From an uncultured Anaerolineae bacterium (lineage in GTDB: Bacteria > Chloroflexota > Anaerolineae > Anaerolineales > Villigracilaceae): 64,000 nucleotides of DNA. Positions 1-64,000 of this stretch are shown piece by piece (position 1 is the stretch's first letter; every line of letters begins with the position of its first letter). The stretch covers positions 1-64,000 of the forward strand of contig CAIJPN010000103.1 in NCBI GenBank assembly GCA_903822545.1. The letters are read 5' to 3'. Under the pieces are notes generated by a model, which did not search any database, had not been told where the DNA came from, and saw only the letters and a program-made list of their open reading frames with translations. The translations under genes and the position numbers were made by a program.

Positions 1-60
1 TAAGTTAATACAGGGTGATAGCCCCGGAAAAGCTATCGAACACACAATGAAGGTGCCATC

Positions 61-1557
61 ATGCTACAATCCAAAAACATCACCGCCACCACCATTATCA
101 TCATCGCGTCTGGATTGATCCTGCGGATCGTTGCACTGAACGACCCGATCACTTACGATGAAGCCTACACTTACATTGCCTTCGCATCGCATAGCGTATG
201 GGCAGCAGTGAGTGACTATTCCCTGCCAAACAATCACATTTTCCATAGCGTGCTGGTCTTTTTCAGCACAAGCCTGTTCGGAAATGCACTGTGGGCGTTG
301 CGCCTGCCCGCTTTCCTGGCTGGAGTGGGCATGATTTTGGCAGCGTATGCTTTTGGCAAAACCGCCTACAACGAAGAAACCGGCCTGGTGGGCGCAACAC
401 TGGTAGCCTATATGCCAGCCGTTATCACCTACACCACCGATGCGCGCGGCTACAGTCTGGTGGGGCTGTTCACTTTGATCGTTTTTTGGCTGAGCGCCAG
501 GCTGGCAGGTCAGCAGCCAGCCGCGCGAGATTGGGCCTTTCTCGCCATTGCCACAGCGCTGGGGCTGTGGACAATCCCGATCATGCTCTACCCGTCCGGC
601 GCGGCCTATTTATGGCTGGCAATCTCCATCATCTCCAGCCCATCTCCCACAGGGAAATGGAAAATGATGAAAGCCTGGCTATTTTCTGGCCTGGGCGCAG
701 GAGCGCTGACCCTGGCACTCTATGTCCCGGCGCTGCGCGTTTCGGGCTGGCACACCATTTTCGCCAACAATTTTGTCCAGCCCATGCCGCTGGATGGTTA
801 TTTCACCAGCCTGATCTGGATTCGGATTTCAGACACCTGGCAAACCTGGATGAAGGCTGCGCCAGCCTTTATGCCGTGGATATTGACCATCGGCGTGATC
901 CTGTCCCTGGCTTTTCACCGGCAGATCCAGCCAGGCCGCGTATCTTTGTCGCTGACCATGCTGGCCTGGGTGACACTGTATGTGATCCTGCGCCGCCCCA
1001 GCGCGTTTGACCGTTTCTGGAGCTGGATGCTGGCTCCATTCCTGGTTTGGGCAGCCGCCGGGTTGTGCTTCGGCGCGAGTCAACTTACAGCCTGGGCAGG
1101 CACGCTCGGGGCCCCAAAAGCTGGTTTAACGGCCCGGCAGCCCCAGAGCGGGAAGATCCGCGCGGAACAAATCCTGGTGTTGGCGAGTTTAATCTTCATC
1201 CTGGTATCCACCGGGGCTGCGATTCCTTCCATCCCCACCCGTTGGAAGAAACAGAGTAACCACCAGGCGATGGCGATTGCTTTGCACGATGTTTTGCGCC
1301 CCGGCGATCGGATTTTGGTCACCGCCCCGGTAGATGCACCCTTATGGTATTATCTTGAACGGGCTGGCGTGCCCGAAACTTACTGGCGGCCTCGCAACGA
1401 TTTTTCCCGGGCCTTTGTGGTGCGCGCAGCTTCCCAGTCCATCGAAAAAGTCATTCGCCAAAATCGACTGTCTCCCGAGGTGTTTGACCTGCAAAATGCG
1501 CATGAACTTGGGCGCATTGGGCAGATTTTTGTTTATGAATGCGTTCCAAAAAGGTGA
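61..1557 (+). CDS. GT-C (GT39/ArnT-like) membrane glycosyltransferase
   Basis: A 498-residue polytopic membrane protein. It opens with a hydrophobic helix (about 9-25) followed by a short loop carrying an acidic DE pair (D33-E34), as in the first extracytoplasmic loop of polyprenyl-phosphate-dependent GT-C enzymes. About ten further hydrophobic segments follow and the last ~90 residues form a soluble tail. By family these enzymes move a sugar from a polyprenyl-phosphate donor to protein or cell-wall glycan outside the membrane; donor and acceptor cannot be read here. The start ATG follows an AAGGTG-type ribosome site. The stop lies one base before the start of the polysaccharide deacetylase, so the two are co-transcribed, which fits work on a surface glycan. 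Confidence 0.75.
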   Translation: MLQSKNITATTIIIIASGLILRIVALNDPITYDEAYTYIAFASHSVWAAVSDYSLPNNHIFHSVLVFFSTSLFGNALWALRLPAFLAGVGMILAAYAFGKTAYNEETGLVGATLVAYMPAVITYTTDARGYSLVGLFTLIVFWLSARLAGQQPAARDWAFLAIATALGLWTIPIMLYPSGAAYLWLAISIISSPSPTGKWKMMKAWLFSGLGAGALTLALYVPALRVSGWHTIFANNFVQPMPLDGYFTSLIWIRISDTWQTWMKAAPAFMPWILTIGVILSLAFHRQIQPGRVSLSLTMLAWVTLYVILRRPSAFDRFWSWMLAPFLVWAAAGLCFGASQLTAWAGTLGAPKAGLTARQPQSGKIRAEQILVLASLIFILVSTGAAIPSIPTRWKKQSNHQAMAIALHDVLRPGDRILVTAPVDAPLWYYLERAGVPETYWRPRNDFSRAFVVRAASQSIEKVIRQNRLSPEVFDLQNAHELGRIGQIFVYECVPKR

Positions 1558-1558
1558 T

Positions 1559-2476
1559 ATGAAAAAGATTTTCCTGCTTTTACTGGTTCTCTGGCTGGCC
1601 ACTGGTTGCGCAGCATCGCCTGTACAGGCATCTTCCGCCGAAAAATACATCGAATCTGACATCGAAACGCTGCCATCGCCGACCCCGCTCCCATCACCGA
1701 CCCACATCCCGCCCACAGAAAAACCCGCTCCAGCCCTGCCCACACCCACCCAGGTACAGACGCCCACACTGGTTCCAACACCGGCCTGGGTGCGGAAAGG
1801 CCCTGGCGAGGTGACCTGCCCCATTTTGCTCTATCACCGCATCGCCATCCTGGACAAGCCAAGTGCTTATGCGGTTTCGCCCACCGAGTTTCGCGGGCAA
1901 ATGCAAAAACTCAAAGAGTGGGGCTACACATCCATCACCCCATCACAACTGGTGGATGCCATTCGCAACGGCGCACCGCTGCCTCAACGCCCGGTGGTGA
2001 TTTCGTTCGACGATGGGGATATTACTGTTTTCAGCGATGCCTACCCGATCATGCAGGAATTCGGTTTTGTTGGGGTAAATTACCTGGTGGCAAATTACGT
2101 CAACGCTGAAGGGTATATGACGGTTGACCAGTTGAAGATTTTGAGCGCCGCGGGCTGGGAAACTGGCAGCCACACCATGTCGCACCGCGATCTCACGACA
2201 GCCAAAAATGCCGACTGGCAGCTTGAACAATCACGCGTTGACCTGGAAGCCATGCTGGGGGTGCCAGTGACCACGATGGCCTACCCCTATGGCATTTCAA
2301 ACGAAGACATCCGCCTGCTCGCCAGCAATTATTACCGCGCAGGCATGGGACTGGGCGTTTCTTTGGTGCAAGGGCAGAGAAACCTCTATTATCTTTGGCG
2401 GCGTCCGGTCAAGCCAGGCTGGGACGCCAGGGAATTTGGTTCATACCTGCCCTGGGCTGGCCCTCTCAAACCATAG
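1559..2476 (+). CDS. Lipoprotein polysaccharide deacetylase (NodB domain)
   Basis: A secreted lipoprotein of 305 residues. The signal peptide ends in a lipobox with Cys17. A Pro/Thr-rich linker (about 38-76) leads to a NodB/CE4 domain (about 85-280). Metal and catalytic motifs are visible: SFDDGD (D151, D152), SHTMSH (H205, H209) and AYPYG (241-245). CE4 enzymes remove N- or O-acetyl groups from GlcNAc polymers or other glycans; the substrate here is unknown. A longer open frame starts at 1334, but the ATG at 1559 has a ribosome site (AAGGTG) and the signal peptide and follows the previous stop by one base, so it is chosen. The linker type is common in Anaerolineae secreted proteins. Confidence 0.88.
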   Translation: MKKIFLLLLVLWLATGCAASPVQASSAEKYIESDIETLPSPTPLPSPTHIPPTEKPAPALPTPTQVQTPTLVPTPAWVRKGPGEVTCPILLYHRIAILDKPSAYAVSPTEFRGQMQKLKEWGYTSITPSQLVDAIRNGAPLPQRPVVISFDDGDITVFSDAYPIMQEFGFVGVNYLVANYVNAEGYMTVDQLKILSAAGWETGSHTMSHRDLTTAKNADWQLEQSRVDLEAMLGVPVTTMAYPYGISNEDIRLLASNYYRAGMGLGVSLVQGQRNLYYLWRRPVKPGWDAREFGSYLPWAGPLKP

Positions 2477-2485
2477 GAAGTCAAT

Positions 2486-2905
2486 ATGCGTAATCTTTTC
2501 ATTTTTTTGCTGGTTTTGGCGCTGCTACCTGCCTGTGCGCCGACCGCCACCCCCATGCCCACAGATCTCCCGGCCACTGCCGCCCCAACCGCCACAACAG
2601 CCCCTGAGAGCGGAATCACCGGCCAGGTGACCATCGGCCCGGCCTGCCCGGTCGTGCGCATCGACCAGCCCTGTCCCGATAATCCCTTCCAGGCCACGCT
2701 GACGGTGCAGACCGCATCCGGCAGCCAGGTGACGCAATTCAGCACCGATGAAAACGGCAATTTCCGCATTGCGCTGGCCCCCGGCGACTACATCCTGCAC
2801 CCCGAAGCGCCCGATGCCATGACCCGCGCCCAGGATGTGCCTTTCAGCGTTGCCAGCGGCGAATTCACCACCGTCAACATCACCTACGATAACGGCCTGC
2901 GCTGA
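2486..2905 (+). CDS. Small lipoprotein with carboxypeptidase-regulatory-like domain
   Basis: 139 residues. The signal peptide ends in LLPAC (Cys17), then a Thr/Pro/Ala-rich spacer (18-42), then a beta-sandwich-like domain (about 44-137). The pattern in that domain, 'DENGNFRIALAPGDYILHPE', is typical of carboxypeptidase-regulatory/SpaA-like folds. No catalytic residues are seen, so a structural or binding role outside the cell is inferred. It starts nine bases after the deacetylase and is probably the third gene of that operon. Its 3' end overlaps the 3' end of the convergent flavoprotein gene by 22 bases. Confidence 0.7.
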   Translation: MRNLFIFLLVLALLPACAPTATPMPTDLPATAAPTATTAPESGITGQVTIGPACPVVRIDQPCPDNPFQATLTVQTASGSQVTQFSTDENGNFRIALAPGDYILHPEAPDAMTRAQDVPFSVASGEFTTVNITYDNGLR

Positions 2906-4053
2906 ACCAGGCGTTTGCCCCAGTTCAGCACAAAAAGCCAGGCCACCAGCATCACAACCGGCTGGAGCACTCTCCACAGCAGGAATTGGAACCACTCCCA
3001 GCGAAACGTGTAGACCAGATACCCGATCAGCCAGCGGGCGATGAGCGTTCCACCGAGCGGACTCATCAACAGCCGCCGCCTGTATCCCGTTAAACGGAAA
3101 TCATCCTGCCTGAAGGCTTCCAGCACTTCCCCCGCCGCCACAAACCCATACCCCAACGCCAGGCTGATGCCCTCCCCAAAGAGCGGATCGGCCCCTGCCG
3201 CATCGCCAACCAGCAGCACACCCGGCACCGAAAACGGATTAAACGGGTCAAACCAGCGGATAGGGTGTCCTTTTAGCTCAAAATCATCCAGGTTATAGCC
3301 CAGGCGCGCCATTTCAGCGCGCAGCGGCGCTTGGAGCGGCGGGCGTTTGACGTAACTGAGCAGGTTCGAGTCGTAGACGCCCCAGCAGCGCATCGGCTGG
3401 CCCTGCACCTGGGTTGGGAAATCCCAGACATAACCAGCAATGCCATCCGGCACGGGGAAAAAGTCGAAGTAGGCATCGTGTTTCCGCTCCGGCCTTTCGC
3501 CATTCCCATTTAAGGGAGTTAAGACTTCCAGCAGGCGCGCGGTGAAAATGGGCGCATTGGGCAGCACACAGCGGCGCGTTATACCGTTTGAGCCATCTGC
3601 GCCGATGACCAGCCGCGCGCGAAAGGTTCCAGCACTGGTTTCGACAGTCACCCCGGCTGGATCTGGTTTCACATCCCGCACCGTGATGCCTGTCCGAATC
3701 TCGAGGCCGCGTTCCTGGGCTTTTGCCGCCAGCCAGGCATCCAACTCATCCCGGCGGATAATGCGCAGGGCATGCGTGCCCGGCAGCGAGATGGCAAGCC
3801 CGCTGCCAGCGTAGTCAAAATGAGCGGTTTTTACATCCATGTGCGGGATTTCGCTCACATCCAGTCCGAGAGACTGCAAGAGAATCTCAGCATCTGCCAC
3901 CAGCCCGCCCGCGCACAACTTGGGACGAGGATAGTGCTCTTTTTCGAGCAGCAGGATGCGGGGCGTTAAATCTGGCCGGAGCCGGTGCAAATATAAGGCG
4001 GTTGAAAGTCCCGCAGGCCCGCCGCCCAGGATGAGGATGTCTTTTTCTTCCAT
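2884..4053 (-). CDS. Geranylgeranyl reductase family FAD-dependent oxidoreductase
   Basis: 389 residues. The N-terminus is a Rossmann FAD site (GGGPAG near 10-15), followed by a YPRPKLCAGG segment near 41-50. A 'PxxYxWxFP'-like stretch (GIAGYVWDFP, about 205-215) is the hallmark of geranylgeranyl reductases, and GDAAGADPLFGEGI is the second flavin-contact motif. The C-terminal ~60 residues contain a hydrophobic segment that may anchor the protein in the membrane. By family it reduces isoprenoid double bonds, for example of quinone or polyprenol side chains; the true substrate is not readable. The start codon has no ribosome site but lies seven bases after a -10-like TAGAAT, so it may be leaderless. 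It is convergent with and overlaps the preceding lipoprotein gene. Confidence 0.8.
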   Translation of the reverse strand: MEEKDILILGGGPAGLSTALYLHRLRPDLTPRILLLEKEHYPRPKLCAGGLVADAEILLQSLGLDVSEIPHMDVKTAHFDYAGSGLAISLPGTHALRIIRRDELDAWLAAKAQERGLEIRTGITVRDVKPDPAGVTVETSAGTFRARLVIGADGSNGITRRCVLPNAPIFTARLLEVLTPLNGNGERPERKHDAYFDFFPVPDGIAGYVWDFPTQVQGQPMRCWGVYDSNLLSYVKRPPLQAPLRAEMARLGYNLDDFELKGHPIRWFDPFNPFSVPGVLLVGDAAGADPLFGEGISLALGYGFVAAGEVLEAFRQDDFRLTGYRRRLLMSPLGGTLIARWLIGYLVYTFRWEWFQFLLWRVLQPVVMLVAWLFVLNWGKRLVQRRPLS

Positions 4054-4060
4054 AAATGCT

Positions 4061-4089
4061 ATTCTAATTGTGTAAAACCTTACTGCAAA
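4061..4089 (-). promoter_or_regulatory. Candidate promoter of a leaderless flavoprotein mRNA
   Basis: On the minus strand TTTGCA (4084-4089) and TAGAAT (4061-4066) are 17 bases apart. The -10 box ends seven bases before the ATG at 4053, so transcription would begin at or next to the start codon. No purine-rich ribosome site lies between. Confidence 0.45.
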
Positions 4090-4122
4090 GTATTCTGTAA
4101 AAAAGCCAAACTGGCCTCAATT

Positions 4123-4150
4123 TTGGGGAGGATAAAACGCTCTGTATAAT
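4123..4150 (+). promoter_or_regulatory. Candidate promoter of the coiled-coil protein / tmk pair
   Basis: A perfect TATAAT (4145-4150) lies 16 bases after TTGGGG (4123-4128). The -35 match is weak. The downstream ATG at 4202 has an AAGGATG-type ribosome site. Confidence 0.4.
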
Positions 4151-4201
4151 ATAATTTCATCATCGCGCTGGGAGTGTTTTTCCGGCGCAAAAGGATGCGA
4201 T

Positions 4202-5029
4202 ATGGCGCAAAAATTTTTTGCGGGATTGTTGATTGGGCTGGGGCTGGCGCTTTTGGTGCTGGGTTTGAGCGGGATTGCGCTGACGTGGATTTACCGCGCC
4301 CCACTGACACAAGCCGCGCTGATGCGCCTGCAAGCAACCGATTCTGAGTTGGAAGTGGCCCAAACCACCCTGGCAGATGCCAAAATTGAGTTGGAACGCA
4401 CACTGCGGCTGGTTGAATCGACCGAAAAAACGATGGCGGCGATGAAAGACCAGCTGGCGCAGGCCAAAATGCTGGCCGGTTCGATGAATGATACGCTCGA
4501 TAAGCAGTTGATTCCCGGCCTGGAAGCCTCGCGCGACAGTATCACAAACATCAAAAAGATGTTAACCGACCTGCGCGCCAGCGTGGCGCAGTTGAATGCC
4601 CTGCCCTTTCTCAATTTTAAGCTGCCGGGTGACGAGATGCTCTCCAGCCTGATCTCGGTGACGAATTCGCTCGATGGCGAAATTGCGCGGGTGCAGCAAC
4701 TGGCCCAAAGCGCCTCCATATTCGCCGGGGATGCCTCGTACCTGATGGGCGGCGACCTGGGCGAGACGCGCAAAAGCCTGGAAAACTTCCTGGCGGTGGT
4801 CAATGACTATAATGGGAAACTTTCCAGCTGGCGGGCGCAACTGGCAGGGTTGATCCAGTCGTTGCCAGCCTGGGTCGATGCCGGGGCGGTCATCCTGACG
4901 ATTTTCCTGCTGTGGTTCAGCCTGTCGCAAGTCAGCATTATCCTGCACGGTTTTTCACTCTGGCGCGGCGTGGATGTGACCATCAGCCTGCGTGATGCGC
5001 TCAAAGCGATGCGGGCAAAGTTTTCATAG
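4202..5029 (+). CDS. Membrane-anchored coiled-coil protein of unknown function
   Basis: 275 residues, family not recognised. A transmembrane segment (about 7-28) is followed by a long heptad-like region (about 40-115) rich in Leu, Glu, Lys and Ala with few Gly or Pro, then a second helical block and a C-terminal transmembrane segment (about 222-245). Both ends would sit in the membrane with the coiled coil exposed, most probably outside. It ends 50 bases before tmk and is probably co-transcribed with it. A structural or scaffolding role is possible, but nothing in the sequence fixes a function. Confidence 0.7.
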   Translation: MAQKFFAGLLIGLGLALLVLGLSGIALTWIYRAPLTQAALMRLQATDSELEVAQTTLADAKIELERTLRLVESTEKTMAAMKDQLAQAKMLAGSMNDTLDKQLIPGLEASRDSITNIKKMLTDLRASVAQLNALPFLNFKLPGDEMLSSLISVTNSLDGEIARVQQLAQSASIFAGDASYLMGGDLGETRKSLENFLAVVNDYNGKLSSWRAQLAGLIQSLPAWVDAGAVILTIFLLWFSLSQVSIILHGFSLWRGVDVTISLRDALKAMRAKFS

Positions 5030-5079
5030 CCCTCGCAGAATCAAGACTTTCGAAATCCATCATCCTTCACGGAGTAATT

Positions 5080-5703
5080 ATGTTCATCACCATCGAAGGC
5101 CCCGAAGGCTCGGGCAAGACATCACACATCAAACCGCTGGCCGAGTGGCTCGGCGCACAAGGATACAGCGTTTTCACCACCCGCGAACCGGGCGGAACAT
5201 CGATTGGCGAGCAAATCCGCGCTGTAATCCATGACCTGGAGAATACCGAGATGCACCCCCGCACCGAAACACTGCTCTACCAGGCCGCCCGCGCCCAGAT
5301 CGTTGAGCAGGTCATCCAGCCGCGCCTGAAGGCCGGTGAAATTGTCTTGTGCGACCGCTATGCCGATTCAACCATCGCCTACCAGGGATATGGGCACCGC
5401 CAACCGCTGGAGCAAATCCTGGGGCTGATCAGCTACGCCACCGGGGGCCTGCTCCCGGAACTGACAGTTTTACTCGACCTGGATGTGGAAATCGGGCTGA
5501 AACGCAAAACCAACCAGGAAGAGTGGAACCGGCTGGATGCGTATACTATCGATTTCCACAAACGGGTGCGGGCGGGCTACCTGGAGATGATCAAACAAGC
5601 CCCGGCGCGCTGGGCGGTGGTGGATGCCAGCCAGCCTTGGGAAGTTGTCCATGCCGGGCTGCGCGCGGCGATTGCCAGGCGGCTGACCCCGGCCCAACCA
5701 TAA
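5080..5703 (+). CDS. tmk: Thymidylate kinase
   Basis: 207 residues, normal length for the family. It has the P-loop GPEGSGKTS (residues 7-15), a 'TREPGGTxIGE' segment, the DRYxDSTIAYQGYG motif that positions dTMP, and a lid region around 145-155. The enzyme phosphorylates dTMP to dTDP with ATP in the cytoplasm and is essential for DNA synthesis. The ATG has a CGGAG ribosome site eight bases upstream. It is followed within 56 bases by the end of the convergent rbs operon; the hairpin between them is a terminator for the opposite strand. Confidence 0.96.
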   Translation: MFITIEGPEGSGKTSHIKPLAEWLGAQGYSVFTTREPGGTSIGEQIRAVIHDLENTEMHPRTETLLYQAARAQIVEQVIQPRLKAGEIVLCDRYADSTIAYQGYGHRQPLEQILGLISYATGGLLPELTVLLDLDVEIGLKRKTNQEEWNRLDAYTIDFHKRVRAGYLEMIKQAPARWAVVDASQPWEVVHAGLRAAIARRLTPAQP

Positions 5704-5737
5704 AAAAAGATACCCGCCTCGTCACAGGACAGGTATC
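5702..5737 (-). terminator. Rho-independent terminator of the rbs operon
   Basis: Read on the minus strand after the last rbs permease: the arms GATACC/GGTATC extend to about ten pairs with two wobbles, followed by seven T (5702-5708). It lies about 20 bases after the permease stop. Confidence 0.7.
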
Positions 5738-5758
5738 CAGGAATGAAGAATCACAGGC

Positions 5759-6700
5759 TCATTTCAAGCGCTGCTTCATCACATAATCCAAAACCACCGC
5801 CACAATAAAAACCAGCCCTTTGATGACCTGTTGATTGTACGACGGCACTTCCAGCAGGTTCAAGCCGTTGGACAGGATGCCGACGATGAATGTTCCGGTC
5901 ACCGCGCCGACGACTGACCCGGCCCCGCCAGAGAGACTCGCGCCGCCCAGCACGGAGGCCGCAATGGCATCCAGCTCCAGGCCGGTGCCGCTGTTGGGCT
6001 GCGCCGACCACAGCCGGGCAGTCAGCAGCAGGCCGGTCAGACCAGCGCACAGGGCGCTGATGACGTAGACGCCAAACTTCACTTTCGCGGGGGAAATCCC
6101 GGCCAGGCGCGAAGTCTCCTCGCCGCCGCCAACTGCAAAGATGTAGTTCCCAAACAGGGAGCGGTGCAAAATCACATAGGTGACAAGCGCCACAAAAACC
6201 AGCACAAAGATCGGCACGGGAATTTTCCCCAGCTCACTGGCCCAGAAAGTGAACTGCTCATCGAGACCAGAGATCGGCTTGCCCTGGGTGTAGACCAGCG
6301 TCAGGCCGCGCGCCGCCGCCATCGTGGCGAGAGTCGCCACAAAAGGCGGGATGCGCCCCCAGACGATCATAGCCGCATTGACCAGCCCGACCGCCGCAGC
6401 CGCCGCCAGCGCCAGCAGCATGGCCGGGTAAGTCCCCAGCCCGCTGCGCGTGGCCAGCCCGGCGGCCAGCGCCCCAGCCAGCGCCGCGACCGAGCCTACC
6501 GACAGGTCGACCCCGCCGGTGATCAGCGCAAACGTCATCCCGATGGCCGTGATGGCGATCATCGAGACTTGCAGGGCCACCGTCAGCAGGTTGTTGCCGG
6601 TCAAAAAATCGGGGGAGAGCAGCGTCAGCGGGATCGCCAGCAGGAACAGGATGACCAGCCCACTATTCGCGCGCGTAAAATTGAGAATCGTCTGTTTCAT
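5759..6700 (-). CDS. rbsC: Ribose-type ABC transporter permease (second copy)
   Basis: 313 residues, a polytopic permease of the RbsC/BPD_transp_2 family. It has the conserved opening 'LLTVALQVSMIAITAIGMTFALITGGVDLSVGS' pattern, PPFVATLATM and the C-terminal 'LxGGASLSGGAGSVVGAVTGTFIVGIL' pattern. It forms part of the membrane channel for pentose import. It is the last gene of the operon, three bases after rbsA. A second permease with the same motifs lies at 10177-11148, so the importer may use a heterodimeric channel, or the two may serve different binding domains. The substrate is probably ribose, judged from rbsD and rbsK in the operon. Confidence 0.92.
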   Translation of the reverse strand: MKQTILNFTRANSGLVILFLLAIPLTLLSPDFLTGNNLLTVALQVSMIAITAIGMTFALITGGVDLSVGSVAALAGALAAGLATRSGLGTYPAMLLALAAAAAVGLVNAAMIVWGRIPPFVATLATMAAARGLTLVYTQGKPISGLDEQFTFWASELGKIPVPIFVLVFVALVTYVILHRSLFGNYIFAVGGGEETSRLAGISPAKVKFGVYVISALCAGLTGLLLTARLWSAQPNSGTGLELDAIAASVLGGASLSGGAGSVVGAVTGTFIVGILSNGLNLLEVPSYNQQVIKGLVFIVAVVLDYVMKQRLK

Positions 6701-6703
6701 GGG

Positions 6704-8206
6704 TTATCCTGCCGCCAGTTGGCCGGTCGCCGCCTGCATAATGCGATCCTGGCTGGCTTCGGCGCGGCTGAATTCGGCCATCAGGCGGCCCTCGCGCATC
6801 ACCAAAATCCGGTCGCTGACGCCCAAAATCTCGGGCAGCTCCGAAGAAATCATCAAAATCGCCATGCCTTTGGCCGCCAGCTCGCTCATCAGCGTGTGGA
6901 TTTCGGCCTTCGAGGCCACATCAATGCCGCGTGTGGGCTCATCCAGGATCAAAACCTGCGGGTTCACGGCCAGCCAGCGCGCAATGATCACTTTTTGCTG
7001 GTTGCCGCCCGAAAGGTTGCGCACCTTTTGCTCCAGGTTGGGCGTGCGAATGGTCAGCTGTGTCACCGCGCCGCGCATCCAGGCATCCACTTTTGAATAC
7101 AGGATGAAGCCCAACTGCGCCAGCTTCTCGAACAACAGCACCGAGGCGTTCGAACGCACACTTTGGCCCAGGAAAAGGCCCTGCGCCTTGCGATCCTCCG
7201 TTACCAGGCCGATTCCCAGCCGGATCGCTTCCTCGGGCGAGTGCAGATGAACGATCCGCCCTGCCAGCTTGATCTCGCCATGATCGAGCGGGTCGGCCCC
7301 GAACAGGATACGCGCCACCTCGGTGCGCCCCGAACCGACCAGCCCCGCCAACCCGACAATTTCCCCGCGCCGCAGGCTGAAACTGACATCCCTGACTCGT
7401 TTCCCGCTGCGCAGTTCACGCGCATCGAGAATTACATCGCCAATTTCGGCCTGTTTCTTGGGGAAGAAATCTTTCAGTTCACGTCCCACCATCATCTGCA
7501 CCACGGTCTGGATGGTTAAATCTTTGGTGGGGGTTACGCCCACCAGCTGCCCATCGCGCATCACCGCCACCCGGTCTGAGAGATTGAAAATCTCCTCCAT
7601 GCGGTGCGAGATGTAGATGAGAGTCACGCCTTGTTCGCGCAGAGAACGCATCAGCGCGAACAAAATATCCGATTCGCGTTCACTCAAGGCGCTGGTTGGC
7701 TCATCAAGAATGATGACCCGGGATTGGAATGAAATCGCCTTGGCAATTTCCACCATCTGGCGCTGGGCAATCGAAAGATCAGAGATAAGTGCAGTTACAG
7801 GGAAATCCAGCCCCAGTTGGTCGATCAAAGCCTGGGCTTGTATCACCATCTTTTTGGTATCCACCAGCAGCCCCGCGGCCAGGCGCGGTTCGCGTCCCAG
7901 GAAAATATTCTGCGCCACCGTCATCTGCGGGATGAGCGCCAGTTCCTGGTGGATCATGGCAATGCCCAGTTCCTGTGCGCGGCGCGGCGAGGTGATGTTC
8001 ACTTCCACGCCATCCAGCCAGATTTTGCCCGAATCCGCCGGGAACGAGCCGCTCAGGATGTTCATGAGCGTGCTTTTCCCTGCGCCATTTTCACCGGCCA
8101 GCGCCAGGATCTCGCCCGGATATGCTTCCAGGCTGACATCCTGCACGGCCAGCACGCCCGGGAAGGATTTGACGATATGTTCCAGTTGCAGACGAGAAGG
8201 GGTCAT
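6704..8206 (-). CDS. rbsA: Ribose-type ABC transporter ATPase (double cassette)
   Basis: 500 residues with two fused ABC cassettes, as usual for RbsA/MglA. The first has Walker A GENGAGKST (38-46), signature LSIAQRQ and Walker B VIILDEPTSAL. The second has a degenerate P-loop (GLVGSGRTE), a clean LSGGNQQK signature and VLILDEPTRGID. This asymmetry is normal in the family. It powers sugar uptake at the inner face of the membrane. The gene follows the binding-protein gene after a strong intercistronic hairpin. Its own ribosome site is poor (CCTTCAAAAAT before ATG), which would keep ATPase levels below those of the binding protein. Confidence 0.95.
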   Translation of the reverse strand: MTPSRLQLEHIVKSFPGVLAVQDVSLEAYPGEILALAGENGAGKSTLMNILSGSFPADSGKIWLDGVEVNITSPRRAQELGIAMIHQELALIPQMTVAQNIFLGREPRLAAGLLVDTKKMVIQAQALIDQLGLDFPVTALISDLSIAQRQMVEIAKAISFQSRVIILDEPTSALSERESDILFALMRSLREQGVTLIYISHRMEEIFNLSDRVAVMRDGQLVGVTPTKDLTIQTVVQMMVGRELKDFFPKKQAEIGDVILDARELRSGKRVRDVSFSLRRGEIVGLAGLVGSGRTEVARILFGADPLDHGEIKLAGRIVHLHSPEEAIRLGIGLVTEDRKAQGLFLGQSVRSNASVLLFEKLAQLGFILYSKVDAWMRGAVTQLTIRTPNLEQKVRNLSGGNQQKVIIARWLAVNPQVLILDEPTRGIDVASKAEIHTLMSELAAKGMAILMISSELPEILGVSDRILVMREGRLMAEFSRAEASQDRIMQAATGQLAAG

Positions 8207-8219
8207 ATTTTTGAAGGAT

Positions 8220-8244
8220 GCCCCCGGCGCATAACGCCGGGGGC
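8220..8244 (-). promoter_or_regulatory. Intercistronic hairpin between rbsB and rbsA
   Basis: Perfect 10-bp GC-rich stem (gcccccggcg / cgccgggggc) with a five-base loop. No T-run follows on the minus strand, so it looks like an mRNA-stabilising or processing element that protects the upstream binding-protein message rather than a full terminator. Confidence 0.7.
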
Positions 8245-8259
8245 ATAAAAATCAGGGAA

Positions 8260-10044
8260 TTACTTGGTGACGAGCGACAGCGGAACGGGGATGTTCTTTT
8301 CGACAGTTTCGCCGTTCAAGAACTTGAGGGCAGATTCCACGCCCAGGCGGCCAATTTCGGCGGGCTGCTGGGCCACGGTGGCGGCCAGTGTGCCAGCCTG
8401 GACGGCGGCGACAGCGTCATCCACAGCGTCGAAGCCGACGAAGATGATGCCGGTGCGGCCAGCGGCCTCAGCAGCCTGGATCGCGCCCAGGATCATTTCG
8501 TCATTATGAGCAAAGACAGCGGCGATTTCGGGCTGGGCCTGGAGAATGTTCTCGAAGACGCTCAGGCCTTCATCGCGGTTGAAGTTGGCAGTCTGCTGGG
8601 CAACGATGGGGGCATCTTTGCAGCTGGCAGCCATGTAATCGTTGAAGCCCTGTCCACGGTCACGGGCAGCAGAAGTGCCGGCGATGCCTTGCAGTTCCAC
8701 GACATTGCCCTTGCCAGCGATGGCTTTGCACAGGAATTCAGCGGCCATCTGGCCACCAGCGACGTTGTCAGAAGCGACATGGGCAACCACTTCGCCGCCA
8801 TTCGCGCCACGATCCACGGTGAAGACCGGGATGCCGGCGGCGTTGGCTTTCTGGATGGCGGGCACAACTGCGTCAGAGTCGGTCGGGTTGATCAGGATGG
8901 CATCGACCTTCTTGGTGATCAGGTCTTCGATCCCGGCAACCATCTTGGCCGAGTCGTCCTGGGCATCCACAACGATGAGCTTCGCGCCAGCGGCATCAGC
9001 AGCGGCCTGGGCGCCATCCTTGAGGGTGACAAAGAACGGGTTGTTCAGGGTGGAAAGCACCAGCCCGAGGGTGACTTCTTTCGCGGCGGGCTCGGCAGGC
9101 GGGGTCACACCGAGCGATTCGGCGGTGACGAGCGACAGCGGAACGGGGATGTTCTTTTCGACAGTTTCGCCATTCAGCACTTTGACGGCGGCTTCCACAC
9201 CCAGGCGGCCAATTTCGGCGGGCTGCTGGGCCACGGTGGCGGCCAGTTTGCCATCTTTGACAGCCTGGACGGCGTCATCGACAGCGTCAAAACCGACGAA
9301 AACGATGCCGGTGCGGCCAGCGGCTTCAGCAGCCTGGACAGCGCCGAGGATCATTTCATCATTGTGGGCGAAAACACCGGCGATTTCGGGCTGGGCCTGG
9401 AGAATGTTCTCAAAGACACTCAAGCCTTCATCGCGGTTGAAGTTGGCGGTCTGCTGGGCCACGATGGGGGCATCTTTGCAGCTGGCAGCCATGTAATCGT
9501 TGAAGCCCTGGCCACGGTCACGGGCAGCGGAAGTGCCGGCAATGCCTTGCAGTTCAACCACATTGCCTTTGCCGCCAATGGTCTTGCACAGGAATTCGGC
9601 AGCCATCTGGCCACCGGCGACGTTGTCAGAAGCGACATGCGCAACCACTTCGCCGCCATTCGCGCCGCGATCCACAGTGAAAACCGGGATCTTGGCTTCG
9701 TTGGCCTTCTGGATGGCAGGCACAACCGCGTCAGAGTCGGTCGGGTTGATCAGGATGGCATCGACCTTCTTGGTGATCAGGTCTTCAATGCCAGCGGTCA
9801 TCTTGGCCGAGTCGTCCTGGGCATCCACAACGATGAGCTTCACGCCAGCGGCGTCGGCGGCTTTTTGGGCGCCATCTTTGAGGGTGACAAAGAACGGGTT
9901 GTTCAGGGTGGAAAGCACCAGCCCGAGGGTTTTCTCAGTCGGCTGGGCGGCAGGCTGCTCAGTAACCGGGGCCGGGCTTCCGCAAGCGGAAAGCACAATG
10001 GCAGCAAGCATGAGCAGGCTGAACAGAGGGGTAATGCGTTTCAT
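8260..10044 (-). CDS. rbsB: Fused tandem ribose-binding lipoprotein (RbsB-RbsB)
   Basis: 594 residues, about twice the family's usual length. The signal peptide ends at Cys21 (LSAC). Two complete periplasmic-binding-protein type 1 domains follow: residues 39-307 and 325-593. Aligned without gaps they differ at 17 of 269 positions (about 94% identity). Both contain LGLVLSTLNNPFF, the VDxxDD segment, LINPTDSDAVVP, TVDRGANGG and the HNDEMILGA hinge region. The joining peptide (308-324, Ala/Pro/Glu-rich) resembles the spacer after the lipid anchor, so the second copy kept its linker but lost its signal peptide. It is preceded by AAAGGAG. It binds the sugar outside and delivers it to RbsC. Two binding sites per anchored molecule, possibly one per permease type, is my inference. 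Confidence 0.93.
   Translation of the reverse strand: MKRITPLFSLLMLAAIVLSACGSPAPVTEQPAAQPTEKTLGLVLSTLNNPFFVTLKDGAQKAADAAGVKLIVVDAQDDSAKMTAGIEDLITKKVDAILINPTDSDAVVPAIQKANEAKIPVFTVDRGANGGEVVAHVASDNVAGGQMAAEFLCKTIGGKGNVVELQGIAGTSAARDRGQGFNDYMAASCKDAPIVAQQTANFNRDEGLSVFENILQAQPEIAGVFAHNDEMILGAVQAAEAAGRTGIVFVGFDAVDDAVQAVKDGKLAATVAQQPAEIGRLGVEAAVKVLNGETVEKNIPVPLSLVTAESLGVTPPAEPAAKEVTLGLVLSTLNNPFFVTLKDGAQAAADAAGAKLIVVDAQDDSAKMVAGIEDLITKKVDAILINPTDSDAVVPAIQKANAAGIPVFTVDRGANGGEVVAHVASDNVAGGQMAAEFLCKAIAGKGNVVELQGIAGTSAARDRGQGFNDYMAASCKDAPIVAQQTANFNRDEGLSVFENILQAQPEIAAVFAHNDEMILGAIQAAEAAGRTGIIFVGFDAVDDAVAAVQAGTLAATVAQQPAEIGRLGVESALKFLNGETVEKNIPVPLSLVTK
8266..9072 (-). repeat. Domain repeat 2 of the rbsB fusion
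   Basis: 807 bases encoding residues 325-593. It pairs without gaps with 9124-9930, offset 858 bases, and is closely similar at DNA level too, pointing to a recent internal duplication or gene conversion. Confidence 0.95.
9124..9930 (-). repeat. Domain repeat 1 of the rbsB fusion
   Basis: 807 bases encoding residues 39-307, the partner of 8266-9072. The substitutions cluster at surface-type positions (Lys, Glu, Asp or Gln to Ala, Gly or Thr) and near the domain end. Confidence 0.95.
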
Positions 10045-10122
10045 TTTCTACTCCTTTAGGATTGTTTGATAAGCGGGATAAATTTGGCTTTATCCTGCTC
10101 TGATACAAAATTTATTTCGGCG

Positions 10123-10170
10123 CTCCCGTTTTTATGGGTCGCCCCTGCGGGGTTTCACACCCAAACGGGA
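10123..10170. repeat. Dispersed palindromic repeat, copy 1, inside the rbs operon
   Basis: Outer arms ctcccgttt / aaacggga enclose a 'cgcccctgcggggtttcacacc' core. A similar element lies at 20824-20884. It occupies most of the 132-base gap between rbsC and rbsB and can fold into a hairpin in the mRNA. Confidence 0.6.
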
Positions 10171-10176
10171 AAGCCA

Positions 10177-11148
10177 TTATTTCCTGGTGGGATTGATGGC
10201 CTTATAAAACAGCAAAGCCAGGGCAATCACCACGCCTTTGACAACCTGCTCCCACAGCGGGGAAACGTTCAGCAGGTTAAGTCCGTTATTCAAGGTTTCG
10301 ATCAGGATGGTGCCGAGCAGCGTACCGAGCAAGCCGCCTTCTCCACCCGAAAAGCTGGTTCCGCCAACCACAACCGCCGCGATGGCGTTGAATTCGTAAC
10401 CCGCGCCGATTACCGGCTGGGCAGAATCGAGCCGCGCGATCAGGATCAGCCCGGCCAGGGCGGCGCAGACGCCGGAAATCATGTAAACCAGCACGATCAT
10501 CTGGCGCGTATTGACGCCGGCCAGCCGCGCCGCGACCGGATTGTCACCGATCAGGTACACGTACTCGCCAAAGCGGGTGCGATTCAAAACAATCGCGGCC
10601 AGCACGAACACAATCACCGCCACAACAATCGGCATGGGAACCGGCCCGAGCGAGGCCGTGCCAATAAAACGGAAGGCATCTGGCAGCCCGGTGAAAGGCT
10701 TTCCCTGGGTATACATCAGCGTCAGGCCGCGTCCCACCGTCAGCATCCCCAGCGTGGCGATGAAAGGCGGGATATTCCCGCGCGTGATCATCAGCCCGTT
10801 GACCATGCCCATCAGCGCGCCGATGCCAAGCGCCAGCAGGATACCCAGCGGAACCGGCAGCCCCTGTTTGAGCAAATCGGCGGTGATGACAGCTGAAAGC
10901 GCCAGGATGGAGCCGACTGAAAGGTCAATCCCGGCGGTCAGGATGACCAGCGTCATGCCCACCGCCACAATCCCATTGATAGTGGCCTGCCGGAAAATGT
11001 TGACCTGGTTAGAAACGGTCAGAAATCGGTCAGAGAGCAGCGAAAGCCCCACTGCCAGCGCAGCGTATACCAGCGCCAGCCCAAAGCGCTGCAACAGCAC
11101 GCTCCAGTTGACGCCTTCGGGACGGGGTTGCGCGGCCCGCGTGGTCAT
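10177..11148 (-). CDS. rbsC: Ribose-type ABC transporter permease (first copy)
   Basis: 323 residues of the same RbsC family as the permease at 5759-6700. It shows 'NIFRQATINGIVAVGMTLVILTAGIDLSVGS', TRGNIPPFIATLGM and a C-terminal GGTSFSGGEGG motif. Its ATG follows the rbsD stop directly (TAAATG). A 132-base gap filled by a dispersed repeat separates it from the binding-protein gene. It differs clearly from the second permease, so the pair is an old paralogy, unlike the recent duplication within rbsB. Confidence 0.93.
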   Translation of the reverse strand: MTTRAAQPRPEGVNWSVLLQRFGLALVYAALAVGLSLLSDRFLTVSNQVNIFRQATINGIVAVGMTLVILTAGIDLSVGSILALSAVITADLLKQGLPVPLGILLALGIGALMGMVNGLMITRGNIPPFIATLGMLTVGRGLTLMYTQGKPFTGLPDAFRFIGTASLGPVPMPIVVAVIVFVLAAIVLNRTRFGEYVYLIGDNPVAARLAGVNTRQMIVLVYMISGVCAALAGLILIARLDSAQPVIGAGYEFNAIAAVVVGGTSFSGGEGGLLGTLLGTILIETLNNGLNLLNVSPLWEQVVKGVVIALALLFYKAINPTRK

Positions 11149-11544
11149 TTAGAACACCACCCCAGAGCACAAAATCACGTTGGCATACGGGGCAAACTCG
11201 CCGGTGCGCACCACGGCGCGCGCATCGTGGGTGATCTCCTTGAACTGGCTGTGCGGCACAAATTCCAGCGGCACGCCCGGCAGGAGCGCCTTCACCGCCT
11301 CCAAAAACTGCGGGTTGCGCGCCTGCACTTCCTCTGCCAGGATGGCTTTTTCGACCTTCATCTCTTCCAAAATCACGCCCAGGGTCTCCACCGCGCCGGG
11401 TACGCCCTTCGTCAGCGCCAGGTCAATGCGCTCAGTTTCGGCTGGGATGGGCAGGCCCGCGTCAGCCACCACCAGCATATCGGTGTGGCCCAGGGTGGCG
11501 ATGGTGTATGAAAGTTCAGCGTTCAATAGTGTTGTTTTTTTCAT
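11149..11544 (-). CDS. rbsD: D-ribose pyranase
   Basis: 131 residues, full length for RbsD. It starts KKTTLLNAELSYTIATLGHTD, with the family His in GHTD, continues VADAGLPIP, and has the C-terminal 'FAPYANVILCSGVVF' strand. It interconverts the pyranose and furanose forms of ribose so that the kinase receives its substrate. The start overlaps the rbsK stop (ATGA) and the stop abuts the permease start. Its presence is the best evidence that this importer handles ribose rather than another sugar. Confidence 0.95.
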   Translation of the reverse strand: MKKTTLLNAELSYTIATLGHTDMLVVADAGLPIPAETERIDLALTKGVPGAVETLGVILEEMKVEKAILAEEVQARNPQFLEAVKALLPGVPLEFVPHSQFKEITHDARAVVRTGEFAPYANVILCSGVVF

Positions 11545-12449
11545 TTTTTGTCTCCAAGGAATTCATCCACTTCGCGGCGCAGCGGCAGCGAGGGCTGCGC
11601 CCCAGGACGTGTGACCGAAAGGGCCGCGGCAGCATTTCCCAGGCGGGCGGCAGCTTCCAGCCCCAGGCCCTCGGCCAGGCCGGTGGCAAATGCGCCCACA
11701 AAAGCATCCCCGGCAGCGACCGTATCCACCGCTTTGACCGGGTAGGCCGGGATGTGCGTGCGCTGGCCGCCCGCAACCAGCAGCGCGCCCTGTTCACCCA
11801 GTGTGATGATCAGGTTGCGCACACCCAGCGCCAGCAGTTTTTCGATGGCGGCCTCCAGCGTATCGGTTCCGGCAATCTGCATCGCTTCGCGCTCGTTGGG
11901 GATGAAATAATCGACCTTTGACAGGATTTCCGCGCCGAGGGGCTGGGCCGGGGCCGGATTCAAGACGACCCGTATGCCTTGTTGCGCTGCCAGGGCAATC
12001 GCCTCGCTGACGGTTTCCAGCGGGCTTTCCAGCTGGGTGACGAGCACATCAGCGTCAGAAAAAGCCGCTTTGGCGGTATGCAGGTGCCAGGGCGAGAGCG
12101 AGAGATTCGCGCCCGAGGCCACCACAATCGTGTTGCGGCCTTCCGCATCCACCGTGATCAGGGCAATGCCCGTCGCTTCGGCTTTTTCCACCGAAATGTG
12201 GCTGGTGTCGATGCCATCCTGCGCAGCCACTTTGCACAGTTCCGCGCCAAACCCGTCCTCACCCACACAGCCGATCATGCGGACATGCGCGCCCATGCGC
12301 GCGGCGGCGACAGCCTGGTTGGCGCCCTTGCCGCCGGGGAAGGTGGCAAACCTGCCGCCCAAAATCGTCTCGCCAATTTGCGGATGGCGTGGGGCGTTGA
12401 CGACCAGATCCATGTTAAGACTGCCAACTACGATAATATTTCCATTCAC
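11541..12449 (-). CDS. rbsK: Ribokinase
   Basis: 302 residues, PfkB family. It shows the N-terminal GSLNMDLVV, the substrate-binding FPGGKGANQAVAAARMG motif and the C-terminal catalytic DTVAAGDAFVGAFA, where Asp is the base and the family's usual GAGD reads AAGD. It phosphorylates ribose to ribose-5-phosphate. The start is GTG at 12449 with GGAGG six bases upstream, overlapping the regulator stop as GTGA. It therefore depends on translation of rbsR. Downstream it overlaps rbsD by four bases. Confidence 0.95.
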   Translation of the reverse strand: MNGNIIVVGSLNMDLVVNAPRHPQIGETILGGRFATFPGGKGANQAVAAARMGAHVRMIGCVGEDGFGAELCKVAAQDGIDTSHISVEKAEATGIALITVDAEGRNTIVVASGANLSLSPWHLHTAKAAFSDADVLVTQLESPLETVSEAIALAAQQGIRVVLNPAPAQPLGAEILSKVDYFIPNEREAMQIAGTDTLEAAIEKLLALGVRNLIITLGEQGALLVAGGQRTHIPAYPVKAVDTVAAGDAFVGAFATGLAEGLGLEAAARLGNAAAALSVTRPGAQPSLPLRREVDEFLGDKK

Positions 12450-13447
12450 GAAGGCCTCCGGGTGCTTTCACGGATGACAAGACGGGTGGGAAGGATGTTC
12501 CGGCGCGGCGGCAGGCTGGCATTTTGCATGCGTTCCAGCAGCAGGGTGATGGCCATCTGGCCGATTTCCTGCTTGGGCTGGGCCACGCTGGTCAGGGGCG
12601 GGGTGGTATACGATGCCAGTTCAATGTTGTCGAAGCTGGCGATGGAAACATCTTCGGGGATGCGCAGGCCCAGCTGCGAAGCGGCGCGGATGACGCCGAT
12701 GGACATCATGTCATTGCAAACGAAGATGGCTGTGGGGCGCGGGCTGCGCTGGAAAAGCTGCATGGCGCCTTCGTAGCCGGAGGGGGCATGAAAATCGCCG
12801 CGCACCACCAGGGATTCATCCACAAGAATGCCAGCCTGCTGGAGCGCGGCGCGGTAGCCGGTGACACGTTCGGCGCTGGGGGTGATGTTGGATGGGCCGG
12901 TGATGCAGGCGATGATGCGATGCCCCAGCGAGAGCAAGTGTTGGGTGGCGATCAACCCGCCGTGATGATTGTCAGTGGTGACGGTGTCCAGCTCCAGGCT
13001 GCCCATGTCACGATCAACCACTACCAGTGGCAGGCCTTTTTGGGCAATCTGCGAAAGTGTCTCGCGGTGGTCGCCTGAAGCGACGAAGATCATGCCATCG
13101 ACCTGTTTGTTTTCGAGTACTTCGGTGTACATGCGCTCTTTTTCGGTATCGTTTTCGGTATTACACAAAATGACGCTGTACCCGCGTTCAAAAGCCGCCG
13201 TTTCGATGGCGCGGCCAATCTCGGCGAAGAACGGGTTGGCGCTGTCGGGCAGGATCAGGCCGAGGGTATGGGTTTCGCCGCGACGCAGCGAGCGCGCCAG
13301 GGCGTTTGGGCGGTAGCCTAATTCCTTCATCGCCAGTTCAACCTGCGCTCGAACGGCATCAGATACATAGCGCGTCCCGTTAATGACATGGGACACGGTT
13401 GCCGAAGATACATTTGCGTGTGCTGCGACTTCTTTGATGGTTGCCAT
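12446..13447 (-). CDS. rbsR: LacI-family transcriptional repressor of the rbs operon
   Basis: 333 residues. The N-terminal helix-turn-helix (TIKEVAAHANVSSATVSHVIN) and hinge (ALARSLRRGETHTLGLILPD) are followed by a sugar-binding sensor domain like that of the RbsB family. It is the first gene of the operon, just downstream of a perfect 42-bp palindrome that overlaps the -10 box, so it most likely represses its own transcription and that of all rbs genes, with ribose or a derivative as inducer. The ribosome site is weak, which would keep repressor levels low. Confidence 0.93.
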   Translation of the reverse strand: MATIKEVAAHANVSSATVSHVINGTRYVSDAVRAQVELAMKELGYRPNALARSLRRGETHTLGLILPDSANPFFAEIGRAIETAAFERGYSVILCNTENDTEKERMYTEVLENKQVDGMIFVASGDHRETLSQIAQKGLPLVVVDRDMGSLELDTVTTDNHHGGLIATQHLLSLGHRIIACITGPSNITPSAERVTGYRAALQQAGILVDESLVVRGDFHAPSGYEGAMQLFQRSPRPTAIFVCNDMMSIGVIRAASQLGLRIPEDVSIASFDNIELASYTTPPLTSVAQPKQEIGQMAITLLLERMQNASLPPRRNILPTRLVIRESTRRPS

Positions 13448-13452
13448 AAAAA

Positions 13453-13494
13453 ATACTCTAGTTAATCGTTTACGTAAACGATTAACTAGAGTAT
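13453..13494. promoter_or_regulatory. Perfect 42-bp palindromic LacI-type operator
   Basis: Each 21-base arm is the exact reverse complement of the other. The centre CGTTTACGTAAACG fits LacI/PurR-type sites. The element runs from inside the -10 box to six bases before the rbsR start codon, so bound repressor would block initiation. LacI sites are usually 14-20 bp, so this one is unusually long. Confidence 0.85.
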
Positions 13495-13517
13495 AGGCTT
13501 TTTTTATTCCCTGTCAA
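13490..13517 (-). promoter_or_regulatory. Promoter of the rbs operon
   Basis: On the minus strand a consensus TTGACA (13512-13517) is spaced 16 bases from TATACT (13490-13495). The -10 box overlaps the end of the 42-bp operator. Confidence 0.8.
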
Positions 13518-13606
13518 GAGTCAACAAACACAGCGCAGGGCTTTCTTCAAGTTGTAGTGCGCCGATTCACTCGCTGCGCAACAGCTTGCAGGCAAGATTG
13601 GATCGA

Positions 13607-15139
13607 TTAAGGCAGGTAGTATTCGATGACCAGGGCAGGCCTGTCTCCGGCACTGGATGCGTTACCGCTGAAAAACCGTACATAGTTTGCCATAGCATTG
13701 TTGTTGTCATCCAGTTTAAAGCGGAGGCGAAGTTGCGTTAGCCCAAAACTGCCGGAGTGTTTGTTGATACTGGCAGACAAGTTGGTGAGGTTGAAGCTAT
13801 ACCAGGCGCCTACAGGCAGGGGGCTGAACGGCCCACCGGTTTTCGTGGCCAATGCCTGGAAGTCGCTTCCAACCAGGGGCGCGCTTGCTCCGAAAAAGCC
13901 TTTTTTGGCATCCACCATCAGCCCCTGGAGCAAGGCAAATGGATTGCCAGTACCGCTGACAGCCTGTCGCTTAATCCGGAGCGTGACCCGGGTAATGACA
14001 GCTGTATCGGGGAGACTGGATCCAGTATTGAAGGACAAAATTGCGCGATATTGTTTTTTGGTAGCATCGTCACCCACGTTGAAAGTGGTGGAGAAACTAT
14101 CGATTTTCGCGCCAAAATTGCTGTTTTCACCCGCTTCGAGAATCCAGCCATCTTGCGAACCAACGGATGTGAAGGTTTTTGTTTGTGTGGTAACTGGTAC
14201 GGGTGTGTTGGTGAACGGTACAGGCGTGTTGGTGGACGGTACGGGTGTGTTGGTGGACGGTACGGGCGTATTGGTGGATGGTACAGGCGTGTTTGTGGAT
14301 GGTACGGGTGTGTTTGTGGATGGTACGGGTGTGTTTGTGGATGGTACAGGTGTGTTGGTGGATGGTACGGGTGTGTTGGTTGACGGTATAGGGGTATCGG
14401 TAAACGGCATGGGGGTATCGGTATCAATTGGAGTGGCAGTATCAGGAACAGGGCCTAATAAGGTAAAAGCAGCATCCCCAACTGCAATCCGATACATCAC
14501 ATCGCCTCCCGCGCCTGATGTTTTACGATAATGATTCCCGTCCCCGCCAGTGCCAAACGAGAAACCCCAATCGGGCAGACCACCCTGCTGGGATGCTTCG
14601 ATTTGCACCCAATATTTGACACCAGCAGATGCCGTAAAGGCTGTAGGCAGGGTAAACGTATAAGAGTACATATTGATTGACCCTACCAGTCCAATTGGGG
14701 TTTCGCCGGCATTGCCTCCTACCAAATAATCCACCAGGGGCGGATTTGCAATTGCCGGTTCGGAACCAGCCGGGATGGACGGGTAAATCCTGATGCGAAA
14801 ATCAAGCACCGGACCGCCGAGCCCCACCCTGGCAGGGTCATAGCCGCCAATCCAGTCGATCTGGGTAATGGTTTCGGTAGTTTGGAGGGTGAAATCATCC
14901 CAAATATATTGATCGTAATCGCTGCCATCAGGGTCTCGCCATGATGATTGGAGGAGTTTACCCACCGGGTTTATCGGCTGGGCGTAAATAGGGCCAATGA
15001 AAAGACCCTGGGCATAGATACGCTGTTCATTCTGGGAAACGGGTGCTTTTGCCTGGGCGTCAACATAAAAATATCCCAGGGAAAGCAGTCCCATGAAAAG
15101 TACCAGGATCAAGCTGGGGCGAAATAGTTTGGGTGACAT
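13607..15139 (-). CDS. Secreted protein with Thr/Pro repeat stalk and DNRLRE-like C-terminal domain
   Basis: 510 residues. The ATG at 15139 has AGGAG and precedes a clear signal peptide, so it is chosen over the longer open frame. Residues about 40-225 form a beta-rich domain with a YIWDDFTL / IDWIGGYDPA pattern. A Thr/Pro-rich stalk made of seven-residue STNTPVP repeats follows (about 235-315). The C-terminal ~190 residues resemble DNRLRE-type modules ('YRAILSFNTGSSLPDTAVITRVTLRI'). No catalytic site is recognised; an extracellular structural or carbohydrate-binding role is inferred. It lies downstream of the multicopper oxidase gene after a terminator, so it is probably transcribed separately. 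Confidence 0.75.
   Translation of the reverse strand: MSPKLFRPSLILVLFMGLLSLGYFYVDAQAKAPVSQNEQRIYAQGLFIGPIYAQPINPVGKLLQSSWRDPDGSDYDQYIWDDFTLQTTETITQIDWIGGYDPARVGLGGPVLDFRIRIYPSIPAGSEPAIANPPLVDYLVGGNAGETPIGLVGSINMYSYTFTLPTAFTASAGVKYWVQIEASQQGGLPDWGFSFGTGGDGNHYRKTSGAGGDVMYRIAVGDAAFTLLGPVPDTATPIDTDTPMPFTDTPIPSTNTPVPSTNTPVPSTNTPVPSTNTPVPSTNTPVPSTNTPVPSTNTPVPSTNTPVPFTNTPVPVTTQTKTFTSVGSQDGWILEAGENSNFGAKIDSFSTTFNVGDDATKKQYRAILSFNTGSSLPDTAVITRVTLRIKRQAVSGTGNPFALLQGLMVDAKKGFFGASAPLVGSDFQALATKTGGPFSPLPVGAWYSFNLTNLSASINKHSGSFGLTQLRLRFKLDDNNNAMANYVRFFSGNASSAGDRPALVIEYYLP
14196..14405 (-). repeat. 21-bp tandem repeat encoding the STNTPVP stalk
   Basis: About ten units of 21 bases, with ggta recurring at 14196, 14217, 14238 and on to 14385. 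Units differ only at a few mainly synonymous positions, so stalk length could change by slippage or recombination. Confidence 0.9.
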
Positions 15140-15221
15140 GATTTCGTTTCTCCTAAAAATGTTTTCCCTACCTTGATGATCGAACAAGATTTGGGGTGGT
15201 GACCAGTCTACAAATAAAAGA

Positions 15222-15256
15222 CCTGGCGGCAGCCCCTTCAAGTGACTGCCGCCAGG
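15222..15256 (-). terminator. Rho-independent terminator after the multicopper oxidase
   Basis: 11-bp perfect stem (cctggcggcag / ctgccgccagg) with a 13-base loop. On the minus strand it is followed by a T-rich stretch (TCTTTTATTT). It lies 14 bases past the stop. Confidence 0.85.
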
Positions 15257-15270
15257 CGTAATTCAGATGG

Positions 15271-18200
15271 TTATGGATTGGTGGTGATCGGGAACGGTGT
15301 GGCGTTTACCCAGACCGAGAAGACATACAGACCATTGTTAGAGCGAATGCGGAACCAGTACTTGGTGTTGCGCGCAAGGCCCGTCATGGTGTAGGTCGTC
15401 AGGTTGGCGCCTACGTTCACGGTGGTCAACCCGTTTGTAAAGGTGGCATTGGTAGCCCGCTGGATGGTGAAGCCGGTCTCGTTGTTCGAGTTATCCAGCC
15501 ATTTGAGCACCACAGAACGTGAGTTGCCGCTGTTCGCGCCATTTGTCACTGTGAAGCTGCCAGGGGTTGCCGGGAGGGCAGGCACCAGCACCGGGGCGGC
15601 CACGGCATAAGCCGATGAACCTGCGGGGTTGACTGCCGCAACACGATAGCTGTAGGTTGTGTTCGAGGCTGTGGCGGTGAGGGTCGTGTCGGTGAAGGTT
15701 ACACTGCCGGTGTTGTTGCGGGCAGGAGCTGTGGCTACCTGGGTGAAGTTGATCCCATCGGTAGAACGTTCGATCACGAACCCGTTTTCATTGGTGGCAT
15801 TGTCAGTCCAGGTCAGTTTGATCTGCGGCCCACTCTGGATGTTCGCCAGCAGGTTGGTGGGGGCCAGCGGAGCTGTGCCAACGGCCAGTTCGGCGGTCAT
15901 CGACTGCGCTGTCATGGTCGGGAAGCCCGCGCCGTAACCAACGGTGTTCTGGGCTACCACACGGTAGCGGTATCCAAGGGCGGGGTTGTAGGTGCCTGGC
16001 ACAGTGAAGCTGCGAGTCTGGTGGATGTTCGGCTGGTTCAGCGGTGATTGGACGGTGCCAATTGTGGTCCAGACGCCCTGCCAGTTCATGCTCTGCACTG
16101 CGAAGGCAGTTTCTGTGATCGAGTTGTCGTTCCAGGTCAGTTGCAGTTGGGTTTTGTTGCCGCTGCCGATCACAGTGTAGCTCAATCCATCGGGGCTCAG
16201 GGGCGGCAAGGCCAGGCTCACGGGGCGCATCATGTCCATTTCTTCGTGTGACAGGATGTGGCAGTGGTAAACATATTCCCAGCCGAAGTTCGTGAACTGA
16301 TTGGTGATCGGGGCGGTTGGGTTGCCCTGAGGATCCACATTGTTGAACATTGCGGTGGAGCCAACCGGCATCATCGGGTTCAGCAGCCGGATCGAGTTCG
16401 GGATTTCGAAGGGCACCTGGGGGATGATCGGGCGCAGGGCCACAATGGTGTCTTCCAGCGGCGAGATGCGCACGGTGTCTTTCCAGCCGAGTTCGTTCGC
16501 ATCTGGAGCCAGGATGATGTTATCCCAGGTGACGCGGTTGATAACTTGCACATCGAACAGGTGGAAGTGGATTGGATGGGTATCAACACCGTTGTGAGTG
16601 ATCCGCCATATCTGGGTTCCATCACTGGCTGTTGAAATCGGGGTGACGGAGAGATTATCTTTGGGCAGGTTGGTGCCGTCGATCAACTCTGTCACAGGGT
16701 TGACGTAGGGGTACAGGGTGACGTTCTGCGCGCCGGGAACCGGGGGCTGGGCTTCCAGACCGAGAGTGGCCTGCATACGACCAAATTCATCGAAGTTGGT
16801 CGAGTTCATTTCGTCGTGGATAGCTTTGGGCTGCACCGGCAGGGTCATTTTGGTGGTGGGCGCCAGCAAAGTATTGAAGCCAAATACGCTTGTATCGTTG
16901 ATGCGAACGAGGCCATCGCAGCGCTGCAGGGTGGTGCCGGTGACGTTGCAGTTGCCGCTGCCTGCGAAGGAGGTGCCATAGGCCGAGTTGTAGGCCGATT
17001 GCCCTACGATGATCGGGTGCTGGCTTGATTCGAACACGCCTGTGCCATCGGCATTGTGCCGGAAGGCTGCCTGCAGGCCAGTCAGGTTGAAGGCCGGGGC
17101 CGGGGTGCTGGCCGCAACTTTCACCTGCATCACGGTGCGGGTGTTGGGGCCGTAACCGGGCACAATGGTGGGGGCGCCGTTCGGGCTCAGGTCAGGAGCG
17201 CCGGTGTAGTAGTCGTAGCTTGGGACGCGAGCAGGGAAAGCAGCCGGGGCATCATTGTACAGGATCAGGGTCTGGCCAGCGAATTGCGAGAAGTCCACGA
17301 TCACGTCAGCGCGTTCGGCGGGCGCGACCAGCAGGGAGTGCTTATCCACGTTGCCGACATCGAAGCGGGTCGGGTCGGTGATCCAGGTGGTGACCTGTTG
17401 TCCATCGATCACGACCGGGGCGGGCAGGAAGCCGCCTTCGGTACCGATCTGGATCCAATCTGGGCCAGGCTTGCTGATGGTGGTATCGGGCGTCGGGAAG
17501 ACATTCGGGTCGAGTTGGGCCGCGGCCAGTTCAGCGGCATTGAAGGCAACTTCACTGTCTGTACCGGTGGTCGGGTCAGCCACGTACCATTGCAGGTTGA
17601 AGAAGCGGTCGTTGGCAGCGCTCAAGATGCGCAGGCGGTAAGATTTCGGTTCCACTTCCAGGGTCGGGTAAGCAACACCATTGACAATGGGTGTGTCATT
17701 GAACTGTTCCATGCCGACCGAAATGTTCGGGGTACCCGGGATCTGCTGGGGTTCGCAAAATGGATCGGTCTGGTACTGCCAGGTGGCAGGATCATCAAGG
17801 TTGCAGTTGGGATCGTAATAAGGGTTGGCAATGGGGCCGTAAACAGTGTTGGCAGCCGGGGGCCAGAACCAGGGGCCGTACATCCAGCGGCCATAAGCGC
17901 TCATGCCAGATGGATCGCCAGGGTTCTGGGCAGGCATGTAAACGTGATGGTACCAGAAAGCGCCTTTGGTGCCCCAGCGTGCGGTATCCCAGGCAGGATC
18001 TTGCAGGGCCAGTTGGGCTGCATCGGGGACGAAGGTTTTGTCCTGGATAATCAGCGGAATCTGGTCGGCAGGGATGGTTCCATCGGTGATCAGTTTCTGC
18101 TCTGCGGCATCGGTAATCAGGTAGCCAGCGGCTTCACCGGCGTATACGTTCAGGCGGGTGATGCCCCACGAGTGATCATGGTAGAACATCAGGCGAGCTG

Positions 18201-19905
18201 ACTGCTGGTTGGTGTAATAGAACGTCTGGCAGCCATCGGTGGCGGTATTGCACACATCCATATCGGGAACGTTCTTTACGCTCACGCCTTCAGGCCACAT
18301 GGTGTTTTCGCCCGCGGGGGTGATCCACTGGTGAGGAGTACCATCCGAGATCCACGGGGAGGTGCCGCCATGCAGGTGCAGCGTGGCGCGGTTATCTTTG
18401 AAACACATTTCGGGTTTGGGGCTTTCACTGCACAACGGGTTGCGGACTTCGTCCGTCACAGTGCCATTATCCACAGGGGCGCCCATGCCCATCGGGCCCA
18501 TGCCCGAACCCATCAGGGATGAGTCGGTCGGCAGGAACAGATCCCCGGCAGCGCCAGTGGGGAGCAGGTTGTAGAACACGATCCGCACCGGGCGGTCTTT
18601 GGTTGCAGAGATGGTGGGGCCAAGATACTGCGGAGCGGTCACAGCATAAGCTTGTTGACCGTTAATCATCACAGGCTGGCTGGTGCCATCCATCATTTCA
18701 TTGACCAGCGGGAAGTGCTGGCTGACGCCCGCAGTGTCGGCGGTTTCCAACTGGACATAACCGCGCACAAGCGTATTGGGCAGGCTGGAAGAGAAGTTGG
18801 TGTAGTACTGCACCAGGCCGATCACATACTCATCAGCTTCGATATTGTTGTACACTTTGGTGGTCGGCACAGCCAACGGAATATATTTGCCAGTGGATGG
18901 GCAGGCCGGGGGCATGCACAGGCCGGGCAGACTGTCGGTGAATTTCTTGATGCCGGGCGTCATATAACCGCTGCCGGGGTTAGTAAGCGTGATGCCTGTG
19001 ACTGCGCCACCCGATTTGCTCAGTGTCGCGCTGGCGGTCGCGCCAGCGCCGGCGCCGATGCTGTCAGAGATGACCACAGCCGGTTCAGATATGTAACCAG
19101 CACCAAAGCTTTCGAGCACAACGCTCTGAACCAACAGGGTGCTGGATGCAGTCGCAAGGGTGGCACCAACGACCGGGTCAGCGGTTGTACCATCATGGAT
19201 AGTGACGCTGGGCGCAGCAGAATAGCCGGAACCGGCGTTATCCACCACTATGGCGGTAATGGAACCATTGGCATCCATCTCGGCGTGCCCCTGTGCGGGG
19301 GTTCCAGCGGGATCATTCGGCAGGCCAAATTCCACGGTGGGGAAGGTGTAACCCTGACCGGGATCGCTCACAATAACAGCATCCACGCCACCAAAAACAC
19401 TCGCGGTTGCATCAGCAGTGGCTCCACCACCCGAAATCGAGACAGACGGGGCAGTGTATCCGCCCCCAGCTGTGGCCACATTGATGGCATTCACAACGCC
19501 AGAGTAATCCACAGTGGTGGTAGCTTCGGCATTTGTGCCCGAACCGGTGATCGAAACAGTCGGCGCATAAGTATAGCCGCTGCCTGGGTTGATAATTTGC
19601 AGATCAAGTAGCGCTCCGGTTTGCGGATCAACCGTTGCAGCGGCAGTTGCGCCCGTCCCGCCTCCACCCACCAGTTCTACAAATACGTTTGGCAGTCGGA
19701 AGGGGCTGTTTGCCCAGTTCGGGTAGGGCCCAAAGTAGTGTGGGACTTTCGTTTCATCGGTTGGGCTGATCGGCGCGGCGCTGCTGGTGCGGCCTTGCTT
19801 TGCCGGCTGGGTATCAGGCGCATACGCGCCAGCCTGGATAAAGCCACCGAAGATCAGGGCAGTCACAACCAGGATGCTGAATAATTTTGATGCCAGTTTT
19901 TTCAT
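15271..19905 (-). CDS. Large secreted multicopper oxidase with Gly-Tyr repeats and FN3 domains
   Basis: 1544 residues, far longer than a typical 450-650-residue multicopper oxidase. The ATG at 19905 has AGAGGAAA and a signal peptide (1-27). Residues about 50-315 hold six repeats of a GxGYxxxPxVxI pattern with about 45-residue spacing. The oxidase core (about 330-1240) has all copper motifs: HLHGG (~512), YHDHSWG (~572), HPIHFHL (~1108) and YHCHILSHEEMDMM (~1215), closest in form to CotA/bilirubin-oxidase enzymes. A Met-rich stretch (GSGMGPMGMG) precedes the first copper motif. Three fibronectin-III domains end the protein. It likely oxidises phenolics or metals such as Mn or Cu at the cell surface; the substrate is not readable. 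Confidence 0.9.
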   Translation of the reverse strand: MKKLASKLFSILVVTALIFGGFIQAGAYAPDTQPAKQGRTSSAAPISPTDETKVPHYFGPYPNWANSPFRLPNVFVELVGGGGTGATAAATVDPQTGALLDLQIINPGSGYTYAPTVSITGSGTNAEATTTVDYSGVVNAINVATAGGGYTAPSVSISGGGATADATASVFGGVDAVIVSDPGQGYTFPTVEFGLPNDPAGTPAQGHAEMDANGSITAIVVDNAGSGYSAAPSVTIHDGTTADPVVGATLATASSTLLVQSVVLESFGAGYISEPAVVISDSIGAGAGATASATLSKSGGAVTGITLTNPGSGYMTPGIKKFTDSLPGLCMPPACPSTGKYIPLAVPTTKVYNNIEADEYVIGLVQYYTNFSSSLPNTLVRGYVQLETADTAGVSQHFPLVNEMMDGTSQPVMINGQQAYAVTAPQYLGPTISATKDRPVRIVFYNLLPTGAAGDLFLPTDSSLMGSGMGPMGMGAPVDNGTVTDEVRNPLCSESPKPEMCFKDNRATLHLHGGTSPWISDGTPHQWITPAGENTMWPEGVSVKNVPDMDVCNTATDGCQTFYYTNQQSARLMFYHDHSWGITRLNVYAGEAAGYLITDAAEQKLITDGTIPADQIPLIIQDKTFVPDAAQLALQDPAWDTARWGTKGAFWYHHVYMPAQNPGDPSGMSAYGRWMYGPWFWPPAANTVYGPIANPYYDPNCNLDDPATWQYQTDPFCEPQQIPGTPNISVGMEQFNDTPIVNGVAYPTLEVEPKSYRLRILSAANDRFFNLQWYVADPTTGTDSEVAFNAAELAAAQLDPNVFPTPDTTISKPGPDWIQIGTEGGFLPAPVVIDGQQVTTWITDPTRFDVGNVDKHSLLVAPAERADVIVDFSQFAGQTLILYNDAPAAFPARVPSYDYYTGAPDLSPNGAPTIVPGYGPNTRTVMQVKVAASTPAPAFNLTGLQAAFRHNADGTGVFESSQHPIIVGQSAYNSAYGTSFAGSGNCNVTGTTLQRCDGLVRINDTSVFGFNTLLAPTTKMTLPVQPKAIHDEMNSTNFDEFGRMQATLGLEAQPPVPGAQNVTLYPYVNPVTELIDGTNLPKDNLSVTPISTASDGTQIWRITHNGVDTHPIHFHLFDVQVINRVTWDNIILAPDANELGWKDTVRISPLEDTIVALRPIIPQVPFEIPNSIRLLNPMMPVGSTAMFNNVDPQGNPTAPITNQFTNFGWEYVYHCHILSHEEMDMMRPVSLALPPLSPDGLSYTVIGSGNKTQLQLTWNDNSITETAFAVQSMNWQGVWTTIGTVQSPLNQPNIHQTRSFTVPGTYNPALGYRYRVVAQNTVGYGAGFPTMTAQSMTAELAVGTAPLAPTNLLANIQSGPQIKLTWTDNATNENGFVIERSTDGINFTQVATAPARNNTGSVTFTDTTLTATASNTTYSYRVAAVNPAGSSAYAVAAPVLVPALPATPGSFTVTNGANSGNSRSVVLKWLDNSNNETGFTIQRATNATFTNGLTTVNVGANLTTYTMTGLARNTKYWFRIRSNNGLYVFSVWVNATPFPITTNP

Positions 19906-19963
19906 GGTTTCCTCTCTAGACGAATAAAGGATAATACGTGCTTGGGTTGTATTCATGGAGCGA

Positions 19964-20311
19964 TCAAGCGCCCATGGCATGGAACAGGTCTGAGGCGGTA
20001 TTCAGCCCGACCCGGTGTTTGTCGAATACTTCTAAAGTGTTATTCTCAAAGCTGACAGTGATCACCTTCAACTCTGGACAGGTTTGCATCAACAGGGCCG
20101 GGAGCGGCGTAATTGATACATACGCCCCTTCGTAAATGATGACCACATCTGGCTTGTTCTTCTCCACCGCGGCAATGAACACCTGGGCTGATTCGTCTTC
20201 GGTGACATTGATCACATCCCAATCGGTCCGGGTTGACAGGTAGGATGCAACTGCGTCTCCGAGCAAGTCTTTGCGTCTCCACAGGATCACTTTTTTGTTC
20301 ATCGCCATCAT
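19964..20311 (-). CDS. Degenerate receiver-like small protein
   Basis: 115 residues from the ATG at 20311, which has GAGG eight bases upstream. The alternation of strands and helices (KKVILWRRKDLLGDAVASYL, PDVVIIYEGAY, LKVITVSFENN) resembles a response-regulator receiver domain. The usual phosphoryl-accepting Asp at the end of the third strand is replaced (VIIYEG), and no output domain follows. It may be a phosphorylation-independent pseudo-receiver or an unrelated flavodoxin-like fold. It lies 58 bases upstream of the multicopper oxidase on the same strand and could be co-transcribed with it. Function unknown. Confidence 0.6.
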   Translation of the reverse strand: MMAMNKKVILWRRKDLLGDAVASYLSTRTDWDVINVTEDESAQVFIAAVEKNKPDVVIIYEGAYVSITPLPALLMQTCPELKVITVSFENNTLEVFDKHRVGLNTASDLFHAMGA

Positions 20312-20547
20312 TCTTATTTCCTCGGTTTGTGGTAAGAATTTTCTATTGATGCAAGGATAACAAAACCAGCCCCCTTCCACCATCACCCACCTTCATTCAC
20401 CAGGGATTAAATAAGGCTATCCCGAAGGATGGTCTTTTCTCGGCAAGAGTTAATCATAGGATTAAACACGGATGATCCGTGTCTTCTCGCAAAAACGAGT
20501 GAACTTTTGCCCTACAGTAAGTGAATTGACTGCAAAAAGGTCATTTT

Positions 20548-20705
20548 CACCACAGAGCCACGAAGAACACGGGGTTTTTGAGTTTTTCCTGGCGAAAACT
20601 GGCGTTTTTCGCTCTGTGAACTCGGTGACTCCGTGGTTTTATGCTTTTTGCAGTTCACCACGGAGAAAAACATTAATAACTCCGTGGTTCCGTATCTCGG
20701 TGGTT
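20548..20705. repeat. 'CACGGAG' dispersed repeat cluster, copy 1
   Basis: Several direct and inverted copies of a ttcaccacggag / aacacggag / ctccgtggt unit, which can fold into imperfect hairpins. The same unit occurs at 43437-43506. Confidence 0.7.
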
Positions 20706-20823
20706 TGCCGGGTTTTCCAGGCCGCTTTTGTGACCAGTAAATCTTTGCGGCTCAGCAACTTTGCGTTAAGCCTTACCCCGAAATTTTGAGAAGATGCGAT
20801 GATCCTGTATTGCAAAACTGCCC

Positions 20824-20884
20824 TCCCGTTTTTGATATGGTTATGGGCAGGGGCGCCCCTACGGGTTTTCACACCAAAACGGCA
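20824..20884. repeat. Dispersed palindromic repeat, copy 2
   Basis: It shares ctcccgttttt, then an atggg segment, then cgcccctacgggttttcacacc and aaaacgg with 10123-10170. This copy has a longer centre. Confidence 0.6.
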
Positions 20885-21041
20885 GCGCCACAAATTTCAA
20901 AAACCTGGCAAACCGGAGCAATTTTGCTTTACACCATTTGGCGCAGAATTGGCAGTACGATGAGGCCGCAAAGTGTATAGCAGGGTAAAATTCGAAAGCA
21001 TTTGCATTCTTCATGGTCAAAATCCCTGAACGGAGAAAAAA

Positions 21042-24450
<3,409 letters not shown>

Positions 24451-24461
<11 letters not shown>

Positions 24462-24475
24462 TATTTCGCGCTGTT
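24451..24475 (+). terminator. Hairpin spanning the pullulanase stop codon
   Basis: Perfect 9-bp stem (gcgcgaaat / atttcgcgc) with the TGA stop in the loop, followed by tgttt. A weak terminator or an mRNA end-protecting hairpin. Confidence 0.5.
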
Positions 24476-24531
24476 TAACGTGCCACAATTCACGCGAGAT
24501 AACATCTCACGCCACAAAAAACAAATTTAAC

Positions 24532-24565
24532 GAAAAACAGGCTCCGGGGCGTTCCCGGAGCCTGT
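24532..24565 (-). terminator. Rho-independent terminator of the 24.6-kb lipoprotein gene
   Basis: 12-bp stem (acaggctccggg / cccggagcctgt). On the minus strand it is followed by a T-run (24532-24537). It lies 13 bases past the stop of the lipoprotein gene. Confidence 0.85.
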
Positions 24566-24578
24566 CTGTTTGGGTGGA

Positions 24579-25241
24579 TTACGGCTTGGTGACGAGGAAA
24601 TTATCGAACAGGATTTCCGTACCAGCTTCTTCAAAAGTACCTGCCAGCAGGCCCACATCGCCGCCAGTCAGGTCAGAATCTTTGATGCTGAAAAGCTGCT
24701 CGCCATTAACATACATGGTAAGCGTATCACCGATGCAATCGCCACGAATATGATTGACTTCATTCGATTTGATGGCCGGGCTGGGCTCGCTGAGCAAATC
24801 GGTGAGAAAACTCTGCTCGGTATTCTGAACTTTGCCGATGGCGGCATAGCCATCACTGCTGATCATAAAGTAATAGAAATTGTAGGCTGTATCTGAACCG
24901 CTGCCGGTTTCGGTGTAGCGGCAAATAACGCCAAAATCGTTGGCTTCAGGGCCAGATGCTTTCGTGGCGTCCACTTCCACGCGCACATCGGCGGGCAGGC
25001 TGGTGAGTTTTGGGTTGGCCCACATATCATACTGGGGCTGGCTGACCAGGATACGATATTGCCCGTCCTGGTAGTCGGTGGTACCGGTGTCCGTAGTGCT
25101 CTGATCCCAGCCGCTGGATGTGCTGGAGAAATCATCTTTAAAGAGCAGGTTAGGATCGGTTGGCTCAGCGGGCGCGCCGAGGGAACACGCCAGGGATGCT
25201 GCAAGCAGTACAAGTATAGCGAGAAGATATTTGGGTCTCAT
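24579..25241 (-). CDS. Lipoprotein with concanavalin-like (LamG/DUF1080-type) domain
   Basis: 220 residues. The ATG at 25241 has AAAGGAG and precedes a signal peptide ending LAC (Cys near 19). The mature part is one beta-sandwich with the pattern 'LLFKDDFSSTSSGWD ... NFYYFMISSDGYAAIGK ... NHIRGDCIGDTLTMYVNGEQL ... DVGLLAGTFEEAGTEILFDNF'. This matches secreted concanavalin-A-like folds common in Chloroflexota. No catalytic residues are evident; glycan binding at the surface is inferred. It has its own promoter and terminator and so is monocistronic. Confidence 0.75.
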   Translation of the reverse strand: MRPKYLLAILVLLAASLACSLGAPAEPTDPNLLFKDDFSSTSSGWDQSTTDTGTTDYQDGQYRILVSQPQYDMWANPKLTSLPADVRVEVDATKASGPEANDFGVICRYTETGSGSDTAYNFYYFMISSDGYAAIGKVQNTEQSFLTDLLSEPSPAIKSNEVNHIRGDCIGDTLTMYVNGEQLFSIKDSDLTGGDVGLLAGTFEEAGTEILFDNFLVTKP

Positions 25242-25265
25242 GGAAATGGTCTCCTTTATAGGTAA

Positions 25266-25293
25266 AGTATAGCCAGGAATATATCGGGGACAA
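25266..25293 (-). promoter_or_regulatory. Promoter of the 24.6-kb lipoprotein gene
   Basis: TTGTCC (25288-25293) and TATACT (25266-25271) on the minus strand, 16 bases apart, 24 bases before the ATG. Confidence 0.6.
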
Positions 25294-25334
25294 GCCCCAA
25301 ACACCGCAGCAAGCATAATGTTATGAACTTGCGA

Positions 25335-26024
25335 TTATTCTTGGGCATCTTCCTTTTCTTCATCAAGCGAATCGCTCAATTCGCGGATTTCGCCGGTGAC
25401 GATGAAAACTGTCCGCTCGCAGATGTTGGTGACACGGTCCGCCAGACGCTCCAGGTTGTGGGCAGCCCACAGCAACCAGTTGGCGCGTTCGATATTTTTG
25501 GGGTCTTGCATCACATAGGTCATCAGTTCACGGTAAATTTGGGTGTAAAGCTGGTCAACTTCATCGTCTTCAGGAGGAATGGCGCGAGCCGCGTCAGCAT
25601 CTTCGGTGACAAAGGCCGTCAGAGCGCGATGGAGCATATCCACGCCTTTTTGGGCCATGAGAGGGATATCCACCAATGGTTTGAGCAGGGGCTGGTCGCC
25701 CATGCGGATGTTGATCTTGGCGATACCTTTGGCATAATCTCCCATGCGTTCAATTTCACTGGCTACATCCAGCAGGGAGGCCAGCAGGCGCAGATCGTGC
25801 GCCATGGGTTGTTGGGTGGCGATGATAATCATCACCTGGTTTTCAATGTCAAAACGCCGCTCGTTAATCAGGCGGTCGGTTTCAATGATTTGTCGTGAAG
25901 CGGCAATATCACGCTTTTTTAGCGCATCAACAGATCCCAAAACAGCTTGTTCCACCATACTGCCCAATACCAGGATATCATCTTTGGCCTGCTGGAGTTC
26001 ATGTTCAAAAGTTTTACGGAGCAT
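25335..26024 (-). CDS. phoU: Phosphate-signalling protein PhoU
   Basis: 229 residues, helical, with two PhoU repeats. Characteristic segments are FEHELQQAKDDILVLGSMVEQAV, the SDRLINE-like DRLINERRFDIENQ, and a second repeat including ERMGDYAKGIAKI and NLERLADRVTNICERTVFI with its E/R-rich metal-binding helix. It links the Pst transporter to the two-component phosphate sensor and limits uptake when phosphate is plentiful. It is the last gene of the pst operon, 45 bases after pstB, with GAGG before the ATG. Confidence 0.95.
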   Translation of the reverse strand: MLRKTFEHELQQAKDDILVLGSMVEQAVLGSVDALKKRDIAASRQIIETDRLINERRFDIENQVMIIIATQQPMAHDLRLLASLLDVASEIERMGDYAKGIAKINIRMGDQPLLKPLVDIPLMAQKGVDMLHRALTAFVTEDADAARAIPPEDDEVDQLYTQIYRELMTYVMQDPKNIERANWLLWAAHNLERLADRVTNICERTVFIVTGEIRELSDSLDEEKEDAQE

Positions 26025-26069
26025 ATTTACCTCAATAAAAAAAACGGGATTGGTTTGCCAGTAAGACGT

Positions 26070-26825
26070 TTAGCCAAAACGGCCAGTAACGTAATCTTCA
26101 GTGCGCTTGTCAGCAGGGGTGGTAAAAAGGTTTTTGCCCTCACCACACTCGATCAATTCACCTTGCAGGAAGAAGGCTGCATAATCAGCTGTGCGGGCTG
26201 CCTGTTGCACCGAGTGCGGAACGAGCACCACAGTATAGTTCTGTTTCAAAGCCTGGAGCGACTCTTCCACTTTGCTGGTGGAGATGGGGTCAAGGCCGGA
26301 GGTTGGTTCATCGAGCAGGAGGACTTCCGGCTCAAGCGCCAGGGAGCGCGCCAGGCACAGGCGCTGCTGTTGCCCGCCAGAAAGGGCAATGGCCGGGTCA
26401 TCGAGCCGGTCTTTGACTTCGTCCCATAAAGCTGATTGTTTAAGGGAACGTTCGACAGCTTCATCAAGCTTTGCGCGACGTTTCTCCCCCATTACTTCCA
26501 ACCCGTAACAGATGTTCTGCCGAATGGACATGGGCAGCACCACCGGGCGGGCGAACACCATCCCAACTTTGCGGCGCAGGCTGATAACATCCATTTTGGG
26601 ATCGAGGATGTCCTGCCCATCGAGCAGGATGCGCCCATCGACAGTTTTCAAATCGGCCAGATCGTTCAGGCGATTAAAACAGCGCAGCAGCGATGATTTT
26701 CCGCCGCCCGCCGGGCCAAACAGAACCGTGATGGCTTTTTCTCGAATCGTGAGATTGATGTTGCGCAGGGATTCTGTGCCATCGGCGTATTGCAGGCTAA
26801 ACCGTTCTATAACGATTTTGTTCAT
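26070..26825 (-). CDS. pstB: Phosphate ABC transporter ATPase (operon copy)
   Basis: 251 residues. Walker A GPAGGGKSS (37-45), LSGGQQQRLCLARSLA signature, Walker B VLLLDEPTSGLDP, H-loop 'VLVPHSVQQAAR'. The RCFNRLNDL segment after the P-loop and the C-terminal TEDYVTGRFG are typical of PstB. It drives phosphate import with PstC and PstA. The ATG overlaps the stop of the 59-aa membrane-protein gene (TGATG), so translation is coupled. A second PstB lies at 31523-32290; this copy keeps the canonical signature and is in the operon, so it is probably the main ATPase. Confidence 0.93.
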   Translation of the reverse strand: MNKIVIERFSLQYADGTESLRNINLTIREKAITVLFGPAGGGKSSLLRCFNRLNDLADLKTVDGRILLDGQDILDPKMDVISLRRKVGMVFARPVVLPMSIRQNICYGLEVMGEKRRAKLDEAVERSLKQSALWDEVKDRLDDPAIALSGGQQQRLCLARSLALEPEVLLLDEPTSGLDPISTSKVEESLQALKQNYTVVLVPHSVQQAARTADYAAFFLQGELIECGEGKNLFTTPADKRTEDYVTGRFG

Positions 26826-27004
26826 CAGCGAGCCAGTAGCAGCTTAAAAATCTTATACACGGCAAAGCCAATTAGCACAAGAATGATGATGGCATCTACC
26901 ACGTCAGGCAACGGGCTGAAACGTACGATGAAAATATAAAGGCCGAGAATCGCATAACGAATGTTGTTGCCCATATAGGCAAAGTAACTACCAAAATCAA
27001 CCAT
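26825..27004 (-). CDS. 59-aa small membrane protein in the pst operon
   Basis: 59 codons from ATG 27004 to TGA 26825, with AAAGGAG six bases upstream. The stop overlaps the pstB start and the start lies 11 bases after the pstA stop. Such tight packing argues that it is real. The product begins MVDFGSYFAYMGNNIRYAIL and has two hydrophobic segments (about 15-28 and 34-57) split by a charged RFSPLPD turn, ending KIFKLLLAR. Its family was not recognised. Its place between permease and ATPase suggests an accessory or regulatory subunit of the Pst complex, but this is inference only. Confidence 0.75.
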   Translation of the reverse strand: MVDFGSYFAYMGNNIRYAILGLYIFIVRFSPLPDVVDAIIILVLIGFAVYKIFKLLLAR

Positions 27005-27015
27005 AAATTACTCCT

Positions 27016-27879
27016 TTACCACTGTCGGCGCGCGCGCGCTCTCGAACGAATAACAGTTGCGATCAAGTTCATGACAAGGACAAATGAAAGCAGCACCAGG
27101 GCCGTGCCATACTGTACCTGGAAGGGCATCTCAGGAACCTGGGTAGAGATGACAAAGAGGTGGTAGGGCAGCGCCATGGTCGCGTCAAAGGGCGAGCCAG
27201 GTAGTTGGGGCAGGAAAAATGCGGCACCGGTAAACAGGATCGGGGCGGTTTCTCCGGCAGCGCGCTCAAGCCCGAGGATGACCCCGGTGATAATGCCAGG
27301 CAGCGCTTCGGGCAGCACAATCCGCTGGATGGTTTGCCAGCGCGTGGCCCCCAGCGAGATCGACACTGTGCGAAAAGATTGTGGCACAGAACGTAAGGCT
27401 TCTTCTGATGTGGAGATGATGACCGGCAGGGTCATGATGGAAAGGGTTAGCGAGGCCGAAAGGATGCTGGTGCCAAATTGAAGGAAGAAAACGAACAATC
27501 CCAGGCCAAACAGGCCGTAAACAACCGAGGGGATGCCGGACAGGTTGATGATGGCGAGTCGGATCAGGCGCGTGAGCCAGTTTTCGGCGGCGTACTCAGA
27601 CAGGTAGATCGCGGCAGCAATGCCAAGCGGCACAGAAAAGGCGGCGGTACCCATTGTCAGGTAGAACGTGCCAATAATAGCGGGGAAAATCCCGCCCTGG
27701 CGCATCCCATCGTGGGGGAAGCCGCTTAAAAATTCCCAGGAAATAGCCCCGCCCCCCTGGTAAATGATGTAAATAATAACAATAACGATGGGGGTAACCG
27801 TCATAACGGCGATCAGCGAAGCTAAACCAAAGCCAAGTCGCTGAGAGAGATTCCGGTCGAGCGAAAAGGCGCGTTTCAT
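27016..27879 (-). CDS. pstA: Phosphate ABC transporter permease PstA
   Basis: 287 residues, six membrane segments. Characteristic stretches: FLSGFPHDGMRQGGIFPAI early; LSGIPSVVYGLFGLGLFV; the EAA-type cytoplasmic loop 'SLGATRWQTIQRIVLPEALPGIITG'; and GETAPILFTGAAFF near the end. It forms the phosphate channel with PstC. The ATG overlaps the pstC stop (TGATG). It is followed by the 59-aa membrane-protein gene, an insertion not part of the standard pstSCAB order. Confidence 0.95.
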   Translation of the reverse strand: MKRAFSLDRNLSQRLGFGLASLIAVMTVTPIVIVIIYIIYQGGGAISWEFLSGFPHDGMRQGGIFPAIIGTFYLTMGTAAFSVPLGIAAAIYLSEYAAENWLTRLIRLAIINLSGIPSVVYGLFGLGLFVFFLQFGTSILSASLTLSIMTLPVIISTSEEALRSVPQSFRTVSISLGATRWQTIQRIVLPEALPGIITGVILGLERAAGETAPILFTGAAFFLPQLPGSPFDATMALPYHLFVISTQVPEMPFQVQYGTALVLLSFVLVMNLIATVIRSRARARRQW

Positions 27880-28775
27880 CAGGATAAAACCCTTTCGGCG
27901 CGTTTTTTGGACTGGAAAACGACGCTGGATGCAGTGATGTTTACGATCAGTGAAATCAGGAACAGGATGATGCCAATAAAAAAGAGGGTGTGATAGTGGA
28001 CGCTGCCACTGGCAACTTCGCCCATTTCAGCGGCGATGGTGGCGGTCATGGTACGCACCGGGGAGAATAGCGCCAGTGGGGTCGCGGCCAGCACCGGGGC
28101 ATTACCGGTGACCATCATCACGGTCATGGTCTCGCCAATGGAACGCCCAACACCGAGCATGATGGCTGTTAAAACACCCGATTTGGCCGCAGGGAGCGTT
28201 ACGCGCCAGATGGTTTGCCAGCGGGTCGCGCCAAGCGCCAGGGCTGCGTCACGATAAGCGCGCGGAACTGAGTCGAGAGCGTCTTCGGCGATGGAGACGA
28301 TCGTCGGGACGGCGATCCCGCCCAGGAGCAACGAACCTGTTAGGGCGGTCAGGCCGGTGGGCAGGTTGAGCATTTCTCGCAGGGCTGGTGAGAGCACCAG
28401 GATGCCCAAAAATCCGAGCACGACCGAGGGCAGGCCGCCGAGCAGTTCCACCAGCGGTTTCAGGATTTCGCGCGCCCAACGCGGGGCGATTTCTGAGATG
28501 AAGATGGCTGTCCCCACGCCAAATGGAACGGCCACCAACCCGGCGCCAATGGTGACGATCAGCGAACCGGTGATGAGCGGCAGGATGCCAAAATATTTTT
28601 CAATCGGGTACCAGCGCAGGCTGAAGAGGTCGCCCAGAGGTACCTCGGTGAGCGCAGGCAGGCCCTCGCGCAGCAGGAAGTAAAAAATCAGGGCAACAAA
28701 AACAACGGCTGAATAGCCCGAAGCGCGGATGGCGCGGGTAATCACATATTCACGCCAGGAAAGGTTAGATTCCAT
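27879..28775 (-). CDS. pstC: Phosphate ABC transporter permease PstC
   Basis: 298 residues, six membrane segments. It has the PstC signatures 'FGILPLITGSLIVTIGAGLVAVPFGVGTAIFISE', LLGGLPSVVLGFLG and the EAA loop 'ALGATRWQTIWRVTLPAAKSGVLTA', then GRSIGETMTVMMVTGN. It partners PstA in the membrane. It lies 34 bases after pstS; its own ribosome site is weak (TGGTGAAGA). Confidence 0.95.
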   Translation of the reverse strand: MESNLSWREYVITRAIRASGYSAVVFVALIFYFLLREGLPALTEVPLGDLFSLRWYPIEKYFGILPLITGSLIVTIGAGLVAVPFGVGTAIFISEIAPRWAREILKPLVELLGGLPSVVLGFLGILVLSPALREMLNLPTGLTALTGSLLLGGIAVPTIVSIAEDALDSVPRAYRDAALALGATRWQTIWRVTLPAAKSGVLTAIMLGVGRSIGETMTVMMVTGNAPVLAATPLALFSPVRTMTATIAAEMGEVASGSVHYHTLFFIGIILFLISLIVNITASSVVFQSKKRAERVLS

Positions 28776-28809
28776 TCTTCACCAGTGTGTAGCGAATTGT
28801 CAATTTGCT

Positions 28810-29685
28810 TTACGGAGTGACCGGCACAAAACCCAGTTTGGCAACAATCGCCTGGGCATCGGGAGACATGATCCAGTCAAGGTAATCTTTGATGGCTCCG
28901 GTCGGCTCGCCAGCGGTATACATATAAAGGTCGCGGGCGATAGGATAGGTTTTGTCATTCACAGTAGCAATGGATGGCAACACATACGAATCGCCATCTT
29001 GTTTGGCAATGGCGATCATCTTCAAATCTTTTGGAACGTACCCCAACCCATCGTAGCCAATGGCGTTGGGGTTTTGGCGCACTTCATTGATGATGCCTTC
29101 TGAAGACGGCAGCAGCAGCGTATCGGTGGAAAAGAGCGTCTTGTTGTCTTTTTGGCCCAACCGCAGCACGTTTTCGAGAAAATAAACATGCGTGCCAGAG
29201 TTAGTCTCTCGAGAAAGGCGGACGATAGGCCGATTCTCGCCCCCAACTTCAGTCCAGTTGGTAATTTTTCCACTGTAAATATCTGAAATCTGCTGGAGTG
29301 TGAGCTGGCTGACCGGGTTCTGGGGGTTGACGATCACCGCGATGGCATCTTGCGCGATGATGTGCTCGAGCGGGTCGATGCCATTGGCTTTGGCCTGGTC
29401 AATCTCCTCGGTTTTGATTTTGCGCGAGGCGTTGGCAATCCCCACCGTTTTATTGATCAGGGCCGCCAGGCCCGTGCCAGAGCCGCCACCCGTCACAGAA
29501 ATACGCACATCCGCATGGTTAGATTGATATTCTTCGGCCCAGGCCAACGCAAGATTCACGATGGTATCAGACCCTTTATTTTCGATGTAGACGGCGGCGC
29601 CAGGCTGGGCAGCACCGGAGGAAGTCCTGGAACAAGCAGCCAGGATAAAAACCAGGAATACAAGGAGATAACGGTTGGCATTCAT
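28810..29685 (-). CDS. pstS: Phosphate-binding lipoprotein PstS
   Basis: 291 residues. Signal peptide with lipobox LAAC (Cys near 18). The mature domain has the phosphate-binding segments GSDTI, TGGGSGTGLAALINKT and SRETNSGTHVYF, and the IYSGKITNWTEVGG motif of PstS-like proteins. It captures phosphate outside the cell for PstCA. It is the first gene of the operon. No ribosome site precedes the ATG; a TATAAT ends eight bases upstream, so the mRNA may be leaderless. Confidence 0.95.
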   Translation of the reverse strand: MNANRYLLVFLVFILAACSRTSSGAAQPGAAVYIENKGSDTIVNLALAWAEEYQSNHADVRISVTGGGSGTGLAALINKTVGIANASRKIKTEEIDQAKANGIDPLEHIIAQDAIAVIVNPQNPVSQLTLQQISDIYSGKITNWTEVGGENRPIVRLSRETNSGTHVYFLENVLRLGQKDNKTLFSTDTLLLPSSEGIINEVRQNPNAIGYDGLGYVPKDLKMIAIAKQDGDSYVLPSIATVNDKTYPIARDLYMYTAGEPTGAIKDYLDWIMSPDAQAIVAKLGFVPVTP

Positions 29686-29693
29686 CGGGGCAA

Positions 29694-29699
29694 ATTATA
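29694..29699 (-). promoter_or_regulatory. -10 element of pstS, possibly leaderless
   Basis: A perfect TATAAT on the minus strand with only eight bases to the pstS ATG. No good -35 box was seen at 15-18 bases, which would fit activator-dependent (Pho-type) control. Confidence 0.5.
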
Positions 29700-29812
29700 C
29701 CCGTCACAGTCACAAATTGCAGTTTGTCTTTGCCGGTCAAATAGTGTTTTCGGGCTGGATGCTTCTGAGCCAGCCTGTGCAAATCATCCATCGTTTGAGT
29801 TTTGGTAAACCC

Positions 29813-29833
29813 TGACAAATGACACCTGACATT
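29813..29833. promoter_or_regulatory. Triple TGACA heptamer repeat, candidate phosphate-regulator site
   Basis: TGACA occurs at 29813, 29820 and 29827, exactly seven bases apart. The last copy overlaps the -35 box of the Na/Pi cotransporter promoter. The reverse complement TGTCA resembles the core of Pho-box half-sites. It lies between the divergent pstS and cotransporter genes. Confidence 0.5.
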
Positions 29834-29853
29834 TTTGTGAATTTTGTCATAAT
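29826..29853 (+). promoter_or_regulatory. Promoter of the Na/Pi cotransporter operon
   Basis: CTGACA (29826-29831) and CATAAT (29848-29853), 16 bases apart, each one base from consensus. Confidence 0.65.
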
Positions 29854-29889
29854 ATTGTTTTTACTGCGCATCCCTGTACAGGAGGTCTT

Positions 29890-31494
29890 ATGATCGATTT
29901 CTTGCAAATTTTAGGCGGATTGGCATTGTTTCTGTATGGCATTCGCACCCTGAGCGGGGGCATGGAAAAACTGACCGGGGAGCAAATCCAAAAGTGGTTG
30001 GATAAAATGACCAGCCACCTTTGGTCGAGCGCGCTCTTTGGCACGGTTGCCACCGCGTTGATCCACAGCAGCGGCCTGTTAATGGTTACCATGATCGGCC
30101 TGATCAACGCCAACCTGATGACAGTGGAGCAGGCCATCGGTGTCATGCTCGGACAGGAAATCGGCACCACACTGACAGCGCAGATTGTGGCCTTTAAAAT
30201 CGGGAATTTCAACATGTTGTTCGTCATCCTGGGGGTGATATTGTTTGAATTTGTTGAAAATCGCGAGTGGAAAAAGTATGGCGAAATCAGTTTTGGCATC
30301 GGCATCGTTTTCCTGGGCATGACGCTCATGTCAAGCTCGCTCAGCCAGCTTGTGCAGGTTCCCTGGGTGGGGGGTATGCTGGCCACCATGGGCAAATATC
30401 CACTGGCGGGCGCGCTGGCGGGCATCATTGTCACAGCCACGGTGCAAAGCAGCACAGCCGTGACCAGCATCGCAGTGGCAATGGGCATGAGCAACGTCAT
30501 CACACTGGAAGGTGCGATTGGGATTATCCTGGGAGCAAATATCGGCTCGTGCATCACCGGGTTGATCGCTTCGCTGCAACTTTCAGCCGCGGCGCGGCAG
30601 GCATCCACCGCCCAGATTCTCATCAACGCCATCGGCGTTTTGCTCTTCCTGCCCTTCATTACACCTTATTCGGCTTTCGTTCGAGGCACATCCGCCGACC
30701 TGGCACGCCAGATCGCCAACGCCCACACCATTTTCAATGTAATTGTCAGCCTGCTTTTGTTCCCATTTGTTAAACAAATTGCAGCACTCGCAAAGTGGCT
30801 GATGCCAGAACGCCCCATAGTACAAGAAAAGCGCCTGACAGCCTACATTGATGCCATGCAGTCCAGCGTCCCGGCAGTGGCACTCAACGAAGCTTCGCGT
30901 GAACTCGTCCGGCTGGGTGAGGAAACTGTACAAATGCTGGAAAAAGCCCATCGCGCACTGATCGATAAAAATATCGAACTGGCCCACGAAGTGATCGACA
31001 AAGAAGATGGATTCGTCGACCCGGTTTATAAAGCCACCATCGATTTTGTCAACAACCTGATCGTACAAGAAGACCTGACCACCGCGCAGAAAAAACGCTG
31101 TTTCCAGATCAAAAACCTGCTGATGGATATTGAACGCATCGGCGACATGGCCCAGGATATCGCCCAATATGCGCTGGAGCGTGTTGAAAACGATGTGACC
31201 TTCACCGAAAACGCTGTCATCGATATGGAACTTCTCTCCAAACAGGCCATCGCCACCTATACCTGCGCGTTAAAATCCTTCGCAGAGACCGATAAGGTTA
31301 TGGCAAAACAGGCCTGCTTTATGGAAAGCGAGTTTGACCTGGCTTATTGGAAAGCCCGCCAGGAGCACATCCGCCGGCTCGAAGCAGGCATCTGCAAACC
31401 TGAAGCCAACGTAATCTTCACCGAAGTGCTGCGTATCCTGGAACGTATCAGCGACCATGCCGACAACCTGGGCGTCAGCGTGATGCGCTCGTAA
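29890..31494 (+). CDS. Na+/phosphate cotransporter family protein with PhoU-like tail
   Basis: 534 residues. The membrane part (about 1-300) has the two inverted Na/Pi-II repeats: IHSSGLLMVTMIGL in the first and TVQSSTAVTSIAVAMG, the QSS signature, in the second. Each is followed by a 'GxxLGxxIGTTLTA / GANIGSCITG' segment. The cytoplasmic tail (about 330-530) is PhoU-like, with ERIGDMAQDIAQYALERV and ERISDHADNLG. These proteins move phosphate with sodium; in bacteria some export phosphate. Strong AGGAGG ribosome site. It heads an operon with the second pstB and a SIS enzyme, divergent from pstSCAB. Confidence 0.93.
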   Translation: MIDFLQILGGLALFLYGIRTLSGGMEKLTGEQIQKWLDKMTSHLWSSALFGTVATALIHSSGLLMVTMIGLINANLMTVEQAIGVMLGQEIGTTLTAQIVAFKIGNFNMLFVILGVILFEFVENREWKKYGEISFGIGIVFLGMTLMSSSLSQLVQVPWVGGMLATMGKYPLAGALAGIIVTATVQSSTAVTSIAVAMGMSNVITLEGAIGIILGANIGSCITGLIASLQLSAAARQASTAQILINAIGVLLFLPFITPYSAFVRGTSADLARQIANAHTIFNVIVSLLLFPFVKQIAALAKWLMPERPIVQEKRLTAYIDAMQSSVPAVALNEASRELVRLGEETVQMLEKAHRALIDKNIELAHEVIDKEDGFVDPVYKATIDFVNNLIVQEDLTTAQKKRCFQIKNLLMDIERIGDMAQDIAQYALERVENDVTFTENAVIDMELLSKQAIATYTCALKSFAETDKVMAKQACFMESEFDLAYWKARQEHIRRLEAGICKPEANVIFTEVLRILERISDHADNLGVSVMRS

Positions 31495-31522
31495 GCGGAC
31501 AATATAGGATAAAATAGCCACC

Positions 31523-32290
31523 ATGACAGTTATCCAACCCGCTTTTACCATCGAAAATATGGATTTTTACTACGGCCCCAAGCGCACACTCACCGGCCTG
31601 AACCTGGAAATCCAGCCCCAAAAAGTCACCGCGCTGATCGGCCCTTCCGGTTGCGGAAAATCCACCTTCCTGCGCTGTCTCAACCGCATGAACGATACCA
31701 TCCCCGATACGCGCGTGGATGGCAAAGTATTATTGACCGGCAAAAACATCTACGCTCCTGATGTGGATGTGGTTGAACTGCGCAAACGGGTTGGCATGGT
31801 TTTCCAGAAACCCAATCCCTTCCCTCAATCCATCTACGACAATGTAGCCTTTGGCCCGCGCGTGCTGGGGCTGGCGCACAACAAAAGCTGGCTGGATGAA
31901 ACCATCGAAAAATCACTGCGCGCCGCCGCCCTGTGGGATGATGTTAAAGATCGCATGAAAGATGACGCCCTCAGCCTGGCGCTCGGTCAACAGCAGCGCC
32001 TGTGCATCGCACGCGTCCTGGCTGTCCAGCCCGAAGTCATCTTGATGGACGAATCCACCTCGGCGCTTGACCCAATTGCCACCCTGCGCATTGAAGAACT
32101 CATCTCAGAACTCAAGCAGAATTACACCATCGTGATCGTCACCCACAACATGCAGCAGGCTGCGCGTGTCTCCGATTTTACTGGCCTGTTCTGGCTTGGC
32201 GAACTGGTAGAATTTGCCGCCACCACCGAAATTTTTACCCGTCCCAAGAAAGAACTGACTGAAGCATACATCACAGGCCGCATGGGCTAA
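31523..32290 (+). CDS. pstB: Second PstB-type ATPase with altered signature motif
   Basis: 255 residues. Walker A is canonical (GPSGCGKST, 40-48) and is followed by [10 protein letters not shown], the PstB hallmark. Walker B VILMDE (172-177) and the catalytic Glu are present, and VTHNM supplies the H-loop. The ABC signature, normally LSGGQ, reads LALGQ (152-156), so the Ser that contacts the gamma-phosphate and the first Gly are replaced. Activity may be lowered, or it may pair with an intact partner. The start ATG is near a -10-like TAAAAT with no ribosome site. It lies 28 bases after the cotransporter. Confidence 0.9.
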
Positions 32291-32309
32291 ACTTTATAAA
32301 GAGGAAATC

Positions 32310-33344
32310 ATGAGCTTACATTCTGAGATTTTTGAACAACCCCAGCGCCTGCGTGACCTGCTCCTGCAACGCGCCACTGCCGCAAAAATCGCCCAGGCCA
32401 TCCTGGAACGCGGCGTGAACTATGTTTTCCTGGCTGCGCGCGGCACATCGGATAACGCCGGGCGCTACGCCAACTACCTGTGGGGCGCGCAAAACGGGCT
32501 GCCGCTGGCGCTGGCAACCCCATCCCTATTCACTTACTACCAGGCCCCGCCGCTGCTAAAAAATGCGCTGGTAGTTGGCGTTTCACAATCAGGAAAATCA
32601 CCAGATATTGTCAGCGTTTTGGAAGAAGGCCGCAAACAGGGCTGTCTGACCCTGGCCGTAACCAACGCTCCCGATTCTCCCCTCGCAAAAACCGCAGATT
32701 TTGTTTTTGATATCAACGCCGGGGCCGAAAAAGCTGTCGCCGCCACCAAAACCTACACCGCCGAGTTGATGGCCCTCGCCATGATCTCGGCCGCGCTCAA
32801 AAACGATGAAACCATCTGGAAACAACTCGCCCAAGTGCCCGGCTGGGTCGATAAAGTGCTCGAACGCGATACAGACATCCAGCGCATGGCACAGCGCTAC
32901 CGCTATATGAATCAGTGCGTAGTGCTGGGACGCGGCTATAACTACGCCACCGCCTTCGAGTGGGCGCTAAAAATGAAAGAATTAACTTACGTTGTGGCCG
33001 AACCTTACTCTTCCGCAGATTTCCAGCATGGCCCAATCGCCATGGTGGAGGGTGGCTTCCCCGTCATGGCGATCGCCGCCAAAGGCAAAGTCTTCGACTC
33101 GATGCTCGAAATGCTCACCCGCCTGCGTCAGCAACACAACGCCGAACTGGTGGTCATCTCCGACGATGCCCAGGCACTCAACCTGGCCCAATCACCGATC
33201 CTGTTGCCCGCATCCATGCCAGAGTGGGTCACCCCACTTGTCAGCATCGTCCCGGCCCAGCTTTTTGCCTGCCACCTGACCAGCGTCAAAGGATTCGACA
33301 CCGAAAAACCGCGCAGCATCACAAAGGTGACAGAAACTCATTAA
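32310..33344 (+). CDS. SIS-domain sugar-phosphate enzyme (GlmS isomerase-like / NagB-II type)
   Basis: 344 residues with two SIS domains and no glutaminase domain. Motifs: AARGTSDNAGRYA, GVSQSGKSPDIV, AGAEKAVAATKTYTAEL and SSADFQHGPIAMV, which match the isomerase half of GlmS and the standalone GlcN-6-phosphate deaminases (NagB-II) and related deglycases. It would act on an amino-sugar phosphate in the cytoplasm. It follows the second pstB by 19 bases with GAGGAAA before the ATG. Convergent to it is the glycan locus with a GlcNAc-type kinase and deacetylase, whose product it could process; this link is inference. A bidirectional terminator follows. Confidence 0.87.
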   Translation: MSLHSEIFEQPQRLRDLLLQRATAAKIAQAILERGVNYVFLAARGTSDNAGRYANYLWGAQNGLPLALATPSLFTYYQAPPLLKNALVVGVSQSGKSPDIVSVLEEGRKQGCLTLAVTNAPDSPLAKTADFVFDINAGAEKAVAATKTYTAELMALAMISAALKNDETIWKQLAQVPGWVDKVLERDTDIQRMAQRYRYMNQCVVLGRGYNYATAFEWALKMKELTYVVAEPYSSADFQHGPIAMVEGGFPVMAIAAKGKVFDSMLEMLTRLRQQHNAELVVISDDAQALNLAQSPILLPASMPEWVTPLVSIVPAQLFACHLTSVKGFDTEKPRSITKVTETH

Positions 33345-33370
33345 GCAAATGGCAAGCAGTAATGGGAATC

Positions 33371-33407
33371 AAAATCGGGAATCGCCTGAAAAACGATTCC
33401 CGATTTT
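33371..33407. terminator. Bidirectional terminator between SIS gene and GH1
   Basis: 14-bp perfect stem (aaaatcgggaatcg / cgattcccgatttt) with a nine-base loop. A-tracts and T-tracts on both sides serve both strands. Confidence 0.9.
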
Positions 33408-33421
33408 AATTTCAACACAAA

Positions 33422-34798
33422 TTACCAGGCGCCATCCAGCCCGTTTTTCTCAATCACATCCTTGTACCACAGCGCAGAATCCTTCAAATAGCGTTTTTGC
33501 GTCTGGTAATCGACATAAACAATCCCAAAACGCTGGCTGTAGCCCCGGCTCCACTCAAAATTATCCATCAGCGACCAAACAAAATAGCCCGCCAACGGCA
33601 CGCCCGCTTCGATGGCCTTTTGCGCGGCGATAAAGTGACTGCGCAGATAATTCAAGCGATGAACATCTGCCACGCGACCAGATTCATCGGGCGGGGTGGA
33701 ATAGCTCGCGCCGTTTTCTGTGATATAGATTTTGCGCGGCTGGTAATCGAAAGCCACCCGCCCCAGGCAGGCAGTTAGCCCGGGAGGGTAGTTCTCCCAA
33801 CCCATCTCAGTCCAAAATTCGGGGGTTTGGGGCTGCCGCTCTATCAGCGGCGGATCATTGCCCTGCTCATCGGTACGGACGATCACCCGCTGGTAGTAAT
33901 TCAGCCCAATAAAATCGGTTGGGACGGCGATGGACTCCATATCTCCAGGGTGGATGAAATCCAGCCCGTTGGGCAGGAACCCGCTTTTCGTCAGGTGCTC
34001 AACTGCATCAGTTGGATAACCACGCCCATAAACGGGATCAGCAAAAAAGCGGAACCACTCGCCATCTCCAATGCGGGTGGCTGCCAGGTCGGCGGCAGAA
34101 TTGGAGGCCGGCACCACCCAGTTGATGTTCAAGACGATGCCCACTTCGGCCCCGGGGCTGTTGCGCCGGATGACAGGCACAGCCCACCCGTGAGAGAGCA
34201 GCAGGTGATGGGCAGCGGGCGCAAAAAGGCCATGGTCTCTCGCACCTGGCGCATGGATGCCCATGGAATACCCCATTAGGGCCACAACCGCCGGTTCATT
34301 GTGTGTGATCCAGTATTTGACACGGTCGCCCAGGGAGCGGGACAACACGTCGGCATATTCGACAAAAGCCTCGGCTGTGGAACGTTGGGGCCAGCCACCA
34401 GCCGCCTCCAACGTTTGAGGCAAATCCCAATGATCCAGCGTAAGGAAAGGCTCGATCCCGGCTTCCAGCAGCGCATCAACCAGTTCATCATAAAATTGCA
34501 AGCCGACTTCATTCACCTTGCCGCGCCCGGCAGGCAGGATACGCGGCCAACCTACCGAAAAACGGTAGGCCTTTAACCCAAGCTGCTGCATAATTTTGAT
34601 GTCATCGCGCCAGCGATGGTAATGGTCACAGGCAATATCGCCTGTCTCGCCGTTAAATGTCGCGCCAGGTTTGCGCGAGAAAACATCCCAGGTGGAAAGG
34701 CCTTTACCATCAGCATCCCAGCCACCTTCGATCTGGTACGAGGCTGTTGCTGCGCCCCAGGTGAAATCCTTGGGGAATGGGTGGAATTTTTCGGTCAT
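33422..34798 (-). CDS. GH1 beta-glucosidase
   Basis: 458 residues, normal GH1 size, no signal peptide, so cytoplasmic. The N-terminal FPKDFTWGAATASYQIEG is the GH1 signature. The acid/base Glu lies in THNEPAV (near 163), the nucleophile Glu in IYITENG (near 361), and the aglycone-site WSLMDNFEW follows. It hydrolyses beta-glucosides or related disaccharides after import. The ATG at 34798 has GGAGAC six bases upstream and lies 13 bases after the GH3 stop. Last gene of the glycan locus. Confidence 0.94.
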   Translation of the reverse strand: MTEKFHPFPKDFTWGAATASYQIEGGWDADGKGLSTWDVFSRKPGATFNGETGDIACDHYHRWRDDIKIMQQLGLKAYRFSVGWPRILPAGRGKVNEVGLQFYDELVDALLEAGIEPFLTLDHWDLPQTLEAAGGWPQRSTAEAFVEYADVLSRSLGDRVKYWITHNEPAVVALMGYSMGIHAPGARDHGLFAPAAHHLLLSHGWAVPVIRRNSPGAEVGIVLNINWVVPASNSAADLAATRIGDGEWFRFFADPVYGRGYPTDAVEHLTKSGFLPNGLDFIHPGDMESIAVPTDFIGLNYYQRVIVRTDEQGNDPPLIERQPQTPEFWTEMGWENYPPGLTACLGRVAFDYQPRKIYITENGASYSTPPDESGRVADVHRLNYLRSHFIAAQKAIEAGVPLAGYFVWSLMDNFEWSRGYSQRFGIVYVDYQTQKRYLKDSALWYKDVIEKNGLDGAW

Positions 34799-34811
34799 TT
34801 TGTCTCCGTGA

Positions 34812-36812
34812 CTATCGAGGCTGGCAATCCAGGATTTCCGGCGAAGCATCTGCCGTAGTCAACCCGTAGCCAAACGGGAAGAGCGGGCCTTCACAGCCGG
34901 TTCGGTTGCCGAGGTTGTTGATGTTGATGGGCATCTGTTCCACACTGCGCGGCCAGGTGTAGGGCAACTTGCCCGAGAACTGGACATCGCCAAAGATCAC
35001 ATCGGTCACGCCCGCGCCTTCGGAGCCGGGCAGCCAGGCGGCCACCCAGGCATCTGCCAGCGGGAGCTGGTTGGTGATGATAACCGGGCGGCCAGAAAGG
35101 ATGATTACGACCACCTTTTTGGCGCGTTCGCGCATCCGCTCGATGGCTTTGATGTCCTCGGCGGGCAGTCCCAGGTCGGCGCTGTCGCCCACGCCTTCGG
35201 CGTAAGCATACTCACCCACCACCACAATGCCAATATCGGCGATTTGGGGTTTGCCATCCGCATCGACTTCGTTTTTGAACATGGCATTGGCGTTCAGCAC
35301 CACTTTGGTGTCTTTGCCAACCACTGCCTTAAGCCCGTCGATGATAGATGTTCCTGCCGTATTGAAGCCTTTTTCGCCCTGCCAGCTGATCGTCCAGCCG
35401 CCGAGCTGCTTGAGCATCGAGCCAGCCGCTTTCCCGGCGACGAAGATCAGGGGCGTGTTTTTGTCGAGGGGCAGGGTCTGGTTCTCGTTTTTGAGCAGCA
35501 CCAGGGATTTTTGCACCGCTTCGCGGGCCAGGGCCAAATGTTCCTCGGAGCGGATGGTCGTTTGCAGGGCGGAAGTATCCGGCAAAGTCCCCGAAGCGGA
35601 GCGGAGCGGGATGGGGTGTTCGAAAAGCCCCAGTTCAAATTTCACCCGCAAGATGCGCCGAACCGCATCGTCAATCCGTTCCTGGGGAATATCGCCCTTC
35701 TGGACGCCCGTCCGCAGGTTATAGATAAAGGTTTTGTAGTCGGTGGGAACCATCACCATATCCACCCCGGCGTTGATGGATGCCACGACCGATTTATACA
35801 GGTCGCCAGGGTAAATCTGGTCAACCGCCTGCCAGTCCGAAACAACAAAGCCAGTGAAACCCAACTCGCCCTTGAGTACATCGGTAAGCAGGTACTTCTG
35901 GGCGTGCATTTTGGTGCCGTTCCACGAGCTGTACGAGACCATCACGGTGCGCGCCCCGGCATCGACGGCGGCTTTGTAGGGCGGCAGGAAGAGCGAGCGC
36001 ACCATCTGCTCGTCCATTTGCATATCGCCCTGATCGATCAGGTACTGCTTGTTCATGTTATTGGTCGTAGATGTGCCAAAGGCCGTGCCGCCATCGCCGA
36101 TAAAGTGCTTGGCGGTCGCTGCGGCGAAAATTATCTGGCCCTGGCTTGGTTTTTGCCCCTCGGGGAAAGACTGCATCCCCTCGACATAAGCTGCGCCCAG
36201 GCGCGTGACCATTTCGGTGTTCTCGCCAAAGCCCTCGTAGGTGCGGCCCCAGCGCGCGTCCTGCGGCACCGCTACCACCGGCGAGAAACTCCACGGCACG
36301 CCGGTCGCCATCATCTCCTCGGCGGTGGCCTGCGCGATGCGGCGCACCAGGTCCGGGTCGTTGGCCGCGCCCAGGCCGATGTTGTGCGGGAAAATGGTCG
36401 CGTTCATCAGGTTATTGTGGCCGTGTACCGCGTCCACCCCGTAAATCAGCGGGATGCCAAGCGGGGTGCTCAACGCCACCTGCTGGAAACTACCCACCAT
36501 CTCAACCCAGGCTTCGGGGGTGTTTTTGGCCGGGCTGCCCCCGCCACCGCTCAAAATCGAGCCAATCCGGTATTCCTGGATGTCCAAAATCTGGATGGCA
36601 TTTTTCTCCACCTGGGTCATCTGGCCCAGCTTGTCATCCTGCGACATGCGCGCCAGCAAATCCTCCACCCGCGCTTCCACAGGCTGCGAGGGGTCAAGGT
36701 AGGGGTAATCCGGCCGGGGGGTAACCGTCGGCTCAACAGGGGCCGTTACCGCCGGGGCGCAGGCCGACAACAAAACAAGCACAACCAATACGCAATACGA
36801 AAGACGCTTCAT
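34812..36812 (-). CDS. Lipoprotein GH3 beta-glucosidase
   Basis: 666 residues. Signal peptide with a lipobox (LLSAC), then a GH3 barrel and a C-terminal sandwich domain. The nucleophile Asp is in VVSDWQAVDQI (near 320). KHFIGDGGT is the conserved K-H stretch, and the second domain contains VVVGEYAYAEG. It removes terminal glucose from beta-glucan oligomers outside the cell. The ATG overlaps the GH94 stop (ATGA), so translation is coupled. A single extracellular GH3 next to a cytoplasmic GH94 and GH1 allows both external trimming and internal breakdown. Confidence 0.93.
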   Translation of the reverse strand: MKRLSYCVLVVLVLLSACAPAVTAPVEPTVTPRPDYPYLDPSQPVEARVEDLLARMSQDDKLGQMTQVEKNAIQILDIQEYRIGSILSGGGGSPAKNTPEAWVEMVGSFQQVALSTPLGIPLIYGVDAVHGHNNLMNATIFPHNIGLGAANDPDLVRRIAQATAEEMMATGVPWSFSPVVAVPQDARWGRTYEGFGENTEMVTRLGAAYVEGMQSFPEGQKPSQGQIIFAAATAKHFIGDGGTAFGTSTTNNMNKQYLIDQGDMQMDEQMVRSLFLPPYKAAVDAGARTVMVSYSSWNGTKMHAQKYLLTDVLKGELGFTGFVVSDWQAVDQIYPGDLYKSVVASINAGVDMVMVPTDYKTFIYNLRTGVQKGDIPQERIDDAVRRILRVKFELGLFEHPIPLRSASGTLPDTSALQTTIRSEEHLALAREAVQKSLVLLKNENQTLPLDKNTPLIFVAGKAAGSMLKQLGGWTISWQGEKGFNTAGTSIIDGLKAVVGKDTKVVLNANAMFKNEVDADGKPQIADIGIVVVGEYAYAEGVGDSADLGLPAEDIKAIERMRERAKKVVVIILSGRPVIITNQLPLADAWVAAWLPGSEGAGVTDVIFGDVQFSGKLPYTWPRSVEQMPININNLGNRTGCEGPLFPFGYGLTTADASPEILDCQPR

Positions 36813-39382
36813 TTCAGAACACACTCAACTTTCACAGTTTCTCCCGCCGCAATGACGGGGATGATATTTCCTTCAATGGATTTTCCGTTAACGGTCAGGG
36901 AGACGGCATTCCCGGGCCCTTCCCGTTTAACCGAGATTTCGTACCTTCCGCCCCGGAACTGGCGCACCGCTTCGAAACCTTTCCACGCCGCTGGAACAAC
37001 CGGCGCAACCCGCAGCCCATCCAGTTCCGGGCAGATGCCGAGGATGTACTGGGTAATGGCGGCATAATTCCAGGCCGCGGTGCCGCTCAGCCACGAGTTT
37101 TTGGCTTCGCCGTGGGTTGGGGCATCCTTCCCGGCGATCATCTGGGCGTAGACATACGGCTCGCATTTGTGCAGTTCGCTGATGTCCTCGCGTGCCGAGG
37201 GGTTGATGCGCTTGTAATAGTCAAAAGCCTTGTCCCCGCGCCCGGCCAGTGCTTCGGCGGCCATGATCCACGGGTTGGTGTGGCAGAAAATCCCGGCATT
37301 TTCTTTGTACCCGGGCGGGTACGATGAGATTTCGCCCAGGTGCAGGTAATACTGGCTGTAAGCGGGCTGCTGGAGCACGATCCCATGCGGGGTGGCGAGA
37401 TGCTCACTGACGGAATCCAGCGTCTTGAGCGCGTTCCCGTTATCGAGGCCGAGTCCGGCCATGATGCAGATGCCCTGCGGCTCGATGAAAATGCTGCCTT
37501 CCGCATTCTCCTTCGACCCGATGACTTTGCCAAAATCATCATACGCGCGTTTGAACCAGGCCCCATCCCAACCGTGCGCCCAGATGGTTTTTTCCATATC
37601 GGCGGCGAATTTAGAGTAATCCGTCGAAGGTTGAAGGTCGAAGGTCAAATCGACTTTTAACTTTCGACTTTCGACATGCTCCGCCAGCCCCATCATTTCT
37701 TTGCACGCCAGCACAAACAACCCCGCAATAAACACACTCTCCGCCACCTTGCCGTCTTTATTGGTAGTGGTCTGGAAGCTCTGGCCGGGGGTGTCGGAGA
37801 AGCAATTCAGGTTCAGGCAGTCGTTCCAGTCAGCGCGGCCAATCAGGGGCAGGCCGTGCGGGCCAAGCCGCTCGAGGGTGTACTGGATGGAGCGCTGGAG
37901 ATGCTCATAAAGCGGCATTTCGCTGCCGGGTTGGTTGTCGTAAGCCACCGGCGCATCGAGGATGCTCCAGTCTCCGGTTTCTTTGATGTAAGCCGAAACG
38001 CCCAGCACGAGCCAGGCCGGGTCATCGTTGAAGCCCGAACCGACATCGTTATTGCCGCGCTTGGTCAGCGGCTGGTACTGGTGATACGCGCCGCCGGTCG
38101 GGAGTTGGGTGGCGGCCAGGTCGAGAATCCGCTCTTTGGCGCGTTCCGGGATCATGTGGACGAAGCCGAGCAAATCCTGGTTTGAGTCGCGGAAGCCCAT
38201 GCCGCGCCCGATACCGCTCTCAAAATACGAAGCCGAGCGGCTCATGTTGAAGGTTACCATGCACTGGTAGGCGTTCCAGATGTTAACCATGCGGTTCGTG
38301 TCGCCATCGGGGGTGGTGACCTGCATTTTGCCGAGGAGAGAAGTCCAGTAGTCACGCAAGGCGTTGAAGGCGGCGTCCACGGCTGCGGGCTGCAGGTATT
38401 TGGCGATGATCGGCTTGACGGTGCGTTTGTTGATCACCTGCGAGCCGGGCGGGTCGAATTTGTCATCTTTGGGGTTTTCGTGATAGCCAAGGAGAAAGAT
38501 GATTTTGCGGCTCTCACCGGGCTGAAGCTCAACCTTGACGTGGTGCGAACCAATCGGCTGCCAGCCGTGCGCCACGCTGTTGCCAGATTCACCGTTTTCG
38601 ACGATCTGCGGCTCGTTCCAGCCGCGATAGGTGCCGAGGAAGGTCTCGCGCTGGGTGTCGAACCCGGCCAATTTCTCGGAACAGGCGAAGTAGGCGAAGT
38701 GGTCGCGGCGTTCGCGGTATTCGGTTTTGTGATAGATGACGGTAACGCCCTCGTCCCCGGCCCTTCTCCCGCCGGGAGAAGGGGGAAGTTCCCATCCCGC
38801 CGTGGGGGAGGGGTTAGGGGTGAGGGTTTCAATTTCCATCTGGCCGATGGAGTAATTGCGCTGGAAGTTGGTGGCGTCGTCGTTGGCATCCCACAGGGCG
38901 AATTCCACCGCTGAGAAAACGGAAAGCGCTGCCGGGGCGGGCCGCTCGTTGGTCAGGGTCATTTCCCAGATTTCGAGACTCTCCCCGAGCGGGACAAAGT
39001 AACGGGTGGATGATTTTATTCCCCGAAACTTGGATGTGATGATGGTATAGCCCTGCCCGTGACGGCATTCGTACTCATCAAGCTTGGCGCGGACGGGCAT
39101 CCACGAGGGTGACCAGTAATTTTGTAGGGGTGGGGTGACCCCGCCCGTACCATTATCGCGGAGGTAGATGTAACGGCCGCCCATGTCGAGCGGGGCGTTG
39201 TTGTAGCGGTAGCGGGTCAGGCGGCGCAGGCGGGCATCCTTGTAGAAGGAGTATCCGCCTGCGGTGTTGGAAATCAGCCCAAAATAGGCTTCACATCCAA
39301 GGTAGTTAATCCACGGCAGGGGTGTGTCGGGGCGGGTGATGATGTATTCGCGGGTTTCGTCGTTAAAGTGGCCGAATTTCAT
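36809..39382 (-). CDS. GH94 cellobiose-phosphorylase-type enzyme with three internal repeat insertions
   Basis: 857 residues; the family is usually about 800-820. It starts MKFGHFNDETREYIITRPDT, conserved in cellobiose phosphorylases, with AAGGATT before the ATG at 39382. The motif GSGFNDDPAWL holds the general-acid Asp (near 453), and RADWNDCLNLNCF fits cellobiose-type rather than chitobiose-type members. The enzyme splits cellobiose with phosphate to glucose-1-phosphate and glucose in the cytoplasm. Three segments absent from my recollection of family members (about residues 78-87, 186-212 and 570-587) coincide with inverted-repeat DNA inserted in frame. All three fall at loop-like positions, so the enzyme may still work. 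Confidence 0.93.
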   Translation of the reverse strand: MKFGHFNDETREYIITRPDTPLPWINYLGCEAYFGLISNTAGGYSFYKDARLRRLTRYRYNNAPLDMGGRYIYLRDNGTGGVTPPLQNYWSPSWMPVRAKLDEYECRHGQGYTIITSKFRGIKSSTRYFVPLGESLEIWEMTLTNERPAPAALSVFSAVEFALWDANDDATNFQRNYSIGQMEIETLTPNPSPTAGWELPPSPGGRRAGDEGVTVIYHKTEYRERRDHFAYFACSEKLAGFDTQRETFLGTYRGWNEPQIVENGESGNSVAHGWQPIGSHHVKVELQPGESRKIIFLLGYHENPKDDKFDPPGSQVINKRTVKPIIAKYLQPAAVDAAFNALRDYWTSLLGKMQVTTPDGDTNRMVNIWNAYQCMVTFNMSRSASYFESGIGRGMGFRDSNQDLLGFVHMIPERAKERILDLAATQLPTGGAYHQYQPLTKRGNNDVGSGFNDDPAWLVLGVSAYIKETGDWSILDAPVAYDNQPGSEMPLYEHLQRSIQYTLERLGPHGLPLIGRADWNDCLNLNCFSDTPGQSFQTTTNKDGKVAESVFIAGLFVLACKEMMGLAEHVESRKLKVDLTFDLQPSTDYSKFAADMEKTIWAHGWDGAWFKRAYDDFGKVIGSKENAEGSIFIEPQGICIMAGLGLDNGNALKTLDSVSEHLATPHGIVLQQPAYSQYYLHLGEISSYPPGYKENAGIFCHTNPWIMAAEALAGRGDKAFDYYKRINPSAREDISELHKCEPYVYAQMIAGKDAPTHGEAKNSWLSGTAAWNYAAITQYILGICPELDGLRVAPVVPAAWKGFEAVRQFRGGRYEISVKREGPGNAVSLTVNGKSIEGNIIPVIAAGETVKVECVLK
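37623..37675. repeat. 'GTCGAAAG' inverted repeat inside GH94
   Basis: gtcgaaggttgaaggtcgaa ... ttcgactttcgac: arms of direct GTCGAAAG-like units facing each other. It encodes about residues 570-587 of GH94. Confidence 0.75.
38750..38827. repeat. 'CCCTCACCCC' repeat element inside GH94
   Basis: Read on the minus strand it starts ACCCTCACCCCTAACCCC and ends GGACGAGGG. It contains a perfect 10-bp hairpin (cccttctccc / gggagaaggg, 38761-38783). It encodes a 27-residue TLTPNPSP...GDEG insert (about 186-212). Elements of this kind are common between genes in several phyla. Confidence 0.8.
39124..39150. repeat. 'GTAGGGGCG' inverted repeat inside GH94
   Basis: Arms gtaggggtggggt / accccgcccgtac with two mismatches. 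It encodes GTGGVTPPL within an insert at about residues 78-87. Confidence 0.75.
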
Positions 39383-39396
39383 AATCAAATCCTTCT

Positions 39397-39450
39397 GTAG
39401 GGGCGGGGTTTCCCCGTCCACAACGCAGGGCGGGGAAACCCCGCCCCTAC
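39397..39450. repeat. Perfect 20-bp inverted repeat between PIG-V and GH94 genes
   Basis: Arms gtaggggcggggtttccccg and its exact complement (39431-39450) with a 14-base loop. It fills nearly the whole 72-base gap upstream of GH94, leaving room only for the ribosome site. Confidence 0.9.
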
Positions 39451-39454
39451 CAAA

Positions 39455-40693
39455 TTATCCTACCCAAAACTCAAACGCAAATAACATCGCTTCCATGCCC
39501 ATCAGGAGCAGGCTGGCGACCGTCCAGGTGCGGTCGAAGACTTTGTTTTTGCCTAGTTGGGCCAGGAAGATATACAGGGCCGGGGCGATGATCATATAAC
39601 GCGCCATGCTGTTGGTTGCGCCGCTGAAAACGGAGAGAGTCACCACTGCCAGGCTGAAAAGCGCCAGCGGCAGGTCGCGGCGCAGCAGCCAGAGCGAGGC
39701 GATCAAGGCCAGGGCGATGGAGCAAACATCAATCCACAGGTAGACCAAGCCGGCGCCCTGGCCCTGGTACATGCCATAGAAAAAGGCATTTTTCCAGGCT
39801 TCGATGGAGCTTTCGATCGTCATCAGCCCGCGCCCGAAGTAGAAGCGCTGGAGTTCGGCCCAGCCCTCGCCCAGCGCGGAATAGCGCCAGATGGCGTATC
39901 CCACCAACGGGAGCAGGGCAAACGCGCCGTAAGCCAGCCATTTCCAGAATTGGCGCGTGTAGGGGCGAGCCGATGGCTCGCCCTTACCATGCATCAGCCA
40001 GATGACCAGCAGCGGCAGGGCCAGCGCCGCACCATGAGCGCGCGTCCAGGCGGCGAAAAGGCCGAGGATGCCTGCCAAAATCCATTGTTTGCGCTTTGCC
40101 AGCGCAATCGACCAGAAGGCCAAGCCGATGAACAGGCCTTCGGTGTAAACCATCGCAAAGAAAAAGGAGGTCGGGAAAGCCAGGGCGTAGAACACGGCAC
40201 GCAGGGATGATTCATCGTCAAAGTAGGGGCGGGTCAAGTCGTAGAGCGCCACCAACCCGGCAGCCGTGCCCAAAACAGCCACAATCACACCTGCCAGGCT
40301 GGCCGCGGCGATTGGGTTCAGGCCAAACAGCCCCAGCGGCCAGGCAAAAACGCGCATGACGTAGGGATAAAACGGGAAAAACGAGTAATTTTTGATGACC
40401 AGCCGCCCGGTATTGGGACTGCGCACCGCGCCGGCTTCGGGATCATCGTACCCGCCAACAGCAATGCCGACGTAGTATTCCGAATCCCAGGCCACCTGGC
40501 GGTTCATGAACGGTTCGAGCAGGTAGATTTTCCCGGCATTGCTATAGGGCTGGGTTTCAGTAGCAGACCAAAATACAGCGGTATCAGGCGGGTAAAGGGT
40601 TATGCGGGTCGTGGCGACCCATTGGAATCCAATAACAACGATCGACCAAAGGATGGTGGTGAGAACGATAGTGAGGAGGGTGTTTTTTTTCAT
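39455..40693 (-). CDS. PIG-V/GT76-like mannosyltransferase
   Basis: 412 residues, polytopic. A first-loop WDSEYYVGIAVGGY, then SFFPFYPYVMR, FPTSFFFAMVYTEGLFIG and TRAHGAAL match the PIG-V mannosyltransferase pattern, where WDxxxY holds the catalytic Asp. Such enzymes use polyprenyl-phosphate mannose on glycolipids outside the membrane; the acceptor is unknown here. The chosen ATG (40693) begins the signal-like helix, but there is no ribosome site (CTGTCCCTCC precedes it). A GTAGGGGCG repeat is inserted in frame (about residues 236-245, GKGEPSARPY). Its place inside a glycoside-hydrolase operon is odd. Confidence 0.78.
   Translation of the reverse strand: MKKNTLLTIVLTTILWSIVVIGFQWVATTRITLYPPDTAVFWSATETQPYSNAGKIYLLEPFMNRQVAWDSEYYVGIAVGGYDDPEAGAVRSPNTGRLVIKNYSFFPFYPYVMRVFAWPLGLFGLNPIAAASLAGVIVAVLGTAAGLVALYDLTRPYFDDESSLRAVFYALAFPTSFFFAMVYTEGLFIGLAFWSIALAKRKQWILAGILGLFAAWTRAHGAALALPLLVIWLMHGKGEPSARPYTRQFWKWLAYGAFALLPLVGYAIWRYSALGEGWAELQRFYFGRGLMTIESSIEAWKNAFFYGMYQGQGAGLVYLWIDVCSIALALIASLWLLRRDLPLALFSLAVVTLSVFSGATNSMARYMIIAPALYIFLAQLGKNKVFDRTWTVASLLLMGMEAMLFAFEFWVG
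39959..39987. repeat. 'GTAGGGGCG' inverted repeat inside the PIG-V gene
   Basis: Arms gtaggggcgagc / gctcgcccttac with one mismatch and a five-base loop. It encodes GKGEPSARPY in a hydrophilic loop between membrane segments. Confidence 0.8.
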
Positions 40694-40700
40694 GGAGGGA

Positions 40701-40767
40701 CAGCTAAAGAGAGAAGGAGCTAAAGAGATGATGAGATTCTCGGATTGTCTCATCTCTCTTTAGCTCA
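40701..40767. repeat. 'GCTAAAGAGA' inverted repeat between GH3 and PIG-V genes
   Basis: A gagctaaagagatgatgag arm faces ctcatctctctttagctc, with an extra partial copy (agctaaagagagaag) upstream. It fills the 85-base intercistronic gap. Confidence 0.75.
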
Positions 40768-40778
40768 TCAACTTACAA

Positions 40779-43412
40779 CTAGACTTTCGCCAAATCTTCG
40801 CCAATCGCCTTAAGCATCTCGGCTGGGATGACAGTGGGAGCATGGGATGCAACCTGTTCAACGGACATTTCGAGCACCATGCTCATGTCGGGCGTGTCCA
40901 TGAAGCCACCAAGGTATTTGATGATCACAGAACGACCAGCCTGATCATCAAGCAGGTATTTGAATGACATGCCGGTGTGCAAACGAACGCCTGCCCGCAT
41001 GGGCGGAAGCATGGTCAGCGCGGCAGACAGGCGAATATCGCGGCTGGAAGCGCCCACCAGGATTTCAAAATCGCCCGGTTCGACCGCCCAGGTATTTTGG
41101 GCCGTATCAAAGAACCAGAAGGCTTCGCGGTCAAGGGTGAAGGTCACGGTTTTGGTTTCGCCGGGAGCCAGAGAAACTTTTAGAAAGGCCTTGAGTTCCT
41201 TTTCGGGGCGGGCGGCCAGCGATTTGACATCGCGCACGTAAAGCTGGGCAACTTCCTTGCCAGCCACAGCGCCCGTGTTGGTCACATCAAAGGTGACAGT
41301 AAGCTTGTCGGATTCGGTGATTTTGTCGGCGCTAAGGTTCAGGTTGCTGTAGGCAAAACTGGTGTACGAAAGCCCGTGCCCAAACGGGAACAGCGGGACA
41401 AGTTCTTTCTTATCATAGTAGCGGTAGCCCACAAAAATCCCCTCGCCATAGCGGACTTTGCCGTTCTCGCCGGGGTAGTTGATATAAGCCGGGTTATCCT
41501 GCAAACGTACCGGGAAGGTGGTGGGAAGTTTGCCGCTGGGATTGACATCACCAAACAGCACATCCGCCAGCGCATTGCCCTGCTCCTGGCCGTTGTACCA
41601 GAGCTGCAAAATCGCCGGAACTTCATCAGCCCAGGGCATTTCAACGGGCGAACCGGCGTTCAGCACCACCACCGTGTTCGGGTTGGCGGCGCGCACAGCG
41701 CGAATAAGCTCGTCCTGCTGGCCGGGCAGTTTCATATCGACCCGGTCAAAGCCTTCCGACTCCCATTCACCGTTCAACCCGACCACCACTACCGCCACAT
41801 CCGAGCGTTTGGCCAGTTCAACCGCTTCCGCGATCAAATCATCGGCATGGGGTGGCAGGTGTCCGAGCATCAGCGAGCGCCAGCGCGGGTTGCCCTGCCA
41901 GGTATATTCAATCTTGAGTTCATAAGGTTTGCCGCCCTCCAGTTCCAACTCGGCGTTTTTCTGCTTGCCCATATCGGCATCAGACGAGTGATCGACAATC
42001 AACTGGCCGTCCAGGTACATCTTGCACCAGCCGACCGAATTCAGCCCCAGGGTGTGCTTTCCACTTTGCTGGGGGGTGAACAAACCTTCCATGCGCGCCG
42101 AGAAGCTGTCCTGCGGCACGCCGGGCACGGTCGTCTCCCACCAGCCCTGCTGGACGGCGGTGGTGACCTCGGAATATTTCGGGTCACCGGCAAATTCAAT
42201 ACCGGCGAACAGGCTCAGGCGCAGTCCGCGTCCACCCTCGGGGGTAGATAACGTTTCGGGGGCAGGCGCCGGCATGGATTTGTGAATAAAGCATCCGGGC
42301 GCAGCCTCCACAAGAACATCTTTATCGTTGAAACCGGCCAGCGGTGAAACCGCATAATGCGGGCTGACACTGCTGCTGCCGCCACCCAAAATTTGCGCCT
42401 GGCGGGCATACGGGCCAACCATTGCCACAGTTTTGACGCCCTTGAAAGGCAGGATGCCATCATTTTTCAGTAAAACAATCGCCTCACGCGCCGCATCGAG
42501 CATCACAGCGCGATGTTCGGGGCGGTCTTCGCCTTTTTCTGGTGGAATGGTGGGATTCTCAAACGCCCCGGCCTTTTCCAACACCCCCAGCAGACGCCGC
42601 ACCTTGTCGTCGAGTCCGCCCTGGGTCAGGCTGCCGTTATCGAGAGCCTTTTTCACCAGCTCAAACGCCATCCAACGCGCCGGGCCGGGCATTTCCAAAT
42701 CGAGCCCGCCCGCCGGGACAGCGTCATCATACGTTCCGAACCAGTCTGACATGACGATACCTTCATAGCCCCACTCGCCCTTGAGAATATCCTTGAGGGT
42801 GTGGTCGTTCTCGCACGCATAAACGCCGTTGACACGGTTATAAGCCGACATAACCGCCCACGGGTTGGCAGCGCGGATAGCCAGCCGGAACGGTTCGAGA
42901 TAAATTTCGCGCAAGCTGCGCTCATCGACCTCAGACGAGATGGAATTGCGCTCGAACTCCTGGTCATTGGCCACAAAATGCTTGATACACGCGCCCAGGC
43001 CTTTGCCCTGGATACCGTTGATGTAGGCCACCGCCAGCATGCCGCTCAGGAAGGGGTCTTCGCTGTAACATTCAAAGTTGCGCCCGGCAATCGGCGTGCG
43101 GTGAATGTTGACGGTCGGCGCGAGCAGGATGTGCGCGCCTTTGGCTTTTAACTCGTCTGCCAGCACTTCGCCGACCTTATGAACCAGTTCAGTGTTCCAG
43201 GTGGCGCCCAGGGCAATTCCCACCGGCGTGCAGACCGAGCGCGGGCCCATGCCGCCCCACGCGCCGCGCGCGCCATTCGGCCCGTCGGTCACTTTGAACT
43301 GGGGAATGCCCAGGCGCGGCACTGCAACGCTGTGCCATAAATCCGCCCCCGCGAGCATGGAAATTTTTTCATCAAGGGTCATTTGGGAAAGAAGTTCATC
43401 GATACGAGACAT
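40779..43412 (-). CDS. GH3 beta-glucosidase with PA14 domain
   Basis: 877 residues without signal peptide. GH3 barrel (about 1-290) with VTDGPNGARG, KHFVANDQE and the nucleophile in VMSDWFG (near 221). A PA14 domain interrupts the second domain (about 400-520) and a fibronectin-III-like C-terminus (about 650-760) holds FGHGLSYTSFAYSNL upstream of it. This layout is that of intracellular GH3 beta-glucosidases in which PA14 shapes the substrate pocket and favours short oligosaccharides. The ATG at 43412 has GGAAAGG. The upstream gap holds a 'CACGGAG' repeat. Confidence 0.94.
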   Translation of the reverse strand: MSRIDELLSQMTLDEKISMLAGADLWHSVAVPRLGIPQFKVTDGPNGARGAWGGMGPRSVCTPVGIALGATWNTELVHKVGEVLADELKAKGAHILLAPTVNIHRTPIAGRNFECYSEDPFLSGMLAVAYINGIQGKGLGACIKHFVANDQEFERNSISSEVDERSLREIYLEPFRLAIRAANPWAVMSAYNRVNGVYACENDHTLKDILKGEWGYEGIVMSDWFGTYDDAVPAGGLDLEMPGPARWMAFELVKKALDNGSLTQGGLDDKVRRLLGVLEKAGAFENPTIPPEKGEDRPEHRAVMLDAAREAIVLLKNDGILPFKGVKTVAMVGPYARQAQILGGGSSSVSPHYAVSPLAGFNDKDVLVEAAPGCFIHKSMPAPAPETLSTPEGGRGLRLSLFAGIEFAGDPKYSEVTTAVQQGWWETTVPGVPQDSFSARMEGLFTPQQSGKHTLGLNSVGWCKMYLDGQLIVDHSSDADMGKQKNAELELEGGKPYELKIEYTWQGNPRWRSLMLGHLPPHADDLIAEAVELAKRSDVAVVVVGLNGEWESEGFDRVDMKLPGQQDELIRAVRAANPNTVVVLNAGSPVEMPWADEVPAILQLWYNGQEQGNALADVLFGDVNPSGKLPTTFPVRLQDNPAYINYPGENGKVRYGEGIFVGYRYYDKKELVPLFPFGHGLSYTSFAYSNLNLSADKITESDKLTVTFDVTNTGAVAGKEVAQLYVRDVKSLAARPEKELKAFLKVSLAPGETKTVTFTLDREAFWFFDTAQNTWAVEPGDFEILVGASSRDIRLSAALTMLPPMRAGVRLHTGMSFKYLLDDQAGRSVIIKYLGGFMDTPDMSMVLEMSVEQVASHAPTVIPAEMLKAIGEDLAKV

Positions 43413-43436
43413 GGAAAAGCCTTTCCTATAGATTTT

Positions 43437-43506
43437 CACCATGGAGACACTGAGAACACGGAGAAAGCCTTAATTTAAATCCCCGTGAACTCCGTGTCTC
43501 CAGGGT
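43437..43506. repeat. 'CACGGAG' dispersed repeat, copy 2
   Basis: accatggagacactgagaac faces gaactccgtgtctccaggg as an imperfect inverted repeat. It matches the unit at 20548-20705 and occupies the gap between the deacetylase and GH3. Confidence 0.75.
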
Positions 43507-43509
43507 TAA

Positions 43510-44310
43510 TTAAAGTTCTGCAAAAGAAATCAGATTAATTCCGCGCGATTCAATCGCTGCGCGGACTTCCGGATCCGTTAGCACTGCCAGTTCGGTTTCA
43601 CGCTGGGCGGCATAGCTGGTGATGGCCGCAAGGCCGTCGGTGTAACCGGGGTGGCACATGATTTCGTAACTGCCCTCGCCCATACGGTTGAGCAAGGCGA
43701 TCAAGCCATCCCGGGTTGCGCCCTCATCGTAGAAATCATCGAAAAAAGCGGTTGTACTGCGCGGTTTGAACTCCGCCAGCATAGACTGGGTCAACCCGGC
43801 GGGATATCCGCGCACATCGCTTTCACCTACCGCCACCGGCAGGCGGATTCCGCAATCGAACTCTTGCGCCAGCTCGAGCATGGCGCGGAACAGGGCCGGG
43901 CTGAAATACGAAGAATGATGGTGTGAATCCAGGTGGGTGGGCTTTTTCCCGGCCGCTTTGACAAAAGCCGTTATCTGGGCATGCCATTCGGCCTTGGCTT
44001 CCGCCGGGTCGACGGCGTTAATCCGCTCGATGAGCTTTCCCTGCTTCAAGAAATTTCCCTGCGCATCCACCAGGGTTTTGACCTTTTCCGGCGGCAGGAT
44101 GGGCGCATCCGCTGTCAACACGAGATGCACGCCCAGCCCAAGCTTCGGGGTTTCTTTCAGCGCAACAGCAATATCGGCCGCGGTGGTGGGGATGTTCATC
44201 ATACAGGTTGTGGAGGTCACAATCCCGTTGAGATGGCAATAGCGGATGCCGCGTGAAACATCGGGGGTGCGGCCGTAGTCGTCGGAGTTGATGATCAGTT
44301 TTTTGGTCAT
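43510..44310 (-). CDS. ChbG/YdjC-family carbohydrate deacetylase
   Basis: 266 residues. The N-terminal LIINSDDYG (metal-binding Asp-Asp), a SRGIRYCHLNGIVTSTTCMMN stretch and the central PTHLDSHHHSS motif (metal His) define the YdjC family. The E. coli member ChbG removes one acetyl group from chitobiose-type sugars so that they can induce and enter the Chb pathway. The ATG at 44310 has AAGGAGA. It lies two genes downstream of the GH18 lipoprotein, three downstream of the kinase and four downstream of GH4, which supports an amino-sugar substrate. Confidence 0.9.
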   Translation of the reverse strand: MTKKLIINSDDYGRTPDVSRGIRYCHLNGIVTSTTCMMNIPTTAADIAVALKETPKLGLGVHLVLTADAPILPPEKVKTLVDAQGNFLKQGKLIERINAVDPAEAKAEWHAQITAFVKAAGKKPTHLDSHHHSSYFSPALFRAMLELAQEFDCGIRLPVAVGESDVRGYPAGLTQSMLAEFKPRSTTAFFDDFYDEGATRDGLIALLNRMGEGSYEIMCHPGYTDGLAAITSYAAQRETELAVLTDPEVRAAIESRGINLISFAEL

Positions 44311-44330
44311 GGGTTCTCCTTCGGGGGTTG

Positions 44331-44378
44331 ATATTCGATAATTCGAGTATTCGATGATCAAATATCGAGTTATCGATT
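44331..44378. repeat. 'ATTCGATAATTCGA' inverted repeat after GH5
   Basis: atattcgataattcgagtat faces atatcgagttatcgat. It extends into the GH5 gene and supplies its last Arg codon and stop. Confidence 0.7.
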
Positions 44379-45608
44379 TTCCAATTTCTTCAAATAGGTT
44401 TCATAAAGATCCGCCAAATACCAGATCGGCCCTTCATAGAACTTCTCAGGGTCCACTTCCACTTTGGCGTAGTCGGGGATGGGTTTGACCATCGGGTTGG
44501 TGGCAGCGAAGTCTTTGATGACCTGGGCATGCGGCTTGAGTGTACCATCTGGCCGGACAAGGCCGAAGAAACGCTCGTGGACGGCATTTTCGCAGGGCGG
44601 CTTGTTCCACAGTTCGGGGACATAGTCGGCATAGCACCAAAGCATTGCACCGGTCGCGCCGCTGTCGTGCAGTTTGGGGATGGTCAGGCGCAGGAATTCG
44701 GCGAAATCTTCTTCCGAGGCCATGAACTGGGTGCGCTCGCGGCCATTCGTTTCAGTCCATGCCATGGTGTAGGTTTTTTCGCCGGGCAGCGCTGTGCAGC
44801 CGCCAAATTCTTCCATCAGGACGGGTTTTCCGCTCAGGGTGGCGGTGAGGGCGCAGGTGAACGGGACAAAATCGGGGTCGAGATTGTGCCGCGCCCAGGG
44901 CGTGTACATCGGGTAGGAGTGCATCACCGCCACGTCGGTTTCGCGGTAAACCTTGTCGATGCGCAGGCCGTTGTCGCGGTGCAGGCCGTCGCCGTGCAGG
45001 CCAATTGTCACCGGACGCTTCGGGTCGATGGATTTGATCAACCCAACCATTTCACGCACCCAGGCCGCGCCCTGGTCGGATGTTTCAGGCCAGGCAAACA
45101 GATCGGGTTCATTGCCCAGGTTCCACATCCAGATGGCGGGATGGTCTTTCAGCGCCGAAACCACCGTCCGCAGCAGGAGCCGTTCAGCGTTGAGCGCCAT
45201 TTCATTGTGGAACATGTTGCGGTAGCCCTGGTTGACGGGTTTGCCATCGCTGACAATATCTCGGATCCACTCGTTGCCGCCTTCGAAGGGCAGTTTGCCG
45301 CCCAACAGCCAGCGTGGAGACCAGTTGGGGCCGCTCATGTGGCCGGTGAAAAAGGTCAGGTCGATGCCCAGCCCAATTTCAGCGGCGATATCGGCCACCG
45401 TGACGAGATTTTTCAGCGCGGCGGGGTCAACCGCATCCGGCGTGGGCTGGAAATCATCCCACAGCAAGAAAAAGCGCACCACGTTCATGCCGATGCTCTT
45501 GATGACGGCAAACTCCTCGCGGACTTCGCCAGCGTCAAAATCGCGCCACCAATACATTGCTTTGCGGCGCGGCCAGTAGTTGATACCGAGGGTGAAAGGG
45601 GTGGACAT
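44370..45608 (-). CDS. GH5-like glycoside hydrolase
   Basis: 412 residues, clan GH-A barrel, no signal peptide. Acid/base Glu in WNLGNEPD (near 168) and nucleophile Glu in VLMEEFGG (near 265) fit GH5-type retaining enzymes; GINYWPRRKAMYWW opens the barrel and MLWCYADY lies near the end. Subfamily and substrate cannot be fixed; exo-beta-mannosidase or beta-glucan activities are possible. Strong AAGGAG before the ATG. The C-terminal Arg codon and stop come from an inverted repeat. Confidence 0.83.
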   Translation of the reverse strand: MSTPFTLGINYWPRRKAMYWWRDFDAGEVREEFAVIKSIGMNVVRFFLLWDDFQPTPDAVDPAALKNLVTVADIAAEIGLGIDLTFFTGHMSGPNWSPRWLLGGKLPFEGGNEWIRDIVSDGKPVNQGYRNMFHNEMALNAERLLLRTVVSALKDHPAIWMWNLGNEPDLFAWPETSDQGAAWVREMVGLIKSIDPKRPVTIGLHGDGLHRDNGLRIDKVYRETDVAVMHSYPMYTPWARHNLDPDFVPFTCALTATLSGKPVLMEEFGGCTALPGEKTYTMAWTETNGRERTQFMASEEDFAEFLRLTIPKLHDSGATGAMLWCYADYVPELWNKPPCENAVHERFFGLVRPDGTLKPHAQVIKDFAATNPMVKPIPDYAKVEVDPEKFYEGPIWYLADLYETYLKKLENR

Positions 45609-45619
45609 GGGAACTCCTT

Positions 45620-45695
45620 AAGTGGTAAGTGGAAAGGGGTAAGTGGTAAGCAGGAAGGGTTTTTCTTACCCCTTATCACTTGCCACTTGCCACTG
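45620..45695. repeat. 'AAGTGGTAAGTGG' inverted repeat between GH18 and GH5
   Basis: Multiple aagtggtaag units face cttgccacttgccac units. It fills the 67-base gap and encodes the last residues (SVASGK) of the GH18 protein. Confidence 0.8.
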
Positions 45696-46611
45696 AATAA
45701 ATCGCCTTTACCAGCGACAGCTCGCCCGGGGCATCCTGCTCCAGCGTCCAGAACATGATGCCGCTGGCTTTTTCGAGCGCCAGCCTGGTTTTGGCCTGCA
45801 CGGTCGGGATGCCGTTATAGACCTGCATCATCCCGTAATAATCGAATCGGTCGAGCTGCGCGGCGGCCGGGTCAGCGCGGACGATTTTGGCGTAACTCTG
45901 CCCGGCCACTTTGGCCTGGCCTTCGAGATGCGCGTAAAACGGCACGCCCATCACCAGTTGCTCGGGCTTCGCGCCGCGCGCCGTCCAATAATCGAGGCCC
46001 TGCCGGAACTGCTCCATCGAGCCATGATCGGGGCCATCATAGGTCATCACGTTGATGAAATCGACCACCGCAAAAGCCTCGGCGGGGAAACCCGCGCCGT
46101 TCGAATCGCCATAGGCCACCACCGCGGCTGTCAGCAGTTTGTCTTTGGGCAGGGCGGCGCGCAGTTCGCTCATCAGCGGCAGGAAAGCTGATCCGGGTTT
46201 GGGGAACTCCCAGTCCATATCCACGCCGTCGAGTTGGTGGTCGGCCACAAACTGCACCAAATTTTGGATAAAAAGGGCACGAGTCGCCGGGTCGGTGGAT
46301 ACCGTTTCGAATTGCTGATCCCAGCCCCAGCCGCCTACCGAAATGACCACCTTCACGCCGCGCTGGTGCGCCGTTTCGACGATTTCATCCAGCTTGCGGG
46401 GGTTCAGGAGCGGCGCAAACGTCCCATCATTGTTGGGGATGAGAAAGCTGTAGTTGATGTGGGTCAACTGCTCGTAGGGGATCACGCTCGAGATGACAGC
46501 TTCGGTGGCGTAAGCAATGATGCGAAATTTGGGTTCAGGAGCAGGCTGCGGGGCGCAAGATGTCGCAATAACGGCCAGCAAGAGCAGGGGCAAGGAAATC
46601 AAGCGGTTCAT
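45676..46611 (-). CDS. Lipoprotein GH18 chitinase-like hydrolase
   Basis: 311 residues. Signal peptide with lipobox (IATSC). The GH18 barrel has the SVGGWGWD strand-3 motif and the catalytic DGVDMDWEFP (DxxDxDxE, Glu near 132), followed by NVMTYD and a late MFWTLEQD strand with the conserved Trp. It would cut chitin, chitooligosaccharides or peptidoglycan-type GlcNAc links outside the cell. Length is short but complete. The last six residues derive from a repeat element. Ribosome site weak. Confidence 0.9.
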   Translation of the reverse strand: MNRLISLPLLLLAVIATSCAPQPAPEPKFRIIAYATEAVISSVIPYEQLTHINYSFLIPNNDGTFAPLLNPRKLDEIVETAHQRGVKVVISVGGWGWDQQFETVSTDPATRALFIQNLVQFVADHQLDGVDMDWEFPKPGSAFLPLMSELRAALPKDKLLTAAVVAYGDSNGAGFPAEAFAVVDFINVMTYDGPDHGSMEQFRQGLDYWTARGAKPEQLVMGVPFYAHLEGQAKVAGQSYAKIVRADPAAAQLDRFDYYGMMQVYNGIPTVQAKTRLALEKASGIMFWTLEQDAPGELSLVKAIYSVASGK

Positions 46612-46642
46612 GTGTCAGATTGTTTATCCGTAAATACCGGGG

Positions 46643-47641
46643 TTAATCGCCAGGCAGCTGCGCAGCATTGTGCAAAGTGGCGTAACTTTCGATAAGCGCC
46701 TGGCGGATGACAGGATCGGGCCGCAAGCCACCCTCCTGCATCCCGATCAACACCGCACCGATAACCGGCGGCACGGTCAGGCGCACAAGGCGGGCCTTGG
46801 GGGCCACCGCCAGTATGGTTTCGCGCAGTGGCTCGATCAGCATGGCGCCACCTTCAAACATACTCCCAGCCAGCACCACATCAAATTCCAGTAATTCGAA
46901 CTCCAGTTGGCGAATAACGGCGCAGGCCAGTTGGCCCAGTTCCACACCTGCCCAACGGATTAGCTCGCGGGCGGCAGCATCCCCATTCTCCGCCACCTGG
47001 AAAACCAGTCGGGCAGCATCTGCGCCGATGGTGTGGCGGCCTTCGGTGTAATTTTCCAGCAGATCCTGTACATTTTTTGCGCCGGCATAAGCTACGAAGG
47101 CCCCGGTTAGCGCGGTGGGAGCAATGCGCTTCGACCAGGCGTAGCCAACAAGCTGGATAGCACGGGCGACTAATTCGGATGATCCGGCGGCTTCTGCCAT
47201 CAGCGTACCATAACCGGTGACGCGGCCCTCGCGCCGGTGGTCTTTATCCCAGCCCCGACAGTTGCATCCTGTACCTGAAACAAGCCCTACGCCCCAACCG
47301 CCTTCCGCGCCTGCCACCAAGCCAGGGATCGAGTCATTGACGAGGTAAAAGGGACAGTCCAGCCCCAGCTGGCGGATGGTGGCTTCCATTTCAGGCTTCT
47401 CAGAAGGCCAATCGTACCCGGCAATACCAAACCCCGCCCCCGAAAACTGCTCTACGCTGATACCAGTCATGGCTGAAGCGCGCCCCAAACCATCCTGGAG
47501 GGTCTTCAACATGCCAGCATACCCCACCGATTGGTGGTTACCCGGACCAGATTCGCCAAAGCCAGTTACGCGCCCAGTTTCATCCGCGATGATTTGATGC
47601 GTTTTTGTTCCGCCAATATCCGCGCCGAGGAAATAACGCAT
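46643..47641 (-). CDS. BadF/BcrA-type sugar kinase (GlcNAc kinase-like)
   Basis: 332 residues from the ATG at 47641 (AAAGGAT upstream). ASKHA fold: phosphate-1 motif GADIGGTKTHQIIAD (about 6-20), AGYDWPSE, LVSGTGCNCRGW (phosphate-2 region) and a C-terminal GSMFEGG adenosine site. The family includes N-acetylglucosamine kinases and (R)-2-hydroxyglutaryl-CoA activators; the absence of Fe-S cysteine pairs and the glycan setting favour a sugar kinase. It directly follows GH4 in the operon, so it may make the phosphorylated substrate that GH4 needs. Confidence 0.85.
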   Translation of the reverse strand: MRYFLGADIGGTKTHQIIADETGRVTGFGESGPGNHQSVGYAGMLKTLQDGLGRASAMTGISVEQFSGAGFGIAGYDWPSEKPEMEATIRQLGLDCPFYLVNDSIPGLVAGAEGGWGVGLVSGTGCNCRGWDKDHRREGRVTGYGTLMAEAAGSSELVARAIQLVGYAWSKRIAPTALTGAFVAYAGAKNVQDLLENYTEGRHTIGADAARLVFQVAENGDAAARELIRWAGVELGQLACAVIRQLEFELLEFDVVLAGSMFEGGAMLIEPLRETILAVAPKARLVRLTVPPVIGAVLIGMQEGGLRPDPVIRQALIESYATLHNAAQLPGD

Positions 47642-47660
47642 GCAGTATCCTTTGAAAGAA

Positions 47661-47684
47661 AGGGGCGACCTGCTGGCCGCCCCT
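47661..47684. repeat. Small GGGGCG hairpin between GH4 and the kinase gene
   Basis: aggggcg(acc) faces (ggc)cgcccct. A short member of the GTAGGGGCG family in a 50-base intercistronic gap. Confidence 0.6.
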
Positions 47685-47691
47685 GCTTGAT

Positions 47692-48993
47692 TTATGCCTG
47701 TTTCCAAAACTGCGGCAGGTGTTCCCGATGGGTTTCGAGCAAGTCATCAAGCACTGCCTGGACTTTATCGGCACGAGGGCCAAGCGGGTGAACCAGCAGG
47801 GCCTGGTAAGCAGCATCCCGGTCGCCATGAACGGCGGCTTCTACAGTCAGCATTTCGTAGGCTTTGACGGCTGCTACCAGCCCAAAACAAGCCATGGGCA
47901 ATGGTTCGGCGGGCTGGGGCGTGATGCCGCTCTTGCGCACAGTTGCGGGCATTTCGAGCACCCAATCGGCGGGCCATTCTTTGACCGCGCCATTATTTTT
48001 GATGTTGACGATGTGCGTCTCACCCAGGTCGTTGTAATGAGCGGTAAGCAGCTGTGTAGCAACGGTAGAATAATACGCGCCGCCACGTTTCATCAAATCA
48101 GCCGGGGGCTCGGTCAAGTTCGGGTCAGCATACTGCTCCAAGAGCACCTTTTCAACTTCAATAACTTCATCGGCGCGGCTGGGCGGCCATTTTTCCTGCG
48201 ATTTGAGCTTTTTATCAGTGTAGTAAAAATATTGCAGGTAGTAGTTGGGCATCATGCGCAGGGTTTCCACCGTGCGAGGGTCCCAATCGGGATGCTCGTC
48301 CGCTTTTTGGCGCTGGATAAAGTTTTCGATGATGCGCGGCCAGACATCTTCCCCATCGATGGTGAAGCCGCGATGCCATGAGAGGTGATTCAGCCCGAGG
48401 GTTTTCAATTCCGCCCTGGATGGGTCTATTGAAACACCCGTGAGTTCTTTCCAGCCTTCGAGAATGCCCATTTTGGCGGTGATCGGCACGTTACAGACAC
48501 CCACAGAAGGTGTATCAGCCGCGTATTTGCTCAGGGCCTGGGTGACCAAACCGGCGGGGTTGGTGAAGTTAACGAGCATCGCCCCAGGTTTGGAAACTTC
48601 TTTCATATCGCGCGCAATCCCCAGGATGACCGGGATTGTCCGCAGGGCTTTGCCCATGCCACCCACGCCGGTGGTTTCTTGCCCAATCAAACCATGCCGC
48701 AGGCCGAGATATTCATCGCGGCGGCGAGCTTCCATATGACCCACCCTCAGTTGGGTAGTGACATAATCTGCATCTCGGACGGCTTCACGCTGGTTAGTGG
48801 TGAGCACAACCCGAAAAGGCGAACCTTTGGCCATAACCATTCGTTGGGCAAAACCACCGACAATATCGAGCCGTTCTTTGTCGATGTCCATCAGCCACAG
48901 TTCGGTAAGCGGGAATTGCTGGAGGCGCGCCAGGAACCCATTCACCAGTTCGGGGGTGTAGGTGGAGCCGCCGCCAATGACTGCTACTTTCAT
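47692..48993 (-). CDS. GH4 6-phospho-beta-glucosidase-type enzyme
   Basis: 433 residues. NAD-binding VIGGGSTYTPEL (4-15), LMDID, VNFTNPAG, the metal-binding Cys in VGVCNVP and LNHLSWH define GH4. These enzymes use NAD+ and Mn2+ in an oxidation-elimination mechanism, mostly on 6-phospho-glycosides; E. coli ChbF is the chitobiose-6-phosphate member. There is no PTS gene in the window to make such substrates; the adjacent BadF kinase may. AGGAGAATT ribosome site. Confidence 0.93.
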   Translation of the reverse strand: MKVAVIGGGSTYTPELVNGFLARLQQFPLTELWLMDIDKERLDIVGGFAQRMVMAKGSPFRVVLTTNQREAVRDADYVTTQLRVGHMEARRRDEYLGLRHGLIGQETTGVGGMGKALRTIPVILGIARDMKEVSKPGAMLVNFTNPAGLVTQALSKYAADTPSVGVCNVPITAKMGILEGWKELTGVSIDPSRAELKTLGLNHLSWHRGFTIDGEDVWPRIIENFIQRQKADEHPDWDPRTVETLRMMPNYYLQYFYYTDKKLKSQEKWPPSRADEVIEVEKVLLEQYADPNLTEPPADLMKRGGAYYSTVATQLLTAHYNDLGETHIVNIKNNGAVKEWPADWVLEMPATVRKSGITPQPAEPLPMACFGLVAAVKAYEMLTVEAAVHGDRDAAYQALLVHPLGPRADKVQAVLDDLLETHREHLPQFWKQA

Positions 48994-49023
48994 CTGGGAA
49001 TTCTCCTATTTATCAAAAGGAGC

Positions 49024-49055
49024 GCACCGCGCCAATTTTTTACCTGGCGCGATGC
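49024..49055 (-). promoter_or_regulatory. Intercistronic hairpin between permease and GH4 genes
   Basis: Stem gca-c-cgcgcca / tggcgcg-a-tgc with a T-rich loop, in the gap between the second permease and GH4. A candidate for attenuation or mRNA processing that separates importer and enzyme expression. Confidence 0.5.
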
Positions 49056-49069
49056 ACTGCCTGTGTGAG

Positions 49070-50110
49070 TTATTTTTCAACACCGGTAACAACAATACCC
49101 TGGACGAAGAAGCGCTGGGCAACAATAAACAGGAGTAGAGGAGCGATGAGGGTCATGAGCGCGCCAGCCTGGATAACTTGCGGTTTCTGGCCATAAATGC
49201 CGTTGAAGGTAGAAAGTGCAACGGAAATCGGCCAGTTTGCACGGTTGGATGAGAGGTAAACCAGCGGGCCAAAGTAATCGTTCCAGGCGAAAACGATGTG
49301 GAAGACGGTGATGGCCATCAGCGCGGGGTAGGATTGCGGGATGATGACCGACCAGAGAACACGCAATGGGCCGGCGCCATCAATCATGGCGGCTTCATCC
49401 AGTTCGCGCGGCAGGGTCATGAAATACTGGCGCAGGAGGAAGACATCATAGGCATTGGCAAAGAAGGATGGCACGATCAGCGGCAGCCAGGTACCGATCC
49501 AACCAATTGTCTGGAAGAAGGTAAAGGTGGGGATGAGGGTCACAAACCCGGGCAGGAAGATGGTCGAGATAAGTAAGATAAACATGAAGTCACGACCCGG
49601 GAAGCGGAAGCGGGAAAAGCCAAAAGCCACCAGTGTGCACGAGATTAGCACACCAATTTCGGTCATGATGGCATAGAAGAATGTGTTCCACATCTTGCGC
49701 GGAAAATCGATCGCGGTAATTACTTCTGTGTAATTGCTTTTAGCGCTGGCAAGGGAAAATATCCATGGACGTTGAAGGTTGCGCCAGGAGCCTTCCCATA
49801 CGATTTCGCCAGCAGTCAAATTCTCGGGGTCGATGAATGTGCTCATCTTCTGGCCTTTCTTTAGCATGGCCAGGTCTTTGGTTGTGCCATCGGGCATGGG
49901 GACGGTAAAAACATCCAGCTTTTGGCCGTTATATTCAAAAGTGGGCGCTTCGGCGGGCCAAATAGGGGCACCAATTTCAGAAATCTGATCTTGCGTTTTC
50001 ATGGAGGTCAACACCATGAAGGCAAATGGCGACAGGTAGAGGAACAAGATCGCCAGGGTTAATGCGGTGACAAAAATTGTGCTGAGTCTTTTAGCGATGG
50101 GTGTTTTCAT
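49070..50110 (-). CDS. Carbohydrate ABC transporter permease (MalG type)
   Basis: 346 residues from the ATG at 50110 (AGGAGG upstream). Six membrane segments and the EAA loop 'ELDEAAMIDGAGPLRVLWSVIIPQS'. The first extracytoplasmic loop is long (about 45-125) with a beta-rich insert (VFTVPMPDGTTKDLAML), more than most MalG proteins have. It forms the channel with the MalF-type partner ten bases upstream. No ATPase gene accompanies the pair. Confidence 0.94.
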   Translation of the reverse strand: MKTPIAKRLSTIFVTALTLAILFLYLSPFAFMVLTSMKTQDQISEIGAPIWPAEAPTFEYNGQKLDVFTVPMPDGTTKDLAMLKKGQKMSTFIDPENLTAGEIVWEGSWRNLQRPWIFSLASAKSNYTEVITAIDFPRKMWNTFFYAIMTEIGVLISCTLVAFGFSRFRFPGRDFMFILLISTIFLPGFVTLIPTFTFFQTIGWIGTWLPLIVPSFFANAYDVFLLRQYFMTLPRELDEAAMIDGAGPLRVLWSVIIPQSYPALMAITVFHIVFAWNDYFGPLVYLSSNRANWPISVALSTFNGIYGQKPQVIQAGALMTLIAPLLLFIVAQRFFVQGIVVTGVEK

Positions 50111-50120
50111 GCTACGCCTC

Positions 50121-51149
50121 CTATGACCGGCTATCGCCAGCGTAATAAACCCAGTATTTCGCGGTTGAAAATACAAGGAAGGTGATGACCATAATAATCA
50201 CAAAGAGAAACCAAGCCAGGGTCGCCCCATAAGACATATCCTGATAGGCGTAAAAGTTTTTATACAAATACAGGTTATAGAACATAGTCGCACCCCCTGG
50301 GCGGCCTGTTCCACTATTGACAACGAGAGGAGTAGTAAAGTACTGGAACAATCCCACGATACTCAACACCAGGTTGTAGAAAATTACCGGGGAAATCATT
50401 GGGAAAGTGATGTTCCAGAAGGTTTGCCATGGGTTCGCGCCATCTACCTTGGCGGCATCATATAGTTCAGTTGGGACGCCTTGCAAACCGGCAATCATAA
50501 TTAGCATAGCATTGCCTGCCCCCCAAATACCCATGATGATGTACGTGGGATAAACCCAGTTCACATCATTGGCCCATTGGGGTACATTTTCTTTTGCCAT
50601 GCCCAAAAAGATCAGTGCGCGGTTAATCCAGCCAGATTCGGTGTTAAGCATACCGCCCCACAGGTAGATTGCTGCGACAAACGGGACGATATAGGGCATA
50701 TAAAACAGGCTTCGAAAAACCATTTGACCCTTCAGGTAGGGGCTGTTCATCAGCAGAGCCAGGCTAAGTGGCAAGAAAATGCCTACTGGCAAGGCCATCA
50801 GGCCAAATGTGATGGTTACGCCCATTGCAGAGGGCGTACTGCTTGGTGCAAAGAAAGTGATCCAAGTACGCGGATTAACACCTACCATCGGATCGTTGAT
50901 CATCTTGATGTAGTTATCAAACCCAACGAATTTGGGAGTGCTTAATATCCCATCCGTGATTGAAAGATCTATAAAGCTAAAGAATAGCGAGGCTATGATG
51001 GGAATGAAGGTGAAAACCATGAACCCAAAAATCCAAGGCGAGAGGAATAACAACCCGTTTCGCATTTCGCGACGCGCATTGGGCGGGAGATTGCGAAATG
51101 CCCGCAAGGATGGGATTGAATCACGGAAATTTGAAAGCTGCTCAAGCAT
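50121..51149 (-). CDS. Carbohydrate ABC transporter permease (MalF type)
   Basis: 342 residues, six membrane segments. EAA loop 'ELYDAAKVDGANPWQTFWNITFPMISP'. A GGGAG site precedes the ATG. It pairs with the MalG-type protein to import oligosaccharides delivered by the upstream binding protein. An intercistronic hairpin separates it from that gene. Confidence 0.94.
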   Translation of the reverse strand: MLEQLSNFRDSIPSLRAFRNLPPNARREMRNGLLFLSPWIFGFMVFTFIPIIASLFFSFIDLSITDGILSTPKFVGFDNYIKMINDPMVGVNPRTWITFFAPSSTPSAMGVTITFGLMALPVGIFLPLSLALLMNSPYLKGQMVFRSLFYMPYIVPFVAAIYLWGGMLNTESGWINRALIFLGMAKENVPQWANDVNWVYPTYIIMGIWGAGNAMLIMIAGLQGVPTELYDAAKVDGANPWQTFWNITFPMISPVIFYNLVLSIVGLFQYFTTPLVVNSGTGRPGGATMFYNLYLYKNFYAYQDMSYGATLAWFLFVIIMVITFLVFSTAKYWVYYAGDSRS

Positions 51150-51191
51150 ATGGCGCTCCCTTTTTGGTTAATGGGGTGACTTTGGTAAAAA

Positions 51192-51227
51192 CTGGGCGGG
51201 CAGTCCTTGGGAGACCCGCCCGCCCAG
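51192..51227 (-). promoter_or_regulatory. Intercistronic hairpin after the sugar-binding protein gene
   Basis: 10-bp stem (ctgggcgggc / gcccgcccag) with a 16-base loop, without a strong T-run on the minus strand. It probably stabilises the upstream message. Confidence 0.65.
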
Positions 51228-51243
51228 CATATTACAGGCTGTA

Positions 51244-52632
51244 CTACTTGTTGTAGATCACGTTGAGGTCGTCTACGAGTTTCTTGTACTCGGCATCGAA
51301 ATCAAGACCTTCGGTGTTGACCATCAGATCGTTGAAGGTCGCGAAGCGAGCGGTAGCTTCGATGGAGTTGGGCTGGTACTGTTCCGAAGAGGGGGTGTCT
51401 GGATAAGCGAGACCCTGGATGAAAACATCCCAGCTTTCCTTGGTCACGAAGGGATAGTCCGCAGCTTTCTTGTCGAAGAAGGCCTGGGTCTTGGAAGGAA
51501 TGGCGGGCATAGCGCCGTAGGCGGGCAGCAGTTTGTCGCCACCGGTGGTGATCAGGTAGGCCAGGACTTCAAAGGCCTGCTCAGGATTCTTGGTGCCTTT
51601 CCAGATGCGGAAGGTATCGGCGTCGATACGACCATTAACCTGTCCATCAGCACCCATCGGCTGGATGCCGAGCTGGAATTCATTGCCAGCCTTGGCGAAA
51701 TCACCCAAGCAGCAGGTGTACCAGGTCTGGGTCAGGCCCATAGCGGCCTTGCCACTGTTGAAGACATTGCCAGCGCCAAATTCAGGTGAGCCAGCGAGTG
51801 GACCAGATGCCATGAAGGGTTCTTTGCCATACATGCCATCGTAGTACCACTGGAAGGCTTTTTTCCAGCCATCGGGCATGGTCGACTTGTATTCGCCCTT
51901 CTTTGTGCCATCGTAGATCTTGGTGGCGCCATCGTAGAAAGTGGCGACAGACAGGATCGACTGCCACTGGGCAGAGTAACCAACCTGGACGATCGCGGTA
52001 CGATCGAAGTCGGGGGATTTGGCGTTGTTGCCGTTCTTGTCAACGGTTAAGCGCTTGGCAACTTCGGTAACGGTATCCCAGGTCCAGTCAACTTCTTTGC
52101 CATCGAGCACATACTTCTCGCCGTACTTCTGGGGCGGGTAAGCCAGGCCGGCTTCGTCAAATAAGGCGGGCACAAAGTAGATAGCGCCGGGGAACACAGC
52201 GAAGGGCAGGCCAACCTGTTCGCCTTCAACCTGGTAGAACTTGATCAGGGCCGGGTCAAAGACCGAGGAATCGAACTTGGCCTTTTCCATGTACGGAGCA
52301 ATGTTGAGCCATTGGCCATAGAAGTCATTGGAGCCACCCCAACCGACTGGACCAACGATGTCGGGGCCATTGCCGGAAGCGATCTGGGTAGAGAGGGTGT
52401 CACGAGCGCTGTCGTAGGGGACAACTTCGAGCACGAGCTTGATGTTCGGGTGGGAAGCGTTGAATTCTTTGACAACTTCTTCCTGGATGGTAACCTGTGC
52501 GGGATCAGTACCAGTGCCAAGGCCAACGAACCAGCGGACTTCAACGACCGGGGGTGTGCCAGGGCCGCAGGCTGAAAGCATCATCGAAGCGATGATCATC
52601 AGGGCAAGCAGGGCAAACAACTTGTTTTTCAT
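51244..52632 (-). CDS. Oligosaccharide-binding lipoprotein (family 1 SBP)
   Basis: 462 residues. Signal peptide with lipobox (LSAC, Cys21). The mature part follows the MalE-like pattern: 'VVKEFNASHPNIKLVLEVVPYDSARDTLSTQIASGNGPDIVGPVGWGG', a Trp/Tyr-rich sugar cleft, and a late 'RIDADTFRIWKGTKNPEQAFEVLAYL' helix. It captures oligosaccharides for the two permeases that follow. It lies 118 bases after the LacI gene with GAGGAGAAAATT before the ATG. Confidence 0.94.
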   Translation of the reverse strand: MKNKLFALLALMIIASMMLSACGPGTPPVVEVRWFVGLGTGTDPAQVTIQEEVVKEFNASHPNIKLVLEVVPYDSARDTLSTQIASGNGPDIVGPVGWGGSNDFYGQWLNIAPYMEKAKFDSSVFDPALIKFYQVEGEQVGLPFAVFPGAIYFVPALFDEAGLAYPPQKYGEKYVLDGKEVDWTWDTVTEVAKRLTVDKNGNNAKSPDFDRTAIVQVGYSAQWQSILSVATFYDGATKIYDGTKKGEYKSTMPDGWKKAFQWYYDGMYGKEPFMASGPLAGSPEFGAGNVFNSGKAAMGLTQTWYTCCLGDFAKAGNEFQLGIQPMGADGQVNGRIDADTFRIWKGTKNPEQAFEVLAYLITTGGDKLLPAYGAMPAIPSKTQAFFDKKAADYPFVTKESWDVFIQGLAYPDTPSSEQYQPNSIEATARFATFNDLMVNTEGLDFDAEYKKLVDDLNVIYNK

Positions 52633-52750
52633 GGTGAATTTTCTCCTCAGGAAATTTGGAAAAGTGGGGTCGGAAAACGAATTTTGGATACTGCGATTGG
52701 TTTATTTCTGGAACCGTGGCCTCCTTGAAAACAGCGGGTGATTTTTTCGC

Positions 52751-53770
52751 TCAACTTTGACAACCACATGAGCGACGAAGGATAATTTCAGTGGGTAACA
52801 AGATGGTTGACTCGGGCACTTGTTTATCAATGATGCGAAAAAGCTGTGCCGCAGCCGTGCGACCAACTTCATCGGTTGGCGCGCGAACGGTGGTGAGGGG
52901 TGGGTTAAGGAAAGATGTCAGGCGCAGGTCATCAAAACCGATCACGGCTACATCTTCTGGAACGCGCTTGCCGGTATCTTTAAGCGCTTCAAGTACGCCG
53001 ATGGCGGCATCATCATCCCCGGTAAAAACTGCGTCGAAGGGGGTCGCGCCAGTCTCAATGAATTTTTTCAGGTTGGCGTAGGCGATTTCGCTTTCAAACT
53101 CACCAGACAACATCAGGGTATCTTCAAACGGGATACCATGATCTTCCAGGGATGCCAGGTAACCTACTTCGCGCCAATAAGAATCTTCCTGGTGCGCTGG
53201 GCCCCGCATAAACAAAATACGCCTTCTTCCATGGACTTCGATGAGGTGGTCGATACTTTTTCGAGTAGCCGCTTTATTCTCAACCGTAACCGACGGAACA
53301 GGCGCATTTTTGGGGGCAGTCCGATGGATCAGCACCACCGGGAATTTTTTCTGGTACAAGCGGTAAATTTGCTCGTCATCAAGACTGTCTGCAAACACCA
53401 GCAAGCCATCGGTATTATGGGCCCCGATGGGAGGCTGCACATTTTTGCGCATGGACGGCCGGGAGGTTGCAACCAGCAGGTTGTACCCTTTCTGGCTGAC
53501 GATTGCCTCGACACCGCTGATGAGGGGCGCAAAAAAATCGCGGTGCATATTCAACAGTAAAAGGCCGATCGTTTGGGTACGTCGCATCGCCAGGCTGCGC
53601 GCAGCAGCGTGCGGAGCGTATTTCAGGTCACCCATAACAGCATCCAAACGGGCCGCAACAGCATCCGAGACAGGAGCATTCCGGTTAATGTAGCGGCTGA
53701 CAGTTGCCACTGATACACCGGCATTCCGGGCGACATCTCGAATAGTAACGGAAGTTGATCTACGTGTCAT
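52751..53770 (-). CDS. LacI-family regulator of the glycan locus
   Basis: 339 residues. HTH TIRDVARNAGVSVATVSRYIN and hinge HAAARSLAMRRTQTIGLLL, then a periplasmic-binding-type sensor domain. It ends SCGCQS, a Cys-rich tail. It is the first gene of the locus, directly downstream of two adjacent palindromic operators and a promoter, so autoregulation and control of the downstream importer and hydrolases by an imported sugar are likely. Confidence 0.93.
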   Translation of the reverse strand: MTRRSTSVTIRDVARNAGVSVATVSRYINRNAPVSDAVAARLDAVMGDLKYAPHAAARSLAMRRTQTIGLLLLNMHRDFFAPLISGVEAIVSQKGYNLLVATSRPSMRKNVQPPIGAHNTDGLLVFADSLDDEQIYRLYQKKFPVVLIHRTAPKNAPVPSVTVENKAATRKSIDHLIEVHGRRRILFMRGPAHQEDSYWREVGYLASLEDHGIPFEDTLMLSGEFESEIAYANLKKFIETGATPFDAVFTGDDDAAIGVLEALKDTGKRVPEDVAVIGFDDLRLTSFLNPPLTTVRAPTDEVGRTAAAQLFRIIDKQVPESTILLPTEIILRRSCGCQS

Positions 53771-53775
53771 GATAT

Positions 53776-53801
53776 GTAACCGTTTACTGTAACCGGTTAC
53801 A
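53776..53801. promoter_or_regulatory. Two adjacent LacI-type operators
   Basis: tgtaaccggttaca (53788-53801) is a perfect 14-bp palindrome. gtaaccgtttac (53776-53787) is a near-palindrome abutting it. Both lie between the -10 box and the start codon at 53770. Confidence 0.8.
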
Positions 53802-53829
53802 TTATGTCATGAGTCAAAACGCAAGTCAA
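53801..53829 (-). promoter_or_regulatory. Promoter of the glycan-utilisation operon
   Basis: TTGACT (53824-53829) and CATAAT (53801-53806) on the minus strand, 17 bases apart, immediately upstream of the operators. Confidence 0.7.
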
Positions 53830-53881
53830 TATCCATACCGACAAAAATTAGATTTTTTAAGGAAGAATCAGCCTTTATGCA

Positions 53882-55843
53882 TTATTTGCAGGCTGTTCCG
53901 TAGTCAACGTCTTCCACATTCCAATAATCATTGAAAGCCGCCGAGTCTAGCGCGAAGTTACACAGGTCTGGGCGGGCGGCTGAGACTTTCAATCGATAAT
54001 AGAGTGGGATGGATGGCAGGTCGTTTGTAAACAATTCTTGGAGTTGGTTCTGGGTTTGGGCATATTCTGGCGAATCTGGTAGCAAGCGCCCGGCACGCTG
54101 GCACAGCATATCGAAATCAGCATTTTTGTAGCCAGAAACATTTACCCCGATCCACTTATTCGCTACAGCAGGAATTTGATCAGCGGCAAACCAGGCACAA
54201 GGTGGCTGACCGTCCGAGCTGCCAATAGCATAAGCAGCCAGATCAAACTTCCGGCCAAACAGAAGCCCAACCGGGCCGGAAGCATAAAACTCTTCGGGGG
54301 AAAAATACTGCGTGGTAACCTGGATTCCGCATTGGCCCAGTGACTGACTCAAAATCTCGCTGACCTGGCGGCGCTGGATGGCGGATGTGCTCGAATACGT
54401 GATCATAAACTGCGTCCCCACTGGAACACCTACCACATTTTGGGCTTTGAGCGGGGTGGCGGGGTTTTTATCATCATCCAGCCATCCGGCTTCTTTTAGC
54501 AACTCTGCGCCTTTGAGCGGATCAAAGGGATAAATAGCTGCCTGGGCGTAGGAATAAAGCGTATCGGGAGGCAGGTATGATGTAGGCACGCTCGAGTAAC
54601 CCTGGAGCACTTCAGAGATAACTTTTTCTCGGTCCAGGCAATATGCAAAAGCCTGGCGAACACGCACATCAGCAAAAAAGTCTGGTCGGTCGCCGAACAG
54701 GATGTTGTAGCCATCATCATAAGAAGCGGGCTGCAGGCCAAAATCGAGACGTTCCAGCAGCGAGGTAGGAGCCACCAGGAGTTGGATCTGTTCGTTGCGC
54801 TCCATTTCAGTCAGCAGTGCAAGCTGCCCGTCGATGCGCAGGCTGGGGTCGAGAATATCGCATTGTTTGCTGGTTATGGCACTGATGCCGCTTTCGGCAT
54901 CTTTGAGAAAGGTAAAAACGAGATAATCCATGCGCGGCAGGCCGAATTCGGCGCGGAAGTAGTTGGGGTTGCGGAATAATTTAACATACTGCCCCGGAAC
55001 ATATTCCTGCAAAGCAAATGGCCCCCACCCCAGGGCGGGGCGGGTGGAAATGTCGGATTTTGCCAGGTCTGCGGCAATCACCTGCCCCCAGGCATGACGT
55101 GGCAGGGGCGACCAAAAATTATCGGTATAGGATGGGTCGATGAATCCGGGTTTGCTCCACCACTGGGTGGTGGCATCATCCAGCATCTCATAGCTTTGGG
55201 TGCGGTTGACCAGGTACTTCGAGCCAGGTGTCTGCGGGTCAGATGCCAATTCATAGGCGTAGAGTGAATCGTCGGCGGTCAAGGGAGAACCATCTGACCA
55301 TTTCAGGTTGGGCAGCAGTCGATATGTGATGATAAGTTGATCCATCGAAACTTCGCTGCGGCCATCGTACGTGACGGCGCAGTTCTCATCCACACACCCG
55401 CTCGGCAGGATGATTGTACCTAAATCTAACAGCACAGGGTTGCCAGAAATGTCCACAACCGGTTGCCCGCGCTTGACCTTGACCGGGACGATCTGCGCAT
55501 CGCCATTTTCGATGCTGGGGAGACTGGCCAGGATGACTGGCCGGTCGCCATCGATAAAATTATCCACCGGGCCATCGTAAATTGCAGCGAGGATGGCTTT
55601 GGCCGCCGGGTTGAGATTATCCAGCGGGTAGAAGCTGTTGGGTTCTTGGCCCAGGCAAATGGTGAGTGAGCGAGGTTCATACACAACTGGTGTTGGTGAA
55701 AGCGTGGCTTCGGGGGTGTTTTCAGGCTGTTGGTTCGTCTCTGCTGTACTGGTAGGGGTGGCTGCACCTGAGGGTAATGCGCAAGCTGCGAGGATGATGG
55801 AAAAAATAACAAGAAGAGGGATGATTGTTTTGGTCAATTTCAT
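53882..55843 (-). CDS. Oligopeptide/dipeptide-binding lipoprotein (family 5 SBP), orphan
   Basis: 653 residues. Signal peptide with a lipobox (LAAC), a Thr/Pro-rich spacer, then the SBP_bac_5 fold: 'LTICLGQEPNSFYPLDNLNPAAKAILAAIYD', NLKWSDGSPLTADD, FRNPNY and VRQAFAYCLDRE. It binds peptides or other solutes for a Dpp-like permease. A strong terminator separates it from the upstream dppC, so it has its own transcript and may lend a second specificity to that transporter. GGAG before the ATG. Confidence 0.92.
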   Translation of the reverse strand: MKLTKTIIPLLVIFSIILAACALPSGAATPTSTAETNQQPENTPEATLSPTPVVYEPRSLTICLGQEPNSFYPLDNLNPAAKAILAAIYDGPVDNFIDGDRPVILASLPSIENGDAQIVPVKVKRGQPVVDISGNPVLLDLGTIILPSGCVDENCAVTYDGRSEVSMDQLIITYRLLPNLKWSDGSPLTADDSLYAYELASDPQTPGSKYLVNRTQSYEMLDDATTQWWSKPGFIDPSYTDNFWSPLPRHAWGQVIAADLAKSDISTRPALGWGPFALQEYVPGQYVKLFRNPNYFRAEFGLPRMDYLVFTFLKDAESGISAITSKQCDILDPSLRIDGQLALLTEMERNEQIQLLVAPTSLLERLDFGLQPASYDDGYNILFGDRPDFFADVRVRQAFAYCLDREKVISEVLQGYSSVPTSYLPPDTLYSYAQAAIYPFDPLKGAELLKEAGWLDDDKNPATPLKAQNVVGVPVGTQFMITYSSTSAIQRRQVSEILSQSLGQCGIQVTTQYFSPEEFYASGPVGLLFGRKFDLAAYAIGSSDGQPPCAWFAADQIPAVANKWIGVNVSGYKNADFDMLCQRAGRLLPDSPEYAQTQNQLQELFTNDLPSIPLYYRLKVSAARPDLCNFALDSAAFNDYWNVEDVDYGTACK

Positions 55844-55914
55844 TTTGGAATCTCCGGCAAACCAGTTGATGTTGTTTTACCCTTAGATAATACACCAAAA
55901 ACTGTACGGGGCGC

Positions 55915-55960
55915 AAAAAAAATCATCCCTCCGGTAAGGGAAGCGCCGGGGGATGATTTT
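55915..55960 (-). terminator. Rho-independent terminator of the dpp operon
   Basis: Stem aaaatcatccc-(t)-ccgg / ccgg-gggatgatttt with an 11-base loop. On the minus strand it is followed by an uninterrupted T-run. It lies 20 bases after dppC. Confidence 0.9.
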
Positions 55961-55979
55961 TACAAGGTCGATGCGAGGA

Positions 55980-57023
55980 TTATGAGCGCCCGCGCATACG
56001 GGGATCAAGCACATCGCGCAGGGCATCGCCGAGCAAGTTCCAGCCGAGAACATAGAGTACCAGGGCAACGCCCGGCCATACCACGATGTACCAGTAGGTG
56101 CCGAGGCTGGTGATCCAGGAGCGGGCAAAGCTGAGCAGCTGGCCCCAGTCTGCATAACCGATGTCGGTGCCGATGCCGAGGAAGCTGAGCGCGGCAAAAC
56201 TCAGCACGTAGGTGCCGACATCTAATGATGCAATCACCAGGGTAGGGAAGATGGCGTTCGGCAGGATGTGGGTGAACATGATACGGCTGTCTTTGACGCC
56301 GATCACGCGCGCGGCCAGCACGTAATCACGTTCGCGCACCGAGAGGATGTCGCCGCGCACCAGGCGTGAATAGCCCATCCACCCAAATGCGATAAGCGCA
56401 ATTACCGTTGGTATTACGCTGCGCCCAAGTTTTGGAATGAGCACGGCAGCCAGGATGAGCGCTGCCATGATGAATGGCAGGGTCAGGAAAACATCGACGA
56501 TGCGCATCAGGATGTTATCTAGCAGGCCGCCATAATAGGCTGAAACGGTACCGATGAGGACGCCGAGCAGCAAGGTTACTGATGTAATCAGGATACCGGT
56601 CCAGAAGGCAGTGCGGGTGCCCCAAATGACACCATAGAAAATATCCCACTGGCCGCTGGCGGTGCCCATCAGGTGTACCCATTTATCAGTTCCCATGATG
56701 GGTTTCCACCAGAACGGCAGGGGTGGGGGCAGGCGGCGCCATTCAGTCATGGGTGGTTTGGGGTCGGGGCTAAAGCCATCGCGCGGGATTTTGTAGGGAT
56801 TCTGGTTGGGCAGGGGCGGGGCAATCAACGGGGCGGCAATCGCGATAAAGGCGAAAAGGGTGATCAAGAACAGCCCGGCGATGGATGCCGGTGTAGTGAG
56901 CAGCCCGCGCAGGATTCGATAATATTCTGGGCCGAGGAAACGTTCGACACGGCCAATTTTGCGCATGTTGATGCTGTCAGCCAGGACATTTGGTGCCGGG
57001 GAGGCGGTTTCAGGTTGGGCCAT
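55980..57023 (-). CDS. dppC: Dipeptide/oligopeptide ABC permease (DppC type)
   Basis: 347 residues from ATG 57023 (AAGGAT upstream). The N-terminal OppC_N segment (TTPASIAGLFLITLFAFIAIAAPLI) is followed by a proline-rich loop and the inner-membrane domain with LLGVLIGTVSAYYGG, the EAA-like 'VIGVKDSRIMFTHILPNAIFPTLV' and GLGIDIGY-like SFLGIGTDIGYADWG. It forms a channel with DppB, ten bases upstream. Confidence 0.94.
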   Translation of the reverse strand: MAQPETASPAPNVLADSINMRKIGRVERFLGPEYYRILRGLLTTPASIAGLFLITLFAFIAIAAPLIAPPLPNQNPYKIPRDGFSPDPKPPMTEWRRLPPPLPFWWKPIMGTDKWVHLMGTASGQWDIFYGVIWGTRTAFWTGILITSVTLLLGVLIGTVSAYYGGLLDNILMRIVDVFLTLPFIMAALILAAVLIPKLGRSVIPTVIALIAFGWMGYSRLVRGDILSVRERDYVLAARVIGVKDSRIMFTHILPNAIFPTLVIASLDVGTYVLSFAALSFLGIGTDIGYADWGQLLSFARSWITSLGTYWYIVVWPGVALVLYVLGWNLLGDALRDVLDPRMRGRS

Positions 57024-57033
57024 GTTTTTATCC

Positions 57034-58095
57034 TTAAGAAATACGCACACGCGGATCGATAAAGCCGTAGATCACATCCACCATCAGGTTGGCGAGAATC
57101 AATACGAAGCCGTTGAACAGGGCAAAGCCAAGCGTGGTGACCACATCAAGCTGGGATGCGGCGGCGGCGGCGGCAGAACCAATCCCAGGGTAGGTAAACA
57201 CGGTTTCAGTAATCACCACTCCACCCAAAAGGCCAACTACCTGGAAACCAGCCAGCGTGGTAATTGGGATGAGAGCGTTGGGGCGGGCGTGTTTGTTGAC
57301 GACATCGCTCTCACGCAGGCCTTTGGCGCGGGCCGTGGTGACGTATTCCTGGCGAAGGGTTTCGAGCATGGAGGAGCGTGTGACGCGCAGGAAAGTTGCC
57401 CAGTTGATGTAAGAAAGGGTCAAGATTGGCAAGACCAGGTGTTTGATGGCATCGACAAAGATGTCAAAACGCCCATTGAGCAAGGCATCCACGGTAATCA
57501 GGGATGTGATCTGCCGGAAAGAGCCGCTAAAAATCTCCTGGTTGACCCAGTCGGATACGCGCCCAGGGGGGAACCATTGCAGGTTAGCATAAAAAATCAT
57601 CAGCACCAGCAGCCCAAACACGAAGGTGGGGAAAGATGTACCCACGATGCTGAATACACGCGCGGCCTGGTCAAACCAGCCGTTATGATGAACAGCCGCC
57701 TGCACCCCCAGCCACAGGCCAATCCCTATGATGGGAAAAACACTCCACAGCGCCAGTTCCAGCGTTGCTGGGAAGCGCACTTTGATCAAGTCAATCACCG
57801 GTTGGGTGCCGACACGTGACCAACCAAAATTTCCCTGAAGGATGCCAGGGCGAAACTCATCATCTGCTACCTGGAAACCAACTAACCAGCGCCAGTATTG
57901 CACATACATGGGCTGGTCGAAACCATAGCGCCGGATAATTCCTTCGACAACATTCTCATTTTTGGGAATATCACGAACGTATAGGGCCGAACGCTCCACC
58001 GGGCTGAGGAATTGCAGCATCCCAAAGATCATAGCTGTGACACCAAACAAGAGGATGGGCAATAGCAAAAGTCGGCGAATAATATAAGCTGTCAT
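57034..58095 (-). CDS. dppB: Dipeptide/oligopeptide ABC permease (DppB type)
   Basis: 353 residues. The ATG at 58095 (AGGTG six bases upstream) is preferred to the in-frame GTG nine bases earlier. It opens TAYIIRRLLLLPILLFGVTAMIF, typical of DppB, and has the 'TLRQEYVTTARAKGLRESDVVNKHARPNALIPI' EAA loop and GGVVITETVFTYPGIG. It partners DppC. Two hairpins separate it from the binding-protein gene. Confidence 0.94.
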   Translation of the reverse strand: MTAYIIRRLLLLPILLFGVTAMIFGMLQFLSPVERSALYVRDIPKNENVVEGIIRRYGFDQPMYVQYWRWLVGFQVADDEFRPGILQGNFGWSRVGTQPVIDLIKVRFPATLELALWSVFPIIGIGLWLGVQAAVHHNGWFDQAARVFSIVGTSFPTFVFGLLVLMIFYANLQWFPPGRVSDWVNQEIFSGSFRQITSLITVDALLNGRFDIFVDAIKHLVLPILTLSYINWATFLRVTRSSMLETLRQEYVTTARAKGLRESDVVNKHARPNALIPITTLAGFQVVGLLGGVVITETVFTYPGIGSAAAAAASQLDVVTTLGFALFNGFVLILANLMVDVIYGFIDPRVRIS

Positions 58096-58130
58096 ACAAA
58101 TCACCTGGTTTCTATAAGGTAAGTCTTGCG

Positions 58131-58169
58131 CACAGATTGGCGTTTGAGCGGCTCAAGCGCCAATCTGTG
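58131..58169 (-). promoter_or_regulatory. Long intercistronic hairpin downstream of the peptide-binding gene
   Basis: 12-bp outer stem (cacagattggcg / cgccaatctgtg) enclosing a 6-bp inner stem (ttgagc / gctcaa), almost fully paired over 39 bases. It lies 36 bases before dppB and probably limits read-through or protects the upstream message. Confidence 0.8.
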
Positions 58170-58187
58170 GGTAAAACCACAGGAAAG

Positions 58188-58214
58188 GGGCAGGGGCCGG
58201 CATGGCCCCTGCCC
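58188..58214 (-). promoter_or_regulatory. Second intercistronic hairpin downstream of the peptide-binding gene
   Basis: 11-bp perfect stem (gggcaggggcc / ggcccctgccc) with a five-base loop, 15 bases after the binding-protein stop. No T-run. Confidence 0.8.
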
Positions 58215-58229
58215 AGGAATGTTCAGGAA

Positions 58230-60545
58230 TTACTTCTTGGACAACTGGTAGTAGTTGAAGCCAGGAGTAATCGGGTTGGAATAGAAGCCTTCCACCCAAC
58301 GCTGTTCGTAATGGCGGCCAGTGGCGACAGCCATGATGATCTGCGGGGCGAGATCGAAGATCTTCTGGTTAAGTTCTTTGTAGATGACATCGCGCTTGGC
58401 CGGATCGGGTTCAGCAACACCAGCGTTGATGAGTTCCTTCAGCTCAGCCTTGGCGTCAGCGGGCAGGTTCTGGCGGCTACCATAGGTGCCGAGAACGTAG
58501 GGCTGGTACCAGTTATGCGGGTCATGAATATCTTCAACCCAGCCGGAGAAGAACACAGGCAGGTTCTTGGCGCGCTGGTTGCGCAGGAAGGTCGGCCACG
58601 GCATGCCAACGATTTCGATCTGGAACTTGTCGTTGACGGTTGCGATATTGCCAGCCAGGATTTCAGCAACAGTCTGGCGGACGGTGTTACCGGTGTTATA
58701 GGCAACCTGCATACGGAAGCCGGTCGTCCAGACATCGCCTTCGGGGTCGTCGCCAGCAGCGATGCCGTCTTTGTCGAGATCAGCGGCCTTGAATTCAGCG
58801 GCGCATTTGTCAGCATCAAAGCTGTAGTGCGGGCCATCTGATTCATACCCGGGCATGCCAGGCAGGCCAACACCAATGGACTGGAAGGCTTCGCCAGCCA
58901 ATGCATCCTGGATATAGAGATCCCAGTCGAAGCAGTAGTTGAAAGCGCGGCGGATGTGAACATCCGAGAAGAAGTCAGCCGGGATACCATTGCCATCAAG
59001 TTTGCCCGAACCAAGCAGCGGGTTGGGGGATTCTTCAGATGTGGAAATCTTGAAGGTCATGAAAGCATCGGTGCGGGAGACCGAGGGAGAACCTTTGAAG
59101 AGGCGGAAGGGCTGGTTGCTGGAAGAAACGCAAGCATCGTAGTCGTTTTTGTCGAGGTTGTACATGCAGAGTTCGCCAACCATCGGGTCGACCTGGGCGA
59201 TATCTGTGCGGTTAACCGATGCGAAATCGGCATCACCAGCCTGGAGCATGGCGAAGCGCGTGCCCCACTCATCAACTTTCTTGATCACAATGCGCTCGAG
59301 CGCCGCGGGGCCAGTCTTGCCACCGGGGAACAGCGGTTCTTTAACCCAATAGTTGGGGTTGCGGACGAGCACAAGTTCCTGGCCCTTGGTCCAATGATCG
59401 AACATGAAGGGGCCAGTGCCATTCATTTTTTCATTGAATGGGTTGCTTTCAGAAGTAATGCCATAATACTTATGCCAGGTAGCCGGATCGCCATCCCAAC
59501 CACCGTTGGCAATGGTCCAATCCTTATCCATAATACCGCCCCAGAAGTTCGCAAGGGTCGGCAAGAAGGGGCCCCAGGCCTGGGCGAGGTTGAAAGTCAC
59601 AGTGCCAGCGGCATCGTCGGCAACAACAGCGGCCATCGCCATTTCACCGATTTCTTTCGCCAGAGCCGGGTCGATTTTGGCCATGCCAGCCGCATCATCA
59701 TAGAGGGCATAGGCATCGCCGCCTTCGGCAGCAAAAAGCATGTCGAGAGCAGCTGTCTTAATGGCGTCTTTCTTGGCGGCATCGTCAGCAGCAGTCGCAA
59801 GGCCAGCGATCATCTCGTTGACAGCGGTCACATTCTCTTCAACAGCCAGGGTGGCAGCAGCGTCAACCGCAAAGCCAGACAGGCCGTTATAGTAAGTAAC
59901 CAGGTCGGTGAACAAGGTGCCAAAAGCAGTCGCATCGAAGGCAGCCAGATCGGCAGCGCCAGCGAGAGCGGCAGCTTTTTCTTCAGCTTTGGCAGAGAGT
60001 TTGTCACCAACAATGGCGGCCATATCATCCACACCAATACCAAAGAATGGCTCGGTCATCAGCCACTGCGGGGAGCCTGTTCCGCCCTGAAGAACGCCAC
60101 GCTGGAAAGTGTAAGCAACGTCAGAGGGGGTCAGGTCAGCGCCATCATGGAATTTGATACCAGTGCGGATCTTGAAGGTCACGCTCTTGCCATCAGCCGA
60201 GATGCCGCCATTGGCAACAGAGGGAACTTCCAGCGCCAGCATCGGCACAAAGGTGGTGGGTTTTTCACGTTCGTAGGTGATCAGGGTGTCATAAACATTG
60301 GCGATGATTTCGCCGCCAGATGTTTCATAATCCAGCGCCGGATCAAGTGTTTCGGGTTCACCAAAGACAACGTTGACAAGTGTTGTCGGATCCTTGGATT
60401 TAAATTCGGCAGGGGGCGCAGCAGTGGGGGTCACTTCTACGATCTGTGTCTGGACAACAGTTTGCGGGGCAGCAGGCGCACCGCAGGCGGCCAGCAACAT
60501 GCTGGCAACAATAAGCAGGCTCAAAACAGCAAATAACTTACGCAT
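58230..60545 (-). CDS. dppA: Oligopeptide-binding lipoprotein with Ala-rich insertion
   Basis: 771 residues from ATG 60545 (GAGGAG upstream); signal peptide with lipobox LAAC (Cys21). SBP_bac_5 features: FGEPETLDPALDYETSGGE, FKIRTGIKFHDGADLTPSDVAYTFQR and VRNPNYW, then IRRAFNYCFDW late. Between about 171 and 308 lies a very Ala-rich helical segment of some 138 residues at the point where other family members have a short loop. It feeds peptides to DppBC with the DppDF ATPases encoded upstream. The insertion's role is unknown. Confidence 0.93.
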   Translation of the reverse strand: MRKLFAVLSLLIVASMLLAACGAPAAPQTVVQTQIVEVTPTAAPPAEFKSKDPTTLVNVVFGEPETLDPALDYETSGGEIIANVYDTLITYEREKPTTFVPMLALEVPSVANGGISADGKSVTFKIRTGIKFHDGADLTPSDVAYTFQRGVLQGGTGSPQWLMTEPFFGIGVDDMAAIVGDKLSAKAEEKAAALAGAADLAAFDATAFGTLFTDLVTYYNGLSGFAVDAAATLAVEENVTAVNEMIAGLATAADDAAKKDAIKTAALDMLFAAEGGDAYALYDDAAGMAKIDPALAKEIGEMAMAAVVADDAAGTVTFNLAQAWGPFLPTLANFWGGIMDKDWTIANGGWDGDPATWHKYYGITSESNPFNEKMNGTGPFMFDHWTKGQELVLVRNPNYWVKEPLFPGGKTGPAALERIVIKKVDEWGTRFAMLQAGDADFASVNRTDIAQVDPMVGELCMYNLDKNDYDACVSSSNQPFRLFKGSPSVSRTDAFMTFKISTSEESPNPLLGSGKLDGNGIPADFFSDVHIRRAFNYCFDWDLYIQDALAGEAFQSIGVGLPGMPGYESDGPHYSFDADKCAAEFKAADLDKDGIAAGDDPEGDVWTTGFRMQVAYNTGNTVRQTVAEILAGNIATVNDKFQIEIVGMPWPTFLRNQRAKNLPVFFSGWVEDIHDPHNWYQPYVLGTYGSRQNLPADAKAELKELINAGVAEPDPAKRDVIYKELNQKIFDLAPQIIMAVATGRHYEQRWVEGFYSNPITPGFNYYQLSKK

Positions 60546-60638
60546 TTTCTTCTCCTCACAAGATTGGAATTGATAGGTTAAAACTACTGATACAAAACAG
60601 GGGTTATTTTTGTGAGAAATCACCTCCTTCCAAGGGAT

Positions 60639-61622
60639 TTATGCTACCAAGTGACAGGCCACAAAATGTCCCGGTTTGGCTTCACGCCATTCGGGTTGTT
60701 TTTCATCGCAAACACCCTTTTTGGCAATTGGGCAACGTGTGCGGAAGCGGCAGCCAGAGGGCGGGTTGACCGGTGAAGGCACATCCCCTTCCAGGATAAC
60801 CCTGCGGCGCTGTTCTTCGGCCACCGGATCAGGAATCGGCACAGCCGAAAGCAGGGCCTGCGAATACGGGTGCAGCGGGTCGGCATACAACGTATTGCGG
60901 TCAGCCAGCTCCACCATAATACCCAGGTACATCACCGCCACACGATCACTAATATGGCGCACCATCGAGAGATCATGGGCGATGAACAGGTAGGTCAGTC
61001 CAAATTGCTTTTGCAGGTCTTCCAACAGATTAACCACCTGCGCCTGGATAGAAACATCCAGCGCAGAGATGGGCTCATCACAAACAATAAAGGATGGCTG
61101 GAGCGCCAGGGCGCGGGCGATACCGATACGTTGGCGTTGTCCACCCGAAAATTCATGCGGGTAACGGGATGCAAAACCAGGGCTTAAACGCACCAACTCA
61201 AGCAGTTCCGCCACCCGATCCTGAATTTCCCTCGGCGTGGCAGCATTATGCACCATCAACGGCTCACCGATGATTTCGCCCACTGTCATACGAGGGTTCA
61301 GGCTGGCATACGGGTCCTGGAAAATCATCTGCATCTTGCGGCGCATCTTGCGCAAGTCTTCACCCTTCATCGTAACGAGGTTGGCGCCATCGAAATGCAC
61401 ATTACCCGAGGTGGGCTTATAAAGCTGCAAAATAGTGCGCCCGGCTGTGGATTTACCACACCCCGATTCACCGACCAGCCCCAGGGTTTCACCAGGAAAA
61501 ACTTCAAAAGAAATCCCATCCACCGCATGAACCGCACCTACCTGGCGCTGGAACACCCCACGGTAGATGGGAAAATATTTAACGAGATTTTCAACCTTGA
61601 GCAAAGCGACTTTTTCAGCCAT
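60639..61622 (-). CDS. dppF: Dipeptide/oligopeptide ABC ATPase (DppF type)
   Basis: 327 residues. Walker [10 protein letters not shown], signature [15 protein letters not shown], Walker [15 protein letters not shown], and the C-terminal oligopeptide-ATPase extension with [22 protein letters not shown], whose four cysteines may hold an Fe-S cluster as in the family. It works with DppD on the cytoplasmic face of DppBC. It starts two bases after the dppD stop. Confidence 0.95.
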
Positions 61623-61624
61623 AA

Positions 61625-62620
61625 CTAACGGGCCCTCCCCGTTTTAACATCTGCCCAGCACGCCACGCGATGATCCGGGCCAACTGTTTCCAAGACAGGA
61701 TTTTCCTTCCAGCAGCGATCCATGGCCCATTTACAGCGCGGAGAAAATGGACAGGCCGTTGGTTTGTTATACAAGACAGGCGGCAGGCCATCAATCGAGA
61801 ATAAACGCTGGCGTTCCTGCTCATCGATGCGCGGCAGGCTGCCCAGTAAGCCGATGGTATAGGGATGTTTTGGATTGGCGTATAGCTCTTTAACAAAAGC
61901 TTCTTCAATAATAAACCCGCCATACATCACAATGACACGCTGCGCCAGCCCCGCCACGATACCCAGATCGTGCGTAATCCAGATAATAGTCATGCCCAAT
62001 TCGTCGCGCAGGCGCTTGACCAGTTCAATGATCTGGGCCTGGATGGTCACATCCAGCGCTGTGGTCGGCTCATCCGCAATCAGGATTTGCGGGTTGCAGG
62101 CCAGGGCCATGGCAATCATCACACGCTGGCGCATCCCACCCGAAAACTGGTGCGGATAATCGGCCAGGCGCTCTTTGGCATTGGGGATACCCACCATTTC
62201 GAGCAGTTCAATCGCGCGGGCGCGAGCCTGTTCCTTGTTCATACCCAGGTGCAGGAGCAGCGGTTCTGTCAACTGATATTCCACTGTCAGCACCGGGTTG
62301 AGCGATGTCATCGGGTCCTGGAAAATCATCGCGATCTGCGCGCCGCGCACATGCCGAATTTCCTCGTTCGACATCTGCAACAAATCCTGTCCACGATAAT
62401 AAGCTTTTCCAGCCGTTATTTTTCCCGGTGGGGAAGGGATCAGGCGCAGCACAGACAACATGCTCACACTCTTGCCGCAGCCACTCTCGCCAACCACCCC
62501 CAGCGTTTCACCTTCTTTGAGACCAAAGGAAACACCATTGACTGCATAAATAACGCCTTCCGGCGTTTTGAATTGGGTTTCAAGCCCCTGAACATCCAGC
62601 AATAGATCGGGCATCAGCAT
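61625..62620 (-). CDS. dppD: Dipeptide/oligopeptide ABC ATPase (DppD type)
   Basis: 331 residues. Walker [10 protein letters not shown], signature [16 protein letters not shown], Walker [15 protein letters not shown], and the C-terminal [14 protein letters not shown] cysteine region. First gene of the dpp operon. Two in-frame ATGs (62620 and 62614) fit; AAAGG lies three or nine bases upstream, so the second may be the true start. Confidence 0.94.
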
Positions 62621-62628
62621 AATCCTTT

Positions 62629-62656
62629 ATTATGGTATTAGCCTGCACTTCGACAA
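62629..62656 (-). promoter_or_regulatory. Candidate promoter of the dpp operon
   Basis: TTGTCG (62651-62656) and CATAAT (62629-62634) on the minus strand, 16 bases apart. A further TATAAT lies at 62678-62683, so a second start is possible. Confidence 0.5.
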
Positions 62657-62840
62657 CAAGTCGAAAAGAACTGGAAAATTATACCCCAAAAGCACCCACC
62701 ATCGACTTCGCAAGCCGATGGCTCTCCCAAAAATGAAATAGCCCCGATCTCACAAATGTTACCCCCCAGCACAGGCAGGATTTGCCTCCTGGCACCGAAC
62801 AGGCTCCTGAATCCCGAAACATTAAAGCCAGATTAAAACC

Positions 62841-62869
62841 TTGACGCCGGCAAACGCTGGTGATAGACT
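62841..62869 (+). promoter_or_regulatory. Promoter of the short ORF / GNAT leader
   Basis: TTGACG (62841-62846) and TAGACT (62864-62869), 17 bases apart, about 40 bases before the short ORF. The stretch 62657-62840 upstream holds no gene that I can support. Confidence 0.65.
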
Positions 62870-62908
62870 CTCGCCCGTACTAAATCTTACAGAAAGGAGA
62901 CGCACTTC

Positions 62909-63001
62909 ATGGATCAAGTATTTACCACATGCACAGCAAATTGCACCGAATCTGGTGCTGGTTCTGTCATCCCTTCTTGGAGTGCGCCTATTCGCCGGTA
63001 A
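62909..63001 (+). CDS. 30-codon short ORF, candidate leader peptide or small peptide
   Basis: ATG 62909 to TAA 62999-63001, with a strong AAAGGAG nine bases upstream and a promoter about 40 bases upstream. The product starts MDQVFTTCTANCTE and ends SWSAPIRR. It has two cysteines four residues apart, is rich in Ser, Thr and Ala, and has no membrane segment. A terminator follows 20 bases later, then a second one, then the GNAT gene. It may be a regulatory leader peptide controlling read-through into the acetyltransferases, or a small peptide gene in its own right. No homologue is known to me. Confidence 0.6.
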   Translation: MDQVFTTCTANCTESGAGSVIPSWSAPIRR

Positions 63002-63021
63002 GAGCCTTTTTCGGTTCATGC

Positions 63022-63058
63022 AGGCCACGGTGCGCTCAAGCCCGTGGCCTTTTTATTT
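63022..63058 (+). terminator. First terminator-like hairpin after the short ORF
   Basis: 9-bp perfect stem (aggccacgg / ccgtggcct) with an 11-base loop, then ttttattt. Its left arm could also pair with the ccgtggcc of the second hairpin. Confidence 0.85.
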
Positions 63059-63066
63059 GCATCTTG

Positions 63067-63097
63067 CGGCCAGGGGCGCGTCCCGTGGCCGTTTTTT
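63067..63097 (+). terminator. Second terminator-like hairpin before the GNAT gene
   Basis: Stem cggcca / tggccg extended by ggg / ccc, then six T. It repeats the 'cccgtggcc plus T-run' of the first hairpin, so the two could be mutually exclusive folds. Confidence 0.7.
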
Positions 63098-63142
63098 GTC
63101 CCCTTTCCAGCCTGCCGCTGGAACCAGACAGGAAAAAAGATT

Positions 63143-63721
63143 ATGCAAACCATCTCCGCCCCATTATTTGAAGGCCAGCTCATCCGCCTCACCCCGGTTG
63201 ACCATGAAGCTGACCCTGAAACAGTCGCCGCATGGACACACAATGATGAATTCATGCGCCTGTATTCACCCCAACCCGTCCGCCCACTCACCGTCGAACA
63301 GGTTAAGAAGAAATTCGAGCAGATTGACAAAGAAATGGATGAGGACAACAACCTTTTCCATTTTGCCATCCGCCCACATGACGAGCAGCGCCTGATTGGC
63401 GAAGCCCGCCTGCAATGGATCGAATGGACCAACGGCAATGCCTGGGTCAAGCTGGGCATCCCCAACCCCCAAGACCGGCACCACGGCTACGGCAGCGAGG
63501 CCCTGCGCCTGTTGATGCGTTTCGCCTTCCGTGAGCTGAACCTGTACCGGCTGACCATCAGCCTGCCCGAATACAATGCCAGGGCCATCGCTTTCTTTGA
63601 GAAAGCCGGCTTCATCGTGGAAGTCCGCCGCCGTGAAGCTATCAACCGCATGGGCCGCAGATGGGACCTGATCGACATGGGCATCCTGCTGCCCGAGTGG
63701 GAGGCGCGCCATGCTTCATAG
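63143..63721 (+). CDS. GNAT acetyltransferase (RimJ/RimL type), first of a tandem pair
   Basis: 192 residues from ATG 63143 (AGGAAAAAAGA upstream). The RimL-like start LFEGQLIRLTPVDHEADPE, the acetyl-CoA loop in DRHHGYGSEALRLLMRFAF and the C-terminal YNARAIAFFEKAGF identify the fold. It would acetylate an amine on a protein, small molecule or antibiotic; the target is unknown. It overlaps the next GNAT gene by 11 bases and is preceded by an attenuator-like leader. Confidence 0.9.
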   Translation: MQTISAPLFEGQLIRLTPVDHEADPETVAAWTHNDEFMRLYSPQPVRPLTVEQVKKKFEQIDKEMDEDNNLFHFAIRPHDEQRLIGEARLQWIEWTNGNAWVKLGIPNPQDRHHGYGSEALRLLMRFAFRELNLYRLTISLPEYNARAIAFFEKAGFIVEVRRREAINRMGRRWDLIDMGILLPEWEARHAS

Positions 63722-64000
63722 CCCAGAAACCCCACTCCTGCGCGGGAAGCTCGTCCGCCTGTGCGCAGTTGATGCCGAGACCCTGTCCAAAGGCTTCCAC
63801 AAGTGGAGCAGCAACAGCGAATACGCCCGTTTGCTCGATTCCGGCCCGGCCCGGCCTTTTTCGCAAAAAGCGATCAAAGGCTTTATCGAGAAAGAACTGC
63901 AAAAAGATGACCCCAACCTGTTCTTTTTCGCCATCCGCACCATCGACGGCGACCGCCTGATCGGCGAAACCGGTTTCGATGGCATCAGATGGAACCAGGC
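63711..64000 (+). CDS. GNAT acetyltransferase, second of a tandem pair (cut by window end)
   Basis: Open from ATG 63711 to the window end, 96 codons so far. The product LLRGKLVRLCAVDAE ... LFFFAIRTIDGDRLIGETGF aligns with the first GNAT protein along its length, clearly a paralogue. The 11-base overlap implies coupled translation. The acetyl-CoA-binding part lies beyond the window. Confidence 0.85.
   Translation, partial: MLHSPETPLLRGKLVRLCAVDAETLSKGFHKWSSNSEYARLLDSGPARPFSQKAIKGFIEKELQKDDPNLFFFAIRTIDGDRLIGETGFDGIRWNQ

Follow-up and report, generated by a model that had tools for sequence, protein, structure and literature searches.

How does a ribose-binding protein come to carry its domain twice behind a single lipid anchor, and what keeps the two copies nearly identical? 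This question is raised by a 594-residue lipoprotein encoded in a 64,000-nucleotide stretch of DNA from an uncultured Anaerolineae bacterium, the whole of which we call the window (GenBank assembly GCA_903822545.1, contig CAIJPN010000103.1, positions 1 to 64,000). RbsB proteins, as described by the NCBIfam model NF007936 and the Pfam family PF13407, usually have a single domain, although the model does not demand this state, and the window protein departs from it with two. The original prediction held that the family is normally single-domain. As a general rule this is correct, yet RbsB proteins with two or three domains recur in Chloroflexota.

A tandem RbsB lipoprotein within a ribose operon

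The gene occupies positions 8260–10044 of the minus strand, starts with ATG and encodes two ribose-binding domains according to the copy alignment, Pfam and NCBIfam. PF13407 (Peripla_BP_4) matched two stretches of the 594-residue protein and scored 444.7 bits, where 35.1 is the cut-off, and the RbsB equivalog model NF007936 likewise matched two stretches with 682.8 bits against 337. The signal peptide and lipobox (residues 1–21, 9982–10044) were read from the translation, where L18-S19-A20-C21 (LSA-C21) has the form of a lipobox. The presumably lipid-anchored cysteine is followed by a spacer rich in Pro, Ala, Gln and Glu (residues 22–38, 9931–9981), delimited by the copy alignment and the pLDDT of the structural model. 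RbsB domain 1 (residues 39–308, 9121–9930) and RbsB domain 2 (residues 325–594, 8263–9072), each assigned by copy alignment, Pfam, ligand-residue mapping and the model, are connected by the 16-residue linker ESLGVTPPAEPAAKEV (residues 309–324, 9073–9120), which is homologous in seven relatives. All these features lie on the minus strand.

The two domains could be aligned without any gap at an offset of 286 residues (858 nucleotides), with 17 amino-acid differences over the first 269 aligned residues and 18 over 270, a similarity far beyond chance. The coding DNA differs at 82 of 810 nucleotides (89.9% identity), and the codon differences comprise 48 synonymous and 18 nonsynonymous ones. We obtained a dN of 0.044 and a dS of 0.344 between the copies; the dN/dS ratio of about 0.13 shows purifying selection on the copies since their last homogenisation. 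The predicted in-frame duplication is confirmed by the 594-residue open reading frame, which is uninterrupted and has a single signal peptide with its lipobox and a proper linker, and our alignment gave the same counts for the two complete, ungapped domains (17 differences in 269). An antisense open reading frame of 613 amino acids (8218–10059, plus strand) spans the entire tandem gene and could be mistaken for a gene by automatic annotation. It has no Pfam match, and we rejected it as a candidate gene; it probably mirrors the codon bias, an effect that the repeat doubles.

The tandem rbsB gene is encoded together with RbsA, RbsC, RbsD and RbsK, in the transcription order lacI-rbsK-rbsD-rbsC1-rbsB-rbsA-rbsC2 on the same strand, and the same gene order was found in relatives having one, two or three RbsB domains. 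The D-ribose pyranase RbsD (11149–11544; NF008761, 179 against a cut-off of 93) and the ribokinase RbsK (11541–12449; TIGR02152, 357.4 against 299.65) clear the curated cut-offs. For the other genes the best NCBIfam matches are the models of RbsA, RbsC and RbsR, with scores under the strict cut-offs: the RbsA-type double ATPase (6704–8206; PF00005) scored 579.9 of 745, the first RbsC-type permease RbsC1 (10177–11148; PF02653) 294.9 of 398 with the ribose permease model, the second, RbsC2 (5759–6700; PF02653), 263.5 of 398 with the same model, and the RbsR-like LacI-family regulator (12446–13447; PF00356 and PF13377) 332.3 of 531.

The gap between rbsC1 and rbsB (10045–10176, minus strand) has a strong predicted hairpin fold, with −43.5 kcal/mol and a z of −3.73. 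It may stabilise the mRNA or act as a partial terminator, setting the RbsB dose in the window's species. The matching gap of five relatives gave no significant fold (z 0.22 to 1.62, with about the last half only for L044), and for this reason we kept the hairpin out of the explanation. Rfam at gathering thresholds gave no match over 5000–14500. Two further proteins are encoded on the minus strand next to the operon: a 544-residue protein (13607–15241) whose central part consists of about ten PVPSTNT-type repeats and which matches DUF7901 toward the N-terminal side, and a 1569-residue protein (15271–19980) that, by the impression from its translation, resembles large secreted proteins of the multicopper-oxidase type with fibronectin-like C-terminal repeats.

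Domain number among the relatives

A scan of 84,980 species genomes was made with exact 8-residue peptides of the query, a procedure that favours near kin, and the best 80 of 85 relatives were kept, representing 79 loci. At least two domains in one frame were found in 31 of the 79 loci, counted from the domain table together with the tails, so that the search for tandem proteins in related genomes suggested with the original prediction was positive. Two complete domains are present in 19 loci, including L080, L100 and L101 from Desulfobacterota, and three complete domains in four (L058, L059, L060 and L062). L051 has two complete domains and the start of a third before the contig end, L055 has two complete domains and a partial one next to masked bases, and six multi-domain frames are cut by a contig end (L063, L066, L067, L073, L074 and L093). 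The remaining 48 loci are single-domain, cut or masked. Among the nearest kin of the window, L044–L050, all seven have two domains.

We also inspected 400 genomes across the phylum, of which 13 had a match at E ≤ 1e-60, three with two domains and ten with one. One of the three is that of the window itself; the others are in G456, whose two domains are both identical to those of L049, and in G406, where the protein belongs to another subfamily. Among the matches listed for 100 relatives of the same family or order, those with at least 45% identity over the domain were cut pieces in the genomes G086 and G098 and a single-domain protein in G074; more distant two-domain frames were present in G076 (40%) and in G056 (locus L019, 38%, cut by the contig end). 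Single-domain genes were found in the one-contig genomes G294 and G322.

Metagenome contigs of relatives frequently end inside this gene, as in L051/L076, L063/L074, L067/L073, L092/L118, L106, L117 and L122, and in four of these cases two contigs belong to one bin. Near-identical tandem copies thus seem to break short-read assemblies, and the architecture is likely to be under-counted in databases.

On a quick protein tree of RbsA and RbsC from 49 loci, 41 of them with a complete domain count, the domain number changes at least ten times, a soft count because some single-domain metagenome loci may represent collapsed near-identical copies, as may be the case for L069 beside L047. These two are sister loci, separated by an RbsA/RbsC path of about 0.03 and having identical leaders and C-terminal tails, with two domains in L047 and one in L069; the contrast reflects either a real contraction or a collapsed assembly. 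Single-domain relatives are frequent and some of them are as close as L069, suggesting that the second domain is dispensable, unless these loci are collapsed assemblies. The many changes on the tree and the close pairs of single- and double-domain loci such as L047/L069 would fit a non-adaptive turnover, in which tandem copies come and go by recombination and are only tolerated. However, all six species of the window's clade have kept two domains across neighbour-gene dS values near or above 1, and both copies are under purifying selection, though this need not mean that the second copy itself is selected for. We consider non-adaptive turnover unlikely as the explanation.

Age of the duplication and homogenisation of the copies

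The linker provides a marker for the age of the duplication. A sequence (A)ESLGVT followed by a Pro-containing stretch is common to the window and L044–L050, with ADSLGVT in L046, and no linker-like tail is present in the six single-domain relatives that could be read to the end (L068, L069, L071, L072, L111 and L121). Two positions of the domain behave in the same manner. In the window, L044, L045, L048, L049 and L050, position 30 is Val in domain 1 and Ala in domain 2 in all six, and position 249 is Val or Ile in domain 1 and Leu in domain 2, again in all six. For comparison of positions 30, 249 and 251, eleven relatives were named, four of which (L076, L077, L087 and L089) were skipped by length; Val is found at both 30 and 249 in L070, which is cut, and in those six relatives that have one domain. 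L046 and L047 have Val at both positions in both domains and lack Ala30 and Leu249. Ala30 and Leu249 are probably derived in domain 2, because the single-domain relatives, L070, L046 and L047 have Val. The shared linker together with Ala30/Leu249 suggests that the duplication is most simply older than the split of the six species; for L046 and L047, which lack these residues, it is the linker that points to the shared duplication.

The synonymous distances were compared within and between genes, keeping in mind that dS values above about 1.5 are near saturation and that saturated pairs were marked with −1. Within-gene dS is 0.04–0.38 in seven of the eight species and 1.8 in L048. Between the window domains and those of each of the other species, dS is at least 0.75 or saturated, and RbsA, RbsC1 and RbsK of the window compared with those of L044, L045, L048, L049 and L050 gave dS of 0.92–3.1 or saturation. 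The sister pair L049/L050 is an exception, in that dS between their first domains (0.23) is no larger than the within-gene dS (0.37 and 0.22), while dS between their second domains is 0.50. A recent duplication in a single lineage is disfavoured for the window's clade by the shared linker, Ala30/Leu249 and the dS of the neighbouring genes set against the low within-gene dS.

In the tree of domain DNA, the copies paired by species in six of the eight cases, the support being 94/93 for the window but no more than 66/75 in the case of L048; the copies of L049 and L050 formed one clade of four and did not pair by gene (p-AU for pairing 0.0013 and 0.061). One clade of all eight first domains was rejected (p-AU 9.5e-55), as was one clade of all second domains (1.1e-12). 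We also searched for unbroken identical runs in 178 codons varying only silently among the 16 domains, using 5,000 shuffles. Four of the eight species had such runs, of 130 codons in L045, 171 in L046, 134 in L047 and 116 in L050 (p 0.0002–0.0004). The differences flank the identical run on both sides in L045 and L050, where the trans-species positions 30 and 249 sit in the flanks that escaped it. In L047 the differences left are mostly on the N-terminal side of the run, and in L046 only at the C-terminal end. No significant conversion tract was found in the window, whose longest silent run among the 178 silent-polymorphic codons is 16 (p 0.53), and none of the runs in L044 (p 0.48), L048 (0.23) and L049 (0.23) was significant; with all polymorphic codons, p was 0.026 for L048 and 0.011 for L049. 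The direction of conversion read position by position in L049/L050 gave a mixed pattern and was set aside.

The copies within a gene are thus closer to each other than orthologous copies of different species in the window's clade although the duplication appears to be shared, which is the signature of concerted evolution; the sister pair L049/L050 taken alone does not have it. One old duplication followed by intragenic homogenisation is, on these comparisons, the best account of the low within-gene dS, and for the window itself we infer homogenisation from the other species. The homogenisation would have occurred either by gene conversion or by expansion to three copies followed by contraction to two, and the three-domain relatives make the latter route plausible. 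The original prediction had offered a recent duplication or continuing gene conversion. The linker, Ala30/Leu249 and the dS values speak against a recent event, and conversion finds support if taken broadly as intragenic homogenisation, although the window has no significant tract.

If each lineage had duplicated its domain independently and recently, no homogenisation would be needed and the low dS would simply date each duplication. The pairing of copies by species in six of eight cases agrees with such a scenario, and so does the absence of the domain-specific residues at 30 and 249 in L046 and L047. Other clades with different linkers (LVQKLTLGLS, P/A-rich or KLYPYT) probably did duplicate separately. 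Within the window's clade, however, six species have one linker and the derived domain 2 residues at 30 and 249 in common, L048 retains copies at a dS of 1.8, and the identical core in L045 and L050 lies between differences remaining on both sides. Independent recent duplication is an improbable explanation for the window protein.

The linkers outside this clade differ in kind. L056, L061, L064, L065, L066, L075 and L093 have direct fusions, the domain matches being only two or three residues apart, L053, L054, L058–L060 and L062 have P/A-rich linkers, and L057 has KLYPYT. These differences among clades suggest several separate origins. L016 and L130, also from Chloroflexota, have tandem RbsB-like copies of 95.2% and 99.6% amino-acid identity. 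They resemble the window protein in having near-identical tandem copies, but are only 40% and 38% identical to it, and this family probably arose separately. In the Desulfobacterota proteins L080, L100 and L101, the two domains are only 28–34% identical, and ligand residues of domain 1 are changed at five of 15 positions in L080 and nine of 15 in L100. No rbsA or rbsC match was found beside L080 (17.7 kb) or L100 (on a 4.9 kb contig). Judged from their sequences, the Desulfobacterota two-domain proteins exemplify the opposite fate, divergence, and they are possibly sensors or carriers of another kind.

Ligand-binding sites and the role of the second domain

The residues that contact ribose in E. 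coli RbsB are S9, N13, F15, F16, N64, D89, R90, S103, I132, R141, F164, N190, F214, D215 and Q235. Residue mapping showed that all 15 are identical in each of the two window domains, and almost every complete domain among the Chloroflexota relatives keeps them too, the exceptions being L115, L120 and L017. Together with the purifying selection, this conservation suggests two working sites of one specificity, and both domains are likely to bind ribose. The argument of the original prediction that an intact frame and linker indicate function is borne out by the dN/dS of the copies and by these contacts. An AlphaFold2 model based on 18 two-domain sequences has two domains at high confidence connected by a weak linker, with pLDDT below 50 at residues 18–34 of the spacer region and residues 317–320 of the linker. 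The pTM of 0.50 suggests that the two domains have no fixed mutual orientation. The best PDB matches are ribose-binding proteins, 2ioy with 62% and 1dbp with 54% identity.

Does each domain serve a partner or a sugar of its own? The gene is flanked by two rbsC genes and positions 30 and 249 stay domain-specific, which would be expected if each domain worked with one of the RbsC permeases, as had also been proposed originally, or bound a different sugar. We counted domains and rbsC genes in 79 proteins, consisting of the window, L015, L017 and 76 of the 79 loci; 17 of the 79 proteins are cut and were set aside. A best domain score below 200 bits with the seed profile led to exclusion, and so was excluded L001, the window's own copy; L016, L018, L019, L101, L117, L122 and weaker loci are thus absent from the counts. 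L015 and L106 seem to represent a single contig end. L123 equals L049 in both domains, and L124, L126 and L127 share the leaders of L068, L072 and L071, so these four are not independent of the genome-scan loci. Among the complete-frame loci, rbsC is present on both sides in 19 of 38 with one domain, 15 of 19 with two and three of five with three, where the loci lacking it on one or both sides include contigs that are too short and loci outside a ribose operon. Two rbsC genes therefore also accompany single-domain RbsB in half of the cases. Moreover, the two domains agree at all 15 ligand residues, and the copies have been kept alike without diverging. The proposal of one site for each permease gains no support from these observations, and a division of labour between the domains seems quite improbable.

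An assembly artefact, be it a chimera or a false repeat, is very unlikely and was rejected: the window belongs to a genome of 237 contigs and the contigs of many metagenome relatives end within the rbsB gene, but the longest in-register exact repeat between the copies is only 59 nucleotides, 66 codon differences separate them, and seven further records (L044–L050) have this two-domain protein, likewise joined by a homologous linker, one of them (L047) from the cultured Thermanaerothrix daxensis strain GNS-1.

We propose that the window lipoprotein would bind the substrate for a CUT2-type ribose importer formed with RbsA, RbsC1 and RbsC2. One in-frame tandem duplication would go back to an ancestor shared by at least six species. 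Its breakpoints presumably lay within the P/A-rich spacer and at the C terminus, judging from the anatomy of the linker. Recombination within the gene would have repeatedly re-equalised the copies, by conversion or by unequal crossing-over that passed through a three-copy state before returning to two copies, and older differences would have survived close to the ends of the domains, where these adjoin unique sequence. Each domain would bind ribose and dock on the permease independently, one at a time. The tandem may thereby double the number of ribose sites on each lipid anchor and for each translation, and more sugar-loaded domains near the pore could mean a higher local concentration. According to PMC9045158, importer binding proteins tend to be produced in excess over the translocator. 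This excess, the ligand residues, the purifying selection, the unfixed orientation of the domains and the example of GlnPQ favour two independent ribose sites per anchor. The original suggestion of a raised local sugar capture by two tethered sites is compatible with this mechanism. As a whole, a lipid-anchored ribose receptor with two sites, derived from one old duplication and repeated intragenic homogenisation, whose domains bind and dock independently for a gain in dosage, is the best explanation and in our judgement a probable one.

A more far-reaching interpretation, which we regard as doubtful, would be that domain number is an evolvable valence, moved among one, two and three by recombination, homogenised by selection and tuning the dosage of sites, together with a handover between RbsC1 and RbsC2. 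If it were true, lineages would tune the ribose-site dosage per lipid anchor with the permease and ATPase genes unchanged, and adjacent domains would hand over at a heterodimeric RbsC1-RbsC2 pore.

Comparison with known systems

Among the matches listed from open papers, we found no tandem RbsB lipoprotein in the literature, the nearest systems being GlnPQ and OpuA, and passages of PMC4052901, on Chloroflexi and ribose regulons, contain nothing on such a protein. E. coli RbsB (1dbp, 2dri) has 53–54% identity to each window domain, all 15 ligand residues and a ribose operon, and RbsB from Thermoanaerobacter tengcongensis (2ioy) has 62% identity to the matched window domain. Both are single-domain proteins, whereas the window lipoprotein has two domains and some of its relatives have three. 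In OpuA from Lactococcus lactis, two binding domains act cooperatively at one transporter, according to PMC11065425, but they are linked to two transmembrane subunits and form no tandem, unlike in the window protein. GlnPQ from L. lactis has a tandem SBD1-SBD2 with a 14-residue linker and domains that are largely independent, as described in PMC8025302. GlnPQ and the window protein therefore share tandem substrate-binding domains on a flexible linker, of 14 and 16 residues, respectively. In GlnPQ, a fusion joins the tandem to the transmembrane domain, and the SBDs differ in specificity. The window tandem, by contrast, is a separate 594-residue lipoprotein with near-identical domains from another binding-protein family, and its permeases are encoded as separate open reading frames.

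Tandem binding domains are hence already known, and what appears to be new is a free, homotypic tandem lipoprotein under probable concerted evolution. It offers a well-marked bacterial case of concerted evolution within a single transporter gene, in which the shared linker and the trans-species residues give the duplication an age that does not depend on the homogenised copies. The natural series of one, two and three near-identical domains beside the same importer genes also provides a test for the role of extra binding domains, free of the change in specificity seen in GlnPQ.
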